A DNA stretch of 64,000 nt from Polaribacter vadi (GTDB lineage Bacteria; Bacteroidota; Bacteroidia; Flavobacteriales; Flavobacteriaceae), in the NCBI RefSeq assembly GCF_001761365.1, contig NZ_CP017477.1, positions 2,718,001 through 2,782,000 on the forward strand. The letters run 5' to 3'. Numbering within the stretch: position 1 is the first letter of the stretch; each line of letters opens with the position of its first letter. Positions 1 through 64,000 of the stretch are shown piece by piece. Position numbers and translations under genes: made by a program. The notes beneath the pieces were generated by a model. The model did not search any database. It was not told the DNA's origin and was given only the letters and a program-made list of their open reading frames with translations.

Positions 1-1
1 T

Positions 2-1108
2 CATCCTGGTTATGGATTTTTATCAGAAAACGCTAAATTCTCTAATTTATGTGAAGAGCATAATATTAAATTTATTGGGGCAACTGGTGCAATGATTGAT
101 CAAATGGGAGATAAAGCAAACGCTAAATCTACCATGATTAGAGCAGGCGTACCTTGTGTACCAGGTTCTGAAGGAGTCATTAAAGACTTTGAAGACTGTA
201 AAAAAATAGCTATAGAAACAGGATATCCAGTAATGTTAAAAGCTTCTGCAGGTGGTGGAGGTAAAGGAATGCGTGCTGTTTGGAAAGCAGAAGATTTAAA
301 AGATGCTTGGGATTCTGCAAGACAAGAATCTAAAGCTGCCTTTGGAAATAACGATATGTATATGGAAAAACTCATTGAAGAGCCTAGACATATTGAAATT
401 CAAATTGTAGGTGATTCCTATGGAAAAGCTTGCCATTTATCTGAAAGAGATTGTTCTGTACAAAGACGTCATCAAAAGTTAACAGAAGAGACACCTTCTC
501 CTTTCATGACAGATGAATTGAGAGAAAAAATGGGAGATGCAGCTGTAAAAGCCGCAGAATTTATTAAATATGAAGGTGCTGGAACAGTAGAGTTTTTGGT
601 TGATAAACACAGAAACTTCTACTTTATGGAAATGAATACACGTATTCAAGTAGAACACCCTATTACTGAAGAAGTTGTGAATTACGATTTAATTCGTGAG
701 CAAATTTTAGTAGCTGCTGGTGTGCCAATTTCTGGAAAAAATTATTATCCTAAATTACATTCTATAGAATGTAGAATAAATGCAGAAGATCCTTATAATA
801 ATTTTAGACCAGCTCCTGGAAGAATAACTGTGTTGCACACACCTGGAGGTCATGGAGTTAGAATGGATACACATGTGTATGCAGGTTATATGATTCCACC
901 AAATTACGATTCTATGATTGCTAAATTAATTGTTACTGCTCAAACAAGAGAAGAGGCAATTAATAAAATGAAAAGAGCGTTAGATGAGTTTGTAATAGAA
1001 GGAGTAAAAACTACAATTCCTTTTCATAGACAGTTAATGGATCATCCTGATTATGTATCTGGAAACTATACAACAAAGTTTATGGAAGATTTTAAAATGG
1101 AAGCATAA
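2..1108 (+). CDS. accC: Acetyl-CoA carboxylase biotin carboxylase subunit (5' end outside window)
   Basis: Biotin carboxylase carboxylates biotin on the carrier protein BCCP with ATP and bicarbonate, the first half-reaction of acetyl-CoA carboxylase in fatty-acid synthesis. The reading frame is open from base 2 ([13 protein letters not shown]), so the gene runs in from the left and the ATG at 92 is internal. The ATP-grasp signatures are visible: the glycine-rich loop [26 protein letters not shown], and the metal/substrate segment [13 protein letters not shown]. The C-terminal domain ([17 protein letters not shown] onward) is complete. About 80 to 90 N-terminal residues are missing compared with the family length near 450. 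A strong terminator follows. The partner accB would be expected just upstream, outside the window. Confidence 0.95.
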
Positions 1109-1140
1109 AGCTTAAAAATATTTTAAATTATTATTTAGAA

Positions 1141-1173
1141 AAGAGAATACATTTATGTATTCTCTTTTTTTTT
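1141..1173 (+). terminator. Rho-independent terminator after accC
   Basis: An 11-bp perfect stem (AGAGAATACAT / ATGTATTCTCT) with a 2-base loop, followed by a long T run, 33 bases after the accC stop. Confidence 0.9.
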
Positions 1174-1198
1174 ATCTTTAAGGTTAAATAATGGAACT

Positions 1199-1648
1199 AT
1201 GAAAATTGATGGAATTGACAAAATTATTATAAAAATGTTGGTAAAAGACGCAAGAACACCTGTGTTAAGTATTGCAAGAGAAGTGGGTATTTCTGGAGCA
1301 GCCATTCATCAACGTTTAAGAAAATTAGAGAAATCAGCTTTAATTGATGGTTATAGAATGACGATTAACCCAAAATCTTTAGGCTATAATACAACAGCAT
1401 TTGTAGGTGTTTTTTTAGATTCGTCAAGTTTATATTCATCTGCAATAAAAAGATTAAAAGAAATTCCAGAGGTAGTAGAAAGTCATTATACAACTGGTAA
1501 TTATGCTATTTTTATCAAAATTTTATGTAAGAATAACGAAGATTTAATGCATATTTTAAATAAAAATATTCAAAATATAAAAGGAGTATCTAGAACAGAA
1601 ACGTTTATTTCTTTAGATCAACAAATTGATAGACAGATAAGTATTTAG
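1199..1648 (+). CDS. Lrp/AsnC family transcriptional regulator
   Basis: A 149-residue protein with the standard Lrp architecture. An N-terminal winged helix (DGIDKIIIKMLVKDARTP, then SIAREVGISGAAIHQRLRKL) is followed by an alpha/beta RAM ligand-binding domain from about residue 65 (FVGVFLD, VVESHYTTGNYAIFIKI, NIKGVSRTETFISL). Family members form octamers and respond to amino acids. The length matches the family. The ATG at 1199 is chosen because an upstream ATG at 1191 opens only ATG-GAA-CTA-TGA. The gene stands alone between a terminator and a receiver gene, so its targets cannot be read from context. Confidence 0.9.
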   Translation: MKIDGIDKIIIKMLVKDARTPVLSIAREVGISGAAIHQRLRKLEKSALIDGYRMTINPKSLGYNTTAFVGVFLDSSSLYSSAIKRLKEIPEVVESHYTTGNYAIFIKILCKNNEDLMHILNKNIQNIKGVSRTETFISLDQQIDRQISI

Positions 1649-1767
1649 TATAAAACCGCTAACCTATTAAAAATAACCATTTAAGGATATTTACAAACTA
1701 CTTATCAAATAAATATTTGAGAGTTGTTTTATTTATACCATTTTTGTTTATAATTAAAATTCCTAAA

Positions 1768-2190
1768 ATGAGATCCCTATGTATACTTTTAGTAGATGAT
1801 GATAAAATTGAAAGACTAAAATTTAAAAAAGTTTGTCAAGAGGTTAACTTCGAAAGTAACGTTATTGAAGCAAAAGATGGTGAAACAGCTTTACTACTTT
1901 TAAATGATTGTAAAACCCCTTTTGATTTGATTATTTCAGATTTAAATATGCCTGGAATTGATGGCTTTGAGTTCTTATCTACTTTAAAAAAGAACCCCGA
2001 GTTTAAAAACATTCCTATTGTAATTATGTCTACATCACAAAATAAAATTGATTTAGATAGATGTTATAAATTCGGAATTTCTGGTTACTTTACAAAACCT
2101 TTAAAATTTTCTGATTATAGTGACAGTGTTATTTCTTTATTAGAATATTGGGATAAAGCAAGCTTATCTTCTAGGTTAAATGCTTCATAG
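1768..2190 (+). CDS. Single-domain response regulator (CheY-like receiver)
   Basis: A stand-alone receiver domain of about 140 residues with no output domain. The acidic pair in CILLVDDDKIE, the phospho-acceptor Asp in LIISDLNMPGIDGFEFL, the Thr/Ser switch in IVIMSTSQN and the Lys in GYFTKPL are all present. An in-frame TTG at 1717 would add a hydrophobic leader, but the ATG at 1768 starts directly before the first beta strand (MRSLCILLVDDD), as in the family. The HPt gene and the LytTR regulator follow closely, suggesting a phosphorelay set whose histidine kinase is elsewhere. Confidence 0.88.
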   Translation: MRSLCILLVDDDKIERLKFKKVCQEVNFESNVIEAKDGETALLLLNDCKTPFDLIISDLNMPGIDGFEFLSTLKKNPEFKNIPIVIMSTSQNKIDLDRCYKFGISGYFTKPLKFSDYSDSVISLLEYWDKASLSSRLNAS

Positions 2191-2222
2191 AACCTTATGT
2201 TAATCTAAGTTGTTTTTTTATG

Positions 2223-2230
2223 TAACTTTG
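2223..2230 (+). promoter_or_regulatory. Bacteroidetes -7 promoter element (TAACTTTG)
   Basis: An exact match to the flavobacterial -7 consensus TAnnTTTG, 22 bases before the HPt start codon. No convincing -33 element was found at the usual spacing. Confidence 0.5.
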
Positions 2231-2252
2231 CAACTAAGCTTAAAATTATTTA

Positions 2253-2567
2253 ATGGAAAAACCTAATCTATCTCTTATTAAAGAAATATCTGGCAATGAT
2301 ATTGAATTTGAAAACAATATTTTAGATATCATAAAATTAGAATTTCCTGAAGAAGTAAAATTATTTAAAACTAATTTTAAAGATAAAAAATATCTTGAAG
2401 CTTCTAATAATATACATAAAATTAAACATAAAATAAGTTTATTAGGTTTAGAAAAAGGGTTGGAAACTGCCTCAGCTTTTGAAATAGAGTTAAAACAAGG
2501 AAATATAAAATTGCATCATAGTTTTATCGAAATTTTAGATAAAATTCATGTATATTTATCCAAATAA
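2253..2567 (+). CDS. HPt (histidine phosphotransfer) domain protein
   Basis: A 104-residue all-helical protein. The segment SNNIHKIKHKISLLGLEKG matches the HPt signature (H-x-[LI]-K followed by a small/hydrophobic run and LG), giving His55 as probable phospho-acceptor. HPt proteins relay phosphate between receivers in multistep phosphorelays. It lies between a single-domain receiver and a LytTR response regulator, 20 bases before the latter, so the three probably work in one relay. Sequence similarity in HPt domains is low, so the call rests on the His motif, the size and the neighbours. Confidence 0.75.
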   Translation: MEKPNLSLIKEISGNDIEFENNILDIIKLEFPEEVKLFKTNFKDKKYLEASNNIHKIKHKISLLGLEKGLETASAFEIELKQGNIKLHHSFIEILDKIHVYLSK

Positions 2568-2587
2568 CAACTACTTTTTATTTTAAT

Positions 2588-3286
2588 ATGGATTGTATAA
2601 TAATTGATGATGACGCAACTGCAAGGTTAATTACCAAACAACATTGCTTAAACTCTGAGCAGATAAATGTCGTTGATGAATTTTCATCTGCAATAGATGC
2701 TATAAAATATTTAAATACAAAAAGCGTAGATTTGGTATATTTAGATATTCACATGCCTACTTTTTCTGGGTTCGATTTTATAGAAACACTTAAAAACCCA
2801 CCAATAATTATTTTAACAACAAGCGATAAAAACTTGGCTCTTGAGGCTTTTGAGTATAAAAGTGTGGTAGATTATTTGGTAAAACCAATTACAAAAGAAC
2901 GTTTTAATAAATCTTTAGAAAAATTAGATTCTTTATCTACTTCAGAAAAAAACATAACAAAACAAAAAAATATGTCAGATTTTATCTATGTAAATGTAGA
3001 TAGAAGGTTGGTAAAAGTAAGCATACCAAGTATTTATTTAATTGAAGCAAAAGGTGATTACATAAATATAAAAACAGACGAGAAAAACTATATTGTACAT
3101 TCTACATTAAAGAAAATCGAAGACAAATTACCTTCGGATTCTTTTTTTAAAGTGCATAGATCTTTTATTATCAATACAAAAGAGATTATAGATATTGAAG
3201 ATAATACAGTTTTAATAAAAAAAGATGTTGTGCCAGTTAGTAGATCTAACAAAAGCGAATTAATGAAAAAATTAAATTTATTATAA
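2588..3286 (+). CDS. LytTR family response regulator
   Basis: A 232-residue LytR/AlgR-type regulator. Residues 1 to about 120 are a receiver (IIDDDATARLI, phospho-Asp in LVYLDIHMPTFSGFDF, Thr in IILTTSDK, Lys in YLVKPITKERF). Residues about 130 to 232 are a LytTR DNA-binding domain (FIYVNVDRRLVKV, IYLIEAKGDYINI, SFFKVHRSFIINTKEI). It directly follows the HPt gene and is probably its phosphate acceptor. The gene is followed by a conserved-looking non-coding stretch ending in a terminator. Confidence 0.92.
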   Translation: MDCIIIDDDATARLITKQHCLNSEQINVVDEFSSAIDAIKYLNTKSVDLVYLDIHMPTFSGFDFIETLKNPPIIILTTSDKNLALEAFEYKSVVDYLVKPITKERFNKSLEKLDSLSTSEKNITKQKNMSDFIYVNVDRRLVKVSIPSIYLIEAKGDYINIKTDEKNYIVHSTLKKIEDKLPSDSFFKVHRSFIINTKEIIDIEDNTVLIKKDVVPVSRSNKSELMKKLNLL

Positions 3287-3615
3287 ACTCTTAAAAACAA
3301 CTCAGCGTAACTTTTTGTCCATTCGTCGAAGGTTTAAAACCAATAATCGATTTTAAATACAAAAAACGTATAAGTTTTGTTTCTTTGATCAACATTTATA
3401 AGTTGGGGGATTTATAAGTTTTAAATATAGGAAGCTGATTTTTATCAGCTTCTTTTTTTTTGCAATAAAGTTTTTATTTTACTTAAGAATTCGCCTCCTT
3501 TTCTTTTAATTTGTTAGAAATTCTTTTCGTAATTTGCTAATAGAAGTAAGAAATTATTAAGAAGTCTTTAAACTTTTTATAGTTTCTTTAGTCTTAATTA
3601 AATAATTCTTTAATT
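3287..3615 (+). other. Non-coding stretch with long 3' leader and terminator
   Basis: A 329-base gap without a gene. It holds about 140 bases between the LytTR stop and the hairpin at 3431, including the less AT-rich segment around 3310-3335 (GTCCATTCGTCGAAGG). After the terminator the remainder is AT-rich and probably contains the promoter of the DUF1800 gene, although no clean TAnnTTTG was found. Confidence 0.5.
3431..3461 (+). terminator. Rho-independent terminator
   Basis: A perfect 9-bp stem (GAAGCTGAT / ATCAGCTTC) with a TTTT loop, followed by nine Ts. Confidence 0.9.
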
Positions 3616-5007
3616 ATGAAGCAAAAACACATTCAACACTTATATTGGAGAGCTAGTTTTGGTATTGATGTTAAACAAATAGTAAGTTTAAAATCGGCTT
3701 CTAAATCGAAAGTAGTTTCAAAATTATTTTTTGATTCTAAAGAGTTTAAAGTACTTGAATTAGATTTATCAGAATTTGATGAGATAAAATACAAAACCAA
3801 CAAAGAACTTAGTGAAAAATTTTCGGAAGAAGAACTTCAAAAATTAAAAAACAGGAGAAATAAAAAAGTAAGAGATTTAAATTATGCCTGGATTGATAAA
3901 TTAGGTGAATCAAAAGCTTTATTAAGAGAAAAAATGACACTTTTTTGGGCGAATGTTTTTGTGTGTAGAGATAATGATATTTTCTTTATTCAAAATTATA
4001 ATAATACTTTAAGAAAAAATGCTTTAGGTGATTTTAGAGTTTTTGTAAAAGAAGTTGCTAAACAGCCTTCTATGCTTAAATATTTGAATAATAAGCAAAA
4101 TAAAAAAAAGAAACCGAACGAAAATTTTGCCAGAGAACTAATGGAACTTTTTACATTGGGAGTAGGTAATTATACAGAGCAAGATATCCAAGAATCTGCA
4201 AGAGCATTTACTGGCTGGAGCTATAAGAATAATGGAGATTTCTATTTACAGAAAAGTCAACACGATTTCGACGAAAAAACGTTTTTTGGTAAAACAGGAA
4301 ACTTTGATGGCGATGATATTATTGATATTATTCTAGAGCAAAAACAATGTGCACGTTTTATTTGCGATAAAGTTTACAGGTACTTTATCAATCCTAAAGT
4401 TGATGAAAAAAGACTAGAAGAAATCACCAATATATTTTACAAAGATTATAATATTAGTACTTTAATGGAGCACATTTTTACATCAAAATGGTTTTATGAT
4501 GATGAAAATATTGGCGTTAAAATAAAATCTCCTATAGAATTATTGGTGGGTATTCAAAAAGTTGTACCTGTTACTTTTGATAAAAAACAACAGTTAAATT
4601 ATCTGCAAAAAATGATGGGACAAACCTTATTATATCCAGATAATGTTGCTGGTTGGAAAGGTGGAAAAAGCTGGATAGATTCTAACACTTTAATGTTTAG
4701 AATGAAATTACCTTCTTTATTACTAAACAATGCCGTTATTAATTTAGAGGAAAAAGGCGAATTCGAAGATTCATTTGAACAATATTATAAAGTTCAAAAG
4801 CAAAGAAATAAATATTTAAAAATCACAAAAAACTGGGAGTCTTTTGATGATAAACATCAAGATTTAACTGCGGAAGAATTGAAAGATTTTTTGATTCTAT
4901 CAAAATTAGATAAAGACACAGCAACTTTTTTAGAAAATTTAGAAATAAAATCGAATAGAAATTTTTGTGTTCAATTAATGTCAATTCCAGAATATCAACT
5001 TTGTTAA
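3616..5007 (+). CDS. DUF1800 domain-containing protein
   Basis: A 463-residue protein of the DUF1800 family, which is common in Bacteroidetes and Planctomycetes and has no established biochemical role. Family landmarks: the N-terminal QHLYWRASFG, the central NENFARELMELFTLGVGNYTE and ARAFTGWSYKNNGDF, and LYPDNVAGWKGG. No clear signal peptide is present. It is followed after 9 bases by a DUF1501 gene. The two families are found side by side in many genomes and are assumed to act together, possibly on envelope or sulfated-polymer substrates, which is only inference. Confidence 0.88.
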   Translation: MKQKHIQHLYWRASFGIDVKQIVSLKSASKSKVVSKLFFDSKEFKVLELDLSEFDEIKYKTNKELSEKFSEEELQKLKNRRNKKVRDLNYAWIDKLGESKALLREKMTLFWANVFVCRDNDIFFIQNYNNTLRKNALGDFRVFVKEVAKQPSMLKYLNNKQNKKKKPNENFARELMELFTLGVGNYTEQDIQESARAFTGWSYKNNGDFYLQKSQHDFDEKTFFGKTGNFDGDDIIDIILEQKQCARFICDKVYRYFINPKVDEKRLEEITNIFYKDYNISTLMEHIFTSKWFYDDENIGVKIKSPIELLVGIQKVVPVTFDKKQQLNYLQKMMGQTLLYPDNVAGWKGGKSWIDSNTLMFRMKLPSLLLNNAVINLEEKGEFEDSFEQYYKVQKQRNKYLKITKNWESFDDKHQDLTAEELKDFLILSKLDKDTATFLENLEIKSNRNFCVQLMSIPEYQLC

Positions 5008-5016
5008 TTTAAAAAT

Positions 5017-6207
5017 ATGGAAAGAAGAGATTTTTTAAAACAAAGCACTTTAGCAAGCAGTTTGTTTTTTGTTCCGAATTTTATAAAAGCTTTTGAGAAT
5101 GTATCAAAAAGTACTTTTAAGCATAAAAAGTTGGTAATTATTCAATTATCTGGTGGCAATGATGGTTTAAATACGATAATTCCTTACACAAACGATATTT
5201 ATTTTAGAAACAGACCTAAACTTTCTATTCCAAAAAACAATGTAATTAAAGCTACTGATGAACTAGGTTTTCATAAAAGTTTGGCGCCATTAAAAAAATT
5301 ATATGATCAAGGATATGTATCAATAATTAACAATGTTGGATACCCAAATCCTAACAGATCTCATTTTAGATCTACAGATATTTGGCAAACAGCAAGTAAT
5401 GCAGATGAGTATTTAAGTTCTGGTTGGGTTGGTCGATTTATTGATAAATATGGTAAAAATCCATACACTGCAATTGAGTTAGATGATAGCCTTTCTTTAA
5501 TTATGAAAGGAAAAAATATGAATGGAATTGCAACTAAAAACCCGAATATTTTATTTGCAAATACAAATACTGCGTACTTTAAAAAAGTTTTAGAACAGCA
5601 AACAGATGCGCATTTAAGTGAACATAATTTGGGTTATTTATACAAAACGATGATTGAAGCAAAATCATCTGCTAAGTATATTTACGAAACATCAAAAACT
5701 TATAAAAGCAGTTTAGAATATCCTAATAATCCTTTTGGAAATCAATTAAAAACTACAGCAGAATTTATAAATTCAGATTTAGATAGTAAAGTTTATTACG
5801 TTTCTATGGGTGGTTTTGATACGCATGCAAACCAAGCAAATAAACAAAGTAAGTTGTTAAAAACATATAGTGAATCTGTGGAGGTTTTTGTTAACGATTT
5901 AAAGAAAAACGACACTTTTAAAGACACTTTAATTTTAACTTTTTCTGAATTTGGAAGAAGAGTGCAACAAAATGCTGCTGGAGGAACAGATCATGGAGCA
6001 GCAAATAATGTATTTCTAATTGGCGAAAATTTAAAGATAAAAGGTTTTTATAATGATGCACCAAACTTGGTGAATATAGATACTAATGGAGATTTAATAC
6101 ACACTGTAGATTTTAGATCTGTGTATGCAACTATTTTAGATAAATGGCTTCAAGTTGATGATGCATCCATCTTAAATAAATCATTTAGTAAGTTAAATTT
6201 TATTTGA
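5017..6207 (+). CDS. DUF1501 domain-containing protein with Tat-type leader
   Basis: A 396-residue DUF1501 protein, a distant relative of the alkaline phosphatase/sulfatase fold. The N-terminus MERRDFLKQSTLASSLFFVP is a twin-arginine leader, so export of a folded protein is likely. Later landmarks are VIIQLSGGNDGLNTIIPY, YVSMGGFDTHANQ and LTFSEFGRRVQQNAAGGTDHG, which carry the conserved acidic and His residues expected for metal binding in this fold. It is the second gene of the pair with the upstream DUF1800 gene (9-base gap). Confidence 0.88.
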   Translation: MERRDFLKQSTLASSLFFVPNFIKAFENVSKSTFKHKKLVIIQLSGGNDGLNTIIPYTNDIYFRNRPKLSIPKNNVIKATDELGFHKSLAPLKKLYDQGYVSIINNVGYPNPNRSHFRSTDIWQTASNADEYLSSGWVGRFIDKYGKNPYTAIELDDSLSLIMKGKNMNGIATKNPNILFANTNTAYFKKVLEQQTDAHLSEHNLGYLYKTMIEAKSSAKYIYETSKTYKSSLEYPNNPFGNQLKTTAEFINSDLDSKVYYVSMGGFDTHANQANKQSKLLKTYSESVEVFVNDLKKNDTFKDTLILTFSEFGRRVQQNAAGGTDHGAANNVFLIGENLKIKGFYNDAPNLVNIDTNGDLIHTVDFRSVYATILDKWLQVDDASILNKSFSKLNFI

Positions 6208-6228
6208 TAAAAATTGTTAGTTGAATTA

Positions 6229-6248
6229 ATTCTGATGAATATCAGAAT
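6229..6248. terminator. Weak hairpin between convergent genes
   Basis: An 8-bp stem (ATTCTGAT / ATCAGAAT) with a GAAT loop between the DUF1501 gene and the convergent LacI gene. The T tail is poor, so it could be a bidirectional terminator or chance. Confidence 0.4.
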
Positions 6249-6304
6249 CTATTATTTAATAAGCAATAATTAAATCAATATAAAAAATTAGTTTTATTTA
6301 AAAA

Positions 6305-7336
6305 TTAAGATTTTTTCTTCAACGAAGAATCTCTAATCACCAATTCAGCTTCTAAAATAATTTTATTTAAAGACTGTTTACTATTTGGTTTTTTAGAATG
6401 ATCCAAAAAAGTTTCAGCAGCAATTTTGCCTATTTTATAAGCATGTTGATTTACACTAGTTATTGAAGGTGTAACCATAGCTGTAAAAGGTTCATCACCA
6501 AAACCAACTAAAGCAATTTCCTCAGGAATTTTAATGTTTTGTTCGTTTAAAACTTGTAAAGCACCTAAAGCAGCAAAATCTCCAGCAGCATAAACAGCAT
6601 CAGGTCTGTTTTTCAACCCTAATAATTGGAGCATTTTTTCTCTCCCATCCTCAATAGTTAGGTTTGTTTCAATTAAAAGTTCTTCATCTAAAGGTAAATT
6701 ATGTTTTTTTAAAGCATCAACATAACCACGAATTCTGTTGTTATAAATTCTTGTTCTTTTATAACCACCAATATGTGCAATTCGTTTGCAACCTTGTTCA
6801 ACAAGATGATTTACAATTAAATGACTACTATTGTAATCATCAATTCCAATATAATCAACATTTAAATCGTTTTCACCTCTATCAAAAGTAATCAACGGAA
6901 TTCCTGCAGCTTTTACCTTTTCAAGATATTCTAAATCTACAGTTTCATTTGCCATAGAAACAATAATTCCATCAACCTGCAAATACAATAAAGTGTCAAT
7001 ATTTTTGCATTCTTTTTTAAACGATTCGTTAGATTGTGTAATAATTACATTATAGCCTTCTTTATCTAAACCTTCTTCAATATTATGAATTGCTGACGAA
7101 AAGAAATTACTGTTTGTTTTAGGAACAATTACACCCACCAATTTGCTTTTTCCACTTCGTAAAGCACTTGCTAAATGATTGGGTTGATAATTTAAATTTT
7201 CAGCAACTTGCCTAACTGCTTTTTTAGTTTTATCGCTGATTCTAGCATCATTATGTAACGCTTTAGAAACTGCTGCTGCAGAAATATTTAAAACATTTGC
7301 AATATCTTTTATGGTAGTTTTCTTTTTAATTGCCAA
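6305..7336 (-). CDS. LacI family transcriptional regulator (kdgK-eda side)
   Basis: A 343-residue LacI/GalR repressor. An N-terminal HTH (TTIKDIANVLNISAAAVSKAL) and hinge (YQPNHLASALRSGKS) precede a periplasmic-binding-protein-like effector domain (LVGVIVPKTNSNFF, DGIIVSMANE, IGIDDYNSSHLIVNHL, VGFGDEPF). It is divergent from kdgK. The shared intergenic region carries two near-identical 16-bp dyads, one over its own start site and one in the kdgK leader, so it most likely represses itself and kdgK-eda. The inducer is probably 2-keto-3-deoxygluconate or a precursor, which is inference. Confidence 0.93.
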   Translation of the reverse strand: MAIKKKTTIKDIANVLNISAAAVSKALHNDARISDKTKKAVRQVAENLNYQPNHLASALRSGKSKLVGVIVPKTNSNFFSSAIHNIEEGLDKEGYNVIITQSNESFKKECKNIDTLLYLQVDGIIVSMANETVDLEYLEKVKAAGIPLITFDRGENDLNVDYIGIDDYNSSHLIVNHLVEQGCKRIAHIGGYKRTRIYNNRIRGYVDALKKHNLPLDEELLIETNLTIEDGREKMLQLLGLKNRPDAVYAAGDFAALGALQVLNEQNIKIPEEIALVGFGDEPFTAMVTPSITSVNQHAYKIGKIAAETFLDHSKKPNSKQSLNKIILEAELVIRDSSLKKKS

Positions 7337-7350
7337 TTTTTTATATATTT

Positions 7351-7366
7351 GCTTAATCGTTTAAAC
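7351..7366. promoter_or_regulatory. LacI-family operator O1
   Basis: Read on the minus strand this is GTTTAAACGATTAAGC, matching 14 of 16 positions of the site at 7439-7454. It abuts the -7 element of the lacI gene, a position suited to autorepression. Confidence 0.7.
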
Positions 7367-7397
7367 AAATATAGTGTTTGAATTAGAATAATCAAAA
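7366..7397 (-). promoter_or_regulatory. Promoter of the lacI-type gene
   Basis: On the minus strand TTTTG (7397-7393), a 19-base spacer and TATATTTG (7373-7366): both Bacteroidetes promoter boxes at the usual spacing. Operator O1 begins at the last base of the -7 box. Confidence 0.65.
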
Positions 7398-7438
7398 CAA
7401 ATAGCAAATTATGGGTTTTGATTTTATTTTGATTTTTT

Positions 7439-7454
7439 GGTTAAACGTTTAAGC
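7439..7454. promoter_or_regulatory. LacI-family operator O2 in the kdgK leader
   Basis: GGTTAAACGTTTAAGC, with the perfect 12-bp palindrome TTAAACGTTTAA at its core. It lies 30 bases before the kdgK ATG, where a bound repressor would block initiation or elongation. Confidence 0.75.
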
Positions 7455-7484
7455 AAGTTAATTAATTTTATAAATTATATAAAA

Positions 7485-8531
7485 ATGGGTAAAGTAGTAA
7501 CGTTTGGAGAAATTATGTTAAGATTGGCTCCACAAGGATTTTTAAGATTTTCTCAAGCAAGTAGTTTTGATGTTGTTTATGGAGGAGGAGAATCTAATGT
7601 AGCAGTTTCTTTAGCAAATTATGGAGTAGATGTAGATTTTGTAACACGTTTACCAAAAAATGATATTGGTGCTTGTGCAATGATGGAAATGCGTAAAAGA
7701 GGCGTAAATGTAAACAAGATTGTTTATGGTGGAGACAGATTAGGAATCTACTTTTTAGAGACTGGTGCAGTTTCTAGAGGTTCTAAAGTGGTTTATGACA
7801 GAGCACATTCTGCAATTGCAGAAATAGAATCTGGAATGATAGATTGGGATACTGTTTTTGATGGTGTAGAATGGTTTCATTGGACAGGAATTACACCTGC
7901 AATTTCTCAAGGAGCTGCAGATGTGTGTTTAGAAGCTGTAAAAGCTGCAAGTGTAAAAGGAATTACCATTTCTACAGATTTAAATTATAGAGCAAAACTT
8001 TGGAATTTTTGTGATGATGCTCACAGAGAAAAAATAATGACAGAGTTAACATCTTACTGTGACATTGTTTTAGGAAACGAAGAAGATGCAGAAATGCACT
8101 TTGGAATTAAACCAGCAGGAATTTCTGTTCAAACAGAAGGTCATAATGTAAAAGCGGAAGCATTTTTATCTGTTTGTGAGCAAATGATGGAGAAATTTCC
8201 AAGAGCTAAAAAAGTAATTACAACTTTAAGAGGTTCAATATCAGCTTCACACAATACTTGGGCTGGTGTTTTATATGATGGAAAACAATTATTACAAACG
8301 CGTCAATATCAAATTACAGATATTGTTGATAGAGTTGGTGGTGGAGATTCCTTTATGGGAGGTTTAATTTACGGTTTATTAAAATACCCAGAAGACGATC
8401 AAAATGCATTAGATTTTGCAGTGGCAGCTTCTGCTCTAAAACATACTATTAAAGGTGATGCAAACTTAGCAACTGTTGCAGAAGTAGAGAAATTAATGGG
8501 TGGTGATGCTTCTGGAAGAGTAGCACGTTAA
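7485..8531 (+). CDS. kdgK: 2-dehydro-3-deoxygluconokinase
   Basis: A PfkB/ribokinase-family sugar kinase of 348 residues that phosphorylates 2-keto-3-deoxygluconate to KDPG with ATP. Landmarks: the N-terminal VVTFGEIMLRLAPQG, the substrate-lid segment VYGGGESNVAVSLAN, and the C-terminal PfkB signature DRVGGGDSFMGGLIYG with the catalytic Asp. The ATG at 7485 is preferred; the in-frame start at 7437 would translate through operator O2. It is followed after 89 bases by eda, the next enzyme of the pathway, so the two form a two-gene unit under the divergent LacI regulator. Confidence 0.93.
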   Translation: MGKVVTFGEIMLRLAPQGFLRFSQASSFDVVYGGGESNVAVSLANYGVDVDFVTRLPKNDIGACAMMEMRKRGVNVNKIVYGGDRLGIYFLETGAVSRGSKVVYDRAHSAIAEIESGMIDWDTVFDGVEWFHWTGITPAISQGAADVCLEAVKAASVKGITISTDLNYRAKLWNFCDDAHREKIMTELTSYCDIVLGNEEDAEMHFGIKPAGISVQTEGHNVKAEAFLSVCEQMMEKFPRAKKVITTLRGSISASHNTWAGVLYDGKQLLQTRQYQITDIVDRVGGGDSFMGGLIYGLLKYPEDDQNALDFAVAASALKHTIKGDANLATVAEVEKLMGGDASGRVAR

Positions 8532-8540
8532 TAGGGTTTA

Positions 8541-8617
8541 ATTGTTGAATTGTGTAAATGTTTAAAAGTTACATAAGGCAACAATTACACGATTAATCAA
8601 ATAAACAATTACACAAT
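8541..8617 (+). repeat. Nested inverted repeats in the kdgK-eda spacer
   Basis: ATTGTGTAAATGTTT (8549-8563) pairs with AAACAATTACACAAT (8603-8617), 14 of 15 bases. ATTGTTG (8541-8547) pairs with CAACAAT (8579-8585). The two hairpins share sequence, so they would compete. A sequence resembling the LacI operators (TTACACGATTAATC, 8585-8598) sits inside. Confidence 0.55.
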
Positions 8618-8620
8618 ATT

Positions 8621-9289
8621 ATGGCTCAATTTACAAGATTAGAAGTAGCACAAGTAATGAAAGATACAGGAATGGTTCCTTTATTTTTTCATAAAGATAT
8701 AGAAGTAAGTAAAAAAGTTTTAAAAGCATGTTATGATGGTGGAGCTCGTTTAATGGAGTTTACTGCAAGAGGAGATTTCGCTCATGAGGTTTTTGGCGAA
8801 TTAACTAAATATGCAATTGCTGAATTACCAGGAATGGTAATGGGTGTAGGTTCTGTAACTGATGGAGCAGCAGCTTCTCTATACATGGCTTTAGGAGCAA
8901 ATTTTATTGTAACTCCAGTTTTAAGAGAAGATATTGCCATAGCTTGTAACCGTAAAAAAGTGTTATGGTCTCCAGGTTGTGGAACATTAACAGAAATTGC
9001 AAGAGCAGAAGAGTTAGGTTGCGAAATCGTGAAGTTATTTCCTGGTGATATTTATGGTCCTCAATTTGTAAAAGGTATTAAAGGGCCACAACCTTGGACT
9101 TCGATTATGCCAACTGGAGGTGTTTCACCAACAAGAGAAAATTTAGAGGGCTGGTTTAATGCAGGTGTAACCTGTGTTGGAATGGGTTCTAAACTAATGT
9201 CAAAAACTGCTGATGGTAATTTTGACTATGCTAAAATAGAAAGTACAACTAGAGAAGCTTTAAATATTATAAAAGATTTAAGGAGCTAG
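8621..9289 (+). CDS. eda: KHG/KDPG aldolase
   Basis: A 222-residue class I aldolase that cleaves 2-keto-3-deoxy-6-phosphogluconate to pyruvate and glyceraldehyde-3-phosphate, the last step of uronate catabolism. Visible signatures: GARLMEFTARGDFAHEVF (with the active-site Glu/Arg region), MGVGSVTDGAAA, ANFIVTPVLREDIA, and the Schiff-base lysine in GCEIVKLFPGDIYGPQFV. PTGGVSPTRENLEGWF forms the phosphate-binding end. The length fits the family. It is the partner of kdgK upstream and is closed by a strong terminator. Confidence 0.93.
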   Translation: MAQFTRLEVAQVMKDTGMVPLFFHKDIEVSKKVLKACYDGGARLMEFTARGDFAHEVFGELTKYAIAELPGMVMGVGSVTDGAAASLYMALGANFIVTPVLREDIAIACNRKKVLWSPGCGTLTEIARAEELGCEIVKLFPGDIYGPQFVKGIKGPQPWTSIMPTGGVSPTRENLEGWFNAGVTCVGMGSKLMSKTADGNFDYAKIESTTREALNIIKDLRS

Positions 9290-9318
9290 TTTAATTTGAA
9301 TTACTTTAAAACGAGGAA

Positions 9319-9348
9319 AACTCTAACTGAAAAGTTAGAGTTTTTTTT
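9319..9348 (+). terminator. Rho-independent terminator after eda
   Basis: A perfect 10-bp stem (AACTCTAACT / AGTTAGAGTT) with a GAAA tetraloop and a T run, 30 bases after the eda stop. Confidence 0.93.
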
Positions 9349-9421
9349 ATTTGTATTTTTTAGTAAAAAATAAATTACTATTATTTTTTTAGAAAATTTT
9401 TAAAAAAGTAGCAACATACTT

Positions 9422-9429
9422 TATCTTTG
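9422..9429 (+). promoter_or_regulatory. -7 promoter element of manA (TATCTTTG)
   Basis: An exact TAnnTTTG 18 bases before the manA ATG at 9448. The position makes the in-frame TTG at 9427 (part of this box) an unlikely start codon. Confidence 0.6.
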
Positions 9430-9447
9430 TTGAATAAAATTGTTAAA

Positions 9448-10419
9448 ATGAAATTATATCCTTTAAAATTTACACCAATTTTTAAATATAGAATTTGGGG
9501 TGGAGAAAAATTAAAAACTGAATTAAATAAAAAATATACAGCAGAAAACATTGGCGAATCTTGGGAAATATCAGATGTTTCTGGTGATGAAACAATCGTT
9601 GAAGAAGGTTCTTTACAAGGAAAAACGCTAAAAGAATTAACACAGCAATTTAAAGGAGATTTTGTTGGGCATGCTGTTTACGAGAAATTTGGAGAAGAAT
9701 TTCCGTTGTTAATTAAGTTTATTGATGCTAAAACACCTTTATCTATTCAAGTGCATCCAAGTAACGAAATTGCAAAAAAACGCCATAATTCATTTGGTAA
9801 AAATGAAATGTGGTATGTAATGCAAGCTGATACAAATGCAGAACTTATTGTTGGTTTTGATGAAAAATTATCAACAGGAAGTTATAAAAAACATTTAGAA
9901 AACAACACTATCTTAGATACAATGCATCATGAAAATGTAAAAAAAGGCGATACTTTTTACATTCCTACAGGAAGAGTGCATGCAATTGGAGCAGGTGTTT
10001 TGTTAGCAGAAATTCAGCAAACATCAGATGTTACTTACAGAATTTACGATTATGATAGAGTTGACGCTAAAACAGGAGAAAAAAGAGATTTACACAACGA
10101 TTTAGCTATTGATGTGATTGATTTTGAAACTCATGAAAATTATAAAACAGCATATCAAATTGAAAAAAATATTTCTAATGAATTAGTGCATTCGCCTTAT
10201 TTTAAAACAAATATTTTAGAAATTAATACCAATGTAGAGAAAGACTATAGTAACATAGATTCTTTTGTAATTTACATGTGTGTGGAAGGTTCTGTTGAAA
10301 TTATAGTTGAAAATGAAAGCTATAAAATTAATAATGGAGAAACAATATTATTACCAGCAGCTATTAATTTTGTGTCTTTAAAATCTGAAAATGCTAAAAT
10401 ATTAGAAGTGTATTATTAA
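9448..10419 (+). CDS. manA: Class I mannose-6-phosphate isomerase
   Basis: A 323-residue type I phosphomannose isomerase that interconverts mannose-6-phosphate and fructose-6-phosphate, a cupin with a zinc site. Zinc ligands are visible in LSIQVHPSNE (Gln, His), KNEMWYVM (Glu) and IPTGRVHAIGAGVLLAE (His). EIQQTSDVTYRIYDYDR is a further family signature. It fits the short bacterial class near 320 residues. The ATG at 9448 is chosen over the TTG inside the promoter box. Its stop codon overlaps the stop of the convergent LacI gene by two bases. Its place among uronate genes suggests mannose/mannuronate-containing polymers such as alginate or glucomannan as the substrate, which is inference. Confidence 0.92.
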   Translation: MKLYPLKFTPIFKYRIWGGEKLKTELNKKYTAENIGESWEISDVSGDETIVEEGSLQGKTLKELTQQFKGDFVGHAVYEKFGEEFPLLIKFIDAKTPLSIQVHPSNEIAKKRHNSFGKNEMWYVMQADTNAELIVGFDEKLSTGSYKKHLENNTILDTMHHENVKKGDTFYIPTGRVHAIGAGVLLAEIQQTSDVTYRIYDYDRVDAKTGEKRDLHNDLAIDVIDFETHENYKTAYQIEKNISNELVHSPYFKTNILEINTNVEKDYSNIDSFVIYMCVEGSVEIIVENESYKINNGETILLPAAINFVSLKSENAKILEVYY

Positions 10420-11441
10420 GAGTTTCTCAAAGAAGATTTTCGCTCTATTAAACTTGTTTTAATAATAATGGTTTCATTCTTTAATTTTTCACCTTCATTA
10501 GTAATTTTTGCAATTAATAACTCTGTTGCTGCAACCCCAATCTCTAATCCAGGTTGATTAATTGTAGACAATGCAGGTTCTATAACAGAAGAAATAGATT
10601 CATTACTAAAACCAACAATGGCAATATCTTCGGGTATTTTTATATTTATTTCTTTTAAATATTTAATAGCACCAATGGCTATAACATCATTTGCACAAAA
10701 TAAACCATCTATTTTATAAGATAAATTCATCATTTTTTGCACGTTTAATTTACCATCATTTTCCATTAAACTAGATGTAAAAACAAGCTCCTCTTTAAAA
10801 ACTATATTATTTTTTTCTAAAGCACTTTTATAGCCTTTAAATCTATTTTTATAAATTTCTAAATTTTGAGGACCAGCAAAATGAGCAATTGTCGTACTTT
10901 TTTGATCAATTAAATGTTGAGTTGCGTTAAAAGCGGCATCAAAATCGTCAATAAGTACATTGCTATTTTCGTTAATATTACAATGTCTATCAAAAAAAAC
11001 ATACGGAATATTTCTCTGCTTTAACCCTAACAAATGATCATAATTTTTGGTTTCCATAGAAATGGAAATTAAAACACCATCTACTCTATTTGCTAATAAT
11101 GTTTCAACAATACTTTTTTCTCTCTCAAAACTTTCTAAAGATTGGCAAATAATAACTGTATAACCAGCTTTAAAAGCAGTTTCTTCTATACCAGCAATTG
11201 CAGTTGAAAAAAAATGACGCGAAATTCTAGGTACAATTACACCTAAGGTAAAGTTTTTACTTTTTCTTAAATTAGAAGCTAAATGGTTACGTTGATAACC
11301 CAATTCAGCAGCCTTTTTTAATATTTTATCCTTTGTTTTTTTAGCAACTCTAGGGCTATTATTTAATGCTCTAGAAACTGTAGAGCTATCAATTTTCAAA
11401 ATTGCTGCAATGTCATGAATGGTTACTTGATTGTTATCCAT
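10416..11441 (-). CDS. LacI family transcriptional regulator (kduI-kduD side)
   Basis: A 341-residue LacI/GalR repressor, clearly paralogous to the one at 6305-7336. HTH: VTIHDIAAILKIDSSTVSRAL; hinge: YQRNHLASNLRKSKN; effector domain: LGVIVPRISRHFF, DGVLISISMETK, IAIVGFSNES. The gene is divergent from kduI. The 174-base gap holds a 40-bp perfect palindrome touching both promoters. It is therefore probably an autoregulated repressor of kduID, and the inducer is likely a keto-deoxy uronate, which is inference. Confidence 0.93.
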   Translation of the reverse strand: MDNNQVTIHDIAAILKIDSSTVSRALNNSPRVAKKTKDKILKKAAELGYQRNHLASNLRKSKNFTLGVIVPRISRHFFSTAIAGIEETAFKAGYTVIICQSLESFEREKSIVETLLANRVDGVLISISMETKNYDHLLGLKQRNIPYVFFDRHCNINENSNVLIDDFDAAFNATQHLIDQKSTTIAHFAGPQNLEIYKNRFKGYKSALEKNNIVFKEELVFTSSLMENDGKLNVQKMMNLSYKIDGLFCANDVIAIGAIKYLKEINIKIPEDIAIVGFSNESISSVIEPALSTINQPGLEIGVAATELLIAKITNEGEKLKNETIIIKTSLIERKSSLRNS

Positions 11442-11511
11442 TTTTTAAAGGGCTAATTTTTTAGTAATAATCAAAATGTAAAATTACTCTTAATTACAAT
11501 TTTTGATGAAG

Positions 11512-11519
11512 CAAATATA
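11512..11519 (-). promoter_or_regulatory. -7 promoter element of the second lacI gene (TATATTTG)
   Basis: On the minus strand TATATTTG, an exact TAnnTTTG that borders the 40-bp palindrome. The spacing to a possible -33 TTG inside the palindrome is short (14 bases). Confidence 0.5.
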
Positions 11520-11558
11520 AAATTATTAAAATACAATCGATTGTATTTTAATAATTTT
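11519..11558. promoter_or_regulatory. 40-bp perfect palindrome, LacI operator of kduI
   Basis: Every base from 11519 to 11558 pairs with its mirror about the centre at 11538/11539; the core is TACAATCGATTGTA, with the central CG typical of LacI-family sites. It contains the -33 TTG of the kduI promoter and borders the -7 box of the regulator gene, so one site could control both directions. Confidence 0.8.
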
Positions 11559-11569
11559 TCTTATTTTTG
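11541..11569 (+). promoter_or_regulatory. Promoter of kduI-kduD
   Basis: TTG at 11541-11543, an 18-base spacer and TATTTTTG at 11562-11569 (exact TAnnTTTG), 46 bases before the kduI ATG. The -33 box lies in the right arm of the palindrome. Confidence 0.7.
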
Positions 11570-11615
11570 TCTTAATATAAAGAAGGAATCAATAATTAAA
11601 TTTAGATAATATAAT

Positions 11616-12458
11616 ATGAAAACAACTTATAGCACACGTTATGCAGCATCTCCTCAAGACGTAAAAACGTATGACACAGCAAGAATTAGAGAAGAGTTTT
11701 TAATCGATAATTTAATGGAACATGATAAAATTAATTTAACATATTCTCATTATGATCGTTTTATAACAGGAAGTGCAGTACCAACTTCATCAACTTTAAA
11801 ATTAGAAACAATTGATGCTTTAAAAGCTGAAAATTTTTTAGATAGAAGAGAATTAGGAATTATAAATGTTGGGCAAAAAGGTAAAGTTACTGTAGATGGC
11901 ACTGAGTATGTTTTAGAACACAAAGAAGCTTTATATGTTGGGCAAGGAAATAAAAATGTAGAATTTTCAAGTGATGATGCTCAGAATCCTGCACTATTTT
12001 ATTTAAACTCAACACCAGCTCACAAAGCTTTTCCTACTAAAAAAATTGGTAGAAACGATGTTGAAACAATTGAGTTAGGTTCTGCAGAAACTGCAAATGC
12101 AAGAACATTAAGAAAGTATATTGTAAACTCTGTAGTAGATGTTTGTCAATTACAAATGGGAATGACAACGATTAAACCAGGAAGTTCTTGGAATACAATG
12201 CCAGCTCACGTGCATGACAGAAGAATGGAAGTTTATTTCTATTTTGAAATTCCTTCAGATCAAGCAGTTTCTCATTTTATGGGAGAACCAACAGAAACAA
12301 GACATATTTGGATGGCAAATAACCAAGCTGTAATTTCTCCTCCTTGGTCTATCCATTCTGGTTCTGGTACAAGTAGTTACTCTTTTATTTGGGGAATGGC
12401 TGGTGAAAATTTAGATTATGGTGATATGGATCATTGTAAAATTAATGAGTTAAGATAA
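11616..12458 (+). CDS. kduI: 5-dehydro-4-deoxy-D-glucuronate isomerase
   Basis: KduI, a zinc cupin of 280 residues, converts 5-keto-4-deoxyuronate (released when polysaccharide lyases cut pectin, alginate, ulvan or glycosaminoglycans) to 3-deoxy-D-glycero-2,5-hexodiulosonate. Family landmarks: the N-terminal SPQDVKTYDTARIREEFL, NVGQKGKVTVDG, and the metal-binding stretch SSWNTMPAHVHDRRMEVYFY (His and Glu ligands), with a last His in SPPWSIHSGSGTSSYSFIWG. The length is as expected. kduD follows after 19 bases in the same operon, and the operator palindrome lies just upstream. Confidence 0.95.
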   Translation: MKTTYSTRYAASPQDVKTYDTARIREEFLIDNLMEHDKINLTYSHYDRFITGSAVPTSSTLKLETIDALKAENFLDRRELGIINVGQKGKVTVDGTEYVLEHKEALYVGQGNKNVEFSSDDAQNPALFYLNSTPAHKAFPTKKIGRNDVETIELGSAETANARTLRKYIVNSVVDVCQLQMGMTTIKPGSSWNTMPAHVHDRRMEVYFYFEIPSDQAVSHFMGEPTETRHIWMANNQAVISPPWSIHSGSGTSSYSFIWGMAGENLDYGDMDHCKINELR

Positions 12459-12477
12459 ACAACTAAAAACCAAAAAT

Positions 12478-13272
12478 ATGTCAATTAATTTATTTGATTT
12501 ATCAGGAAAAATAGCATTAATTACTGGTGCAACTCATGGTCTTGGAATGGCAATGGCTACTGGAATTGGAAATGCTGGTGCTAAAATTGTAGTGAATGGA
12601 AATTCATCTCAAGAAAAATTAGACAAAGCAGTTGCAGCATATAAAGCTTTAGGAATTGATGCTTATGGATATCTTTTTAATGTTGCAGATGAAAAGGCCG
12701 TAAAAGAAAATATTGCTAAAATCGAATCTGAAGTTGGTGCAATTGATATTTTGGTAAACAACGCAGGTATTATTAAGAGAACTCCTTTAGTTGATATGGA
12801 AGTTGCCGACTTTAAAGAAGTAATTGATATAGATTTAGTGGCTCCTTTTATCGTTTCTAAACATGTTGTAAAAGGAATGATTGCCAGAAAAAATGGAAAA
12901 ATCATCAATATTTGTTCTATGATGAGCGAGTTAGGTAGAAATTCTGTTGGAGCTTATGCAGCTGCAAAAGGTGGTTTAAAAATGCTAACTCAAAATATGG
13001 CTACTGAATGGGCAAAATTCAATATTCAAACAAACGGAATTGGACCAGGTTATTTTGCAACCAGTCAAACAGAACCAATTAGAGTTGATGGACATCCTTT
13101 TAACGATTTTATAGTAAGTAGAACTCCTGCAGGAAAATGGGGGAATCCAGATGATTTACAAGGAGCAGCAATCTTTTTAAGTTCTAAAGCTAGCGATTTT
13201 GTAAATGGACAAGTTGTTTATGTTGATGGTGGAATTTTAGCAACGATTGGCAAACCAGCGAATGAAGATTAG
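12478..13272 (+). CDS. kduD: 2-dehydro-3-deoxy-D-gluconate 5-dehydrogenase
   Basis: A 264-residue short-chain dehydrogenase that reduces the KduI product to 2-keto-3-deoxygluconate with NAD(P)H. SDR features: TGATHGLGMAMATGIG (nucleotide loop), VNNAGIIKRTPL (NNAG), and the catalytic Ser, Tyr and Lys in SMMSELGRNSVGAYAAAKGG. The N-terminal NLFDLSGKIALITGATHGLG is typical of KduD/gluconate dehydrogenases. It is the second gene of the kduI operon. Its product feeds KdgK and Eda encoded nearby. Gluconate 5-dehydrogenase is the alternative within the same subfamily, but the kduI context favours KduD. Confidence 0.92.
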   Translation: MSINLFDLSGKIALITGATHGLGMAMATGIGNAGAKIVVNGNSSQEKLDKAVAAYKALGIDAYGYLFNVADEKAVKENIAKIESEVGAIDILVNNAGIIKRTPLVDMEVADFKEVIDIDLVAPFIVSKHVVKGMIARKNGKIINICSMMSELGRNSVGAYAAAKGGLKMLTQNMATEWAKFNIQTNGIGPGYFATSQTEPIRVDGHPFNDFIVSRTPAGKWGNPDDLQGAAIFLSSKASDFVNGQVVYVDGGILATIGKPANED

Positions 13273-13318
13273 TTGGCAGTTTTAGTCAACAATTAGTCAT
13301 AACAAAATAGAAGTTTTT

Positions 13319-13351
13319 AGACCTCACAGTTTTTTAAAAGCTGTGAGGTCT
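13319..13351. repeat. Palindromic element (AGACCTCACAG ... CTGTGAGGTCT)
   Basis: A perfect 11-bp stem around an 11-base AT-rich loop, 46 bases after kduD. There is no T run on either strand, so it looks like a dispersed palindromic element rather than an ordinary terminator, though it could still stabilise the kduID transcript end. Confidence 0.55.
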
Positions 13352-13383
13352 TGAGCTATTTAAAGAAAAAATTTACACCCTTC

Positions 13384-13506
13384 ATGAATAAGATATAAAT
13401 TATAAAGACTTTTTCCTTTTTAGTACTTATATCTGTTTTATTAACTTGTAATCAGGAGAAAAATAGCACAATGCTTCATAATCCTTTAGGAGTTAGTATT
13501 CAATGA
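13384..13506 (+). pseudogene. Remnant of a lipoprotein gene (signal peptide only)
   Basis: A 41-codon frame reads MNKI-stop-IIKTFSFLVLISVLLTC, then about 18 residues and a stop. This is a classic lipoprotein signal peptide: basic start, hydrophobic core and lipobox LLTC with its Cys. Codon 5 is TAA and the frame ends soon after the lipobox, so only the leader of a former exported protein remains. A good terminator follows at 13525. Its place behind kduD suggests a lost polysaccharide-lyase or glycan-binding lipoprotein, which is inference. Confidence 0.6.
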
Positions 13507-13524
13507 CATTTTATTTTAAAAATT

Positions 13525-13554
13525 AAGGGATTGTAGCAATACAATCCCTTTTTT
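13525..13554 (+). terminator. Rho-independent terminator
   Basis: A perfect 11-bp stem (AAGGGATTGTA / TACAATCCCTT) with a GCAA tetraloop and a short T run. Confidence 0.88.
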
Positions 13555-13626
13555 GTTTTTAAGTAAGATAGTCTCAATTTTTTTATATATTTAAAACTTA
13601 CAATTTTGAATAACGAAAGAATAATT

Positions 13627-14538
13627 ATGATACACAACAAGCCTACATTAGTCATCTTAGCAGCAGGAATGGGTAGTAGATATGGAGGATTAAAACAAAT
13701 GGATACTTTTACTCCAGAAGGAGATACTATTATCGATTTTTCTTTATATGATGCAATTCAGGCTGGCTTTGGTAAAGTCATTTTTATCATCAGAAAAAGT
13801 TTTCAAGCCGAATTTAAAGCAAATTTTAGTCAAAAATTGGTAAATAAAATTGATGTAGAATATGTGTATCAAGAAATAGACAGTATTCCAGAAAAATACA
13901 TGAATCTAGAGAGAATAAAACCTTGGGGAACAGGACATGCTTTGTTGATGACCAAAGATGTTGTAAAAGAAAATTTTGCCATTATAAATGCTGATGATTT
14001 TTATGGAAGACAAGCTTTTAAAACAATGGTAAATCAGCTAAAGAATACTGATAAAAATAGCTGTAATTTTAGTGTGATTGGCTATTCTTTAAAAAACACA
14101 TTATCGGAAAATGGATTTGTGTCTAGAGGAGAATGTTTTGTGGATAAAAATGGTTTTTTAAAAAATATAATCGAAAGAACTAAAATTGAAATAATTGATG
14201 GAATTCTTAAAAGTGAAATTGAAAACGGAGAATTAATATCGATTGATAAAAACACAATTGTTTCCATGAATTTCTGGGGATTTACGCCTAAATGTTTTGA
14301 GTTTGGTGAGGATTTGTTTTTAGACTTTTTAGAAAAAAATGCATCAAATTTAAAAGCCGAATTTTATTTGCCAACGATTGTAAATAAAATGATAACATCA
14401 AAAAAAGCATCTGTAAAAGTCTTAGAGTCAGACTCTAAATGGTTTGGAGTTACTTATAGTGATGATAAAGAAAAAGTACAAAAAGAGATTAATGCATTGA
14501 AAGAAAAAGGTATGTATCCAAAAAAAATATGGAGTTAA
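13627..14538 (+). CDS. Sugar nucleotidyltransferase family protein
   Basis: A 303-residue NTP_transferase protein. The signature LVILAAGMGSRYGGLKQMD (nucleotide-binding loop with the conserved Arg and Lys) and AIINADDFYGRQAF (metal-binding Asp) show a sugar-1-phosphate nucleotidyltransferase fold. The ATG at 13627 is preferred over the in-frame TTG at 13606 because it starts just before the first strand. The next gene starts one base after the stop and encodes a kinase related to N-acetylhexosamine 1-kinase. The pair therefore looks like a salvage route from a free sugar to an NDP-sugar. The sugar is not identifiable from sequence. Confidence 0.85.
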   Translation: MIHNKPTLVILAAGMGSRYGGLKQMDTFTPEGDTIIDFSLYDAIQAGFGKVIFIIRKSFQAEFKANFSQKLVNKIDVEYVYQEIDSIPEKYMNLERIKPWGTGHALLMTKDVVKENFAIINADDFYGRQAFKTMVNQLKNTDKNSCNFSVIGYSLKNTLSENGFVSRGECFVDKNGFLKNIIERTKIEIIDGILKSEIENGELISIDKNTIVSMNFWGFTPKCFEFGEDLFLDFLEKNASNLKAEFYLPTIVNKMITSKKASVKVLESDSKWFGVTYSDDKEKVQKEINALKEKGMYPKKIWS

Positions 14539-14539
14539 T

Positions 14540-15601
14540 ATGGATGCAAAAACGCTAAAATTTTTTTTTAATCAATTTGAACATCAATCAATTTATAAAG
14601 GTTATACAGAATTAAATTCTGGACATATAAATGATACTTTTTTCATAGAAACAGAAGGTAAAACAAACTATATTTTACAAAGAATAAATCATAAAATTTT
14701 TAAAGATGTTGCTGGTTTAGTAAATAATAAAGTATTGGTAAGTAATCATTTAAAAAGTAAATTTTCAAATAAATCAGATAAAGATTTAGACCAAAAAGTA
14801 TTAAGTTTTGTAAAAGTTAAAAACAGCGATTTACACTATTTTAAAAAGGGACAAGATTTTTGGAATCTGATGATTTTCATCAACAATAGTGTTACACATG
14901 AAACAGTAAAAGATAAAGGAATCGCTTTTGAAGCTGGCAAACTTTTAGGAAATTTTTTAAATAATACTTCAGATTTTGAGAGCAATCAATTGATAGATGT
15001 AATTCCTAATTTTCATGATATGTCTTTTAGGTATTCTCAATATGAAAATGCATTAAAAAATGCATCAAATGTTAGATTACAAAATGCTGAAAAATACACA
15101 AAACTAGTTGCAGATTTAAAAGAAGAAATGCACATTTTACAACATTTAAAAGAAGCTGGAGAAATACCAACAAGAGTAACACATAATGATACAAAAATTT
15201 CCAATTCTCTTTTTGATAAAAACAACAAAGGTATTTGCATGATTGATACAGATACTGTAATGCCAGGAATTATACATTATGATTTTGGTGATGCAATAAG
15301 AACAATCTGTAACACAGCTACAGAAGATGAAAAGAATTTAGAAAAAGTAACGTTTAATCTAGAATTTTATGAAGCTTACAAAAAAGGATTTTTAGAAGAA
15401 ACGAAAGCATCTTTATCAGAAATAGAGTTAAAGTATTTACCATTAGCTGCAAAAACAATGATTTTTATAATGGCACTTCGTTTTTTAACAGATTACTTAA
15501 ATAACGATGTGTATTATAAAACAATCTACCAAGATCATAATTTAGACAGGGCAAAAAATCAATTTAAATTAATAGAAAGTTTTTATAAAAAGATGCTCTA
15601 A
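14540..15601 (+). CDS. Aminoglycoside-phosphotransferase-fold sugar kinase (NahK-like)
   Basis: A 353-residue APH-family kinase. The N-lobe has LNSGHINDTFFIETEGKTNY then ILQRIN (nucleotide-binding region), the catalytic loop is RVTHNDTKISNSLFD and the metal-binding Asp is in CMIDTDTVMPG. The GxINDTF and YILQRxN features resemble N-acetylhexosamine 1-kinases, which phosphorylate GlcNAc/GalNAc at C1. It is translationally coupled to the upstream nucleotidyltransferase and followed by a sugar MFS porter, consistent with uptake, 1-phosphorylation and nucleotide activation. An alternative is a uronate or mannose kinase matched to the neighbouring pathway. Confidence 0.82.
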   Translation: MDAKTLKFFFNQFEHQSIYKGYTELNSGHINDTFFIETEGKTNYILQRINHKIFKDVAGLVNNKVLVSNHLKSKFSNKSDKDLDQKVLSFVKVKNSDLHYFKKGQDFWNLMIFINNSVTHETVKDKGIAFEAGKLLGNFLNNTSDFESNQLIDVIPNFHDMSFRYSQYENALKNASNVRLQNAEKYTKLVADLKEEMHILQHLKEAGEIPTRVTHNDTKISNSLFDKNNKGICMIDTDTVMPGIIHYDFGDAIRTICNTATEDEKNLEKVTFNLEFYEAYKKGFLEETKASLSEIELKYLPLAAKTMIFIMALRFLTDYLNNDVYYKTIYQDHNLDRAKNQFKLIESFYKKML

Positions 15602-15641
15602 AATTGAAAAATAAATTGAAATATCAACTAAACAAATAAAA

Positions 15642-16946
15642 ATGCAACAAAAAAACAATACGACAGCAATCATCATTATTGCAAGTTTATTTTTCATATT
15701 TGGTTTTGTAACTTGGATAAATGGAGCATTAATTCCGTTTATGAAAACCATTAACGAACTAACAGATGCCCAATCTTATTTAGTGGCATCTGCAAGTTAT
15801 ATTTCTTTTGTGGTGATGGCTTTGCCAGCATCTTATATTTTAAATAAGATAGGCTATAAAAAAGGGATGTCTTTAGGATTAATTATTATGGGAATTGGAG
15901 CTTTGGTTTTTATCCCAGCAGCAGAAGCAAGAACGTATTGGGTTTTTCTAGCAGGTATTTTTATTCAAGGATTAGGAATGACGATTTTACAAACAGCCTC
16001 AAATCCATACATTACCATTTTAGGACCCATAGAAAGTGGTGCCAAAAGAATTGCTATTATGGGAATTGCGAACAAAACTGCAGGCGCTTTAGGATCATTA
16101 ATTTTCGGAGCTATTTTATTATCTGGAATTGATGACACCAAAGAAAAATTAGCAGGTGCAACTTTAGAGGAAAAAAATGTGCTTTTAGATACCATGGCTG
16201 ATAGCGTTTTTATGCCTTATATAATAATGGCAATAGTGCTATTTATATTAGGAGTTTTAATTAGAAAAGCACCTTTACCAAATGTAGATGTTGAAGAAAA
16301 TGAAGTGATTGAAGAAGGTAAAACAGCAAAAACTAGTATTTTTCAATTCCCAAATTTATGGTTGGGTGTTTTAGCACTTTTTGTTTATGTTGGTGCAGAG
16401 GTTATTGCTGGTGATACTATTATCGCTTATGGAATTTCACTTGGTTTTACAGGAGAAGAAGCCAAATATTTTACAACTTATACATTATTAGCAATGGTTG
16501 CCACGTATGGTTTGGGGGTTTTCTTAATTCCTAAATATGTAAAACAAAAAACGGCATTAATTATAAGTGCAATTCTGGGGATTATTTTTAGCTTTTGTAT
16601 CATAAATACTTCTGGCTTTACATCAGTAGCTTTTGTTGCAGCTTTAGGAATTGCAAATGCCTTGGTTTGGCCAGCAATTTGGCCCTTAACATTAGAAGGT
16701 TTGGGCAAGTTTACAAAAACAGCCTCTGCATTATTAATTATGGCAATTTCTGGTGGTGCCATTATTCCACCTTTATATGGTAGAATTGTAGATGCCAATA
16801 AATCAGAATTAATTGCAAACGGAATTCAAGAAGCAGATGCAATGTCTACAGCATCTACAGAAAGTTATTGGATTTTAATACCTTGTTATGCAATCATTCT
16901 CTTTTTTGCAATTTGGGGTCATAAAATTAAAAATTGGAGTAAATAA
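15642..16946 (+). CDS. Sugar MFS transporter (FucP/GluP type)
   Basis: A 434-residue major facilitator with about 12 membrane segments. The N-terminal half has FFIFGFVTWINGALIPFMK, typical of the fucose/glucose/galactose:proton symporter family, and ALGSLIFGAILL follows after QTASNPYITILGP. The C-terminal half has ANALVWPAIWPLTLEGLGKF and ISGGAIIPPLYGRIVD. It imports a monosaccharide across the inner membrane. It lies 40 bases behind the sugar kinase and 20 bases before acs, so the three may be co-transcribed. Substrate inferred as a neutral hexose or the uronate of this locus. Confidence 0.9.
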   Translation: MQQKNNTTAIIIIASLFFIFGFVTWINGALIPFMKTINELTDAQSYLVASASYISFVVMALPASYILNKIGYKKGMSLGLIIMGIGALVFIPAAEARTYWVFLAGIFIQGLGMTILQTASNPYITILGPIESGAKRIAIMGIANKTAGALGSLIFGAILLSGIDDTKEKLAGATLEEKNVLLDTMADSVFMPYIIMAIVLFILGVLIRKAPLPNVDVEENEVIEEGKTAKTSIFQFPNLWLGVLALFVYVGAEVIAGDTIIAYGISLGFTGEEAKYFTTYTLLAMVATYGLGVFLIPKYVKQKTALIISAILGIIFSFCIINTSGFTSVAFVAALGIANALVWPAIWPLTLEGLGKFTKTASALLIMAISGGAIIPPLYGRIVDANKSELIANGIQEADAMSTASTESYWILIPCYAIILFFAIWGHKIKNWSK

Positions 16947-16966
16947 TAGTTTTTAAAAATATATAC

Positions 16967-18874
16967 ATGAGCAATTATCACATAAAACATTTAGAGGAAT
17001 ATTATCAAGTATATAGAAAATCGATTCGAGAGCCAGAAAATTTTTGGGCAGAAATAGCAGAAGAGCATTTTTTATGGAGAAAAAAATGGGATAAAGTTTT
17101 AGAATGGGATTTTACCAAGCCAGCAATAAAATGGTTTCAAGGCGCGCAATTAAACATTACAGAAAACTGTATTGATAGGCATTTAGGAACAAGAGCCAAT
17201 AAAACAGCTATTTTATTTGAACCTAATAATCCAGATGAACCAGCACAACATATTACGTATAAACAGTTATCAGAAAGAGTTAATCAATTTGCGAATGTTT
17301 TAAAAGAACAAGGCGTAAAAAAAGGCGATAGAGTTTGTATTTATGTGCCCATGATTCCTGAATTGGCCATTGCCACATTAGCCTGTGCAAGAATTGGTGC
17401 GATTCATTCTGTTGTTTTTGCAGGCTTTTCAGCAGCAGCATTGTTTTCTAGAATTAACGATTCTGACTGTAAAATAGTCATTACAAGTGATGGCTCTTTT
17501 AGAGGGAAAAAATCAATCGATTTAAAAGGCATTGTAGATGAAGCTTTAGAAGATTGTGCAGGAGTTAAAACAGTTTTGGTTGTAAAAAGAATCAATTCTG
17601 ACATCCATATGAAAGAAGGAAGAGACCAATGGTTACAACCTTTGCTAGACAAAGCATCTAAAGAATGTGTAGCAGAAACGATGGAAGCAGAAGATCCTTT
17701 ATTTATTTTATACACCTCTGGTTCTACAGGAAAACCCAAAGGAATGGTGCATACCACTGCTGGGTATATGGTGTATAGTGCCTATACTTTTAAAAACGCG
17801 TTTCAATATCAAGAAAATGATGTGTATTGGTGTACAGCAGATATAGGTTGGATCACTGGACACTCATACATCGTTTATGGACCTTTGGCCAATGGAGCCA
17901 CCACAGTTTTGTTTGAAGGCGTACCAAGTTATCCCGATTTTGGTCGTTTTTGGGAAATTATACAGAAGCATAAAGTAACTCAATTTTATACAGCACCCAC
18001 AGCCATTAGAGCTTTGGCAAAACATGGAACAGAATTGGTGGATCAATATGATTTATCAACCTTAAAAGTTTTAGGATCTGTTGGAGAACCGATTAATGAA
18101 GAAGCTTGGCATTGGTATAATGATACGATTGGGAAAAAGAAAAGTCCGATTATAGATACTTGGTGGCAAACAGAAACTGGTGGCATTATGATCACCCCAA
18201 TTCCTTATGTAACTCCAACAAAACCAACCTATGCAACCTTGCCTTTTATAGGAGTTCAGCCTGCTTTAATGGATGAAAATGGACAAGAATTAAAAGGAAA
18301 TCAAGTTGAAGGAAGATTGTGTATAAAATTTCCTTGGCCAAGTATGGCAAGAACTATTTGGGGCAACCACCAACGTTATAAAGAAACGTATTTTTCTGCT
18401 TACGAAAACATGTATTTTACAGGAGATGGCGCTTTAAGAGATGAAGTTGGGTATTATAGAATTACGGGTAGAGTAGATGATGTAATTATTGTTTCTGGGC
18501 ATAATTTAGGAACTGCACCTATTGAAGATGCTATTAATGAACATCCTGCAGTAGCAGAATCTGCGATTGTTGGTTTTCCACATGACATTAAAGGAAGTGC
18601 ATTGTATGGCTATGTAACTTTAAAAGATATTGGAGAAAGTAGAGATCACAATAATTTAAGAAAAGAAATTAACCAATTAATTACAGACAGAATTGGACCG
18701 ATTGCAAAACTAGATAAAATTCAATTTTCTGAAGGCTTACCAAAAACACGTTCAGGAAAAATTATGCGACGTATTTTACGCAAAATAGCGTCTAACGAAA
18801 TGGATAATTTAGGTGATATTTCTACGTTGTTAAACCCTGAAGTTGTGGAGAATATTATTGAAAATAAATTGTAG
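16967..18874 (+). CDS. acs: Acetate--CoA ligase (acetyl-CoA synthetase)
   Basis: A 635-residue AMP-forming ligase that activates acetate to acetyl-CoA. The N-terminal cap HIKHLEEYYQVYRKSIREPE, the P-loop-like motif LFILYTSGSTGKPKGMVHT, DTWWQTETGGIMITP, the A8 loop YYRITGRVDDVIIVSGHNLG, and the acetylated-lysine motif LPKTRSGKIMRRILRKIA are all present and in order. The length is typical. It ends 3 bases before the end of the convergent hutG gene with no terminator between them, so read-through in both directions is possible. Confidence 0.95.
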   Translation: MSNYHIKHLEEYYQVYRKSIREPENFWAEIAEEHFLWRKKWDKVLEWDFTKPAIKWFQGAQLNITENCIDRHLGTRANKTAILFEPNNPDEPAQHITYKQLSERVNQFANVLKEQGVKKGDRVCIYVPMIPELAIATLACARIGAIHSVVFAGFSAAALFSRINDSDCKIVITSDGSFRGKKSIDLKGIVDEALEDCAGVKTVLVVKRINSDIHMKEGRDQWLQPLLDKASKECVAETMEAEDPLFILYTSGSTGKPKGMVHTTAGYMVYSAYTFKNAFQYQENDVYWCTADIGWITGHSYIVYGPLANGATTVLFEGVPSYPDFGRFWEIIQKHKVTQFYTAPTAIRALAKHGTELVDQYDLSTLKVLGSVGEPINEEAWHWYNDTIGKKKSPIIDTWWQTETGGIMITPIPYVTPTKPTYATLPFIGVQPALMDENGQELKGNQVEGRLCIKFPWPSMARTIWGNHQRYKETYFSAYENMYFTGDGALRDEVGYYRITGRVDDVIIVSGHNLGTAPIEDAINEHPAVAESAIVGFPHDIKGSALYGYVTLKDIGESRDHNNLRKEINQLITDRIGPIAKLDKIQFSEGLPKTRSGKIMRRILRKIASNEMDNLGDISTLLNPEVVENIIENKL

Positions 18875-18877
18875 GAA

Positions 18878-19840
18878 TTAAGCGTTTAAAACTATAAAAT
18901 CTAACAATTTTGCAGCCAACTTTGCAGTAGAATTATCGATATCAAAATCTGGATTTAATTCAGCAATATCACAAGAAATCACCTTTTTACTCTGGAATAG
19001 AAAGGTGAGTACTTGATATACAAAATTTGGAGCATAACCAAGTGAAGAAGGAGCGCTTACTCCAGGAGCAAAAGCAGAGGAAAATCCATCTAAATCTATA
19101 GTGATATATAGGTAGTCTACTTTTTCAATAAATGAATTTAAGTTGTTTTTTAGGTCGATATTAAACGTTTCACATTCAAAATTAGAAACAAAAGAAACAT
19201 TATTTTTAGATGCAATTTCAAATAATTCTTTCGTGTTTGATTGTTGTTGAATGCCAATAGCAAAATAACTTGCATTTTTATTTTCTGATAAAATTTGATT
19301 GAAAGGAGTTCCTGAATTTGGTTGGTTTTCAACTTTTCTTAAATCAAAATGTGCATCAAAATTTATAATTCCGATGTTGTTTTTTGTTGAATTTTTTAAG
19401 GCATTTTTAATTCCGTTAAAGTTTGCAAAAGCAATATCATGTCCGCCACCAATTGCAATTGGTAAAACCTTATTAGAAATTAATTCTGATATAATTTTTG
19501 AAAGTCCTTTTTGACAATCTTCTAATTTTTCATCTAAACAAATAATATCACCAAAATCTGTAACTTTTTTATTAAAATGAATTGGAAGTTTCCCTAATTG
19601 ATTGCGTACGTTTTTTGGGCCTTTTCTAGCACCAATTCTACCTTGATTTCTTTTTACACCTTCATCACAAACATACCCAATTAAACCAATATTCGTTTTA
19701 TTTTCGAAAAGAGAATCTTCAATATTAGCAGCTGAAATTTCTTGATACCAATATTGATTTTCAAGAGCAGTTTTTCTACCAGAATAATTATTTATATCAC
19801 CAGCTTTATAAGTAACTTTTAAATCTTTAAAAAATTCCAT
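18878..19840 (-). CDS. hutG: Formimidoylglutamase (arginase family)
   Basis: HutG hydrolyses N-formimino-L-glutamate to glutamate and formamide, the last histidine-degradation step in the direct route. The 320-residue protein carries arginase-fold manganese ligands: IAIGGGHDIAFANFNG, IINFDAHFDLR and ITIDLDGFSSAFAPG. GARKGPKNVRNQLGKLP is another family feature. It is the last gene of hutHUIG, 2 bases after hutI. The presence of HutG and absence of hutF here indicates the four-step pathway. Confidence 0.9.
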   Translation of the reverse strand: MEFFKDLKVTYKAGDINNYSGRKTALENQYWYQEISAANIEDSLFENKTNIGLIGYVCDEGVKRNQGRIGARKGPKNVRNQLGKLPIHFNKKVTDFGDIICLDEKLEDCQKGLSKIISELISNKVLPIAIGGGHDIAFANFNGIKNALKNSTKNNIGIINFDAHFDLRKVENQPNSGTPFNQILSENKNASYFAIGIQQQSNTKELFEIASKNNVSFVSNFECETFNIDLKNNLNSFIEKVDYLYITIDLDGFSSAFAPGVSAPSSLGYAPNFVYQVLTFLFQSKKVISCDIAELNPDFDIDNSTAKLAAKLLDFIVLNA

Positions 19841-19842
19841 TT

Positions 19843-21084
19843 TTATGATTTTTTAATTTCGATTCCTTTTAAAAAAACTTTTTCAATACAATGGTTTCCA
19901 AAAGAATAAGGAATAAAGTTGTACGAATTTATTTCTTTAGTTAAAATTAGGTTTGCGAGTTTTCCTTTAGTTATAGAGCCCACTTTTTCTAGTAAATTCA
20001 TTGCATAAGCTCCGTTAATTGTAGCGGCATTTATAGCTTCTTCGGGTGTCATTTTCATTTTTATACAAGCTGTAGAAACTACAAAGTTCATGTTTCCAGA
20101 AGGTGTAGAACCAGGATTATAATCTGTAGCTAAGGCTAAAGGTAAACCTGCTTCAATCATTTTTCTAGCTGGAGTATAAGGAATGCTTAAAAAATAAGAG
20201 CAGCTTGGTAAGGCAACAGGCATTGTTTTGGTGTTTTTTAAAACTTCAATATCTTCAGTTCTCATTTCTTCTAAATGATCTACTGATAAAACATTGTTAT
20301 CAACCCCGGCTTTAATTCCTCCAATTGCAGTAAATTGATTCACATGAATTTTGCCAACTAAACCATGTTTTTTACCTGCTTTTAAAATTTGCTGAGTATC
20401 ATCCACAGAAAAATAACCTGTTTCACAGAAAATATCTATAAAATCTGCTAAGTTTTCTTTTTCAATTGTTGGTAGAATATCATCAATAAGCATTTGTAAA
20501 TAGCCGCTTTTATTATTTTTATATTCTGAAGGTAAAGCATGAGCACCTAAAAAAGTGGCTTTTATTTCTAAGAAATAATTTTCTTTTAGTTTTTCTATAA
20601 CACGTAACATTTTTAGTTCTGCATCTTTAGTTAAGCCATAACCAGATTTAATTTCTACAGCTCCAGTACCTAATTGAATAATTTCTTCTAAGCGAATTTT
20701 ACTTTGGTTGTATAAATCTTCTTCAGAAGTTTGTTGTAACTTCTTAGCTGAATTTAAAATTCCACCACCATTTTTAGCAATTTCAGCATAAGACAATCCA
20801 TTAATTCTATCTACAAATTCATCTTCTCTATTGCCTGCATACACTAAATGTGTGTGTGAATCACACCAAGAAGGTAAAATCATTTTTCCTGTTGCATCAA
20901 TGGTTTTAATGTCAATTTCAGGACATTTTCCCATAATTCCATAGTCAGAAATTATTCCATCTTTAACTAATAAAAAGGCATTTTTAATAGTTGGTAAAAT
21001 GCTCATTTCTTTTCCTGAAAGAAAATTTACAGAGCTTTCTCTAACCTGAATTAATTCTTTAATATTTTTAAAAAGTACATTCAT
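19843..21084 (-). CDS. hutI: Imidazolonepropionase
   Basis: HutI opens 4-imidazolone-5-propionate to formiminoglutamate. It is a 413-residue metal-dependent amidohydrolase with WCDSHTHLVYAGNREDEF (HxH metal motif), GAVEIKSGYGLTKDAELKML, and the late His/Asp ligands in VHVNQF-like KIHVNQFTAIGG, SVDHLEEM and ALATDYNPGSTPSGNM. Its start codon overlaps the hutU stop by one base (position 21084), showing tight translational coupling. The length is typical. Confidence 0.94.
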   Translation of the reverse strand: MNVLFKNIKELIQVRESSVNFLSGKEMSILPTIKNAFLLVKDGIISDYGIMGKCPEIDIKTIDATGKMILPSWCDSHTHLVYAGNREDEFVDRINGLSYAEIAKNGGGILNSAKKLQQTSEEDLYNQSKIRLEEIIQLGTGAVEIKSGYGLTKDAELKMLRVIEKLKENYFLEIKATFLGAHALPSEYKNNKSGYLQMLIDDILPTIEKENLADFIDIFCETGYFSVDDTQQILKAGKKHGLVGKIHVNQFTAIGGIKAGVDNNVLSVDHLEEMRTEDIEVLKNTKTMPVALPSCSYFLSIPYTPARKMIEAGLPLALATDYNPGSTPSGNMNFVVSTACIKMKMTPEEAINAATINGAYAMNLLEKVGSITKGKLANLILTKEINSYNFIPYSFGNHCIEKVFLKGIEIKKS

Positions 21085-23081
21085 TAAAACAGGTTTTTTA
21101 ATATGTTTTCTTCTACTAAGTTAGGTAAAGTAATTTTTAGATTTGGTGTTCTTTCCATTTCTCTTTTAATTGCAAAAATTGCTTCATCATTTCTAGCCCA
21201 ACTTCTTCTTGCGATTCCATTATTTACATCATAGAAAAGCATGTTTTTCAATTTTACTTCGGCTTCTTTTGTTCCATCTAATAACATTCCAAAACCACCA
21301 TTGATAACTTCTCCCCAACCAACACCACCACCATTATGAATAGAAACCCAAGTTGCACCTCTAAAACTGTCTCCAATTACATTATGAATTGCCATATCTG
21401 CTGTAAATTTACTTCCATCGTAAATATTAGAAGTTTCTCTAAAAGGAGAATCTGTTCCACTAACATCATGGTGATCTCTTCCTAAAATAACGGCGCCAAT
21501 TTCTCCTTTAGCAATGGCATTATTAAACGCTTCAGCAATTTTAATACGTCCTTCTGCATCTGCATATAATATTCTTGCTTGCGAACCAACCACCATTTTA
21601 TTAGATTTTGCATTTTGTATCCAAGTGATGTTGTCTTGCATTTGAAGTTTTATTTCTTCTGGAGATTTTTCCATTAATTCCTGCAAAATACTTGCTGCAA
21701 TTTCATCAGTTTTATCTAAATCTTCAGAATTTCCAGAAGCACAAACCCATCTAAAAGGACCAAAACCATAATCGAAACACATAGGTCCTAAAATATCTTG
21801 TACATAAGAAGGGTATTTAAAATCGATATTATTTTTTGCCATAACATCTGCACCTGCTCTAGAAGATTCTAGTAAAAAAGCATTTCCGTAATCGAAGAAA
21901 TAAGTACCTTTTTTAGTATGATTATTGATAGCTTTTGCATGCCTTCTTAAAGATGCTTGTACTTTTTCTTTAAATAATTCGGGATTTTCTCTAATTAGAA
22001 TATTAGATTCTTCGTAAGATAAATCTGCAGGATAATAACCTCCTGTCCAAGGAATATGAAGCGATGTTTGATCAGAACCAATATGAATGAAAATATTTTC
22101 TTCGTCAAATTTTTCCCAAACATCAATAATATTTCCAATAAATGCTATGGAAACAACTTCGTTATTTTTTTGGGCTTTTAATGTTCTTTCAACTAAAACA
22201 TCAATGTCATCAATTAAAACATCTACCCAACCTTGTTGATGTCTTTTTGTGGCTGCGTTTCTATTCACTTCTGCGCAAATAGTAATACAGCCAGCAATAT
22301 TTCCTGCTTTTGGTTGTGCACCACTCATGCCACCTAAACCTGCTGTTAAAAATATTTTTCCATTCGGATTTTCACCTTTTTGTAATATTTTTCTAAAAGC
22401 ATTCATTACTGTTATTGTGGTTCCATGTACAATTCCTTGTGGACCAATATACATAAATGAACCAGCCGTCATTTGACCATATTGAGTTACGCCTAAAGCA
22501 TTCATTTTTTCCCAATCGTTAGGTTTTGAGTAATTAGGAATCATCATTCCGTTAGTTACCACAACTCTTGGTGCATTTTTAGAAGAAGGAAATAAACCCA
22601 TAGGATGACCAGAATATAAATGCAATGTTTGTTCTTCTGTCATAATTGCCAAATATTGCATCACCATAAGGTATTGTGCCCAATTTTGAAAAACAGCACC
22701 ATTTCCTCCATAGGTAATTAGTTCTTCTGGGTGCTGTGCAACATCAGGATTTAAGTTATTATGAATCATTAGCATAATTGCTGCAGCTTGTTGTGTTTCT
22801 GCAGGATATTCTGTAATTGCTCTTGCAAATATTTTATAATTTGGTTTAAAACGATACATGTAAATTCTACCAAATTCTTTCAGTTCATTAGCAAACTCGA
22901 TTGCTAATTCTTGATGCCATTCTTTTGGAAAATAACGTAAAGCATTTTTTATTGCTAATTGTTTTTCTTCAATAGATAGAATATCTTTTCTTTTTGGTGC
23001 TCTATTAGCATCTTTTGAATATGTTTTTTTTGCAGGTAATATTTTTGGAATTCCTTGTAGAATTTGCTCTTTAAATGTCAT
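21084..23081 (-). CDS. hutU: Urocanate hydratase
   Basis: Urocanase adds water to urocanate to form imidazolonepropionate, using tightly bound NAD+. Landmarks: ITYGGNGAVFQNWAQYLMV, FPSSKNAPRVVVTNGMMIPN, TAGLGGMSGAQPKAGN (NAD-binding glycine-rich stretch), CFDYGFGPFRWVCASGN, and VSIHNGGGVGWGEVINGGFG. At 665 residues it belongs to the longer urocanase type seen in Bacteroidetes, not the 550-residue proteobacterial form. It lies between hutH (2-base gap) and hutI (1-base overlap). Confidence 0.95.
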   Translation of the reverse strand: MTFKEQILQGIPKILPAKKTYSKDANRAPKRKDILSIEEKQLAIKNALRYFPKEWHQELAIEFANELKEFGRIYMYRFKPNYKIFARAITEYPAETQQAAAIMLMIHNNLNPDVAQHPEELITYGGNGAVFQNWAQYLMVMQYLAIMTEEQTLHLYSGHPMGLFPSSKNAPRVVVTNGMMIPNYSKPNDWEKMNALGVTQYGQMTAGSFMYIGPQGIVHGTTITVMNAFRKILQKGENPNGKIFLTAGLGGMSGAQPKAGNIAGCITICAEVNRNAATKRHQQGWVDVLIDDIDVLVERTLKAQKNNEVVSIAFIGNIIDVWEKFDEENIFIHIGSDQTSLHIPWTGGYYPADLSYEESNILIRENPELFKEKVQASLRRHAKAINNHTKKGTYFFDYGNAFLLESSRAGADVMAKNNIDFKYPSYVQDILGPMCFDYGFGPFRWVCASGNSEDLDKTDEIAASILQELMEKSPEEIKLQMQDNITWIQNAKSNKMVVGSQARILYADAEGRIKIAEAFNNAIAKGEIGAVILGRDHHDVSGTDSPFRETSNIYDGSKFTADMAIHNVIGDSFRGATWVSIHNGGGVGWGEVINGGFGMLLDGTKEAEVKLKNMLFYDVNNGIARRSWARNDEAIFAIKREMERTPNLKITLPNLVEENILKNLF

Positions 23082-23083
23082 GA

Positions 23084-24580
23084 TTAATTATATTTTACAA
23101 TTAATTTTTTAGTTTTTACCAATTGAATCATATTGTGAATATCATCCTTTAAAAGCCTGTCATCTTCTAACTTATCAACTTCCTCTCTAATAATTGAGTG
23201 ATTTTTTTCTATGATTTCAGAAAAAGTATTTGGTCTTCGAAATTCTAAAGCTTGTGCAGCGTACATTAATTCTATGGCTAGTATTTTTTCTAAATTCCCT
23301 AAAATTTGATTAAATTGTCTACCAGAAATACTTCCCATAGAAACATGATCTTCTTGCCCTAAAGAAGTAGGAATACTATCTGCAGAAGGAGGAAAGCACA
23401 AAGATTTATTTTCTGTAACTAAAGCTGCAGTGGTATATTGTGGTATCATAAAACCAGAATTTAAACCACCACTTTTTGTTAATAATCTTGGTAAACCGTA
23501 TTTTCCTTCTAGTAATAAATAACAACGTCTGTCTGCAATGTTTCCTAATTCTGATGCTGCAATAGAACAATAATCTAAAGCCATTGCCAATGGTTGTCCG
23601 TGAAAATTACCACCAGAAATTGCCTCAGTTTCACTTAAAACAATTGGGTTGTCTGTAACAGAATTCATTTCTATTTCTGCTAATTCTAATAAATGATAAA
23701 ATGCATTTCTAGATGCACCATGAACTTGTGGAATGCAACGCATAGAATATGGATCTTGCACACGTTCGCAGTTTTCATGAGAAGTAATGTTTTGAGAATC
23801 TTTAAAAAGGTTTCTCATTCTTTCTGCTACTTTAATACTTCCTTTAAAAGGCCTAATTCTATGTAGTTCTTCTCTAAATGGCGAAGAACTTCCTTTGTAA
23901 CCTTCAATACTCATAGCGCCAGAGATATCTGCTAAATCTAATAAGTATTCCATTTTTAGAAGACCAGTAATTGTGTGTGCTAATATAAATTGAGTTCCGT
24001 TTATTAAACCTAAACCTTCTTTTGCTTGCAATTCTAAAGGTTTTAAATTATGTTTTTCTAAAATTTCTTTAGCTGAAAATATTTCATTTTTAACCCAAAA
24101 ATCACCCTCACCAATTAAAGGCAAAAATAAATGAGAAAGTGGTGCTAAATCTCCAGAAGCACCAACAGAACCTTGTTCTGGAACCGTTGGTAATAAATTA
24201 TTTTCGATAAAATAAATAATGCGCTCTATCAATTCTAGTCTAACACCAGAAAAACCTTGGCAAAGTGCGTGTACTTTACAAATCATCATTAATTTAGATA
24301 ATTGTTTATCTATATTGTTGCCTACACCAACTGCATGTGTAATTAATAAATTTTTTTGAAGTTGATTTGTTTCTTCTGGTGAAATTTGTACATCACATAA
24401 AGGCCCAAAGCCAGTGTTGATGCCATAAACTACCTTGTCGTTTTTGGTGATTATTTCTACTTTCTTTCTGCAAGAAATTATTTTTTCTTTGGCTTCATTA
24501 TTAATAATAGCTTTTAAATTACCATTAGCTATTTCTTGTACTTTATAAAGTGTAAGCTGATCTATTCCGTATTTGAACAT
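23084..24580 (-). CDS. hutH: Histidine ammonia-lyase
   Basis: HutH deaminates histidine to urocanate, using the autocatalytic MIO cofactor formed from Ala-Ser-Gly in EQGSVGASGDLAPLSHLFL. Other landmarks: GINTGFGPLCDVQISPEE, LINGTQFILAH, SVTDNPIVLSETEAISGGNF with the following HGQPLAMALD. The length (498 residues) is normal. It is the first gene of the hutHUIG operon, transcribed from an exact -7 box just upstream, and divergent from a LysR regulator that probably controls the operon. Confidence 0.95.
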   Translation of the reverse strand: MFKYGIDQLTLYKVQEIANGNLKAIINNEAKEKIISCRKKVEIITKNDKVVYGINTGFGPLCDVQISPEETNQLQKNLLITHAVGVGNNIDKQLSKLMMICKVHALCQGFSGVRLELIERIIYFIENNLLPTVPEQGSVGASGDLAPLSHLFLPLIGEGDFWVKNEIFSAKEILEKHNLKPLELQAKEGLGLINGTQFILAHTITGLLKMEYLLDLADISGAMSIEGYKGSSSPFREELHRIRPFKGSIKVAERMRNLFKDSQNITSHENCERVQDPYSMRCIPQVHGASRNAFYHLLELAEIEMNSVTDNPIVLSETEAISGGNFHGQPLAMALDYCSIAASELGNIADRRCYLLLEGKYGLPRLLTKSGGLNSGFMIPQYTTAALVTENKSLCFPPSADSIPTSLGQEDHVSMGSISGRQFNQILGNLEKILAIELMYAAQALEFRRPNTFSEIIEKNHSIIREEVDKLEDDRLLKDDIHNMIQLVKTKKLIVKYN

Positions 24581-24605
24581 TATTTCTATATAAATTGAGT
24601 CTTAA

Positions 24606-24613
24606 CAAAGTTA
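24606..24613 (-). promoter_or_regulatory. -7 promoter element of the hut operon (TAACTTTG)
   Basis: On the minus strand an exact TAnnTTTG, 26 bases before the hutH start. An inverted repeat suited to a LysR site lies upstream of it (TTATTAAT 24630-24637 and ATTAATAA 24654-24661). Confidence 0.6.
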
Positions 24614-24663
24614 TAATTACTTTTGATGCTTATTAATATTGTTTATTGTAGTAATTAATAACT

Positions 24664-25542
24664 ATGAGTTATCAAATAGAGTTAAGACATATACGTTATT
24701 TTTTAGCAGTTGCTGAAGAATTACATTTTAGAAAAGCTGCTGAGAAGTTGTTTATTTCTCAACCAGGATTAAGTAGGCAAATTAAATTATTAGAAGAAGA
24801 GTTGGGTGTTGTGTTATTTGAAAGACATAATAGAAAAGTGGTTTTAACAAAGGTTGGAGAGTATCTTAAAACGGAGTTTTCGCTTCAATTAAAAACACTT
24901 TCTCACACTTTAGACAATGCCAAATTATTGCACGATGGAAAAAAAGGGGAATTAAAAATTGGTTACGTTGGTTCTGCAATGCAAGATGTTATTCCTAATT
25001 TATTGCTGAGTTTCGAGAAGAATCATCCAGATATTTTATTTAATTTAAAGGAAATAGACAACCAAAAACAAATTGAAGATTTACTTTCTTTTTCTTTAGA
25101 TGTTGGGTTTGTGCGTTTAGAAAGAGTTCCTAGAAATTTAGATATAAAAGTAATACTGAAAGAGAATTTTTGTTTGGTATTACCAGAGAATCATTTAATA
25201 AATGAAGATAATTTTAAAAGTTTAAAACAATTTAAAGAAGATTCATTTATTTTATTTGATTCAAAATACAGCGCTTCTTACTATGAAAAAGTAATGCAAA
25301 TTTTTGATGATTGTTGTTTTACACCTTTAGTGTCTCATAATACCATTCACTCTAGTTCTATTTTTAAGTTGGTAGAAAACGGTTTTGGAATTTCTATTAT
25401 ACCAAAATCTTTGGCGAAAAAAAGAGGTTATAAAATTAAATTTATTGAGTTAGAGATGATTTCTCAGAAAACAACACTTTCTGTAATTTGGAACAAAAAA
25501 AATACAAATCCTATTTTAAATGATGTTTTGAAATTACTTTAA
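24664..25542 (+). CDS. LysR family transcriptional regulator (probable hut regulator)
   Basis: A 292-residue LysR regulator. The N-terminal winged HTH is IELRHIRYFLAVAEELHFRK then AAEKLFISQPGLSRQIKLLE; the C-terminal effector domain starts near residue 90 (GELKIGYVGSAMQDVIPNLL, LDVGFVRLERVPRNLD, GFGISIIPKSLAKK). It resembles the BenM/CatM-like subgroup. It is divergent from hutH with an 83-base gap containing an 8-bp inverted repeat, so it likely activates or represses histidine use with urocanate or histidine as ligand, which is inference. Confidence 0.9.
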   Translation: MSYQIELRHIRYFLAVAEELHFRKAAEKLFISQPGLSRQIKLLEEELGVVLFERHNRKVVLTKVGEYLKTEFSLQLKTLSHTLDNAKLLHDGKKGELKIGYVGSAMQDVIPNLLLSFEKNHPDILFNLKEIDNQKQIEDLLSFSLDVGFVRLERVPRNLDIKVILKENFCLVLPENHLINEDNFKSLKQFKEDSFILFDSKYSASYYEKVMQIFDDCCFTPLVSHNTIHSSSIFKLVENGFGISIIPKSLAKKRGYKIKFIELEMISQKTTLSVIWNKKNTNPILNDVLKLL

Positions 25543-25568
25543 ATATTACTTTAAATATTACTTTAAAA
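25533..25568 (+). repeat. Three tandem 12-base repeats over the LysR stop codon
   Basis: ATTACTTTAAAT occurs at 25533 and 25545, and once more at 25557 with the last base changed. The LysR stop codon lies in the first unit. Confidence 0.7.
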
Positions 25569-25625
25569 TAGAATTATAAAAGTTAATTTTTATAAATCGC
25601 TGGCGATATAACTATATAAAAATGA

Positions 25626-25661
25626 AAAACCTTTGAAAATCAATTGATTTTCAAAGGTTTT
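25626..25661. terminator. 36-bp perfect palindrome, probable terminator
   Basis: All 36 bases mirror about the centre (AATCAATTGATT core, AAAACC/GGTTTT ends). It sits 83 bases after the LysR stop. With no free loop bases it would form a hairpin in RNA with A-rich and U-rich flanks on both strands, so it could terminate in both directions. Confidence 0.65.
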
Positions 25662-25680
25662 AGTACTCAAGGTGGGAATC
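25662..25680 (-). other. Possible tRNA 3'-end fragment / att-like sequence
   Basis: On the minus strand this reads ATTCCCACCTTGAGTACT, like the T-loop end, T-stem 3' strand (CCCAC) and acceptor strand of a tRNA gene. The opposing GTGGG strand and the rest of a tRNA are absent. Such a fragment would fit an attachment-site scar of an integrative element. The match is short and could be chance. Confidence 0.3.
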
Positions 25681-25695
25681 TCGATTGTTTTTTAT

Positions 25696-25761
25696 TTAAT
25701 TGTTTTTCAGTGCATTAGTCGTTTTTAAATTCAATAGGTAACCGAATGGATCACTTATTAT
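25696..25761 (-). pseudogene. VOC/glyoxalase-family C-terminal remnant
   Basis: On the minus strand 18 codons read DPFGYLLNLKTTNALKNN and stop. DPFGYLLNL is the typical C-terminal end of vicinal-oxygen-chelate proteins (glyoxalase, bleomycin-resistance type). Upstream codons give only IIS and then a stop at 25764-25762, the stop of the next ORF. The rest of the gene is missing, so this is the tail of a gene cut by an insertion or deletion. Confidence 0.7.
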
Positions 25762-25995
25762 TTAGTTTTCTATGTATTCTTTTACTATATCTATCTGAAT
25801 CCCAGAATATTCAGAAAATTCATTGATTGTAATAAACTGATAAGACTCCTTTCCTAAAAAGTCTTTTATTTCTTGTAATAACTTACGTCCATAGCGTTCA
25901 CTACGCCCTGTGATGCGCTGAATGTCTTTTGGGTATATACAAGCTCTTTTTAAATTCATCATACAGTATCTATGCTTTATCCATACTTGAAACAT
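25762..25995 (-). CDS. Small conserved protein, possible HTH type, function unknown
   Basis: A 77-residue basic protein with LKRACIYPKDIQRITGRSER then YGRKLLQEIKDFLG. The alternation of short helices and basic residues (KDIQRITGRSERYGRKLL) suggests a helix-turn-helix, perhaps a DNA-binding protein of the cassette to its right. Start could be the Met at residue 1 or the MM pair at 12-13. Its stop is fused in frame with the VOC remnant. It is divergent from the 26118 gene with a 122-base gap, which fits a regulator/target arrangement. Confidence 0.55.
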   Translation of the reverse strand: MFQVWIKHRYCMMNLKRACIYPKDIQRITGRSERYGRKLLQEIKDFLGKESYQFITINEFSEYSGIQIDIVKEYIEN

Positions 25996-26117
25996 AGACT
26001 ATCATTTTAGGATTATTTTGGTTGTATCGGTATAGATTGTTTTTTCTGGAATGCCTCTTTTTTCAATACGCTATAAAGTTACGTGATTTGATATCGTAAT
26101 CAAAAAAATATAATGAT

Positions 26118-26873
26118 ATGGCAAAACAAACAGGAATTATTAAATTAAAAGGAACCATAGGAGGGATCTCTTTTTATAAAACAGGAGACGGACATTTGGC
26201 TCGTGAAAAAGGAGGTGTGGATAAAAGTAGAATTCAGAATGACCCCGCTTTTCAAAGAACGCGTGAAAATGGTTCTGAATTTGGAAGAGCTGGTAGAGGT
26301 GGTAAAGTATTGCGAAATGCAATTCGTGTGCTTTTGCAAAATGCAAAGGACAAACGTGTGGTTTCTCGTTTGACAAAAACATTGGTGGCTATTACTAAAA
26401 CAGATACCACAAATGAAAGGGGTTTAAGAACACTCCAAGATGGTGATTTAAGCTTGTTAGAAAACTTTGAATTCAATTTGAATGGAAAGTTAGGAGCTAC
26501 TTTATTTGCAGCTTATACGAAAGCTTTTGATAGAGTTACTGGAGAAGCAACTTTGGATATAGCAGTATTTTCACCAACAATTAGAATTGCAGCACCTAAT
26601 GGTACTACCCATTTTAAAGTAGTAATGGGAACATCGGAATTGGATTTTGAAAATGAAACCTCAACTTTTGAGAATGACGAAACCGCTATTCTACCGTATA
26701 CTGCTGCGGATACAGCACCGATTGCTTTGTCTGCAACTATTACTGCAAATTCAACTTTACCAGTTGTACAAGTATTAGGAATTGAGTTTTATCAAGAAGT
26801 AAATGGACAAATGTATGCCCTAAAAAATGGTGCTTATAATGCTTTGTCTGTTGTGATTGTAGATACTCCATAA
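26118..26873 (+). CDS. Conserved flavobacterial protein of unknown function
   Basis: A 251-residue protein with no signal peptide. The N-terminal part is GTIGGISFYKTGDGHLAREK and PAFQRTRENGSEFGRAGRGG, rich in Gly and basic residues. The C-terminal two thirds are predicted beta-rich (FNLNGKLGATLFAAYTKAF, THFKVVMGTSELDFENET, LGIEFYQEVNGQMYALKNGA). From memory similar proteins occur in several Flavobacteriaceae next to DUF5675 genes, but I know no function. A virion-like or extracellular structural protein is possible. It starts a tight four-gene run (2-base gap to the next gene). Confidence 0.65.
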   Translation: MAKQTGIIKLKGTIGGISFYKTGDGHLAREKGGVDKSRIQNDPAFQRTRENGSEFGRAGRGGKVLRNAIRVLLQNAKDKRVVSRLTKTLVAITKTDTTNERGLRTLQDGDLSLLENFEFNLNGKLGATLFAAYTKAFDRVTGEATLDIAVFSPTIRIAAPNGTTHFKVVMGTSELDFENETSTFENDETAILPYTAADTAPIALSATITANSTLPVVQVLGIEFYQEVNGQMYALKNGAYNALSVVIVDTP

Positions 26874-26875
26874 AT

Positions 26876-27310
26876 ATGGAATTGATACTGGAAAGAAGTT
26901 ATTTTAAGGAGGGTACCAACGGTGCTCTCTTTGCTTCTGAAAAATCTCAAAATAGATTTGTTTGTCAGACTATTGAATTGCCTTGGCAGAATAATCAGCG
27001 AAGTATTTCTTGCATACCGGAAGGGAAATATGAGTTGATTGCTCGTACATCAGTAAAGTTTAAAAAGCATTTTATTCTGAAAGATGTGGAAAACAGAAGT
27101 CTGATTCTACTTCATCCAGCAAACAATGCCAAAAGAGAATTGAGAGGTTGTATTGCCCCTGTATTACATCTCTCTGGTATTGGAAAAGGATTGTATTCAC
27201 AAAGAGCTTTGGATAAGTTGCGTTTTCTTATCGATCGTGCTTTAGAAAATAAAGAACGCATTTTTTTAACTATTAAATCATCAAATTATGAATATTGTAG
27301 AACGTTATAA
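26876..27310 (+). CDS. DUF5675-like protein
   Basis: A 144-residue protein resembling DUF5675, a family found in phage-derived and Bacteroidetes accessory regions. Characteristic stretches are LERSYFKEGTNGALF, CQTIELPWQNNQRSISCIPE, GKYEL, LILLHPANNAKRELRGCIAP and the G-x-G-x-x-S end. The IPEGKY and HPAN/LRGCIAP pattern is reminiscent of L,D-transpeptidase-like folds with a His and Cys pair, so a peptidoglycan-related role is conceivable. It overlaps the next gene by 23 bases. Confidence 0.65.
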   Translation: MELILERSYFKEGTNGALFASEKSQNRFVCQTIELPWQNNQRSISCIPEGKYELIARTSVKFKKHFILKDVENRSLILLHPANNAKRELRGCIAPVLHLSGIGKGLYSQRALDKLRFLIDRALENKERIFLTIKSSNYEYCRTL

Positions 27311-27521
27311 AAAACCAACTCCAAGCTTTTTTAAGACTCTGAGAAATATAGGGATTGCATTGGCTGCCGTTGGTGGAACTATTTTGGCAGCACCCATTGC
27401 TTTACCAGGAATTGTATTGACTGTTGGAGGCTATTTAGCGGTAGCTGGATCTGTAGTGACTACTGTAAGTCAAGCAGTGGTGTCTGACGATAAAAACGAA
27501 CAAAAAGATGCTATTAAATGA
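27288..27521 (+). CDS. Small membrane protein
   Basis: A 77-residue protein. After a basic start (MNIVERYKKPTPSFFKTLRN) come two hydrophobic, Gly/Ala/Val-rich segments (IGIALAAVGGTILAAPIAL and GIVLTVGGYLAVAGSVVTTV), then a charged tail. The hairpin of two membrane helices is holin-like. It overlaps both neighbours (23 bases and 14 bases), so translation of the run is coupled. Confidence 0.65.
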   Translation: MNIVERYKKPTPSFFKTLRNIGIALAAVGGTILAAPIALPGIVLTVGGYLAVAGSVVTTVSQAVVSDDKNEQKDAIK

Positions 27522-27696
27522 TGTTCAAATAAAATCAGGTGTTGTTGGAGGCACCTTGCTCTCCACAGTTTTTACCATTAGTTTAGACGATGTGCTTTTT
27601 ACGATTATTATGGCTGTTATTGGAGCTGTAGTGAGTTTTTTTGTTTCTGCTTTTTTAAAGCGATTGTCTTCTAAAAACCGAAAAAAGAAAACCTAG
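27508..27696 (+). CDS. Small membrane protein, holin-like
   Basis: A 62-residue protein with one or two hydrophobic segments (GVVGGTLLSTVFTISL and VLFTIIMAVIGAVVSFFVSA) and a strongly basic tail (LKRLSSKNRKKKT), a holin-like layout. It is the last gene of the 26118-27696 run and overlaps a terminator that closes the cassette. No homologue with known function is recognised. Confidence 0.6.
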   Translation: MLLNDVQIKSGVVGGTLLSTVFTISLDDVLFTIIMAVIGAVVSFFVSAFLKRLSSKNRKKKT

Positions 27697-27717
27697 CTTA
27701 TATAGGCTAGGTTTTTT
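27688..27717 (+). terminator. Rho-independent terminator closing the cassette
   Basis: A 10-bp stem (AAAACCTAGC / GCTAGGTTTT) with an 8-base loop and a T run. Its left arm overlaps the last codons of the preceding gene. Confidence 0.88.
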
Positions 27718-27765
27718 AAAAAAAGTGTGTGAATCTGATTTGCTGCGTTTTTAAGCACAGTTTTT

Positions 27766-29199
27766 TTAGTAGTTTCTTCGATTTTCCCATTGGTATCTGT
27801 CATTGTCTTTCATCGATGTATTCCACTTCGCCAAATCTGAAAGCATAGTCTCAATTTTCTTTTTGTCTAGCCAAGTACCATTTACAAATACGCCTTGAAT
27901 TTTTCTTGTATTTTTGATGTTCTCTAATGGGTTTTTATCTAATAATAAAAGGTCAGCGTATTTTCCAACTTCGATAGTTCCTACTTTATGGTCTATTCCT
28001 AACCATTGAGCAGGCAGTCGCGTAGCAGAAGCTAAAACTTGTTCATTGGTCATACCATAAGCAGCCAATAACTCTAGTTCATCCTGTAGTGAAAAACCTG
28101 GCACAATACCGGGAATACCTGCGTCTGTACCCGCAACTATTGGAACTTTTGCTTCATTAAACGCCTTAATTAGTTTTTCTTGAAAGTCAATTAAATTGTC
28201 GACGCGAGTAATAAACTCAGGACTTGTTTGGTTGTAATAGAAATTTGAATTTACCCATCTGTTGCTTATGAGTGGATACACATATTTAAGTGTTTCTGAA
28301 TTTCGAACACTATCCACTGAACGCAGTTGCTTTCCAATCCAAATCATAGTGGTTAGGGAACTGGTAAGCCAAGTGTTATTTTTTTTTGCTAATTGGGCAA
28401 AGTACTCTGCATCTTCTACAGTAAAATCTTTGGAATGCTTGCTGTATTCTTCTGCGTGAGCAACCAAACCAAAATTAGGCACAAAAACCTCTTCAAGATT
28501 GCCTTTAAATACATCTGGTATATGTCCAACAACTTTTAAGCCTTGTTTTTCCGCTTCATCAACAATCGCTTTAAAAGTTTCAGCATTTAAGAAAGAATAT
28601 ACCTTAATAAAATTATAGCCATTAGCTTTTGCGATTCTTACTGCCTGTCTTCCTTGTTCAGGAGTATTTACTTTTTTGCCATTATCTCCGCCGTCAATTA
28701 AAGGCGCCAAAGCCATACGAGGTCCAATTACTTTTCCTTCAATAATTTCATTTCTTTGTGCAAAATGTTCTATTCTCGAATCGAGATCAAAAATTGTAGT
28801 AACACCATTTGTAATAAACGGCACCATTACATCTTGCGTATTTAAAAAGTAATTAGCTCCTTCAGTCGGCTTATTTTCTTTAAAGTTTATATCTGTAATG
28901 CTATGAACGTGCATATCAATAAGACCCGGAATTAGCCATTTTCCTGTTCCGTCTATTACATTTGAATCCTTTGGAAGGGTATCATTAATTGAAATAATTT
29001 TTTGATTTTGGATTACAACAGTTGCACTTTTGATGACCTCATTATTATTTTCTGTCATCGGAATTACATTCACATTTTTTATGACGTAAGTGTCGAATTC
29101 TTGTTGATTTTCTTCTTTTGTTTTATTTGAAGTAGGATTTGCACAACCATAGGCAATTAGTGTTATTAACAGCAATATAATTTTCAGATAATATTTCAT
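27766..29199 (-). CDS. Amidohydrolase family lipoprotein (copy 1)
   Basis: A secreted lipoprotein, 477 residues from the chosen Met, with a lipobox (MKYYLKIILLLITLIAYGC). The amidohydrolase domain has LIPGLIDMHVHSITD (HxH metal motif), GLKVVGHIPDVFKG, and VAGTDAGIPGIVPGFSLQDE (late Asp), matching metal-dependent hydrolases of the imidazolonepropionase/prolidase-like group. The upstream Met at 29235 would put 12 polar residues before the signal peptide, so 29199 is preferred. It is a tandem duplicate of the next gene with the same order of motifs. Substrate unknown. Confidence 0.85.
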   Translation of the reverse strand: MKYYLKIILLLITLIAYGCANPTSNKTKEENQQEFDTYVIKNVNVIPMTENNNEVIKSATVVIQNQKIISINDTLPKDSNVIDGTGKWLIPGLIDMHVHSITDINFKENKPTEGANYFLNTQDVMVPFITNGVTTIFDLDSRIEHFAQRNEIIEGKVIGPRMALAPLIDGGDNGKKVNTPEQGRQAVRIAKANGYNFIKVYSFLNAETFKAIVDEAEKQGLKVVGHIPDVFKGNLEEVFVPNFGLVAHAEEYSKHSKDFTVEDAEYFAQLAKKNNTWLTSSLTTMIWIGKQLRSVDSVRNSETLKYVYPLISNRWVNSNFYYNQTSPEFITRVDNLIDFQEKLIKAFNEAKVPIVAGTDAGIPGIVPGFSLQDELELLAAYGMTNEQVLASATRLPAQWLGIDHKVGTIEVGKYADLLLLDKNPLENIKNTRKIQGVFVNGTWLDKKKIETMLSDLAKWNTSMKDNDRYQWENRRNY

Positions 29200-29259
29200 T
29201 GAGTTCGATTTATTTATATACGTTTTTGTTGCCAAACGGTATTAGTTACATTTTTTATA

Positions 29260-30705
29260 TCAATATTTTCTTCTATTTTTCCATTTGTACTTCTCTTTCA
29301 TTGAAGTATTCCAATGAGCTAATTCCGATAGCATTTTATCAATCTTATTTCTATCAACCCAAGTTCCGTTTGCAAAAACTCCGCTTATTTTTCGTGTATT
29401 TTGAATATTTTCAAGAGGATTTGCATCTAATAACAGAAGATCAGCATATTTACCAACTTCAATTGTTCCGACAATTTCATTAATTTTTAACCATTCAGAA
29501 GGCAGTCTCGTAGCTGATATTAACGCTTCCTCATTTGTTAGGCCAGCATCAACTAACAACTCAAGCTCGTCGTGTAGTGCAAAACCCGTTACCACTCCTG
29601 AAACTCCTGCATCAGTTCCTGCTACCATTGGAACTCCAGCTTCCCTAAAAGCCACCACCATTTCTTTGTGGAATACAATCAGGCTGTCTAAGTAATTGAT
29701 AAATTCAGGACTGGAATGTTTGTGATAATTGTTTGAATGCAACCATTTGTCTTGCAAAAGTGGATGTACATATTTTAAAGATTCCATTGAAGCAATTGAG
29801 TCAAGTGATTGCACTTGGTCTCTAATTTTGACAATTGCAATCAAGTTTGGAGTTAGCCAGGTGTTATTCTCTTTTGACAATTGAGCAAAATATTGAGCCT
29901 CTTTTTTTGTCTTGGGTTGATTTCTTATCTGTTTTGAAAATTCTTCAGCATGTGCAACTAATCCAAAATTTGGAATAAAAGCCTTTTCTGTTTTTCCTTT
30001 GAATGCATCTGGTATATGACCCACAACTTTAAGACCTTGTTTTTGAGCTTCATCTACAACTGCTTGAAAAGACTCCATATTTAAACTAGAATATGCTTTA
30101 ACGAAGTTGTACCCTTCTGCTTTTATACTTCGTACTGCCTGTCTTGCATCTGAAGCAGTGTTTACAGTTCTTCCACCATTATTTGGATCTCCACCATTTA
30201 TCATAGGTGCTATTGCCATTCGAGGGCCAATCACTTTTCCTTTTGTAATTTCATTTCTTTGTGCAAAATGCTCAACTCTTCCTCCAAGTTCAAATATGGT
30301 TGTTACCCCATTTACGATGTATGTTGTCATCACATCTTGGGTGTCCATAAAAAATGTTGCTCCTTGAGTAGGTGTGTTTTCTCTGAAATTTAAATCGGCA
30401 TTGGTATGGACATGCATATCTATAAGACCTGGGATTAACCATTTGCTTGTTCCGTCAATTATTTTCGCACCATTGGGAATTGACTCATTGATTGATAAAA
30501 TTTTCTTGTTTTCAATGACTACTGTTGCATTTTCAATGAGATTGTTTTCAATAGTCATTGGAATGATATTTACATTCTTGATTGCAAAAAGGGATTGTTT
30601 TTGAACTACTTGATCTTTTGGTTTGTTTTCAGTTGAATTTGAACACCCGTAAAAAGTAAAGACAAATAATAAAATGATAAGGTTCAAATATTTAAAATAG
30701 TTCAT
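29260..30705 (-). CDS. Amidohydrolase family lipoprotein (copy 2)
   Basis: A 481-residue lipoprotein with signal MNYFKYLNLIILLFVFTFYG and the lipobox Cys next. The amidohydrolase core has WLIPGLIDMHVHTNADLNF, KVVGHIPDAFKG, and VAGTDAGVSGVVTGFALHDE. It is very similar over the whole length to the gene at 27766-29199, with the same flanking motifs (KNVNIIPM near residue 43 and a C-terminal ELAHWNTSM), so the two are a recent-looking tandem duplication. Both are probably anchored to the outer membrane or periplasmic face. Confidence 0.85.
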   Translation of the reverse strand: MNYFKYLNLIILLFVFTFYGCSNSTENKPKDQVVQKQSLFAIKNVNIIPMTIENNLIENATVVIENKKILSINESIPNGAKIIDGTSKWLIPGLIDMHVHTNADLNFRENTPTQGATFFMDTQDVMTTYIVNGVTTIFELGGRVEHFAQRNEITKGKVIGPRMAIAPMINGGDPNNGGRTVNTASDARQAVRSIKAEGYNFVKAYSSLNMESFQAVVDEAQKQGLKVVGHIPDAFKGKTEKAFIPNFGLVAHAEEFSKQIRNQPKTKKEAQYFAQLSKENNTWLTPNLIAIVKIRDQVQSLDSIASMESLKYVHPLLQDKWLHSNNYHKHSSPEFINYLDSLIVFHKEMVVAFREAGVPMVAGTDAGVSGVVTGFALHDELELLVDAGLTNEEALISATRLPSEWLKINEIVGTIEVGKYADLLLLDANPLENIQNTRKISGVFANGTWVDRNKIDKMLSELAHWNTSMKEKYKWKNRRKY

Positions 30706-30932
30706 TAGTGTTTTTTTAAAAGACTAATCAATATGCAAATTGTTACAATTTTCTTTTGTATTTACACTGTTTTTTAAATTGTGCCTCACCTGTTTGTGTT
30801 TTGATTAGTTGCTTGGTTGAGCAAGAAAGTTAGCAAATAAAAACCGAAAAGAATATCCGTTAAGATTTTTATAGGCAAGATTGAACTAGCAATTAATTTT
30901 ATATGGCTTGTTTGTACCCTGTGCTTTTTATT

Positions 30933-31994
30933 TTATTTAATAGAAAAACAGGGAATAACATCTTCTTCGAAGTAAGGCTTTTGATTTGCCCAAAACATAT
31001 AATCTACCTTTAAAAAATCTTTTGCAAAACCATGTAACATTGGAACAAGGTTCTTTCTATTCTTTTTACCGTTGTCTTTATTTTCTTCATAATCTTTATC
31101 AGCACCCGTTTTACTGATATAATTTCCATCCTGAATCGCAATTCCAAGAGGAACTGTAAATTTTCCTTCGTGCATTTGTGAAAGAGCATGATTTAATTGC
31201 CCTTTTCTAGTAACCATTAAATCAGGTTCACCAAGTCCTACACCAATATCTTCGCCGTATTTGTATATGCTTTTTAGATACCCTTTGTCGTTAAATGGCA
31301 ACCATTCTCCAGGCATAAAATTGGCATATATCATCGTTGTTACATCTGGAAATGCTTTTTTAACGGCTGACATATTGCTTTTAATCCCTTGAAGATAAGC
31401 TATTTCTGAAAAGCTAGAATCTATCTTACTATTAACTCCAATTGCTGTCTCTTGAAGATTAATTCCTTCAATTTTCTTATTAAATTCGTTTCCTAATGCC
31501 ATAAGTAACATTGCAAAACGTTCTTGAACTTTTTTATTCCATCTTTTAGCTGTCCATCCTTCAGGTTCGCCATCGTCATTATATTGAAAAACTGCACCTC
31601 CATCATATTCGTTGGTTAACAAATAATTCGGAACAGCTTTATATCTTTTGTCAAACGTTACATCTTGTAACTGAATGAAAAGTTTTTTCCCGTATCTACT
31701 TAAATAAGCTATATCTTCTTCAATAACCGAAAAATTGTATTGATCTTTTTCAGACTCTAATTCTTTCCAAGAATACATTATTTGCGCTCCTTGAAATCTT
31801 GAAGAGAAAAGCAAAGGGTGATTTTTTATAGACGCTCTATCTCTTGAAAAATAAACGAAGTGGCTTATACTATCTTGAGGTATTGGGCAAGTGAGATTTA
31901 AATATTTTTCATATGGATTTTTCCAATTTTGTGCATTTATTGGTAAACATAGAAATAATGATAGAATTGAAATAAAAAATTGTTTTTTTATCAT
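30933..31994 (-). CDS. Exported glycoside-hydrolase-like protein
   Basis: A 353-residue protein with a cleavable signal (MIKKQFFISILSLFLCLPINA). The mature part has TIM-barrel features seen in glycoside-hydrolase-like proteins: GAQIMYSWKELESEKDQYNF, KKLFIQLQDVTFD, GINLQETAIGVN (a possible acid Glu), MIYANFMPGEWLPF, and VGLGEPDLM. No family with a known substrate is recognised. It stands alone with flanking gaps of 227 and 158 bases. Confidence 0.6.
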   Translation of the reverse strand: MIKKQFFISILSLFLCLPINAQNWKNPYEKYLNLTCPIPQDSISHFVYFSRDRASIKNHPLLFSSRFQGAQIMYSWKELESEKDQYNFSVIEEDIAYLSRYGKKLFIQLQDVTFDKRYKAVPNYLLTNEYDGGAVFQYNDDGEPEGWTAKRWNKKVQERFAMLLMALGNEFNKKIEGINLQETAIGVNSKIDSSFSEIAYLQGIKSNMSAVKKAFPDVTTMIYANFMPGEWLPFNDKGYLKSIYKYGEDIGVGLGEPDLMVTRKGQLNHALSQMHEGKFTVPLGIAIQDGNYISKTGADKDYEENKDNGKKNRKNLVPMLHGFAKDFLKVDYMFWANQKPYFEEDVIPCFSIK

Positions 31995-32152
31995 AAAGTG
32001 AGTCTGTTACTGCATTGGGTACAAGGGTTCATATAAGAATAGAGCCGATTTCGGGACTCATTCTTTTCAAATTACAAGAAAGTTGAAGAGGGATACAATC
32101 CTTGAATATATTGCTATCATGACTATTATTTTTATACATTATTATGTGCTGC

Positions 32153-33475
32153 CTATTTATTAGTTGTCATTCCTTTTCTTAATCCTCTTTCATTACCACT
32201 GACTACAATTGTACCTTTAAATAACTTCATATTCGTTAAAGAAAGATTACTTGGCAAGCCGTTGCTATAGGATTGCCAAGTTTCATAATCACTATTTTTT
32301 CTGTAAACTCCATCCCATTGGCCAGCAAAAACTGAATTGCCATTTTTAATTACATTAAACGTATATAATTCTTTTGGTAAGCCTTTTTGTAAACTTTGCC
32401 AAGTAGCCCCTTTGTCAGTTGAAAAGAGTAATTCATTATATGTCATTGCATAAATATGTTTGTCGTCTGAACTAATATTGTGTAGGGTATAATCTGACAG
32501 TACCTTCTTCCAATCTTTCTGTCCAATAGGAGAAGTAAATGCACCTTGAGTTGTGCCAATGTATGTGTTTCCATCAAATTCTGTAATCCCATTTACTTGC
32601 ATAGTATTATTAGCAAATTCATTTTCCCAAATAGTATTATTTGCTCTTAAAGAAAATAAACCAGCATTTGTGCCCACAAATAACTTTTGTCCTATATTTT
32701 GAAATCTTCTAATCGTTAAATTGTCTAGTCCCTCATTTATTTGCTCCCAATGTTCACCCATATCTTTTGTATAATATACTCCACCCAATTGGGTTCCTAC
32801 GTAAATATTATTTTTTAATAAGGCTATTGCAGTAGGATTGTTTTCTAGTATTACTTTCTCAGTTTGTATGCTTTTCCAAGAGTCATTCTGAAAATCGAAT
32901 GTATATACGCCCTTTGCTTTTGATAAAATTCCAATTGTATTTTCATTCGTTGCAATGGAACTAATGGTTGTTGATTCAGGAAGACCCTTATTTTTATTTA
33001 TCCAAGTTTCTCCATTATTGTCTGAAAAATAGACTGCCTCCGGTCGGTTTTTCAATTCAAGAATATCAATCAGTTCAACTTCGTACAATAGGGTAGAGTC
33101 GGGATGTGGGAAATTATGTTCCCCTTTTCTTTTACTTAATTTTGGTGGAACGATTAATTTTTTTATTTCACCTATTTTCATTCCAACTAATGTTTCATCT
33201 ACTCCTGCGATTGCCTGACTTCCACCAACTAAAACTTTAACAGGATTTGGTAAAGTCCTCGAATCAAAAAGTAACGAATCATTCATATATGACATTGTTT
33301 CGTGTATGAGTACCTCTTGTCCAACTTTTGCCGACTCTCCGTTTCCTTCTTTCAGAATTTTATATTCGAGTCCCGTTGATGTTTTGGTAAAGCTTTCATC
33401 TTTGGCTTTTTTGTTTGAGTTACAATTTAAAGCAATCACACTTAAAAAAAGTAATATCAAAAAGTTTGAATTCAT
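32153..33475 (-). CDS. Lipoprotein with FKBP-type PPIase and beta-propeller (BNR-like) domains
   Basis: Start at the Met at 33475 gives a 440-residue lipoprotein (MNSNFLILLFLSVIALNC). Residues about 35 to 145 resemble FKBP-type peptidyl-prolyl isomerases (TGLEYKILKEGNGESAKVGQ, LPNPVKVLVGGSQAIAGVDE, GEIKKLIVPPKLS, LLYEVELIDI). The rest is a repeat region of sialidase/photosystem-stability-factor-like blades (YFSDNNGETWINKNKGLP, YYTKDMGEHWEQINEGLD, FSTDKGATWQSLQKGLPKE). The D-x-G-x-x-W Asp-box pattern recurs. The fusion of a folding catalyst to a propeller is unusual. Confidence 0.75.
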   Translation of the reverse strand: MNSNFLILLFLSVIALNCNSNKKAKDESFTKTSTGLEYKILKEGNGESAKVGQEVLIHETMSYMNDSLLFDSRTLPNPVKVLVGGSQAIAGVDETLVGMKIGEIKKLIVPPKLSKRKGEHNFPHPDSTLLYEVELIDILELKNRPEAVYFSDNNGETWINKNKGLPESTTISSIATNENTIGILSKAKGVYTFDFQNDSWKSIQTEKVILENNPTAIALLKNNIYVGTQLGGVYYTKDMGEHWEQINEGLDNLTIRRFQNIGQKLFVGTNAGLFSLRANNTIWENEFANNTMQVNGITEFDGNTYIGTTQGAFTSPIGQKDWKKVLSDYTLHNISSDDKHIYAMTYNELLFSTDKGATWQSLQKGLPKELYTFNVIKNGNSVFAGQWDGVYRKNSDYETWQSYSNGLPSNLSLTNMKLFKGTIVVSGNERGLRKGMTTNK

Positions 33476-33636
33476 ATTAGGATGTATATTCATCGATTGT
33501 CATTTTTTTAGGTTGCACATTATGTCTAATTATTATCCGTGAGCTGGACTTTTCATTTTTTTTACTAAACTCCCTGGTTGTATTCATCATTATAAATATC
33601 TCGAGGAGCTTATAGGAATCGTATAAGTTATCTGTT

Positions 33637-34032
33637 TTACTCTATTTTTTTATGTATCAGCTTAAATCGTTCTTGTCGTGGAGTGCCTATGCCTGTCCAA
33701 ATGGTTGTATTGCCATCGAAAGCTATTTTCCACTCACTATCATCACCTTCTAATTTGCTGTCTAAAAATAAAATTAACTTTTCTGGATCTAATTCCCAGT
33801 TTCCATCATTATATCCATGGGGATCACCATCGCTTTCAAATGAGCCATTTCTGTTAAATTTGATCCACCTATTATTTTTTGGGTTCATTTTATTGGTTAT
33901 ATCCTTTTCACCATCATAAACCTTGGTCATTGTCCATTTGCCTATCAGTTGCTTCTTTGGAGCTTGATTGTTTGCACATGAAAATAATCCTGTTATCAAA
34001 ATTACAAAAGAAATAATTCTATTTTTAGTCAT
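33637..34032 (-). CDS. Small lipoprotein, lipocalin-like
   Basis: A 131-residue lipoprotein with signal and lipobox (MTKNRIISFVILITGLFSC). The mature part begins with LIGKWTMTKVYDGEKDI and ends with a strand-rich region (WIKFNRNGSFESDGD, GNWELDPEKLILFLD), resembling lipocalin-like domains common in Bacteroidetes. Function unknown. Neighbours are unrelated single genes. Confidence 0.7.
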   Translation of the reverse strand: MTKNRIISFVILITGLFSCANNQAPKKQLIGKWTMTKVYDGEKDITNKMNPKNNRWIKFNRNGSFESDGDPHGYNDGNWELDPEKLILFLDSKLEGDDSEWKIAFDGNTTIWTGIGTPRQERFKLIHKKIE

Positions 34033-34206
34033 ATAATTATTGTATTAAAATGTGAGTAATTATTATTGTCAGTTTCCATCGGAATTTATTTTAAACTATT
34101 GTGGAACTGGGGTTGTATTTTCTTCTGCCACTTTCAAAAACTTATAACCTTTCTCTTTTTTGCATAAGTTTTGAGAAAAAAGTAACACTATTGTTCAATT
34201 CTTTTT

Positions 34207-35364
34207 TCATTTTTTAATTAAAATATTGACTATTTTTTGTGCTAATTGCATTTCTTGAGTTTTGTTTCCTATATTACTTAAGAAACTTATTACGTATTTA
34301 CCGTTATTGATATTAATTAGCATGGCTTTATACCCTTCTGTACTACCACCATGAATAATGTAGGGTTGCGAAATTTCTAAATTGCCCATTTCACTTTTGT
34401 TTTCTCCATCAAAGACTACCCATCCGTAGCCATAACTATATTTTTTATTTATTTCTTTTTGTTGATTTTGCTTCATTAGGTTTAGGGATTCTTTTGTTAG
34501 CCAACCGGGGTTATCCATTACTTGTCCCCATCTGTTTAGGTCTGAGGCAGTAGAAAATATCCGTCTACCAAGACTTAAGTCCATGAATAGATTTTGATGC
34601 CATTTCCCAGTTTCTTCTTGGTAGTTGTAAGCTTTAGCTATTTGTGAAATAACGACTTCATTTTTGCTTTCAGAAATTGTGTTCTTTAATCCCAAGGGAA
34701 GTGTTAATTTTTCCTGCAATATTTTACCAAAAGGCTTTTTGTAAGTTTGCTCTAATATGATGGATATTAAATGATAGGCAAAATTACTGTAATAAAACTG
34801 ATGGTCAGGCTTGCTTACGGGTTTAATTTTACTGATGAAATTGATATATGATTCATTGGTAAACCGTAAGCGCTTAAAGGTTAAAAAATTGTTTTTCCGT
34901 AGTTTTTTATCTATATTATTATAATTGGGTAAACCTGAACTATGGCTCAGCATATGATGTAGTGTGATTTCAGAATGAAAACTTCCTTCGTAAGAAAAGC
35001 CTGAAAGTAAATCTACCAATTTATCGTCCAATCTCAACTTTCCTTCTTCTACAGCTTTTAGAACAAGAGCGGCTATCATAGATTTATTTACAGAAGCGAT
35101 ATCGAACTTTACATCTTTTTTAATGAGAATATTCCAACTCCTATCTGCTACACCCAAGTAGTTCTCATAAAGCGTCTTACCTTTTTGAGTAATTACTACT
35201 CCTCCATGAAATAGATTCTGTAAATAATGTGCTTTGAAAAGAGAGTCTATTTTTGGATTGTTATTTTGTGTCGTAATAAGAGATGCCTTGCCTTTTTTTT
35301 GCTGGCATCCGATAATTGAAATGAATTGAATTACCAAAAATATACTAATTAATATTTTCTTCAT
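34207..35364 (-). CDS. Serine hydrolase, beta-lactamase/class C family lipoprotein
   Basis: A 385-residue lipoprotein (MKKILISIFLVIQFISIIGC). The catalytic Ser-x-x-Lys is in FDIASVNKSMIAALV, the Tyr-x-Asn in QFYYSNFAYHLISIIL, and the third motif in IIHGGSTEGYKAM. The segment HMLSHSSGLPNYNN is typical of class C beta-lactamase-like esterases and D-aminopeptidases. Substrate unknown. A LytTR regulator gene lies just upstream, possibly its regulator. Confidence 0.85.
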   Translation of the reverse strand: MKKILISIFLVIQFISIIGCQQKKGKASLITTQNNNPKIDSLFKAHYLQNLFHGGVVITQKGKTLYENYLGVADRSWNILIKKDVKFDIASVNKSMIAALVLKAVEEGKLRLDDKLVDLLSGFSYEGSFHSEITLHHMLSHSSGLPNYNNIDKKLRKNNFLTFKRLRFTNESYINFISKIKPVSKPDHQFYYSNFAYHLISIILEQTYKKPFGKILQEKLTLPLGLKNTISESKNEVVISQIAKAYNYQEETGKWHQNLFMDLSLGRRIFSTASDLNRWGQVMDNPGWLTKESLNLMKQNQQKEINKKYSYGYGWVVFDGENKSEMGNLEISQPYIIHGGSTEGYKAMLININNGKYVISFLSNIGNKTQEMQLAQKIVNILIKK

Positions 35365-35465
35365 TGGTTTTGTTTACTGCTACAAAAATAGAACTCTAAA
35401 ATATTATTTATTGAAGAAAAGAAAGGTTTAGGGATGAAATTTTCTGATTAGGGATGAAGTACTAG

Positions 35466-36254
35466 TTAACGGAGGAACTGTTGTTGAAATTTTTTTGAGA
35501 CTGGGATGTTTTCTCCGTTAATCTCTAAACACACTTTGCTTTTGAATTGTTTTATTGATTGAATGTTGTTCTTATTCACCAAATAACTTCTGTGTGTTCT
35601 TTCAATTTCAGTATTAGATTTTAGTTCTTGCTCTAAGACTTTTAGCGGCTTTCGGATGAGATGTGTTTTGCTATTATTTTTTGAGGTATATGAAATAGTG
35701 ATATAGTTTTCAGAAGACTTAGCAAACAGGAAATCTTGAATCTTAACTTTTAATTGATCTTTACCATTTACAGATTGAAAGGATAAGTAGCTTCCTTCTA
35801 CGCTTTTTAGTTTTGTTTTGAGGATTAAGTAAAAAGACAAAGGCAACAGCATCATAAGGGGAAACTCTTTAATTATGAGCGAGTATGCTTCAATATTCCA
35901 TTCCTGCCAATTCCAAAAAAAATTAAACAGTATAAAAATGAATTGAATTCCGAGAATTAGTAAACCTAAATACCATAAAAAAGTATGAATATAACGATTA
36001 GTAGTCCACTTGGGTTTAAGCCAAGTTTCGAAAATAGTAAGGTATACAAAAGTTAAAACACCAAAACTCATACTTCTATAAAAGTGAGAATGTCCTGAAT
36101 AAGATACTCCTTTTTGGATACCATATGCGTCTAAAAAGTATAGGAAATAGAATACAGAAATACCTGAAATAAGACCAAGAAATACTGAAAAGTGCTTGGA
36201 AATTCGATTTTTTTTAATAAAGAAATTTCTTATTTGTTGAAATTCTATAATCAT
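35466..36254 (-). CDS. Membrane-anchored LytTR transcriptional regulator
   Basis: A 262-residue protein. Four hydrophobic segments occupy the N-terminal half (FLGLISGISVFYFLYFLD, SMSFGVLTFVYLTIF, TFLWYLGLLILGIQFIFILF, FPLMMLLPLSFYLILKT), followed by a LytTR DNA-binding domain from about residue 165 (LKVKIQDFLFAKSSENYITI, EIERTHRSYLVNKNNI, CLEINGENIPVSKKFQQQF). It is a one-component membrane regulator without receiver. It lies 101 bases upstream of the serine hydrolase on the same strand. Confidence 0.85.
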   Translation of the reverse strand: MIIEFQQIRNFFIKKNRISKHFSVFLGLISGISVFYFLYFLDAYGIQKGVSYSGHSHFYRSMSFGVLTFVYLTIFETWLKPKWTTNRYIHTFLWYLGLLILGIQFIFILFNFFWNWQEWNIEAYSLIIKEFPLMMLLPLSFYLILKTKLKSVEGSYLSFQSVNGKDQLKVKIQDFLFAKSSENYITISYTSKNNSKTHLIRKPLKVLEQELKSNTEIERTHRSYLVNKNNIQSIKQFKSKVCLEINGENIPVSKKFQQQFLR

Positions 36255-36492
36255 TCTGTTAAAACTGTTTTTGATTAGTAAATACTCTGCAATATTTTTT
36301 ATTGTAACTTTTATAAGCAGTTGTTTTAAATTTTCAAATTCTAATTCGAGAATTTACTAAATTTAAAATAAAAATAGTTTCAGATTTCGGTAATAAATTT
36401 CATCATTTTTAATTCTACCAATCTATTATTTTAAGATTTGTTGCTTTAAGCCTTTAATAGCTATGTTTTATATGCGTTGTTCCCCACAGATT
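36255..36492. other. Non-coding gap between the LytTR and DUF5655 genes
   Basis: AT-rich. Next to the DUF5655 stop the minus strand reads GGGGAACAACGCATATAA, a sequence type often seen behind flavobacterial cassette genes. No gene, terminator or clear promoter was seen. Confidence 0.4.
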
Positions 36493-37035
36493 TTATTCCG
36501 CATTTTGATAGGCTTCCTTTAACCATTTTTTTAGTTCGCTATCAATTTCGCTGACATTCGATAACTTAACTCTGTGTGTACACATTGTTCCAAATGGTCC
36601 CGAATTTTCAAGTCTGTCTGTTGTCGGTTTGTCCTTAAATTTTAATCCTAAATCAATTCTTGTTTTTGTTGCAGGTTTTATTAATGCAAACTGCTTTTTT
36701 CTGATTATGCTAACGCTTGTCTTTTTTGGCGTGATTGTTACATCTTTGCCAAACTCTTTGACCAAAGTTAAAAGACTTTGGTAAATCGGAAGTAAATTTT
36801 CTTTTCCCTCGTATTGATTTTGAACAAGGTCGGTTGGCGTTTTATTTTCTTCTTTTGATAATGCCACAATTGTGTTGGCAAATCCGTGCGTAACATTGTG
36901 TTCTTTTTTTAGAAAATTTACAGCTTCTGAATGCTTTGGAAAAGATTTAGTTTTCAAAACTTTTTTCCATTCGCTCAAAGACTTGCCTGTTTTTTCAGGC
37001 ATATTGTCAATCATTGTTTGTAGTGCATTGTCCAT
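36493..37035 (-). CDS. DUF4287/DUF5655 domain protein
   Basis: A 180-residue protein. Residues 1-60 resemble DUF4287 (TMIDNMPEKTGKSLSEWKKV, KEHNVTHGFANTIV), and residues about 80-180 resemble DUF5655 (VTITPKKTSVSIIRKKQFAL, THRVKLSNVSEIDSELKKWL). Both domains are of unknown function, common in environmental bacteria, and often fused. It is coupled to the SRPBCC gene upstream with a single intervening base, so they form a two-gene unit. Confidence 0.8.
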   Translation of the reverse strand: MDNALQTMIDNMPEKTGKSLSEWKKVLKTKSFPKHSEAVNFLKKEHNVTHGFANTIVALSKEENKTPTDLVQNQYEGKENLLPIYQSLLTLVKEFGKDVTITPKKTSVSIIRKKQFALIKPATKTRIDLGLKFKDKPTTDRLENSGPFGTMCTHRVKLSNVSEIDSELKKWLKEAYQNAE

Positions 37036-37036
37036 A

Positions 37037-37606
37037 TTATTCCTTTTTTGAATTAGCGTCTGTTTCTAAATACAAAATTAAGTTCATTAATAACTTTTCG
37101 TTAGCAGGTATGAAATATTCCATTAGCGAAAGATATTTAGGGTTGTGCTTATATCCAATTCCGTATGATTTTACACTGGTCTTTCCTTTTTCGGTTTCGT
37201 CAAAGTAGATTACATTATAAAAGTCTTTTTCCTCTTTTTTCATGAATTCAGGAAAATTGTCAGTTATCTCTGCTTGAAGTGTAATCAACTTCTTGGGAAC
37301 GTAATTAATAATATGTGTTACGATTGTTGTGCTATCACCAATTATTCCTGTTTTGTTGTAATTGGTTTTTATAAAACCACCAACTTTTAAATCAATTTCT
37401 GCGAGAGGAACTGCCCAACTTTCCCAACCTTTTTTCGTTGTGTAAGCATTCCAAACAGAATCGATTGGTGAATTGACTGTAAATTCTTGAATTAAAACTA
37501 ACTCTGGTGTTTTGGTTGAATCAATTGTTGATACCACTCTTTTTTCTTGTCCGAATGCGAAGGATGTCAAAAAGATTACAAAAAGGATAATCAGTATGTT
37601 TTTCAT
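37037..37606 (-). CDS. SRPBCC (AHSA1/START-like) domain protein with signal peptide
   Basis: A 189-residue protein. After a signal peptide (MKNILIILFVIFLTSFAFG) comes a polyketide-cyclase/AHSA1-like fold: LIQEFTVNSPIDSVWNAYTT, KGWESWAVPLAEIDLKVGG, ITLQAEITDNFPEFM. These folds bind hydrophobic ligands. An exported member is less common than the cytosolic form. It starts a two-gene unit with the DUF4287/DUF5655 gene. Confidence 0.8.
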   Translation of the reverse strand: MKNILIILFVIFLTSFAFGQEKRVVSTIDSTKTPELVLIQEFTVNSPIDSVWNAYTTKKGWESWAVPLAEIDLKVGGFIKTNYNKTGIIGDSTTIVTHIINYVPKKLITLQAEITDNFPEFMKKEEKDFYNVIYFDETEKGKTSVKSYGIGYKHNPKYLSLMEYFIPANEKLLMNLILYLETDANSKKE

Positions 37607-37673
37607 ATCGGTTTTCTTTGGTTGTTACGATTTTTTACAAATTGAGGGTAACTTTTAATATACTAATCAATTT

Positions 37674-37890
37674 TTATTTATTCTCTAGAATCAAACGGAT
37701 AAAAGAACCTTCTATAATGCTGTACAATTTATAAAAAAAGGAGGTATTGTTTATCATTACTACTTAATTTTAACTATTTGAGATTGATTTACATAAAACA
37801 TGATTCTAATTTTTAACCCTTCATTTTTTGACAAGCTTATCATGCTTTTAGTGCTTTTGTTTTTCCATCCCAAAAAAAAATCAATGCATC
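37674..37890. repeat. Direct repeat, left copy (217 bases)
   Basis: Aligns end to end with 38782-38997 with scattered substitutions and a few single-base indels. It includes the 3' end and downstream sequence of a DUF2493 gene. Confidence 0.85.
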
Positions 37891-37892
37891 AT
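37762..37892 (-). pseudogene. Truncated, frameshifted copy of the DUF2493 gene
   Basis: On the minus strand DALIFFWDGK matches the intact DALIVFWDGK at 38884-39246. A one-base deletion in the next codons shifts the frame, after which SMISLSKNEGLKIRIMFYV matches SMINLAKKEGLKIKIIFYI. The original stop TAA has become CAA. The N-terminal two thirds are absent. Confidence 0.75.
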
Positions 37893-38121
37893 GATTGTTT
37901 AAGGGAGGGTTGCGTGTTTGTGTGCGAAGTTTTCCGAAGGAAAATCAGAAGCTAACAAACGACCAAACGATCTAACTAAAATAAGCAATCTTTTTACACG
38001 TCTTAAGTTTGTTTTTTATTTATCAGCTTTTTCATAAACAGTTCATATTAAATTTTAATAAAAATAGTTGTATTTTATGTTAGAAATAGTTAATATTGTG
38101 TTAGAAATAAATAACATGATT

Positions 38122-38547
38122 ATGAAAGCAAAAAATTTGGCCCTAGTAAAGTTTACTGTTGCAGCCTTTATTTTAGGTTTAATGGGCTTTTGGATATTCA
38201 AGACAACTCGACCACTTAATGAATTGGCTTACGGAACCATTGGAGTCATGTTGATAATAGTCGGATTTGTAATATATTCTGGCATTCAAGCGCTTAAAGC
38301 TGCTAAATCGGGACTAAATGCTGAAGATGAACTCTCTAAGAAGATTACTCAAAAGGCTGCTTCTATGGCTTTTAGTATTTCGATTTATATGTGGCTAATT
38401 GGTATGTTTGCACTCGATGTATTTTCTGTCGATTCAGTAAATAAAGCCAAATTGGTCATAGCGATTGGCATGATGGGTATGACCCTCATTTTTATTTTTA
38501 TTCGCTTGTACCTTTCAAAAGTAGGGATAGATGACGACAATGATTAA
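38122..38547 (+). CDS. Small multi-pass membrane protein
   Basis: About 141 residues with four hydrophobic segments ([76 protein letters not shown]). It resembles DUF2178-type membrane proteins that are paired with a small XRE regulator. Start is uncertain: ATGs at 38068, 38116 and 38122 are in frame; the inner ones begin right before the basic residues that precede helix 1. It overlaps the next gene by 17 bases. Confidence 0.7.
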
Positions 38548-38722
38548 GGAACTTCGTGCCAAGGAGAATTTGACGCAAATTGAACTCGCTCAAAAAGTTG
38601 GAGTACGCCGAGAAACTATTGTTTTTCTCGAGAAGGGAAAATATAATCCTTCCCTTAAATTGGCACATGATATATCAAAGGTATTCAAAATGAGAATTGA
38701 AGAGGTTTTTATTTTGGAATAA
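38531..38722 (+). CDS. XRE family HTH regulator (small, YgzD-type)
   Basis: A 63-residue protein that is essentially one HTH ([56 protein letters not shown]). It overlaps the membrane protein gene by 17 bases. Such pairs of a small XRE protein and a DUF2178-like membrane protein are common in bacteria; the regulator probably controls the pair. Confidence 0.88.
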
Positions 38723-38781
38723 TTAGAAAACAAAACCGAAGATCTCTAATTGCGTATTGCTCGTAATAAAATAAGCAATTC

Positions 38782-38997
38782 TTATTTATCCCCTAGAATC
38801 AAATGGATAAAATAACCTTCTATAATGCTGTACAATTTATAAAAATGAGGTACTATTTATCATTACTACTTCATTTTAACTCTTTAAGATTGATTTATAT
38901 AAAAAATGATTTTAATTTTTAATCCTTCTTTTTTTGCCAAGTTTATCATGCTTTTCGTGCCTTTGCTTTTACCATCCCAAAAAACAATTAATGCATC
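38782..38997. repeat. Direct repeat, right copy (216 bases)
   Basis: Partner of 37674-37890. The two copies flank the membrane protein/XRE pair. Confidence 0.85.
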
Positions 38998-39246
38998 TGC
39001 ATATCGTGCCATTTCTTTGTTCCTTTTTGGACCTGCAGCTTTTCCAAATTTATTCCATTCAGCTGGAAATTTTATTAAGTTAAAACCTTTTTCTTTTGCA
39101 TATTGAATTCCTAATCTATCAGCACCTTTGTAATGACCTCCAGATACAATTTCAATATTTTTATGCCCCTGGAGAAATTGGCTGCATTCGGTTTTTAGTT
39201 TTTGGTAATCGGTGAAGTTTCTACTTCCGGCTATTATGAGCTTCAT
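38884..39246 (-). CDS. DUF2493 / YspA cpYpsA-related SLOG family protein
   Basis: A 120-residue SLOG-fold protein, a Rossmann-like family predicted to bind nucleotides or their derivatives. Landmarks: MKLIIAGSRNFTDYQKL, VSGGHYKGADRLGIQYAKEK, AAGPKRNKEMARYADALIVF, and WDGKSKGTKSMINLAKK. The GSRxF and GGxxGAD motifs are complete. In phages and mobile elements such proteins are common; roles in nucleotide signalling or defence have been proposed. A degraded copy of its 3' end lies at 37762-37892. Confidence 0.85.
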   Translation of the reverse strand: MKLIIAGSRNFTDYQKLKTECSQFLQGHKNIEIVSGGHYKGADRLGIQYAKEKGFNLIKFPAEWNKFGKAAGPKRNKEMARYADALIVFWDGKSKGTKSMINLAKKEGLKIKIIFYINQS

Positions 39247-39272
39247 ATATTGGGTGTTAGTTTTTGGTTTTA

Positions 39273-39300
39273 AAAGAGATCCTGAAACAAGTTCAGGATG
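39273..39300. repeat. REP-like palindrome (ATCCTGAA ... TTCAGGAT)
   Basis: Arms at 39279-39286 and 39292-39299. The core CCTGAAACAAGTTCAGG is the type of short palindrome dispersed in flavobacterial intergenic regions; a related copy lies at 54091-54136. Confidence 0.65.
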
Positions 39301-39310
39301 ACTTCGTCAT

Positions 39311-39715
39311 TTAAGATCTGAGTAAAGCAATTTTGAGTTTTGAAATGGTGGACAATTGTTGTTTTAAGTTTTCTTCAAAAGCCGTTATTTTTTTGAGTTT
39401 TTCAACTTTCATTTCCCATTGCTTTACTTCGTAATTTTGGAGAGCTGTATTGATTACTTTTTTAGCATCTGAAATACCTATAAATGGAATGACAGAACCT
39501 TTTAGGTAATAGGTAAAGAATTGTCCTATTTTTAAGGATAGGCACAGATAATACAGGGATTCTCTTTTTGCTTTTGTGGGTGCAATAATTACAAAACAAT
39601 TAGGACAAGGCTTTTCTAGCGGTTTGCCAGAGTTTAATCCTTTGTTTAAAATAAAAAAATGAGGGTTTGTGTACTTTCGACCTGGTTGGTGCGTCTTGAT
39701 TTTAAAAGCTTGCAT
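39311..39715 (-). CDS. Conserved Bacteroidetes accessory protein (DUF6943-like)
   Basis: A 134-residue basic protein: FKIKTHQPGRKYTNPHFFIL, LNKGLNSGKPLEKPCPNCFV, YYLCLSLKIGQFFTYYLKGSV, IPFIGISDAKKVINTALQNY. From memory this resembles a family found in Bacteroidetes conjugative elements with no known function. The Cys pair in PCPNCF could bind metal. No operon partner is evident; a 609-base gap lies upstream. Confidence 0.6.
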   Translation of the reverse strand: MQAFKIKTHQPGRKYTNPHFFILNKGLNSGKPLEKPCPNCFVIIAPTKAKRESLYYLCLSLKIGQFFTYYLKGSVIPFIGISDAKKVINTALQNYEVKQWEMKVEKLKKITAFEENLKQQLSTISKLKIALLRS

Positions 39716-40094
39716 AATCGTCTTATTTTAAGTTAAGATTCTTTTGCTGTATTTCGTTTTTGCCTATAAAATTTTGAAAATGAAGACAACAAAAAAGAAA
39801 GCTTTTTTTAATTGGTGAGGCTAGACTATCAAGGTTTTTGTAAAAAAATACTACTGGCTTAATTTGCTATTAATACTAATAGATTAAAAATTTTATTGGA
39901 CCCTATGTAGTGTTGAAACAACTGCAAAATAGAAGTGGAGATTTTTTTCAAAACCCGGAGGGCTTGACCTTTAGAGGCTAAAAGCGCAGGCTGAAGGGAG
40001 CCAATTGTTTTGCTGTCTTTTTTTGTTTTTATTTTATTACCTTAGAGTTTCTTTTTCAAGAAGTCTTTTTAAAAGACTTTTTCATAGCAATTTT

Positions 40095-40123
40095 AACCCA
40101 CCTCTCTACGATGTGGGTTTTTA
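40095..40123 (+). terminator. Hairpin with T run
   Basis: AACCCAC (40095-40101) pairs with GTGGGTT (40113-40119), followed by Ts. It would end a transcript coming from the GC-richer block upstream. Confidence 0.6.
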
Positions 40124-40284
40124 TTTAGCAAAAGAGAATAGAATTAAAGTTTTCTAAATAATTTGGAAACACCCTTTACTAAATCGATTTCGTTGAATTA
40201 TGTAATGTTTAAAATAAACTGCTTAATTTTCATAAAATTTATTGTATTTTAAATTAATATAGCTATATAATTACGAATAATTAA

Positions 40285-40292
40285 TATATTTG
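40285..40292 (+). promoter_or_regulatory. -7 promoter element of pyc (TATATTTG)
   Basis: An exact TAnnTTTG 33 bases before the TTG start codon of pyruvate carboxylase. Confidence 0.55.
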
Positions 40293-40324
40293 TGTTAAAC
40301 TAACAATATAATAATTTAAATGTT

Positions 40325-43300
40325 TTGAAGATAAAAAAAGTATTAGTGGCTAATCGAGGAGAAATTGCCATCAGAATTTTTAGAGCCTGTACAGAAATTA
40401 ATATTAGAACCGTTGGTATTTATACCTATGAAGATCGATATTCTTTGCATAAATATAAGGCTGATGAATCTTATCAAATAGGACAAGATAATGCGCCTCT
40501 AAAACCATATTTAGATATTGATGCTATTATTGAGATTGCTCTTGAGAGTGGTGTGGATGCGATACACCCAGGGTATGGATTTTTATCTGAAAATACATCG
40601 TTTGCTCAAAAATGTAAAGACCATAATATCATTTTTGTGGGGCCATCAGTTTCTGTTTTACAATCTTTAGGAGATAAAATTGTAGCTAAAAAGGTGGCTT
40701 TAGAAAACAATATTCCAATTATTAAAAGTAATACGCAGCCACTAACAACATTAGAGGTTGCTATTTCTGAAGCTTCCAAAATTGGCTATCCAATAATGTT
40801 AAAAGCAGCTTCTGGTGGTGGTGGAAGAGGGATGAGGGTGATTAGAAAAGAAGAGGAATTAAAAAGTGCTTTTTATGAAAGTAAAAGAGAGTCTTTAAAT
40901 GCTTTTGGTGATGATACTGTTTTTATTGAAAAGTTTGTAGAGAATCCAAAGCATATAGAAATACAAATTGTTGCAGACAATCATGGTAATATTGTTCATT
41001 TATTTGAAAGAGACTGCTCTGTACAAAGACGCTATCAAAAAGTAATAGAATTTGCCCCTTCATACGGTTTAAAAGAAAGCACAAAACAGGCGTTATATAA
41101 TTATGCACTGAAAATATGTAAAGCAGTAAACTATAATAATATAGGGACTGTAGAATTCTTAGTAGATCAAGATGAAATTTATTTTATTGAAGTAAATCCG
41201 AGGATACAGGTTGAGCATACGGTTACAGAGGTGATTACAAATATAGATTTGGTTAAAACCCAGCTTTTTATTGCTGGAGGTTATCGACTTTCTGACAAAC
41301 AAATAAAAATAGCTAACCAGGAAGCGATACATGTTAATGGATTTGCTTTGCAATGTAGAATTACAACGGAAGACCCACAAAATGATTTTAAACCCGATTA
41401 CGGAACCATATCTGCCTATAGAAGTGCTTCGGGTTTTGGAATACGACTGGATGCAGGTAGTATTTATCAGGGGGTAAAAATTTCTCCGTTTTTTGACTCT
41501 ATGCTAGTTAAAGTAACAGCGAATAGTAGAACTTTAGATGGAGCTATAAGAAAAATGACACGTGCCTTATCTGAATTTAGAATTCGAGGTGTCAAAACAA
41601 ATATTCCGTTTTTAAGAAATATATTAGAACATACTGTTTTTAAAGAAGGAGCCGTTACCGTTAATTTTATAAAAACGAATCCTGAGTTATTTGTTTTTAA
41701 ACCCTCTAAAAATAGGGCAACTAAATTGATTACTTTTTTAGGAGATGTTATTGTAAATGGAAATACTGATGTAAAAAAGATAGATCCAACCAAAAAATTT
41801 GTAAAGCCTAAAGTACCTTCTTTTAATTCAAAACTAAATTACCCAAAAGGGACAAAGGATCTCTTAACAGAATTAGGCCCTGAAAAATTTGCTAGCTGGT
41901 TGAAAAATGAAAAAAAGGTTCATTTTACAGATACGACAATGCGTGACGCACATCAAAGCCTTTTAGCTACACGAATGCGTACCTTTGACATGTTAAAAGT
42001 AGCAGAAGGGTACGCAAAAAATCATCCTGAAGTATTTAGTATGGAAGTTTGGGGAGGTGCTACTTTTGATGTTTGTTTGCGTTTTTTACAAGAAAACCCT
42101 TGGGAAAGATTACGACTTTTAAGAAAAGCGATGCCCAATGTATTATTGCAAATGTTAATTAGAGGTTCTAATGGTGTAGGTTATAAAGCGTATCCAGATA
42201 ATTTAATAGGAGAATTTGTAGAAAAATCATGGGAAAATGGTGTTGACATTTTTAGAGTTTTTGATTCTTTGAATTGGATGAAATCTATAGCGCCTTGCAT
42301 TGAGCATGTACGTACAAAAACGAATGGTTTGGCAGAAGGATCACTTTGTTATACCAACGATATTTTAAATGTTGAAAACACAAAATACAATTTAAAATAC
42401 TACATTAGTCTAGCTAAGGATATCGAAAATGCAGGAGCTCATATTTTGGCTATTAAAGATATGGCTGGTTTGTTAAAACCTTATGCAGCTTATGAGTTGA
42501 TTTCTACATTAAAAACAGTAATTAATATACCTATTCATTTACACACGCATGATACTTCTTCTATACAATCCGCTACCTATTTAAAAGCGATTGAAGCTGG
42601 AGTTGATGTTGTAGATGTAGCTTTAGGAGGTTTGTCTGGTTTGACTTCTCAACCTAATTTTAACGCAATTACAGAAATGTTGAAGTTTACAGAAAGAGAA
42701 AACAACGTTGATATAGATTCTTTAAATGAATATTCTAATTATTGGGAAACTATAAGGGAATATTATTATCCTTTTGAATCTGGATTAAAAGCTGGATCTG
42801 GAGAAGTTTTTAAACACGAAATTCCTGGAGGACAATATTCTAATTTAAAACCACAAGCACAAGCTTTAGGTTTGGAAGATCGTTTTTATGAAATTACAAA
42901 AATGTACAGAGCTGTAAATCAGCTTTTTGGAGATATTGTAAAAGTAACTCCTAGTTCTAAAGTTGTTGGAGACATGGCACAATATTTAGTGAGTAATAAT
43001 TTAACCATTGACGATGTGTTAAAAAAAGGAGATAAAATCTCTTTTCCAGAATCTGTAGTTAGCTTTTTTCAAGGAGATTTAGGGCAACCGTATGAAGGTT
43101 TTCCAGAAAAACTTCAAAAAATTATTCTTAAAGACAAGATTCCTTATACAGATAGACCAAATGAGCACATAGCGCCTTTAGATATTGAAGCAGCATTTTT
43201 AGAATTTAAGAATAACTTTGAAAATGAACTTGCTAGACCCATAGATTTTACTGATTTCTTATCTTACCAATTGTACCCAAAGGTATTTGTAGATGCCTAT

Positions 43301-43774
43301 AACAAACACTTAAAATATGGGAATTTAATTCAATTGCCTACTAAAAACTTCTTTTATGGGATGGAAATAGGTGAGGAAATTATGATTGAAATAGATGCAG
43401 GAAAAACGTTATTAATTACACTAGATTCTATTAGCGATGCCAATAAAGATGGAATGGTAACGGTTTATTTTAAGGTAAATGGACAAGGAAGAAGTGTAGC
43501 AATAAAAGATGATGCAATAAAAGTAGATACAATAGTACATGTGAAGGCTGATAAAAACGATGCTCTACAAATAGGGGCCCCTTTACAAGGTTCACTTTCG
43601 TCTATTTTAGTAAAAAAAGGAGAAAAAATAACTAAGAATCAACCCTTATTTATTATTGAAGCTATGAAAATGGAGAGTACTATTGCAGCTACTGCAGATG
43701 CAACGGTTTCAGAAATAGTATTGAAGGAGGGAACTATGGTTTATTCAGATGATTTGGTTTTAATTTTAGAGTAA
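40325..43774 (+). CDS. pyc: Pyruvate carboxylase
   Basis: An 1149-residue enzyme that carboxylates pyruvate to oxaloacetate. Domains in order: biotin carboxylase (KKVLVANRGEIAIRIFRACT, ASGGGGRGMRVIRKEEEL, NPRIQVEHTVTEVI), carboxyltransferase from about residue 530 (FTDTTMRDAHQSLLATRMRT, GGATFDVCLRFL, HLHTHDTSS), and a C-terminal biotinyl domain with the lysine in IIEAMKMESTIAATAD, about 36 residues from the end. The only start that keeps the family N-terminus is TTG at 40325; the nearby ATG at 40320 reads ATG-TTT-TGA. A full-length pyc inside an accessory-looking region is noteworthy because accC of the fatty-acid pathway is also present. Confidence 0.95.
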   Translation: MKIKKVLVANRGEIAIRIFRACTEINIRTVGIYTYEDRYSLHKYKADESYQIGQDNAPLKPYLDIDAIIEIALESGVDAIHPGYGFLSENTSFAQKCKDHNIIFVGPSVSVLQSLGDKIVAKKVALENNIPIIKSNTQPLTTLEVAISEASKIGYPIMLKAASGGGGRGMRVIRKEEELKSAFYESKRESLNAFGDDTVFIEKFVENPKHIEIQIVADNHGNIVHLFERDCSVQRRYQKVIEFAPSYGLKESTKQALYNYALKICKAVNYNNIGTVEFLVDQDEIYFIEVNPRIQVEHTVTEVITNIDLVKTQLFIAGGYRLSDKQIKIANQEAIHVNGFALQCRITTEDPQNDFKPDYGTISAYRSASGFGIRLDAGSIYQGVKISPFFDSMLVKVTANSRTLDGAIRKMTRALSEFRIRGVKTNIPFLRNILEHTVFKEGAVTVNFIKTNPELFVFKPSKNRATKLITFLGDVIVNGNTDVKKIDPTKKFVKPKVPSFNSKLNYPKGTKDLLTELGPEKFASWLKNEKKVHFTDTTMRDAHQSLLATRMRTFDMLKVAEGYAKNHPEVFSMEVWGGATFDVCLRFLQENPWERLRLLRKAMPNVLLQMLIRGSNGVGYKAYPDNLIGEFVEKSWENGVDIFRVFDSLNWMKSIAPCIEHVRTKTNGLAEGSLCYTNDILNVENTKYNLKYYISLAKDIENAGAHILAIKDMAGLLKPYAAYELISTLKTVINIPIHLHTHDTSSIQSATYLKAIEAGVDVVDVALGGLSGLTSQPNFNAITEMLKFTERENNVDIDSLNEYSNYWETIREYYYPFESGLKAGSGEVFKHEIPGGQYSNLKPQAQALGLEDRFYEITKMYRAVNQLFGDIVKVTPSSKVVGDMAQYLVSNNLTIDDVLKKGDKISFPESVVSFFQGDLGQPYEGFPEKLQKIILKDKIPYTDRPNEHIAPLDIEAAFLEFKNNFENELARPIDFTDFLSYQLYPKVFVDAYNKHLKYGNLIQLPTKNFFYGMEIGEEIMIEIDAGKTLLITLDSISDANKDGMVTVYFKVNGQGRSVAIKDDAIKVDTIVHVKADKNDALQIGAPLQGSLSSILVKKGEKITKNQPLFIIEAMKMESTIAATADATVSEIVLKEGTMVYSDDLVLILE

Positions 43775-44013
43775 TAAAAGCAGTGCATTTATTTTTTGCG
43801 CTGCTTATATTTTTTTACTATTTAATCTTAACAGATTACAATTAATACAACTGTTATTTTATCACACTGTTTTAAAAGTATACAATAGAGGTGTTTTTTG
43901 ATTAAAATCGCTTTACGGCTGTAACCTACACCTTTATCCCACGTGACAAGCTGGCCTCTTCACTAAAACAGACTACTAGATTAACGTTCGTTCCGGTGAG
44001 GAAAAGAGGTTCC
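43775..44013. other. Gap with a structured GC-richer stretch
   Basis: From about 43905 to 44010 the base composition is clearly richer in G and C than the neighbours. CCTCTT (43955-43960) can pair with AAGAGG (44004-44009) and CACT/GGTG inside it. It may be a small RNA or the decayed end of a former gene. No terminator is obvious after pyc. Confidence 0.4.
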
Positions 44014-44643
44014 CTACTTATGACATACTATTTTCCAAAATATCTGAGAGGGTTTATTTTTTATTGGCTTCATGGGTTCTGTAACTTCTATTACTACTAA
44101 CAAACCATAATCTTTGAATTCTTGTTTAATTTTGAATTTGTTGTAAAAGAATAAATTAACGTCGTGTACCGTAGTATATCTGTTTTCTTCAATTTCTATT
44201 CCTTTGCCATATCTCATATCGTTTATTGAAAGGGTAACGAAAACCATATACCCTCCTGGTTGTAATTGATTATAGCAATTCTTAATGCATTGTAAACGTT
44301 CTTTTTCATCGAGTAAATGCAATAAGGCATAACAAAAAATACCGTCATACTTTTTAGAATCAAAAGGCAACTCTGCTACCGAACCGTGGTAGATTTTAAC
44401 TACATCATTAAAATGATTATTAGCTATTTCAATTGCCGTTTTAGATAATTCTATTCCGGCTACGTTTTGATTATTCTTAATAAATGGTTTCGCATTTCTA
44501 CCATAACCGATACCAGGTATTAGTATTTCCTGTAATCCTTTTTCTTTGAAAAATTCAGCAGTAGATTTGGCTACATCTGTAGGTTCATAGCCCCACATGG
44601 CTTTTTTTTCTTTAAAATTTGACTCCCAAAATTCTGACATCAT
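44014..44643 (-). CDS. Class I SAM-dependent methyltransferase (TehB-like)
   Basis: A 209-residue methyltransferase. SAM motif I is EILIPGIGYGRNAKPFIK, with the acidic residue at the end of strand 2 in NVAGIELSKTAIEIA; motif IV region is KYDGIFCYALLHLLDEKERL. The N-terminal SEFWESNFKEKKAMWGYEPT resembles methyltransferases of the tellurite/thiol methylation group. It is the last gene of a three-gene unit behind an oxidoreductase and an 82-residue protein, under the Fur-type operator region. A role in metal(loid) or thiol handling is likely from context. Confidence 0.85.
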   Translation of the reverse strand: MMSEFWESNFKEKKAMWGYEPTDVAKSTAEFFKEKGLQEILIPGIGYGRNAKPFIKNNQNVAGIELSKTAIEIANNHFNDVVKIYHGSVAELPFDSKKYDGIFCYALLHLLDEKERLQCIKNCYNQLQPGGYMVFVTLSINDMRYGKGIEIEENRYTTVHDVNLFFYNKFKIKQEFKDYGLLVVIEVTEPMKPIKNKPSQIFWKIVCHK

Positions 44644-44892
44644 TTAACATTTACATAGTTTGTCTTCTAAAACATCGCACCTGAAACCTAACTTGTGAAT
44701 ATAAAACATCACCTTTTCAACATTAAAACTTTCACCTTCAACTCTTAAAATACTATGAGTGCAAGGATAATTGATTATTTGGTTTTCTATGTCATAGCTA
44801 AATTCCAAATTTGGAAAATTATTTTTTAGATTCGGTAAAATACAATTAGCTGTATTTTCACTTGGAATATTAGTTGTATATACTTCAATCAT
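44644..44892 (-). CDS. Small protein, heavy-metal-associated-domain-like
   Basis: An 82-residue protein: NIPSENTANCILPNLKNNFP, NLEFSYDIENQIINYPCTHS, ILRVEGESFNVEKVMFYIHK, and a Cys-rich end (LGFRCDVLEDKLCKC). The pattern of beta-alpha-beta with SFNVEKVMFYIHKLGF is similar to HMA-fold proteins but lacks the usual CxxC loop. The terminal C-K-C could bind a soft metal. It directly precedes the methyltransferase (no intergenic base) and follows the oxidoreductase by 10 bases. Confidence 0.6.
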   Translation of the reverse strand: MIEVYTTNIPSENTANCILPNLKNNFPNLEFSYDIENQIINYPCTHSILRVEGESFNVEKVMFYIHKLGFRCDVLEDKLCKC

Positions 44893-44902
44893 ATCTTTAC
44901 TT

Positions 44903-45904
44903 TTAAAATTGCTCTTGTGTTAATTCCAAATTTACCATTGCACCAGCCATATTACCTGACTGTACAGCATTACTTATCGAACGCATCATTGTTGCATTAT
45001 CACCACAGGCAAAAACACCTTCTATTGATGTTTTTTGAAATACATCTACTTTTATATGCTCGCTTTCGGTTAATTCGCAACCCAATGACATTGGTATTTC
45101 TGAATGTTGTTTAAAAGGAATGGCTGCGTACACTCCCACAAATGGAATCTTTTGATTGTCTTCAAATACAACATTTTTAATATATCCATTATCATGTTCA
45201 ATCTGTGATACTTTGGATTCAATAATTTTAATTTTATGCTTTTTAAGTTTCATTAATTGTTCAGCGCTAAAATCTGCGTTACCAGAGGTTAGAATCGTTA
45301 CGTCTTTTGTTAAATTATGAACTAGTGATGCTAAATGAAAAGCTCTTTCACCATTGGCCATAATACCTGTTTTTTCTCCTTTGAATTCATAACCATGGCA
45401 ATAAGGACAATGGATTAAAGTAATACCCCAAGCATCTGAAAAGCCGTTTATATCTGGCATAATGTCTTTAACTCCCGTTGCAAAAATTAATTTCTTTGCA
45501 GTAAACTCCTTACCCGATTGTGTCGTAATAAGAAAGCTATTGTTTATTTTTTTTGCATCAATTGTAAAATCCTCAATAAATTTGACTGTATTATACTGTA
45601 ATACTTGTGCTTTTGCTTTTGCTGAAATCTCACTAGGTTTGGTTCCATCATGTGTTATAAAATTATGAGCATGTGGTGTTTGCCTATTACAAGGTAAACC
45701 ACCATCTATTATTAGAATATTTCTTAAAGAACGCCCTAGTGCCATAGCAGCTGAAAGCCCTGCATAGCTACCGCCAACTATAATTACTTCAAAATCTTTT
45801 CTATCTATCATATGATTAAATTTTATAAAACTGTTTAACGTTTTAGGTAAAGTTAATGCCAAACTTACCAATCCTCCTTTTTTTATGAGCTCTCTTCTAG
45901 TCAT
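44903..45904 (-). CDS. NAD(P)/FAD-dependent oxidoreductase (thioredoxin-reductase-like) with Tat-like leader
   Basis: A 333-residue flavoprotein. FAD loop: VIIVGGSYAGLSAAMALGRS; redox motif CPYCHGYE (Cys-x-x-Cys, as in thioredoxin-reductase-like proteins); ATGVKDIMPDINGFSDAWG; C-terminal FAD motif EGVFACGDNATMMRSISNAV. The first 31 residues (MTRRELIKKGGLVSLALTLP) look like a twin-arginine signal. A cytosolic start at the Met at 45811 is possible. The gene is divergent from a Fur-family regulator, and three 17-bp dyads lie between them, one 15 bases upstream of its start. Function probably in redox or metal homeostasis. Confidence 0.85.
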   Translation of the reverse strand: MTRRELIKKGGLVSLALTLPKTLNSFIKFNHMIDRKDFEVIIVGGSYAGLSAAMALGRSLRNILIIDGGLPCNRQTPHAHNFITHDGTKPSEISAKAKAQVLQYNTVKFIEDFTIDAKKINNSFLITTQSGKEFTAKKLIFATGVKDIMPDINGFSDAWGITLIHCPYCHGYEFKGEKTGIMANGERAFHLASLVHNLTKDVTILTSGNADFSAEQLMKLKKHKIKIIESKVSQIEHDNGYIKNVVFEDNQKIPFVGVYAAIPFKQHSEIPMSLGCELTESEHIKVDVFQKTSIEGVFACGDNATMMRSISNAVQSGNMAGAMVNLELTQEQF

Positions 45905-45918
45905 TAGAAAACTACTTA

Positions 45919-45935
45919 ATGCAACATTGTCGCAT
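45919..45935. promoter_or_regulatory. Fur-family operator 1
   Basis: ATGCAACATTGTCGCAT, a 7-3-7 dyad of the form ATGCRAC-N3-GTYGCAT. It lies 15 bases upstream of the oxidoreductase start codon. Confidence 0.7.
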
Positions 45936-45972
45936 ATAATTATTTTGCAAACATATTATATTTTTCATAATA

Positions 45973-45989
45973 TTGCAACAAAGTCGCAA
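45973..45989. promoter_or_regulatory. Fur-family operator 2
   Basis: TTGCAACAAAGTCGCAA, the same 7-3-7 dyad as operator 1. It starts 23 bases before operator 3. Confidence 0.7.
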
Positions 45990-45995
45990 TAATTA

Positions 45996-46012
45996 TTGCG
46001 ATTAAATCGCAT
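45996..46012. promoter_or_regulatory. Fur-family operator 3 next to the fur start codon
   Basis: TTGCGATTAAATCGCAT, with a perfect 7-1-7 core TGCGATT-A-AATCGCA, ending 3 bases before the regulator ATG. GCAATAATTATTGC (45986-45999) bridges it to operator 2 as an additional perfect palindrome. Confidence 0.7.
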
Positions 46013-46015
46013 TAA

Positions 46016-46390
46016 ATGAAAAGAAGGAATACACCAACACAGGAAGCCGTATTAAAATTACTTGTTGAGACTGATAAAGCAATGAGTCAAGATGCTATAG
46101 AAAAAAGGATTGATATTGATATTAATCGAGCTACGATTTATCGTATTTTAAATCGATTTTGTGATGATGGTACACTTCATAAAATTGTTGCTGAAGATGG
46201 GAAACAATACTTTGCATTTTGTGTTAAATGTGATGATAACAAATTACCTGAACAACATTTTCATTTTAGATGCACTCATTGTGAAACGATAGAATGTTTG
46301 CCTAGTGCAGTACATTTTACCTTACCCAATGGGTATGATGTACAACATGTGAATTGCTTATTGACAGGGTTGTGTAATGACTGTTCTTAG
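46016..46390 (+). CDS. Fur family transcriptional regulator
   Basis: A 124-residue metalloregulator. The winged HTH is AVLKLLVETDKAMSQDAIEK then DINRATIYRILNRFCDDGTL; the metal-binding part has EQHFHFRCTHCETIECLPSA and a second Cys pair in LTGLCNDCS, giving the two CxxC motifs of a structural zinc site. It is shorter than Escherichia coli Fur and closest in look to Zur/peroxide-type members of Bacteroidetes. Operators at its promoter indicate autorepression and control of the divergent oxidoreductase unit. Confidence 0.9.
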   Translation: MKRRNTPTQEAVLKLLVETDKAMSQDAIEKRIDIDINRATIYRILNRFCDDGTLHKIVAEDGKQYFAFCVKCDDNKLPEQHFHFRCTHCETIECLPSAVHFTLPNGYDVQHVNCLLTGLCNDCS

Positions 46391-47296
46391 TTAATCTTAT
46401 TTTATTTTTAGTGAAATGAGACAAACACATACTTGAGGTAAGGAATACTTGGACATTTCGTCTTCGCTCAATACAGGCTTAACGATGGTTTTGTGCAGGT
46501 GAAGAAAAGAAATAAAATAATAATAGTAGTGCCTAGTGTGCTGGCAGCAGCGAGAATAAGTGTATTGCTTTTTATTTGCTTGTACTGATTTCTTTGATTG
46601 GTTTTGTTAAAAGTGAATGTTTTGAGAGCTGTATTTTATAATAAGATTATTAATTTATTTGAAATAATTCTATTGAATTTAAATTAGCATTTACTTTTAG
46701 TGAAACCAACTATCTACATTTTTTTACAAATGAAAAGTTATACTCTTATTGGCTTTTTTTGATTTTATAGGTGCTTTTTAATATTGTTTATAAACTAGAA
46801 TTTTTAATGTTTTAACGAATGTTAGTTTAGAATACCAAACAAGCACTTATAAAAACAATGCAACAATTATGGAATGCTGTTATATAACTGAATTTTATTA
46901 TTAATAACGGATGTGTGCGGTGGGAAGCCGCTATTTAGTTCACGACTTTTTTATTTTACGGGAGTTCATGAATAGCCACAATTAATATATATAGTTCCAA
47001 ATTGTGTGGCTGGAAGTGGCTATTTTACATAATGGCGTTATAGTGCCTGGAGTTTTTTACGGAAGAGCAGTATAACTGCGCATTATGTAACTTAGCTTTG
47101 GGGAGTTTTGTGTTTTATGAAATAATAAAAGTGTGTTGCTTTTTAGAGTTGTGCAATGAGTTTGCGAATGGAACAAGCTCTAAAATGCAACTACCTATAG
47201 AGTTTTAAAACGCTAAACTTGCGTTGGCGCGCGGAACAAACCAAAAGACAGAGGCTTTTGAGGAACGAGAAAACTGGGTTTTGGTTTGTGGGGATT
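46391..47296. other. Large non-coding region (906 bases) with several inverted repeats
   Basis: No coding frame was seen. Structures: AATAGCCAC (46971-46979) with GTGGCTATT further right, around 46971-47025; TTACATAATG (near 47023) with CATTATGTAA (near 47083) enclosing about 50 bases; ACAAACCAAAA (near 47236) with TTTTGGTTTGT (near 47279), ending close to the protease stop. The mixture of imperfect palindromes and GC-richer spots is cassette-junction-like, and nothing in it is assignable. Confidence 0.5.
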
Positions 47297-48109
47297 TTAG
47301 TCTTCCCAAATTATACTAAATGTGTGTTTATTATTCATTAAGCAATGTTCGTAAAATGGTTTTTCAGCTTGACTATCTTTCCAAACATTAAACCAATCCA
47401 TAGCAAAAACTTTTTGAGTATTTTTGAATTTTCTACCTAAATTAAAATACTCGCCAGCAACAGTATCTTCTGGAAGTTTATCTTTACCAAACTTTAAAAA
47501 CTTAAAAGGAAAATCATTTGAAGACCAATACCATTTAATATTATTTTCATAAGCATAAACTACCATTATTGGATGCGAACCAATAGAACAAAACCTTAAA
47601 GCTGTAGCTGAAATACTGGTGCCAAATTTTTTCGCTAATTCTTGTATAATTCTAAATTCAAATTTTTTATTTGAACAATATTTTCTAAATCTTAATTCTG
47701 GCATTAATAGACAGGATGCAAAAAAATCCGCTTGTCTTTCAGCTCTGTTCCTACTTTTAAAACCTGTTAATGAACAATGGCTTGGAGATAATCCTTTCAA
47801 TAATGCATTCCGATGGTCATCTATAAAATAATGACCTAACTCGTGACCAAAAGTAAAACGAGCTCTTTCCGAATAAGCATGACCTAATTTATCAATATTA
47901 ATATAAATATGAAAGTTTCTATTGGAGCATTCTAATAAACCATCAAATGCATCAGAATAGTTTCCAAAACTATAAGAAATTTTTTTTCTTTCAGCTAAAA
48001 CTATAGGATCGATTTGACTGTCAGGAAAGTAATAATCTGAAATATCGCTTGCTAAATCATTTAAATTAACAACATCGTATTGAGAAAGAAAATCATTTTT
48101 TCGCTTCAT
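47297..48109 (-). CDS. ImmA/IrrE family metallo-endopeptidase
   Basis: A 270-residue protein with the zinc-protease motif in RARFTFGHELGHYFIDDHR (HExxH) and a downstream Glu-containing helix (NRAERQADFFASCLLMPELR). ImmA/IrrE proteases cleave repressors or anti-sigma-type proteins in mobile-element and stress switches. It is the last gene of a three-gene unit behind an ECF-like sigma factor and a 100-residue protein whose reading frame overlaps it by 17 bases, so the small protein could be its substrate or partner. Confidence 0.9.
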   Translation of the reverse strand: MKRKNDFLSQYDVVNLNDLASDISDYYFPDSQIDPIVLAERKKISYSFGNYSDAFDGLLECSNRNFHIYINIDKLGHAYSERARFTFGHELGHYFIDDHRNALLKGLSPSHCSLTGFKSRNRAERQADFFASCLLMPELRFRKYCSNKKFEFRIIQELAKKFGTSISATALRFCSIGSHPIMVVYAYENNIKWYWSSNDFPFKFLKFGKDKLPEDTVAGEYFNLGRKFKNTQKVFAMDWFNVWKDSQAEKPFYEHCLMNNKHTFSIIWED

Positions 48110-48395
48110 TTTTATCTTTACGCATTTTTTCTCTTATTTCATCTGTGATTTTTTTACCCTCTCTCGCTGCCATAGATAATGGAATGATAGCTTTATTTTC
48201 ATTTAATTTTATTACTTTTTTTGTGATAGAAATATCTTTATCTATTATGTTTTCAATAGAAGGCCACTCTTTTGGGGATTCAAAATCCGCCGTAAATTTA
48301 TTTTCAAAAGCTATAATTTCTTCTTCAGATTGGGGCATTGAGTAACCAAATTTTTTCAATAATTGTCCAATATCTTTTTTGCTATTTGTTTCCAT
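48093..48395 (-). CDS. Small charged protein between sigma factor and protease
   Basis: A 100-residue protein of unknown family: MPQSEEEIIAFENKFTADFE, then PKEWPSIENIIDKDI, and a Lys/Glu-rich helical end (KKITDEIREKMRKDKNEAKK). Overlap with the protease gene and a 12-base gap to the sigma factor gene show one operon. An anti-sigma or substrate role is a guess from position only. Confidence 0.6.
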   Translation of the reverse strand: METNSKKDIGQLLKKFGYSMPQSEEEIIAFENKFTADFESPKEWPSIENIIDKDISITKKVIKLNENKAIIPLSMAAREGKKITDEIREKMRKDKNEAKK

Positions 48396-48407
48396 TTTAC
48401 TGAATTT

Positions 48408-49049
48408 TTAATTGCTTTTTTTGATAGATTCTCTAATTTGTTTTTTAACACGTGAAATTATTTGACGTATGTTATCCCAAGTAGTTTCAAACATAGACTC
48501 CATAAGCTTTATATTTTCACTTCTCATTTTTTTTCCTTCTTCATAATGTTGAAAATATACACTTATGATGTCTCTCTTTTTAGGATCAAGATTTGCTAAA
48601 ATTACATCTAATTGATTATTTTTTTTAGGTAGTTCCTTTTCTAAAACTTCGTACTCATTATCTTTTAAATTAAAAAGCCAATCATTGTTGGGGTCATCAA
48701 CTTTAGATGTTTCATTTTTTAAATATGATTCATTATTTCTTAAATACTCCAATCTTTTATAATGTGCAATTGTAGCTAAATAAGCTTTAAAACCAGAGTC
48801 TGATGATCTATGTTTTTCTGGTATATAATCCCAATCTAATGGATTGTTCCAAACATGATTAAATATTTCATTGAGTATCGTTTTAGAGAATTCCTCTTTA
48901 TGTGATTTATAGTTAATGTTTTTCATGATTACATTGTATAAAAACAATCTGTAATACTCATAAACTTTAGAAAAAGAAACTTTAGCTTCTTTGAGATTTA
49001 TTTCTTTTTCTGAAATAATTAATAAATGATATTCTATATCCAATAGCAT
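48408..49049 (-). CDS. ECF-like RNA polymerase sigma factor
   Basis: About 213 residues from the Met at 49049. Region 2 is in KEEFSKTILNEIFNHVWNNP and SGFKAYLATIAHYKRLEYLR; region 4 is DPKKRDIISVYFQHYEEGKK then FETTWDNIRQIISRVKKQIR. The region 4 HTH is diverged, so a sigma-like regulator is an alternative. The Met at 49076 is rejected because a promoter -7 box (TATATTTG, minus strand 49081-49074) and a dyad overlap it. It heads the unit with the small protein and the ImmA protease, and diverges from the cyclase operon. Confidence 0.75.
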   Translation of the reverse strand: MLLDIEYHLLIISEKEINLKEAKVSFSKVYEYYRLFLYNVIMKNINYKSHKEEFSKTILNEIFNHVWNNPLDWDYIPEKHRSSDSGFKAYLATIAHYKRLEYLRNNESYLKNETSKVDDPNNDWLFNLKDNEYEVLEKELPKKNNQLDVILANLDPKKRDIISVYFQHYEEGKKMRSENIKLMESMFETTWDNIRQIISRVKKQIRESIKKSN

Positions 49050-49069
49050 TATAATGATATGTGTTTTCC

Positions 49070-49090
49070 GTGACAAATATATTTTGTCAC
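49070..49090. promoter_or_regulatory. Operator dyad between the sigma factor and cyclase operons
   Basis: GTGACAAA-TATAT-TTTGTCAC: perfect 8-bp arms. On the minus strand it contains TATATTTG, an exact -7 box for the sigma factor gene, so a protein bound here would control it and could affect the divergent defence operon. Confidence 0.65.
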
Positions 49091-49165
49091 ACTTTGTTCA
49101 TATATACATAGCACCTCTAAAAGTTGAGGTTTAAAAAAGGTTAAAATAAACAAAATTTAATTAAG

Positions 49166-49339
49166 ATGGCAACAAATGGTAAAAGCGGAGATAATCGCAG
49201 ACATGGAGCAGTCAAAGGACGTTCACAAGTATTAAATCCTAAAACAAATCTTTATGTAAAGAGAGATGCAGAAACAGGAAAATTTATGGACGTAAAAACT
49301 ACTGGAGGAAAATTTAAAGGAGTACGTAAAGAAAAATAA
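49166..49339 (+). CDS. Small basic protein heading the cyclase operon
   Basis: A 57-residue protein: MATNGKSGDNRRHGAVKGRS, then QVLNPKTNLYVKRDAETGKF, MDVKTTGG and a basic end. It is Gly/Lys/Arg-rich with no membrane segment. Small proteins of this look occur in many bacteria with unknown function. It starts 9 bases upstream of the LRAT gene's ATG and shares its transcript. Confidence 0.75.
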   Translation: MATNGKSGDNRRHGAVKGRSQVLNPKTNLYVKRDAETGKFMDVKTTGGKFKGVRKEK

Positions 49340-49348
49340 ATTTTAAAA

Positions 49349-49783
49349 ATGAATGTTATTAAAAATTATAATACACTATTTAATAGCCTGGAACCAATCG
49401 ATGTTATCGTGGCTAAAAAAAGAGTTGGTTTAGGAAGAATTTTGAACCACTATATTGTTTATTTAGGTAATGGTGTATTCGTTGGGAATTTAAAAGGTAG
49501 AGTAAAACAAGTAACACAAATTGAACTTTATGATTTGCTTAAAGTTTATGAACCTGTTGAAATTAGAAAATTTACTGGAACACAATTAGATGCAAGAGAA
49601 GCCATATTTAGAGTTAAGCAAAAGCTAGGACAACCTTACAGTTTTTTAGGCTTCAATTGTGAACATTTTGCCAATTGGGTACAATATGGTAAAGAAACAA
49701 GTAGTCAAGTTACCAACGGTTTTTTAATACTGGCTGGTTTAATCACTTTAAAACTAATTACTAATGGAGATGGAAAAAGATAG
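49349..49783 (+). CDS. LRAT-family (NlpC/P60-like) thiol hydrolase/acyltransferase
   Basis: A 144-residue protein of the LRAT fold. The catalytic His is in GRILNHYIVYLG and the catalytic Cys in the hallmark FNCEHFANWVQ (NCEHF). The C-terminus has one hydrophobic segment (GFLILAGLITLKLI), suggesting membrane attachment, as in phospholipid-acting LRAT/HRASLS proteins. In prokaryotic conflict systems LRAT-like domains are thought to attack lipids or peptides. It overlaps the downstream effector gene by 20 bases or 14, depending on which ATG the latter uses. Confidence 0.85.
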   Translation: MNVIKNYNTLFNSLEPIDVIVAKKRVGLGRILNHYIVYLGNGVFVGNLKGRVKQVTQIELYDLLKVYEPVEIRKFTGTQLDAREAIFRVKQKLGQPYSFLGFNCEHFANWVQYGKETSSQVTNGFLILAGLITLKLITNGDGKR

Positions 49784-50255
49784 ATTGAAATATACTATAA
49801 ATAGATTTGACCATTATTTTGATAGTGTTAATAATAAGTCAGCTGTTTATATTGCCATAAATACTTTCATAACTGGTGGTATTATTGTATTACTAACGCA
49901 GACTAATATTGTAAAGGAATTAATTATTTTAGGTCAAGTTATTGTTTGGATATTATTACTTACAGGTATTGTAAATCTTATCGTATTATCTATTGCAAGT
50001 ATTCCATTTTTTTCAATTAAACCAAAATCTATCTATTATTTTGGAGCAATATCTAAAATGACCCAATCTGAATTCAACAAAACTTCTAAAAATTATACTG
50101 AAAAGGAAGAATTAAAAGATTTAAGATCACAAACGTTTGTCCTTTCACAAGGTTTAACAGAAAAATTCACAAAATTAAAATTAGCAGGTTTATTATTGGT
50201 TACACAATTCTTTATGCTTCTATTAATTTTTATAACCATATTAACCAATCTATAA
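49764..50255 (+). CDS. Pycsar-type transmembrane effector
   Basis: A 163-residue membrane protein. After a soluble helix (KDRLKYTINRFDHYFDSVNN KSA region) come helices VYIAINTFITGGIIVLLTQ and VIVWILLLTGIVNLIVLSI, the motif SIPFFSIKP, a charged middle, and a C-terminal helix (LLLVTQFFMLLLIFITIL). This layout matches Pycsar TM effectors, which bind cCMP or cUMP and disrupt the membrane. It lies 11 bases before a nucleotidyl cyclase. Start at 49764 or at the second Met at 49770. Confidence 0.75.
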   Translation: MEMEKDRLKYTINRFDHYFDSVNNKSAVYIAINTFITGGIIVLLTQTNIVKELIILGQVIVWILLLTGIVNLIVLSIASIPFFSIKPKSIYYFGAISKMTQSEFNKTSKNYTEKEELKDLRSQTFVLSQGLTEKFTKLKLAGLLLVTQFFMLLLIFITILTNL

Positions 50256-50266
50256 AATTAAAAATT

Positions 50267-51253
50267 ATGAGTATTTTCAATCCGTATTTGGATGTTATCA
50301 AAAAAGCAGTTGATAAAGATCCGAGAAACCATTACATTAAACTTTTTTCAAAACAACCAGAATCAGATTTTGACACAAGTTACATTAACGAATTACGAAA
50401 TGAGTTACCAGGTTTAGAAAACCTAAATGAATCTTCTCGCTTAGTAAAAGGAATCAATGCACCAGCAGTTGAGAGTTTACCAAGATTAGGAAATCATCCT
50501 GATTTTGCAAATTTACAAAACACTAATAACACGGAAAAGCATTGGATTATTTCAGCTTTTGTTGATGTAAAAAAGAGCACACAACTTTACAATAATTTTG
50601 CCTTAGCTACTGTAGCTTTAATTACGGAAAGTATTATTAAGGCATCTATTCTAGCTGTAAATTTATGTGGTGGTTACGTACATCGAATACAGGGTGACGG
50701 ATTGATGGTTTATTTTGGTGGAAAAAATATTGAGAAAAAACAAGCTACAAAAGATGCTTTAAAAGCTTTTGCTATGATTTCTTATTTTGTGAAAAATGAT
50801 TTAAAAGACTATTTTGATTCGCAAGGGATTAAAGAAATATACACTAGAACAGGTATTGATTTAGGACATGATAACCAAGTACTTTGGATGTACTCTGGGT
50901 TAGGAGATTCAGGGGAAGTCACTACTTGTAGTTTGCATACTAGTCTTGCTCCTAAAATGCAAGCTAACGCCAGTTCAAATGGAATCGTTACAGGACAAAA
51001 TATTATCAATCAAATTTCTTCTTCTGACAAGTATTTTAAAGTAAAGTCTAAACCTATATGGGATTATGAAGATGGGCGATTTTATAATCAATATGATTTT
51101 AATTGGGAAAGATATCTAGTAGATAATGATTTTGCAAAACAAAATATTAAAGGTGATTTGATTTTAGACATCGGTAATACCGTAACACCAATATTAAACC
51201 CAACTCATTTAAGTCCTATTGCAGAGATAAATAAACCTTATTATAATTTTTAA
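50267..51253 (+). CDS. Class III adenylate/guanylate-cyclase-fold enzyme (PycC-like)
   Basis: A 328-residue soluble cyclase. The first metal-binding Asp lies in SAFVDVKKSTQLYNNFALAT and the second in VHRIQGDGLMVYFGG; the C-terminal half has RTGIDLGHDNQVLWMYSGLG and GEVTTCSLHTSLAPKMQANA. These features match pyrimidine cyclases of Pycsar anti-phage systems, where the enzyme makes cCMP or cUMP on infection and activates the adjacent effector. Base specificity cannot be read with certainty. Its stop overlaps the start of the next gene (position 51253). Confidence 0.85.
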   Translation: MSIFNPYLDVIKKAVDKDPRNHYIKLFSKQPESDFDTSYINELRNELPGLENLNESSRLVKGINAPAVESLPRLGNHPDFANLQNTNNTEKHWIISAFVDVKKSTQLYNNFALATVALITESIIKASILAVNLCGGYVHRIQGDGLMVYFGGKNIEKKQATKDALKAFAMISYFVKNDLKDYFDSQGIKEIYTRTGIDLGHDNQVLWMYSGLGDSGEVTTCSLHTSLAPKMQANASSNGIVTGQNIINQISSSDKYFKVKSKPIWDYEDGRFYNQYDFNWERYLVDNDFAKQNIKGDLILDIGNTVTPILNPTHLSPIAEINKPYYNF

Positions 51254-51912
51254 TGAATTCTGCTCTTAAAAAAGACATAGATAAGTTTCAAAATACTTAT
51301 TATAATTTTAAGATTACTAAAAATGAGAATTATGCTATTTTAAGTGGTATTATTACTGTTTTTGATGTTAATAATATGCCTTGGGAAAATTATGGTATTG
51401 ATATATTTGTACCAACTAATAATTATCCTCACGTTACACCTATAGTTGTTGAAACAACTAAAAATATTGATAGAAGTTGGGATTTTCATATATCAGACGA
51501 AGGTTTATGCTGTCTTGCAATAACCCATAAACTAATTTTAGCAAAAAGGAGTGGTATTAATTTAATTAATTTTTACCAAAAATTTATCTACCCATTTTTT
51601 GCAAACCATCAATATAAATTAAAAACAGGCAAATATGCTAATGGAGAGTTTGAGCACCAAGAGAAAGGCATCATACAATTTTATCAAGAAGAATTAGAGA
51701 CAGACAATCTTTTATATATTGAAACAATCCTCCAAATTGGAATAGGGAAACTTAAAATTGGAAATAATGATTTATGTCCAATTTGTAGGGATAAAAAATT
51801 TAAAAGATGTTGTAAGATTAAAGTCTTAAAAATAGAGAAGTATGGTTTGAAACAACTTAAAAAAGATTTAGATATTGTTAAAAATGAAATTCTAAAATAT
51901 AACAACCTTTAA
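51253..51912 (+). CDS. E2-like (UBC-fold) protein with C-terminal SEC-C zinc motif
   Basis: A 219-residue protein. NYPHVTPIVVETTKN and WDFHISDEGLCCLAI follow the pattern of ubiquitin-conjugating enzymes (YPxxxP, then the catalytic Cys after the conserved His region), so Cys in GLCCLA may be the thioester site. The C-terminus has CPICRDKKFKRCC, a SEC-C zinc-binding motif. The start overlaps the cyclase stop by one base, so it belongs to the same operon. In CBASS systems an E2 module modifies the cyclase; a parallel role here is inference. Confidence 0.7.
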   Translation: MNSALKKDIDKFQNTYYNFKITKNENYAILSGIITVFDVNNMPWENYGIDIFVPTNNYPHVTPIVVETTKNIDRSWDFHISDEGLCCLAITHKLILAKRSGINLINFYQKFIYPFFANHQYKLKTGKYANGEFEHQEKGIIQFYQEELETDNLLYIETILQIGIGKLKIGNNDLCPICRDKKFKRCCKIKVLKIEKYGLKQLKKDLDIVKNEILKYNNL

Positions 51913-51938
51913 CTTTTATTAACCCCCTTTCTACCCAC

Positions 51939-52204
51939 TTACGGAAGTTTATAATTTATTTTCCAATGTCCACCTTTAGCACTACCAACTCTTTTTATAA
52001 GTCCTAAATCTTTTAGACTATCAAGGTTGTTATCAATAGCTGTAGCACTTAAGCCAATTATTTCTTCCAATTCTCTTTTTAGACACTTTACTATTTTTAT
52101 GAATAGCTTTGATAATATTAACTCTGTTATCTGTTAGGTTATCTATCCACTTGTTAAAAGTAAAAAGGAGTTTCTTTAAAACCGGATTTTGGAGGAAGAA
52201 TTAT
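51939..52204 (-). pseudogene. Frameshifted winged-helix remnant (Schlafen/AlbA_2-type C-terminus)
   Basis: On the minus strand two consecutive frames read KWIDNLTDNRVNIIKAIHKN and then RELEEIIGLSATAIDNNLDS, LKDLGLIKRVGSAKGGHWKI, ending in LP and a stop. Together they form a typical winged HTH found at the C-terminus of AlbA_2/ATP-binding (RecG-related) regulators. A one-base shift separates the halves and the N-terminal domain is gone, so this is a decayed gene. Confidence 0.65.
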
Positions 52205-52213
52205 TAGGTTCTA

Positions 52214-53689
52214 TTAAATTATCTTAAGTACCACATCATCTTCATCATTAAAAGCATTACAGGCCTCCAAATGTTTTTCAACCTCATTCATATTATCTGC
52301 TTTTATTGTTGCGCTAAATTCCTGTGCCCTTCTTAACATTTTCACATAAACTATTGGGTCCTGCTTTCTAGTCAATTTTCGCAAAGCGCCAATGTAATCT
52401 TCTCGATAAACTGTAGGGATAATTATTTTACTTTGGTTTTCTTTTACTAATTCTGCATTCATCATAACTCTAGCTATTCTCCCATTTCCATCTAAAAAAG
52501 GATGTATTTCACTTATCATAAACATCATATATGCTGCTTTTGAAAAAGGATCAGATAAGACCTTATAATAATCAAATCCCTTTATGAGTGTTCCTTTCAC
52601 TAGATTGAAATCTACAAAATGTGTACCACCAGCTTTATTGTTTCTATCTTTAAATTCTCCAGGATTCATTGACTTTCGAGCCTCAAGTAATATACTATGC
52701 CTGTATTGTAAAATATTTAAGAATTCATCTGGATTTGATGGTGTTATGCTCATTTCTTGCCTATCACTTACGATATTATATGTGCCCAACACATCATGAG
52801 AATCTTCATCTCTTGATGGTAATGGCATACCTGTAGTAATAATAGTTTTTGCTTCCTCCAATTCAAACACTGTACCTTCTATATAATTAGAAAAATACGC
52901 TTCAAAGAAGGCAAAGTTTCGAAATGCTTGTTTTGTTCTATTGGTTTCTGAAATATTTTCAAACTCCAATTGAGTCAAATATTGAAATAGTTTTTCAAAT
53001 AGCGCAATTCTTACAGGGTCGTATGGATTACCAAATGCTCTTGCTAATGCAACCGGCGAAGTTAATATTTTTGAAGGTTTTGTTGTTAATAATGCACTAA
53101 TCAATCTGTTTAATTTAGCGAATTCACTCTGCAAGTTAAGCTGTTCGGCTATTTCTTTCGCTCTATCTCTTACTTCATTCAATCCTTGCTCCCCTTTAAC
53201 ACGTACAATTTGCTCTAATTTTTCTTCTAACTCTGGAAGTGTCATCGTTTTAGATTCTGGACCAAGCTGTCTTGACACTTGTAGATTTTCCAGGAATGCT
53301 CTTTCTTGTTGTGAAACGTATAATTCGCCGGAAAATTTACTGTCTCCATCTATTGGACCATAGCCTTCCATAAATCGAATTGTTATACCCGGTAAACTGA
53401 TTTTCTTTGTATAAGTATAGGTTACAAAAATGTTACCAGAAGACGTTGGCTTGAATTCTAGTGCTGACCTATGGCTTAAAACTGAACTTGGATATTGCGC
53501 CCCTAAAATTGTAAAAATATTTTTTCTTATAATTTCTTCAGGCTCATCAGTAAAGTTTGAAGTATATATCCTTGGGGCAATTTTCTTAATCTTACCTACT
53601 TTTTCAAGTTTGGAGATTTGCTTGCTTATGGCCTTGTCACTTGAAGAAAACATTATTTCTTGAAGACGTAAGATGGGATTTTTTTCCAT
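52214..53689 (-). CDS. AbiEi-type antitoxin domain fused to Fic AMP-transferase domain
   Basis: A 491-residue protein. Residues 1-130 form a winged helix (SSSDKAISKQISKLEKVGKI, KKIAPRIYTSN) and an AbiEi-like domain (SVLSHRSALEFKPTSSGNIF). The C-terminal part holds the Fic core HPFLDGNGRIARVMMNAEL (His396) that transfers AMP to protein hydroxyls, with a flap region before it. An inhibitory helix motif (S/T-x-x-x-E-G) is seen in SNYIEGTVFELEEA. It is preceded by an array of six repeats in its promoter, one covering its start codon, which the winged helix probably binds. Confidence 0.88.
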   Translation of the reverse strand: MEKNPILRLQEIMFSSSDKAISKQISKLEKVGKIKKIAPRIYTSNFTDEPEEIIRKNIFTILGAQYPSSVLSHRSALEFKPTSSGNIFVTYTYTKKISLPGITIRFMEGYGPIDGDSKFSGELYVSQQERAFLENLQVSRQLGPESKTMTLPELEEKLEQIVRVKGEQGLNEVRDRAKEIAEQLNLQSEFAKLNRLISALLTTKPSKILTSPVALARAFGNPYDPVRIALFEKLFQYLTQLEFENISETNRTKQAFRNFAFFEAYFSNYIEGTVFELEEAKTIITTGMPLPSRDEDSHDVLGTYNIVSDRQEMSITPSNPDEFLNILQYRHSILLEARKSMNPGEFKDRNNKAGGTHFVDFNLVKGTLIKGFDYYKVLSDPFSKAAYMMFMISEIHPFLDGNGRIARVMMNAELVKENQSKIIIPTVYREDYIGALRKLTRKQDPIVYVKMLRRAQEFSATIKADNMNEVEKHLEACNAFNDEDDVVLKII

Positions 53690-53874
53690 TATAATGGCTT
53701 TAGGATGTAAAATTAGAGAATATTTTCCATTATAAGTGATTTTTTAGAGAATATTTTCCATTATAAAACAAAGTCCAAAGGAGAGTATTTTCCAGTAAAA
53801 GGGAACATTTGTAATAAAAAAGGGATTATTTTCCACTATAAGCTCTATTGAAGCGATTATTTTCCATTATAATG
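53682..53874 (-). repeat. Array of six direct repeats in the AbiEi-Fic promoter
   Basis: Read on the plus strand, TTTTCCATTATAA or a close variant occurs at 53682, 53723, 53754, 53788 (TTTTCCAGTAAAA), 53829 (TTTTCCACTATAA) and 53860. Start-to-start distances are 41, 31, 34, 41 and 31 bases. The first copy contains the Fic start codon. All copies have the same orientation. Confidence 0.85.
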
Positions 53875-54090
53875 CTTTTTATATATTATAAACTTATCTT
53901 CTTAATAAAGTTATACTCTTTTATCTACACTTACTTTATCAAAAGCAATTAAATTGAAGAGTTGACGCATTCTTGAACACTTAGATAAATCTTAATATCT
54001 TTCTTCTAGTTCTTTTGAGCAGCGGTTTTTTGTTGCAAGGTTAAAATTTTTATTTTTGAATTTTTATTTAAACAGATTGCTACTTTTTGA

Positions 54091-54136
54091 GTTCCTGAAA
54101 TACTGAATTAAGTTCAGGACAAACGCAATGACGAAA
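54091..54136. repeat. REP-like palindrome
   Basis: TCCTGAA (54093-54099) and TTCAGGA (54113-54119), followed by CAAACGCAATGACGAAAG. The CCTGAA...TTCAGG core and the CAATGACG tail match dispersed palindromes of flavobacterial genomes, as at 39273-39300 and 62707-62736. Confidence 0.6.
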
Positions 54137-54138
54137 GT

Positions 54139-54426
54139 TTATAATAATTCTAAATCTTGTAGTTTTCTTCCGAATTCATCATCTGCAGCAAGTTTTAAAA
54201 AGTCCTCTTGTAAGCCTAATACACGTAATACGTTAAAATAAGCCCCCATAGTAACACTTGGACTACCAGACTCAATTAAGTATAACGTGCTTCTTGCAAT
54301 ATCTGCTCTTTCAGCAACTTGCTCTTGCGTTAGTTTTCTTCTTTTGCGAGCTAATTTTATATTTTCACCCATCTGTTTCAGTAGTTCTTTATGCTTAGGA
54401 AATAATGTTTGTTTTTTCTTGCTCAC
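54139..54426 (-). CDS. XRE family HTH regulator (HipB-like), orphan
   Basis: About 95 residues from the GTG at 54426; the frame opens at a TTG at 54453, but that TTG is part of a -7 box (TATTTTTG, minus strand 54458-54451). HTH: NIKLARKRRKLTQEQVAERA, DIARSTLYLIESGSPSVTMG. The C-terminal DDEFGRKLQDLELL resembles the tail of HipB-like regulators of HipA toxins. No HipA gene is adjacent on either side, so the toxin has been lost or this is a solitary repressor. A TGATTGA-AATA-TCAATCA dyad lies just upstream. Confidence 0.8.
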   Translation of the reverse strand: MSKKKQTLFPKHKELLKQMGENIKLARKRRKLTQEQVAERADIARSTLYLIESGSPSVTMGAYFNVLRVLGLQEDFLKLAADDEFGRKLQDLELL

Positions 54427-54450
54427 TGTATTTTTGATTGTTATTTCATA

Positions 54451-54483
54451 CAAAAATATTTACTTTGATTGAAATATCAATCA
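54451..54483 (-). promoter_or_regulatory. Promoter and operator of the XRE gene
   Basis: The minus strand carries TATTTTTG (54458-54451, exact TAnnTTTG). Just upstream is the dyad TGATTGA-AATA-TCAATCA (54466-54483) with perfect 7-bp arms, a likely autoregulatory site. Confidence 0.6.
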
Positions 54484-54800
54484 TTTTTATTATAATAGTT
54501 TAATACATTTTATTATTTCTTAAATTAATTTATTTTTATTTGCATTTTCTTTGTCGAAAGTAATAAAGCTAAATAGTTGACGAATTCTATATATAATATG
54601 ATTATTGTATCGATTTCTAACTCCTGGAGTTTTAGATTAATAATCAGATTGTGTTTAACATATTATTTTTTCTACCAATACTAAAAATAGTATTGATGCG
54701 TATATTTTTTTGTAAAGAAACTTCTTTAAATTTGGGAAAATGAAGACTTTAATCAAAGTAGAAAACTAAAAGGTTAAACTTTACTAGTAAAAAATAATAA
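54484..54800. other. Gap upstream of the pentapeptide-like membrane gene
   Basis: A 317-base AT-rich gap between divergent genes. No TAnnTTTG box close to 54801 and no other structure could be identified. Confidence 0.5.
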
Positions 54801-56267
54801 ATGAAAAAGCCATCAAACGAAAACATCCTCAATTTTTACCAATCAGATTTATCAATTTATTATAGCATTGATAAAGAAGGAGTCTTAATTTGGAACGAAG
54901 ATTTTTTAAATCAATATTGGCATTATTTTTCAAAATTTATTGAATTAAATGGAAATGAATTAGAGGGATTAACAATTCCAAAATGTAGTCATTTGGCATT
55001 AACTCAAGGTTTATTTGATTTGGAATTAGATGAATTAATTTTCTCTAACTGTATTTTCCTTGATGAAGTTTATTTTGAAAATTTAAAAATAAAAAAAGTA
55101 ATGTTTTCATCGTGTACTTTCGATGAGCGATTAGCTTTTTCATCTTACAATTTTGATTTAATAGAAATAAAGTCTTCAACTTTTGGAAAATCTCTAGAAT
55201 TTTATAATTGTGAGATTAATACCTTTCGGTTAAGTCATAATAAGATTTTTGATTCTATATATCTAAAGGATTCTATTGTTTTTAAAACTTTTATAATGGA
55301 TTATTTATCCGTTGGAGAATCAATAAGTATTGAAAAATGTACTTTATCTCCAAGTTTAGAAAGTGAGGTTTCAGGAATACAAGCAATAAATAAAAACATT
55401 ATAACCTATAAGGATTTTTCAATTGTAGAAAAGCATAAAAGTGACTTTATTAAAAAACCAAATGATAACGCAAAAGAAGGATTTTCACTTAAATTTCTAA
55501 TTAATAATGATGAGTTTATTAATTATGTAAACAAACTTCCTGATAGTGAATTGGGAATGGTAAAAGAGGAGCTAATAAGAAAAATAAACATTATAGATTA
55601 TGAATATAAATATACTTCCTACGAGCCAGTTATCAAATTAGAAAATGTAGTAATAACTCATCCTATAACTTTTTATTCGATTAACCTTAAAAACTTTTAT
55701 TTTAGGAATTCAAATATTGAAAAAGTAATTTTTTCTAATTGTGATTGGAATATTACAGATAGGTTAGTTTTAGCGGAAGAGTATATTAAGAACGGTACGC
55801 AAATTGAAAATCAATTTCGTCAATTAAAAAGAATTTTTAGCAAAGACCATAATTGGAGTATGTCTGGATTTGCTTATATAAGCGAAATGAAAATGACTAG
55901 AAGAAGATTAGGTTATATGATTGATGATGGGAAAAGATATTTAAGCAAAGATGCTTTAGAATATGTTATATATTTTTTTTATGAAAAAATTGGTGGATAT
56001 ACACAAAACTTTACACGACCATTAACAATTTTTTTAATTTCTACATTCATAGTTTTTCCTTTAATATATGTTTTTTTTGAACCAGTAACTGAAATAAAAT
56101 ATGATTTTACTTTTGCACTCAAAAAAAGTATTTCTAATGCTTTTCCGATTGTGAAATTGGATGGAAATATATACACTTATTGGTCATTAAAAGCATTTCA
56201 AATTATATTTAGCACAATACTTCTCACATTTATAGTTCTAGGGTTAAGAAAAAGGTTTAAGCAATAA
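54801..56267 (+). CDS. Membrane protein with pentapeptide-like repeat domains
   Basis: A 488-residue protein. Residues about 60-180 and 270-320 carry A/F-x-x-C/S-x-F type strands (LIFSNCIFLDEVYFENLKIK, VMFSSCTFDERLAFSSYNF, FYFRNSNIEKVIFSNCDW), suggesting a right-handed beta-helix. The C-terminal third has two hydrophobic segments (LTIFLISTFIVFPLIYVFF and FQIIFSTILLTFIVLGLR) flanking an ion-channel-like re-entrant stretch. The REase/NTPase gene starts 72 bases later, so the two may be one defence unit with this protein as membrane effector or sensor. Function unassigned. Confidence 0.65.
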   Translation: MKKPSNENILNFYQSDLSIYYSIDKEGVLIWNEDFLNQYWHYFSKFIELNGNELEGLTIPKCSHLALTQGLFDLELDELIFSNCIFLDEVYFENLKIKKVMFSSCTFDERLAFSSYNFDLIEIKSSTFGKSLEFYNCEINTFRLSHNKIFDSIYLKDSIVFKTFIMDYLSVGESISIEKCTLSPSLESEVSGIQAINKNIITYKDFSIVEKHKSDFIKKPNDNAKEGFSLKFLINNDEFINYVNKLPDSELGMVKEELIRKINIIDYEYKYTSYEPVIKLENVVITHPITFYSINLKNFYFRNSNIEKVIFSNCDWNITDRLVLAEEYIKNGTQIENQFRQLKRIFSKDHNWSMSGFAYISEMKMTRRRLGYMIDDGKRYLSKDALEYVIYFFYEKIGGYTQNFTRPLTIFLISTFIVFPLIYVFFEPVTEIKYDFTFALKKSISNAFPIVKLDGNIYTYWSLKAFQIIFSTILLTFIVLGLRKRFKQ

Positions 56268-56339
56268 AAATAGATTGATGTGAAATTTTTCAAATATAAT
56301 TTTTAACAAAGAACAAAATTTTAAGATATATTTATTGTT

Positions 56340-59300
56340 ATGAAAATTGAATTTGAAGAAAGAGAAATAAAAAATTATTTAAGTTCTAATAAGCCAATTC
56401 TTTATGAAAGAGATTTGGGTTTTCCATACGATAGATTAAACCCTTTTGATTTTGAAGATTTAACTTACTTTACAATTAAACAATATATTGAAAATAATAA
56501 AGATTGGAATGGTTTTGATAAGATTGAATCTTTGGGAGGAGTTAAAGATAAAGGTCGAGATTGTATTTTAAAAAAGAAAGAAATAGTATCAGGAATAATT
56601 CAATGTAAGCATAGTGAAAAGCAATATAAATTAGATAAACCATATTTTGTTAAAGAGCTACTTAAGTTTTTACTATATTCTATCAAAGAGCCATCACTAA
56701 TCGGTAATTATAATGATTTTACCTATTATATTTTTTCTTCTTCAGGTTTTTCTTCTGATACACTAGAGTTGATTAAAAATTTTAATGAATTTATTTTAGA
56801 AGAAACTAAACTCGAATCTTGGGTAAATTCTGTAATAAGTAAGCATTCATCAATTAAAGAATTATTAAATTATAATCACTGTCGAGATAAGTTAGAAATA
56901 TTATTAAGTTCTGTTAAAGTTAAAAAAATAGACATTAATGAGTTTGATTTGATTTTGAGTAATACTTATAATCAAAATATTGTAGATGCTTTTTTTTCAA
57001 TTAAAAAAGTGATTGATATAGAAAAAGCTAAACAAATTATAGAAAAACATATTAATCCAAAAATTAGTTATAATGAAGCTGTAAAGTCACTAGAATCTGC
57101 TTCTTTTGATTTTAGAATATTAACTAATTATTTTGGATTAAATAAAGAAACTCATATTGCAAGAAAAGAAACAAATGATTTATATAATTGGATATTAGCT
57201 GATTTAATTAATAACAAAAAGAATATTGCAGTTTTAGAAGGTAATGCAGGTCTTGGTAAAACGATTATTATAAAAGATTTATATGATAAATTATTTGTTA
57301 ATGAGTTTCCTGTTTTAGCTATTAAAGCTGACAAATATTATGCAGAGAATAGAATAGATTTAGAAAAAAATATCTTTCAAAAACAGAACTTATCTATTAT
57401 GGAGGTTATAGATTGTATGTCTAATAACCATCAAAAAATTGTTGTTCTAATTGACCAACTAGATGCACTTTCTCAAACCTTATCATCAAAGAGAGAGTAT
57501 ATACATACTTATAATAGGCTCATTGATGATTTAACTAAACTTCCAAATGTTAGAATAATAATTTCAGTTAGAAGTTTTGATTTAAAATTTGATTCTGACC
57601 TATCAATTTATAACAGTTCTCATTGTCAAAAATTTTTGACAAGAGAATTGAGTGTTGAAGAAATTAAAACTGTTTTGAGTAAGTTTGGTATTCAAAACAG
57701 GAGTGATAAATTTTTAAATCTACTTAAAATACCTAGTAACTTAAACTTGTTTTGTAAGTTAGATGATAAAACGAGTTTAAATTATGATAGTCTTAAAACA
57801 GTTTATGATTTACAAAACGCATTTTGGGATGAATTGATTTCACAAGCTCATAAATTGGGTTTAAAAGTGAAGGATTTACTTTATACTATTTCAGAAAAAA
57901 TGTATTATGCTCAACAAATAACTATTATTAATAGTTTTGAAGATAGCTTTCAAAAAGAGTTAAATTTCTTAAAAAGTAAGAATGTAATATCGGAAGATAA
58001 AAAAAGTATTCAATTCTTTCATCAGACATTTTATGATTTTGTTTTCTCTAAGCAATTTGTTGAAACAGGGAAATCAATTGTAGGTTATATTAAAAGAGAA
58101 AAGCAAAGTATAAATGTTCGTCAACCTTTAAAAATGGTTTTAGAATATTTAAGAGATTATAATCATAAAATTTATATTAATTCTATAAGAAGAATAATTA
58201 AAGGAAGACATTTTAGATTTCATATTAAATCACTTACAATTATCTCTTTATCTAATATTATTGAGCCCAGTGAAAAAGAAAAGAGAGTTTTTGAAAACCT
58301 TATAAAAGTTAATACATGTTATTTTGAAATGTTCCTTTCTTCTTGTAATTCAGTTGGTTGGACTTCATACTTAATTAATAATGAAGTAATCTATTCTGAA
58401 TTAAATAAAAAAGAAAATGCTTATTTAAAAGTTTTAAGATATTTAAAAGGTAAAAATATAAATCCAAAATTTCTTAAAATTAAAGACTCATTAAATGCTA
58501 ATCTTGTTAGGAAAAATGCTATTATCATATTTTTAAGACATAACCTGAATCAATCTTCTGATGCTGTTTCTAAATTCTTATTGGAACTTCCTGTTAATTT
58601 TTTGGAAAAAGAAAACCTAATACCACGTTTGTTAATTTCTGTTGAGAATTGGAATGATAATTATTTAAAGCTGTTTGAAGAGTATTGTCCATACGTTGAT
58701 ACAGAAAAAAGAAGAGATAATCTTTGGTATTTTCAACATTTAAAGAAAATATCTAATTTAAAACCAAGTTTTACTTTAGAAAAATTAAAACCCGCTTTAG
58801 AAGAAGCATTTAACCCTAAAACAGATGATTTTGATGATTTAAATTACAATTTAAAAGAGATTATTGATAATTTATTTAAGCAAAGCCCTAAACTGTCCTT
58901 TAGTTTTTTTTATGATTTTATGAAGAAGACCGTATTGAAAAATAAAACTATTGATTTTCAAGATTACTACGGAGATTTTATTCAATCTACTTTTTTTAGA
59001 GGAAATGGTTCAACTTATAATTTGCCAAATGCTGACGATGAAATTTATAATAAATTAAAGAACTACCTTGAAGTTTTAGCAAATAAGGAAAAAAATGAAG
59101 CTATTATTTTCATTAAAGAAAATATAAATTCAAACATAATTTCTGTTTTACAATTATGTGCATTTACTCTTAAGGTTAGACCTTCTTTCTTTAGTGATTT
59201 TACATTTGATTTTTTAAATATAATTGATAGTAAAAAAGGTTTTACTGGTTTTGATGATAGACTTCAATTTATATTAAGAGGTTTGATAGGGAAAACTTTT

Positions 59301-60977
59301 AGTTTTTTTACAATACCTCAAAAGGAAAGAGTAGTTGATATAATATTTAATATTAGAAGAGGTAAAGAATATTCAGTTATTAAATGGGAAAAAGAAGTGT
59401 TTCATAGGTTAGAAATTCAAGGTAAAAAGCAATACCTGTTTATTCAGCAGATTCCATTAGATGAAATAAATAGAATCCCAAGGTTAAAGAAAAAAAACCA
59501 AGAGTTTAACCGTAAGTTTGGTGTTTTAAAAGATGATTCTCCTAAGGACGAATCAAGTGGAGGAGGTATAACTTTTGGAGTTGCTAGACCTCTTAAAGAT
59601 TCGGCTTATAAATATATGTCACTTGATGAATGGGAGAATAGTATGACTAAATATAGTGATACTTATAGGGCAGAAGCTTATTCTAGAAAGGGAGGAAAGT
59701 ATGAACATTCTTCAGCTTTTAATGAAGCTGTAAAAAATAATCCTGACAGATTTTATTCACTATTAGAAAAGCTTATTAATGAAAAAAGGGTTTCACAAGA
59801 TTATATATTTAAGGGTTTTAGAGGTTTAGTTGAGGCAGAATACGATTCTTTATCAATCCTTAAAATGTATAAAAATTTAATTTTCATAAAAAATGTAGAA
59901 ACTTCTAATCTTTTAAACTTAATATGGAGTACAGAATATTTAATTTTTGAGAAATTAATTGATAATGTAATATTAGATTTTTTATGTAATCTTTCTTTAA
60001 CACATCCTAGTCCAGATAGAGTTTATAATGAGGGTAAACCTGAGTATGATGTAAATCAAACGGTTAGGTCATCATCTATCAAAATGGTTATGTGGTCAGG
60101 CTATAATAAATCATTTTCTAATCAAATTTTTGAAACTGTTGAGAAAGTTATGCATGATAAGTATGTAGCTGTCAAGGCTTCAATTTTAATTAACGTTCAT
60201 TATATTAAGATTTTAGATAAAAACAGAGCTTTTAAAATTTTTAAAACCTTAACAGATACTAGTCAAATTGAATTATTAAAAAATTCTTTTAAAGCAGCAG
60301 ATTATTATAAATATGAGTTTTTTAGTGAAATGCTTCCATATTTTAATAGAATAATTGAAAATCAAGAACTCCATAAGAGTGGTGCAATAATTCTCTCTAA
60401 AGCAATTATTCAAAACTCAAGCTTTGAAAAGAGCAATGAATTATTAATTAGATTAACAAGAAATAGTGAGGTAGCTATTTGTAGTGTTTTGAATGTTGCC
60501 GAAACAAATTTATTTTATGAAAACAAGTTTAATAAACATTGTTTTCATTTAATTATGAGATATTTAAAAACTGATGGAGATGATATTTCTTCTAGGTATT
60601 CAGGATTTATTTTAAGAGCTGTAAATACAGATAATTTTAAATTATTATACCCTTTTTTACAAGGATATGTTGAATCTAATCATATTATAAAAGAGCCGCG
60701 ATATTTCTATTTACTTTTAATAAGTTGTGCTAAACTTTATCCAGATATGTGTTTGAGCTTGTTTGAAAAAACTTTGCATATAGATGATGATGATCTACAA
60801 AAGAGAGGTTATACGAATGAAGAACCCGTACAATTGACTTTAGCAATTTATAATTCATTAAATAAAAGAGTTAAAAAGGATGATAATGCTTTAAAAAAAT
60901 GTTTAGATATTTTTGATTCTCTTTTAAAGAATCCGAGATTAAGAGAATATGCAAATAAAGCGATTAACTCACTCTAA
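56340..60977 (+). CDS. Mrr-like endonuclease / P-loop NTPase / helical-repeat protein (Avs/NACHT-like candidate)
   Basis: A 1545-residue protein in three parts. Residues about 15-140: restriction-endonuclease-like fold with LGGVKDKGRDCILKKKEIVS and GIIQCKHSEKQY (D then Q-x-K). Residues about 270-600: P-loop NTPase with Walker A VLEGNAGLGKTIIIKDLYDK (301-308) and Walker B IVVLIDQLDALS near 371, then SVRSFDLKF. The remaining 900 residues are helix-rich, HEAT-like. This order is that of anti-phage STAND/NACHT sensors with a nuclease effector. The length and single-gene form fit Avs-like systems; direct homology to a named Avs type is not proven. Confidence 0.75.
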   Translation: MKIEFEEREIKNYLSSNKPILYERDLGFPYDRLNPFDFEDLTYFTIKQYIENNKDWNGFDKIESLGGVKDKGRDCILKKKEIVSGIIQCKHSEKQYKLDKPYFVKELLKFLLYSIKEPSLIGNYNDFTYYIFSSSGFSSDTLELIKNFNEFILEETKLESWVNSVISKHSSIKELLNYNHCRDKLEILLSSVKVKKIDINEFDLILSNTYNQNIVDAFFSIKKVIDIEKAKQIIEKHINPKISYNEAVKSLESASFDFRILTNYFGLNKETHIARKETNDLYNWILADLINNKKNIAVLEGNAGLGKTIIIKDLYDKLFVNEFPVLAIKADKYYAENRIDLEKNIFQKQNLSIMEVIDCMSNNHQKIVVLIDQLDALSQTLSSKREYIHTYNRLIDDLTKLPNVRIIISVRSFDLKFDSDLSIYNSSHCQKFLTRELSVEEIKTVLSKFGIQNRSDKFLNLLKIPSNLNLFCKLDDKTSLNYDSLKTVYDLQNAFWDELISQAHKLGLKVKDLLYTISEKMYYAQQITIINSFEDSFQKELNFLKSKNVISEDKKSIQFFHQTFYDFVFSKQFVETGKSIVGYIKREKQSINVRQPLKMVLEYLRDYNHKIYINSIRRIIKGRHFRFHIKSLTIISLSNIIEPSEKEKRVFENLIKVNTCYFEMFLSSCNSVGWTSYLINNEVIYSELNKKENAYLKVLRYLKGKNINPKFLKIKDSLNANLVRKNAIIIFLRHNLNQSSDAVSKFLLELPVNFLEKENLIPRLLISVENWNDNYLKLFEEYCPYVDTEKRRDNLWYFQHLKKISNLKPSFTLEKLKPALEEAFNPKTDDFDDLNYNLKEIIDNLFKQSPKLSFSFFYDFMKKTVLKNKTIDFQDYYGDFIQSTFFRGNGSTYNLPNADDEIYNKLKNYLEVLANKEKNEAIIFIKENINSNIISVLQLCAFTLKVRPSFFSDFTFDFLNIIDSKKGFTGFDDRLQFILRGLIGKTFSFFTIPQKERVVDIIFNIRRGKEYSVIKWEKEVFHRLEIQGKKQYLFIQQIPLDEINRIPRLKKKNQEFNRKFGVLKDDSPKDESSGGGITFGVARPLKDSAYKYMSLDEWENSMTKYSDTYRAEAYSRKGGKYEHSSAFNEAVKNNPDRFYSLLEKLINEKRVSQDYIFKGFRGLVEAEYDSLSILKMYKNLIFIKNVETSNLLNLIWSTEYLIFEKLIDNVILDFLCNLSLTHPSPDRVYNEGKPEYDVNQTVRSSSIKMVMWSGYNKSFSNQIFETVEKVMHDKYVAVKASILINVHYIKILDKNRAFKIFKTLTDTSQIELLKNSFKAADYYKYEFFSEMLPYFNRIIENQELHKSGAIILSKAIIQNSSFEKSNELLIRLTRNSEVAICSVLNVAETNLFYENKFNKHCFHLIMRYLKTDGDDISSRYSGFILRAVNTDNFKLLYPFLQGYVESNHIIKEPRYFYLLLISCAKLYPDMCLSLFEKTLHIDDDDLQKRGYTNEEPVQLTLAIYNSLNKRVKKDDNALKKCLDIFDSLLKNPRLREYANKAINSL

Positions 60978-60997
60978 ATATTAGTTATTAAATAAAA

Positions 60998-61043
60998 GAG
61001 AACAACAATTGGAAGTTATTTTAACTTTCAATTGTTGTTCTTT
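60998..61043 (+). terminator. Strong Rho-independent terminator
   Basis: A stem of about 20 bp (61000-61018 with 61022-61040, one mismatch; GAACAACAATT / AATTGTTGTTC) with a 3-base loop, 23 bases after the NTPase stop. It closes the defence island. Confidence 0.9.
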
Positions 61044-61084
61044 AATTACTTCCCTATCTTCCAATATTTAGCTAACTATTCAGC

Positions 61085-61264
61085 TTAATCTATTGAAGCT
61101 TTACCAATATAATTTAGAAATACTTTTTCGGTAGAATGTCCAGTCTAATGTAGTAATTCCAGTGCATCATAGTTTTGCCTACTACTATCTATTTCAATAG
61201 GTATATTGATAAGCGCCTCTAACTTAGAGACTGCTTCATATATAAAGTCATTGTTTCGATACAT
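61085..61264 (-). pseudogene. Tyrosine recombinase C-terminal remnant fused to another gene's N-terminus
   Basis: On the minus strand one frame of 60 codons reads MYRNNDFIYEAVSKLEALIN, then EIDSSRQNYDALELLH, a TAG, and TGHSTEKVFLNYIGKASID before the stop. TGHSTEKVFLNYIG is the C-terminal end of phage-type integrases, with the nucleophilic Tyr in NYIG. The first half looks like the start of a different protein, possibly an AbiEi-like antitoxin. The joined fragments mark a deletion at this island border. Confidence 0.65.
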
Positions 61265-61272
61265 AAGATTGG

Positions 61273-61326
61273 TTGTTCATTATTTTAGCATGTTCAGTGA
61301 CAATGAACATTCAAATACAATGAACA
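61273..61326. promoter_or_regulatory. AATGAACA operator-like repeats
   Basis: AATGAACA at 61302-61309 and 61319-61326, its inverse TGTTCATT at 61274-61281, and a degenerate copy TGTTCAGT at 61291-61298. They lie directly upstream of the remnant's ATG (minus strand), as expected for the operator of a former autoregulated antitoxin. Confidence 0.5.
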
Positions 61327-61449
61327 ATTATTTAATTACCCAATAATTATAGATTATATTCATAAAATATGGATAAATAATTATATTTTATAGTAACGAG
61401 GAGAGCTTAAAACTCACTGATATGATACAAAACATAACTAATTACTATT

Positions 61450-62244
61450 CTAAACTCTTTTGTCTATACTTTTTTGGTCAAAAGCAATTAAATTAAAAAG
61501 CTGTCTCATTCTGGAACGTACTCTAATACCATATCGTTCTTCTAATTCTTTGGCGTTGAGGTTTGTGGTGGCGTGGGTAAGTATTCTATTTTTAAAATTA
61601 TGGGATTTCTCGACTGCGCTCGAAATGACACTTTGAAAGTCATTTGTTTTTAGGAATAAATCATATCTTGATAACAAAATTTCTCCCATTACGTTGCAAT
61701 CTTTTCCGAAATGTCTACCGGTTGTTTCTACTCCTAAATCGTCGAAGCAGTAATAGTTATTGTTGCCATAATGTTCTATAATTGAAAAGCCTTTGTTATT
61801 GAATTCAAATGCTATGTTTCTTGCTGGAATTACATTGTAGGTTTTTTGATGAGGTACTATGTGTGGTAATAGTTTCATTAGGCTTGTTTTTCCACATCCT
61901 ACTGGACCCGATAATAGTATTCCTTTGTTTGGGTCTATTTTTAATTTTTTGCAGGTTTCAACGTCTCGAATAAAATAAGTACACAATTTATATAAAATCG
62001 CTTCATCTTCTTTATGCATTTTAAAGTTTTTGCCAAATAGTAGTTTGCCCTTTGCATCTAGGTATATTAACATTTTTTCAAAATCATAGTGAATCCTATT
62101 GCCTTTGAGTTCGCCTAATTTATATTCTAGGATTCCTTCTTGAATGATATGTGGCGTTTTTGTATTCATTTTTTTAATTCCTGCCTGCGCAAGAATGGCA
62201 GATTTTTTTTTGCTAATACTTTTTCTTAATTTTATATTGTTCAT
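61450..62244 (-). CDS. DnaC-like ATPase of a mobile element
   Basis: About 264 residues from the Met at 62244. Walker A is GILLSGPVGCGKTSLMKLLP, Walker B is YYCFDDLGVETTGRHFG, and the C-terminal end is NLNAKELEERYGIRVRSRMR. These are features of DnaC/IstB-like helicase-loader ATPases found in Bacteroidetes integrative elements. Two segments look foreign: SAILAQAG near the N-terminus and SVISSAVEKSHNF before the HATTN sensor; both derive from REP-like palindromes in the DNA. The upstream Met at 62277 would add an unusual Cys/Phe-rich start. Confidence 0.8.
   Translation of the reverse strand: MNNIKLRKSISKKKSAILAQAGIKKMNTKTPHIIQEGILEYKLGELKGNRIHYDFEKMLIYLDAKGKLLFGKNFKMHKEDEAILYKLCTYFIRDVETCKKLKIDPNKGILLSGPVGCGKTSLMKLLPHIVPHQKTYNVIPARNIAFEFNNKGFSIIEHYGNNNYYCFDDLGVETTGRHFGKDCNVMGEILLSRYDLFLKTNDFQSVISSAVEKSHNFKNRILTHATTNLNAKELEERYGIRVRSRMRQLFNLIAFDQKSIDKRV
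61596..61655. repeat. REP-like element inside the ATPase gene (copy 1)
   Basis: TTTCTCGACTGCGCTCGAAA at 61606 with ATGACA following is the type of palindrome (CTCGA...TCGAAATGACA) dispersed in Bacteroidetes genomes. It encodes SVISSAVEKS in frame. Confidence 0.6.
62181..62201. repeat. REP-like element inside the ATPase gene (copy 2)
   Basis: CTGCCTGCGC followed by AAGAATGGCAG, an imperfect palindrome of the CTGCCTGCGCAGG type. It encodes ILAQAG in frame near the N-terminus. Confidence 0.55.
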
Positions 62245-62277
62245 TTTGTCTTGAAACAAAATGAAACAAAAGATCAA

Positions 62278-62736
62278 GACTTATTTTTTAGCTACGCTAG
62301 TTACCAACCAAAATATATTTTGTTTATGGTAGTTTTGAATTCTACTTTTTCTTTTTTCTCTAATACTTTTTCCATTGATGAAAAAGTATTCAAAAAATCT
62401 AGCCTTGGATTTTCGACGGTCAAATTTATTTTTGATTTCTAAAACAAAAGAACTCGCTCTGCTCAGACAGCTTTTGTTTTTACGAAATCTTCAAATATTT
62501 GACGCTCGTCTGCAAATCCTATGGCGGTTTAGATTCTGAAGAGAAATAAAATAGGTCGGTTGTGATTCTGTTTCATTTATGGTTTTAGGTATTTTAAATT
62601 AATTCGTTTTCAAATGCGAAAAATATTTATTTGACCACCGGGTTATGAAACCGACGATTATGATTTTTGGTTTTGGTATAATCATAGTTGTTTTCAATTT
62701 GATGAGATTGCTTTGTCGTGCTTCCGCGCAATGACG
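62278..62736. other. Gap between mobile-element genes with repeated modules
   Basis: A 459-base gap. It shares several stretches with 63831-64000: GAAACAAAAGATCAAGACT near 62261 versus GAAACAAAAAATCAAGACT near 63849, GAATTCTACTTTTT at 62337 and 63883, and AAATAAAATAGGTCG near 62546 and 63969. A REP-like palindrome lies at its right end. Confidence 0.6.
62707..62736. repeat. REP-like palindrome
   Basis: ATTGCTTTGTCGTGCTTCCG followed by CGCAATGACG; ATTGC and GCAAT are the outer arms. It ends at the base before the stop codon of the next gene. Confidence 0.6.
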
Positions 62737-63423
62737 CTAGAGTGGTTCGTTGTAATTTTTGTTTTTAGTTGTTTTGAGGTTGTCCCTGTTTTGGCTAACT
62801 GATTTTTGGTTTTGATTTTCTTTGATTTCTTCTGCTTTTATCATCCAGTTTTTTGCTGTGGCTTGCCAATTTACAATTTTTGTTTTTCCACCCACTTTCC
62901 AACCAATGCCTTGGTAATGATTGTAAAATTTTTGCCCTTCGATTATTGGCCAGTTTTCTTTTTTAAAAAAAGTAATTACTTCTTTTTCATTTTTTGGCTG
63001 GTCAAGTTTAATAACGTTTTTATTGTTTCTATTAGTTTGTATATGTTTATTAATAGATACCAGTGCTTGTCCACTGCTTGTCTCGATATTGGTACTGTTG
63101 TGTACCAGAGCTTGTCCAGTACTTGTCCCGAATTTGTTCATCTTGATTTTGCTGCCTTTGTACGGGTTGTGAGAGGGATAATAAACGAGGTATTTCCAGT
63201 GACTTAATTCTTTTATGCATTTATGATAGGTTGATTTAGATCCTATTTTTGATAGACTCATCATTTCTTCTCTATTGATATAAAATATTTCTAAAAATCG
63301 ATTGTTGTTCCATTTTTGGAATAAGGCAATGTATAGGCTTATATGGGTTGGGTTTAAGCGATTGTCTTTTGAGAATTGCATGAAGACTCCTTTTAGGTGT
63401 TTTATGTAGTTTACATTTTGCAT
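62737..63423 (-). CDS. Replication-initiator-like / helix-turn-helix protein of a mobile element
   Basis: A 228-residue protein. The N-terminal half is a winged-helix-like region (NRLNPTHISLYIALFQKWNN, INREEMMSLSKIGSKSTYHK, CIKELSHWKYLVYYP), as in Bacteroidetes plasmid and transposon replication or partner proteins. The middle has two copies of a TGQALV/SGQALV motif in a low-complexity linker, and the C-terminus has KEVITFFKKENWPIIEGQKF, with YNHYQGIGWKVGG and NWQATAKNWM, similar to conserved ends of mobile-element proteins. Function inferred from context with the DnaC-like ATPase and the excisionase-like gene. Confidence 0.7.
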   Translation of the reverse strand: MQNVNYIKHLKGVFMQFSKDNRLNPTHISLYIALFQKWNNNRFLEIFYINREEMMSLSKIGSKSTYHKCIKELSHWKYLVYYPSHNPYKGSKIKMNKFGTSTGQALVHNSTNIETSSGQALVSINKHIQTNRNNKNVIKLDQPKNEKEVITFFKKENWPIIEGQKFYNHYQGIGWKVGGKTKIVNWQATAKNWMIKAEEIKENQNQKSVSQNRDNLKTTKNKNYNEPL

Positions 63424-63443
63424 AGCATGGACTTCTCGATATT

Positions 63444-63502
63444 ATTTTACTGTCCTAATTCGCTAAGCTCATTAGGGCAGTAAAATCACTCGAAGTGACA
63501 GA
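63444..63502. repeat. Long hairpin plus REP-like tail
   Basis: A 16-bp stem with one G-T pair: 63444-63459 with 63471-63486 (ATTTTACTG...CAGTAAAAT), followed by CACTCGAAGTGACAGAGG. It lies between two mobile-element genes and may terminate the excisionase transcript. Confidence 0.65.
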
Positions 63503-63513
63503 GGTTTTTAACT

Positions 63514-63792
63514 TTAGAATTTATTATGAATGCGGTTTTCTTCTAGTACTTTTTGAATTTCTTCGTAATCGTAGTAGATAACTCCTCCAACTTTAGAGTA
63601 GGGGAGTGTACCATTGATTCTTAAGTTTTGTAATGTTCCTGGAGAAATGCTTAATAAATCTCTGACCTCTGGAGATTTTAACCATTTTTTTGGTGCAAAA
63701 CCTGATTGATGATTGATCATTGCTTTGATGTCTTCTAGTAATTCTTCTTTGAAGATATAAAGATCTTCTGTGGTAATGATTGTTGCTGCCAT
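63514..63792 (-). CDS. Excisionase-like helix-turn-helix protein
   Basis: A 92-residue protein with a MerR-like HTH in the C-terminal half: KKWLKSPEVRDLLSISPGTL, QNLRINGTLPYSKVGGVIYY, DYEEIQKVLEEN. The SPEVRDLLxISPGTLxxLR pattern is typical of excisionase/DNA-binding proteins of Bacteroidetes integrative elements. It heads the unit with the initiator-like protein and the ATPase, all on the minus strand. Confidence 0.88.
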   Translation of the reverse strand: MAATIITTEDLYIFKEELLEDIKAMINHQSGFAPKKWLKSPEVRDLLSISPGTLQNLRINGTLPYSKVGGVIYYDYEEIQKVLEENRIHNKF

Positions 63793-64000
63793 TTTTGATT
63801 ATTTTTTAAATTACATATTATTCTTTCATTTTTTCTTGATAAAAAACGAAACAAAAAATCAAGACTCACTTTTATTTTTATAGAATTCTACTTTTTATTC
63901 CACTAACGAATCCAGACCGCAAGCTCTTTGGATTCTACCGTTTCATAAAAATTGAATTCTTACTAAAAATAAAATAGGTCGATAGTTACTTTAATAGGTT
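63793..64000. other. Promoter region with repeated module (right copy)
   Basis: Contains the second copy of the stretches listed for 62278-62736 and an imperfect palindrome (AATCCAGACCGCAAGC / GGATT). The element continues beyond the window. Confidence 0.5.

Follow-up and report, generated by a model that had tools for sequence, protein, structure and literature searches.

The question raised by this locus is what an E2-like protein does beside a Pycsar-type cyclase. On the + strand of the window (the whole stretch of 64,000 nucleotides of Polaribacter vadi DNA that was analysed), five co-directional open reading frames lie at the place first noted, 49166-51912, and their family matches in Pfam and PADLOC exceed chance (Table 1). 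The LRAT and effector genes overlap by 20 bases and the cyclase and E2 genes by 1 base, and the motifs quoted in the original prediction are all present: NHYIVY and NCEHF in the LRAT protein, and FVDVKKST and QGDGLMVYF in the cyclase. We consider it probable, short of being confident, that the locus is a Pycsar system under E2 control, in which the E2 would recognise the tail of the cyclase, process or couple it via Cys87 without an E1, and tune the cyclase.

Table 1. Features of the locus and their positions in the window.
Feature	Position	Strand	Evidence or remark
CapP-like IrrE/M78 metalloprotease	47297..48109	-	PADLOC capP 2.8e-63; PF06114 1.8e-11
Small partner protein, CapH-profile match	48093..48395	-	PADLOC PDLC04142 E 1.2e-6
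Sigma-70/ECF-like protein	48408..49076	-	TIGR02937 E 2.3e-7; divergent cassette
Perfect inverted repeat GTGACAAATATATTTTGTCAC, 8-base arms	49070..49090	.	Between divergent units, candidate operator
PDC-S38 small basic protein, 57 aa	49166..49339	+	PADLOC PDLC05010 E 4.5e-32; operon leader gene
LRAT-fold enzyme, 144 aa	49349..49783	+	PF04970 E 1.5e-7, above Pfam gathering score
PycTM / 2TM membrane effector, 163 aa	49764..50255	+	PF18967 E 5e-7, above gathering score
Class III pyrimidine cyclase PycC, 328 aa	50267..51253	+	PADLOC PycC 5.7e-144
Cyclase C-terminal tail, residues 312-328, ends SPIAEINKPYYNF, KPY element	51200..51250	+	
E2-like (UBC fold) protein + C-terminal SEC-C zinc motif, 219 aa	51253..51912	+	
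E2 active-site stretch HISDEGLCC, His79 to Cys87	51487..51513	+	
SEC-C-type zinc motif CPICRDKKFKRCC, residues 175-187 of E2 protein	51775..51813	+	

In its central parts the locus is a Pycsar system, a PycC with its catalytic metal aspartates standing next to a cognate PycTM effector. The PADLOC PycC match and the PF18967 match to the PycTM family agree with the Pycsar-type cyclase and TM effector that had been predicted, and the effector also matched the PADLOC profiles for 2TM effectors (PDLC00700, 1.9e-58) and PycTM (1.4e-34). The metal residues Asp100 (in FVDVKKST) and Asp144 (in QGDGLMVYF) are invariant across the 37 aligned cyclases. The cyclase matched the 'cytidylate cyclase' 8jsf (E 1e-64), which we take to be EaPycC of Elizabethkingia anophelis, with an offset of one residue in the numbering. 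On this assumption F98, R140 and Q142 of the window cyclase align in sequence to F100, R142 and Q144 of EaPycC, given as CTP-selective in PMC11224242, and the alignment points to a pyrimidine-selective F/R/Q pocket of the clade E type. The predicted product is a cyclic pyrimidine, most likely cCMP made from CTP, which would open the PycTM membrane effector and stop the infected cell. According to the same source, purified EaPycC protein showed activity (PMC11224242), and the E2 is therefore not strictly needed for cyclisation.

The absence of a UBC fold from the 219-residue protein had been named in advance as an outcome that would refute the original prediction. Structural matches to this fold were found, the best being TSG101-type UEV domains, several of which were solved with short Pro-containing peptides according to their PDB titles. 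TSG101-type UEVs, to our knowledge, lack a catalytic cysteine. Among the 71 unique E2/SEC-C proteins, the Cys87 column holds cysteine in every one and the His79 column holds histidine in 70, with a single gap; Cys87, placed by sequence motif, is a catalytic-type cysteine and may well be the residue through which the protein acts. A Foldseek search against the PDB gave no match at E <= 0.001, the top row being a CorA chain (E 4.1e-3, probability 0.47) with many further CorA rows. PADLOC assigned the protein to the E1-E2 and E2 accessories (3.1e-85 and 2.2e-40, respectively). In the SEC-C motif the two outermost Cys columns are kept in 71/71 proteins, and the family profile matches the SEC-C of SecA and YchJ. 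The motif CPICRDKKFKRCC does not form the end of the protein, as had been thought, since it occupies residues 175-187 of 219 and has helices after it.

What the E2 might act upon is suggested by the C-terminus of the cyclase. The structure model of the cyclase has a pLDDT of 83 overall, with low confidence from residue 301 on (53-65) and likewise in N-terminal residues 21-70 (55-69 in most blocks), and we propose from the model that the C-terminal tail is flexible. Its consensus is ...[N/S]-K-P-Y-F/Y-x, with Pro324 invariant in all 37 aligned cyclases. A [KR]P[WYF] element falls within the last 20 residues in 45 of 50 unique tails of PycCs that precede E2/SEC-C, in 12/16 CD-NTases in the same position (two E2/SEC-C-linked CD-NTases, L113 and L173, are without any P-[WYF]) and in one MBL-fold enzyme before E2/SEC-C. 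The baseline is 5/930 other ORFs for this motif and 57/930 for the looser P[WYF]. The tail was found in none of the 22 listed CD-NTase ORFs without E2/SEC-C, three of which are partial or broken (L103, L185 and the second L195). The locus L140, with an IS transposase before the E2, was excluded from the tail count, and the SecA-type loci L143-L172 were also set aside in the tail comparison. A Fisher test taking 0/17 CD-NTases without E2/SEC-C was run on sequences that are related and not independent, and we therefore place no weight on its p-values. A search with the tail peptide gave no useful match.

Other E2 partners go with other tails. CD-NTases adjoining Cap2 or the short E2 end differently, and a second tail (...GVKNQPHRFHYE) accompanies a second E2 class. 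As a positive control, CD-NTases beside Cap2-type proteins (with ThiF in 7/7) end in Ala/Gly in 5/7, the rule published for Cap2-type CD-NTases (PMC11153139). That one tail is common to unrelated enzymes suggests a single portable control device serving different alarm enzymes.

How the tail would be used is a further matter. The E2/SEC-C protein might be a non-catalytic, UEV-like reader of the tail that docks on KPY/KPW and keeps the cyclase inhibited, stabilised or localised until phage infection releases it. Its closest folds, the UEV domains with their Pro-containing peptides, speak for such a role, as does the end of the tail itself: between 2 and 12 residues follow the aromatic, so variable an end that no constant terminal residue for conjugation can be made out, and docking would accommodate this variation more readily than conjugation through one set residue. 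However, a pure reader would have no use for the near-universal active-site-type Cys and His, and E1-dependent CBASS tails undergo conjugation according to PMC10097602, and we regard this alternative as rather unlikely. Under the E2-controlled reading that we prefer, the UBC-fold E2 would recognise the flexible cyclase tail and, via Cys87 and without an E1, process it and/or couple the cyclase to itself or to another protein, and this processing or coupling would switch or tune cyclase activity, with activation as the presumed outcome.

The pairing of cyclase and E2 recurs across genomes. In a cyclase-pattern scan, E2/SEC-C lies directly downstream of the cyclase in 54/68 loci, a figure that is not its share among all Pycsar systems because the five cyclases used as seeds all had E2/SEC-C; a second, shorter E2 class follows the cyclase in 7/68. 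Among 395 Bacteroidota genomes, eight bear the cyclase and four of these E2/SEC-C, and the two genes are side by side in 4/4 genomes having both. All 10 E2/SEC-C matches in these genomes adjoin a messenger synthase, four a PycC and six a CBASS CD-NTase. On these adjacency counts the idea of the E2 as a chance neighbour is rejected; the failure to co-occur that had been named as a refutation of the original prediction was not seen, and its analogy to the E2 modules of CBASS is borne out. In the Pseudomonadota sample 33/398 matched, only 3 of them spanning the E2 domain and the rest the SEC-C half only, most of which we take to be SecA from their open frames of ~900 aa. A phage-borne system was also considered and rejected: P0005 had no match at E <= 1e-5 among 50,697 phage records, the viral-contig scan gave 24 pattern matches with no relative among them, and the cyclase matched 2 phage records at 29-34% identity, which belong to other subfamilies.

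Shared ancestry could in principle produce such a pairing. In a quick tree of PycCs the E2/SEC-C link forms a single clade, requiring 1 change, and the tail could therefore simply be inherited inside Pycsar; the independent evidence for tail and E2 pairing comes from the CD-NTases. On a tree of CD-NTase cores with the tails cut off, the distribution of E2/SEC-C takes 6 changes, of which supported branches force no fewer than 5. In 3-4 of 5 independent pairs the tail goes along with the machinery, and no pair shows the reverse; a sign test cannot reach 0.05 with 5 pairs. Retention of the tail by ancestry alone is thus rejected for CD-NTases, where tail and machinery change together on the tree, while caution remains inside PycC. 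The CD-NTase tree excluded ORFs >= 470 aa (L191, L195, L198 and L203), ORFs < 300 aa, and loci that were partial or repeated within one genome. The PycC tree omitted L064, whose cyclase frame is shortened, L002-L004 as presumed near-duplicates, L077, any cyclase ORF < 280 aa, and cores identical to one another.

The first two genes of the operon are less constant than its core. The first-gene slot is exchangeable, holding PDC-S38 in 22/68 loci, DUF2188 in 15/68 and DUF1508 in 1/68. PDC-S38 also stands in front of E2-bearing CBASS operons, and this recurrence favours a scheme in which a host E1 and a separate ubiquitin-like protein, such as the one of 57 residues, are partners of the E2 in modifying either the cyclase or a protein of the phage, with the tail doing no more than recruit the E2. 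Against it, no ThiF/E1 was found among nine local proteins scanned (nor any JAB), and PDC-S38 lies beside loci without an E2 by their labels (L115, L116 and L128) and was not found in 39/61 E2-bearing loci, which makes this scheme highly improbable to us. The LRAT enzyme has the active-site pair His34 (in NHYIVY) and Cys104 (in NCEHF), kept in all 8 distinct aligned relatives including the window's protein, which also has a hydrophobic C-terminus. The first reading saw a five-enzyme system with the LRAT hydrolase as an integral part, such as a second lipid-directed effector. The overlap of its gene with the effector gene, the similar gene order in L010 and L023, and the LRAT genes next to other PycCs in L005, L065 and L066 are all in keeping with this, but the gene occurs in only 4/68 related loci and we find this reading more improbable still. 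The LRAT enzyme is an optional accessory and is rejected as a core part; rather than five genes in one fixed unit, the recurrent core is effector-cyclase-E2.

The unit had also been taken to begin at 49166. Upstream of it lies a divergent three-gene cassette at 47297-49076, of a type that recurs beside such operons; a sigma-like gene and a CapP-like protease stand divergent from the operon in 23/68 loci. The first reading overlooked both this cassette and the shared C-terminal tail. The capP match identifies the protease as a CapP M78 protease. The sigma-like protein scores 30.6 bits with TIGR02937 against a curated cut-off of 42.9, and is therefore named sigma-like only; its ORF starts with TTG, and translation may in fact begin at an ATG further in. 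The small partner matches the capH profile yet shows no HTH family in the Pfam scan, and is a candidate anti-sigma or protease substrate. At other loci the inverted repeats have different sequences. The protease, small partner and sigma-like protein would probably set the timing of operon expression.

E2 action on the C-terminus of a CD-NTase has already been proposed for E2-only CBASS, and the reading preferred here for the cyclase is similar. More tentatively than for the locus itself, we suggest as a distinct possibility that enzymes of three or more unrelated folds (CD-NTase, class III cyclase and MBL-fold hydrolase) have each gained a portable 'tag plus E2' module, the K-P-aromatic tail arriving together with its E2/SEC-C. 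In them the immune enzyme would play the part of ubiquitin and be processed or conjugated via this tail by an E1-less E2, and the second tail and second E2 class would act likewise in both Pycsar and CBASS. If so, Pycsar cyclases would be regulated by ubiquitin-like conjugation; and if E2/SEC-C acts on PycC and the MBL enzyme via the same tail, ubiquitin-like immune control would be general and transferable beyond CBASS. The tail offers a handle, a three-residue motif, accessible to mutation, from which the enzyme served by an E2 can be predicted, and it bears on the conjugation targets of E2-only systems and on how Pycsar cyclases are switched off and on.

Among known systems, the clade E Pycsar of EaPycC resembles the window in cyclase family, F/R/Q residues and adjacent PycTM effector, to which the window adds the E2/SEC-C gene, the exchangeable small-protein and LRAT slots and the divergent protease/sigma-like cassette. 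The window cyclase also has the conserved tail; the 8jsf match stops at residue 318 of 342, short of the tail of EaPycC. The LRAT protein shares the NCEH motif, upstream His, hydrophobic C-terminus and PF04970 match of its family and presumably resembles the PLAAT (H-rev107) lipid enzymes, but unlike these is a small bacterial operon protein. As in CapH+CapP regulators, a CapP-like M78 protease and small partner diverge from an immune operon, here with a third, sigma-like gene and a partner without a recognised HTH in Pfam. A stand-alone E2 directly after the synthase, the scan of nine local proteins having found no ThiF, is the arrangement of type II short CBASS (Serratia marcescens CdnG-E2, 8hsb and 8yjy), from which the window differs in its class III cyclase in place of a CD-NTase and in its SEC-C zinc module; no PDLC00774-type CD-NTase was found in the window's own genome. 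Type II CBASS with Cap2 (E1-E2) and Cap3 differs in these proteins, neither E1 nor JAB being among the nine at the window, and in its tails, which mostly end in Ala/Gly where the window type has K-P-aromatic plus 2-12 residues. The 'distinct class' of the original prediction is better described as an E2-controlled branch of Pycsar using control parts also found in CBASS. The principle it would have in common with Cap2/Cap3 CBASS is that of an immune enzyme, not ubiquitin, whose C-terminus is acted on by an E2.

The five plus-strand ORFs of the operon lie where the original prediction had placed them, tightly spaced and with two overlaps. Pfam and PADLOC identify their products as PDC-S38 (57 aa), LRAT (144 aa), a PycTM/2TM effector (163 aa), PycC (328 aa) and an E2-type CBASS accessory protein (219 aa; E2/SEC-C). 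The top solved-chain match of the cyclase is 8jsf, 'cytidylate cyclase' (E 1e-64), which we take to be EaPycC; on that assumption, and allowing a one-residue chain offset, F98, R140 and Q142 align to F100, R142 and Q144 of EaPycC. CTP selection is ascribed to these EaPycC residues in the available part of PMC11224242. Their match in the cyclase leads us to predict, from sequence, cCMP as its product.

Cyclase neighbourhoods were scanned with two patterns in 84,980 species (one genome each), giving 276 pattern matches and 68 loci. Because all five cyclases behind the patterns have E2/SEC-C, the scan is biased towards that branch, and in it E2/SEC-C directly follows the cyclase in 54/68 loci, a shorter second class of E2 in seven and neither in seven. 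The effector lies upstream of the cyclase in 66 of the 68, and the small upstream genes include PDC-S38 (22 loci), DUF2188 (15) and DUF1508 (one, also labelled DUF2188). LRAT, present in four loci, is an optional component; its His34 and Cys104 are kept in all eight distinct aligned relatives, whose C-termini are hydrophobic, and it resembles a lipid enzyme tethered to the membrane, presumably of the PLAAT kind. The gene yegP is mentioned beside the CapK/CapS regulators in the accessible text of PMC13373217.

Among 395 Bacteroidota genomes, the cyclase was matched in eight (E <= 1e-8), with E2/SEC-C in four, the short E2 in one (locus L005) and neither label in three (L006-L008). E2/SEC-C was matched in ten. 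It stands beside the cyclase in 4/4 genomes having both, and the other six genes come directly after a CD-NTase, so that 10/10 adjoin a messenger synthase. PDC-S38 was matched in 20 of these genomes, at times beside loci without a labelled E2.

Features of the window and of related loci
Sequence	Position	Strand	Feature
Window	49166-51912	+	Operon
Window	49070-49090		Perfect inverted repeat, 8-base arms, between divergent sigma-like gene and operon
Window; loci L010-L077	49166-49339 (window)	+	Gene before effector, exchangeable among loci: PDC-S38, DUF2188 or DUF1508 (YegP-like)
Window	52214-53689		Protein with Fic domain (PF02661, E 1.4e-13); weak match to AbiEi antitoxins at N-terminus
Window	54801-60977		Likely second defence unit just downstream of operon: pentapeptide-like protein, then 1545-aa NACHT/AAA protein (PADLOC PDC-M54A, E 1.5e-11)
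L134, Runella slithyformis pRUNSL03	2899-8546		E2-linked cluster without annotated nucleotide cyclase: annotated MBL-fold hydrolase with KPW tail, E2/SEC-C, hydrophobic protein, two more annotated MBL-fold genes, serine protease
L136, Vibrio gigantis plasmid p1	966-4558		CBASS: PDC-S38-like leader, SAVED effector, CD-NTase (near-identical to solved 9woo_A, which ends DPKPWFKQ), E2/SEC-C
L191	982-2460	-	Natural CD-NTase/short-E2 fusion; CD-NTase part by Pfam

Of the divergent genes, one encodes a protease resembling CapP (2.8e-63), another a small partner matched by the capH profile (1.2e-6), and the third a sigma-like protein whose TIGR02937 match (E 2.3e-7) falls under that family's cut-off. 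The available part of PMC13373217 describes CapP as switched on by single-stranded DNA and as cleaving CapH; here, partner cleavage would free the sigma-like activator. A divergent sigma-like gene with an M78 protease occurs in 23/68 loci. In 10/68 an M78 protein is encoded co-directionally, together with a PIN-like gene (our reading of the sequences). One Chryseobacterium plasmid record carries the whole set of M78 protease, partner, sigma-70 gene, small gene, Pycsar effector, cyclase and SEC-C protein. Similar divergent cassettes lie upstream of two CBASS operons (L111, L117), and an ImmA/IrrE gene with two more genes is arranged likewise at a CBASS operon on a Roseivivax plasmid. In several of the other cassette loci, inverted repeats of different sequence lie between the sigma-like gene and the operon; three of the 15 cassette loci examined have none at that position.

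The C-terminus of PycC differs between the neighbour classes. Next to E2/SEC-C, it is mostly a variable linker, then PIA-x-x-x-K-P-Y-F with a short stretch after it; beside the short E2 it ends in N-Q-P-H-R-F-H-Y-E or a relative, and with neither it is of another kind. The motif [KR]P[WYF] falls within the last 20 residues in 45/50 unique E2/SEC-C-linked tails and P[WYF] in 49/50, the exception (L064) having a shortened frame. With duplicate cores and L064 removed, the tail motif is present in 47/51 PycCs with E2/SEC-C, 0/7 with short E2 and 0/9 with neither. Pro324 is invariant in 37/37 aligned cyclases. The cyclase model is confident at residues 81-250 (86-96 by blocks) and falls to 53-65 at 301-328, as expected for a flexible tail; most blocks of residues 21-70 also score low.

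The same tail is found on other folds. Among 16 distinct CD-NTases that precede E2/SEC-C, from Bacteroidota, Pseudomonadota, Campylobacterota and Bacillota, 12 carry [KR]P[WYF] within their final 20 residues (e.g. AKPWIGY, SKPWQRC, DPKPWFKQ, PTKPWRN, TKPWFPGE) and 14 carry P[WYF], the exceptions being L113 and L173. An annotated MBL-fold hydrolase directly before E2/SEC-C on a Runella plasmid ends NAKPWQRG. The strict motif was found in 0/22 listed CD-NTase ORFs without E2/SEC-C (three partial or broken), and in 5/930 other ORFs of at least 150 aa from the same loci (P[WYF], 57/930). The method control was seven CD-NTases that precede a Cap2-length protein (ThiF 7/7, Prok-E2_B 6/7, every one truncated at the locus end): the last residue is Ala or Gly in five of these CD-NTases, and two end in SAK; C-terminal Ala/Gly is the published rule in the available part of PMC11153139.

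A tree was built from 31 CD-NTase cores trimmed of their final 40 residues. On it the four machinery states require nine changes, E2/SEC-C six (at least five forced by supported branches) and the motif six. Of five independent pairs, 3-4 have the motif on the E2/SEC-C side by the strict definition and 3-5 by the relaxed one (P[WYFH] within the final 12 residues); none has it on the opposite side, and five pairs alone are too few for significance. The sister CD-NTases L109 (E2/SEC-C, SSNRPWGKAM) and L183 (Cap2 type, SRSAK) are joined with support 100/99. Within PycC, a quick tree gives E2/SEC-C a single origin, and the pairing is therefore unreplicated there.

The short-E2 tail is also common to both folds (PycC L047 ...GGNAFTDSEGNISSSSVGVKNQPHRFHYEG; CD-NTase L117 ...GGKAYTNTQGQINSNTGIKNESHHYFGS), and is less uniform (6/7 PycCs; 3/6 CD-NTases, the latter by eye). 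In the fused L191 protein, the interdomain linker seems to be a retained tail-like stretch. A third C-terminal stretch, YLGHHYIEC or YTGTHSIEC, occurs in PycCs L006, L069-L073 and L076 and CD-NTases L195, L198 and L203, all without a labelled E2; we presume that it may be an AGS-C sensor domain.

Among the listed literature matches on Pycsar with ubiquitin, PycTM with operon, or ubiquitin-conjugating/SEC-C/accessory/CBASS, no title places an E2 in Pycsar; the founding Pycsar paper is outside this scope and a prior mention is possible. E2 and Pycsar are unconnected in the available parts of PMC10952713 and PMC10286901. Models for the E2/SEC-C family are already in PADLOC, under CBASS-type names.

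Because 2-12 residues come after the tail aromatic, trimming followed by coupling and docking without coupling would both be possible. A functional action of E2 on the tail seems to us moderately probable, with catalysis the less certain part. The Serratia E2 of Yan 2024 is reported to process the C-terminus of cGAS and to join cGAS molecules, and Cap2, in the accessible portion of PMC10097602, conjugates the C-terminus of the CD-NTase. By analogy with both, the E2 of this operon may act on the PycC tail.
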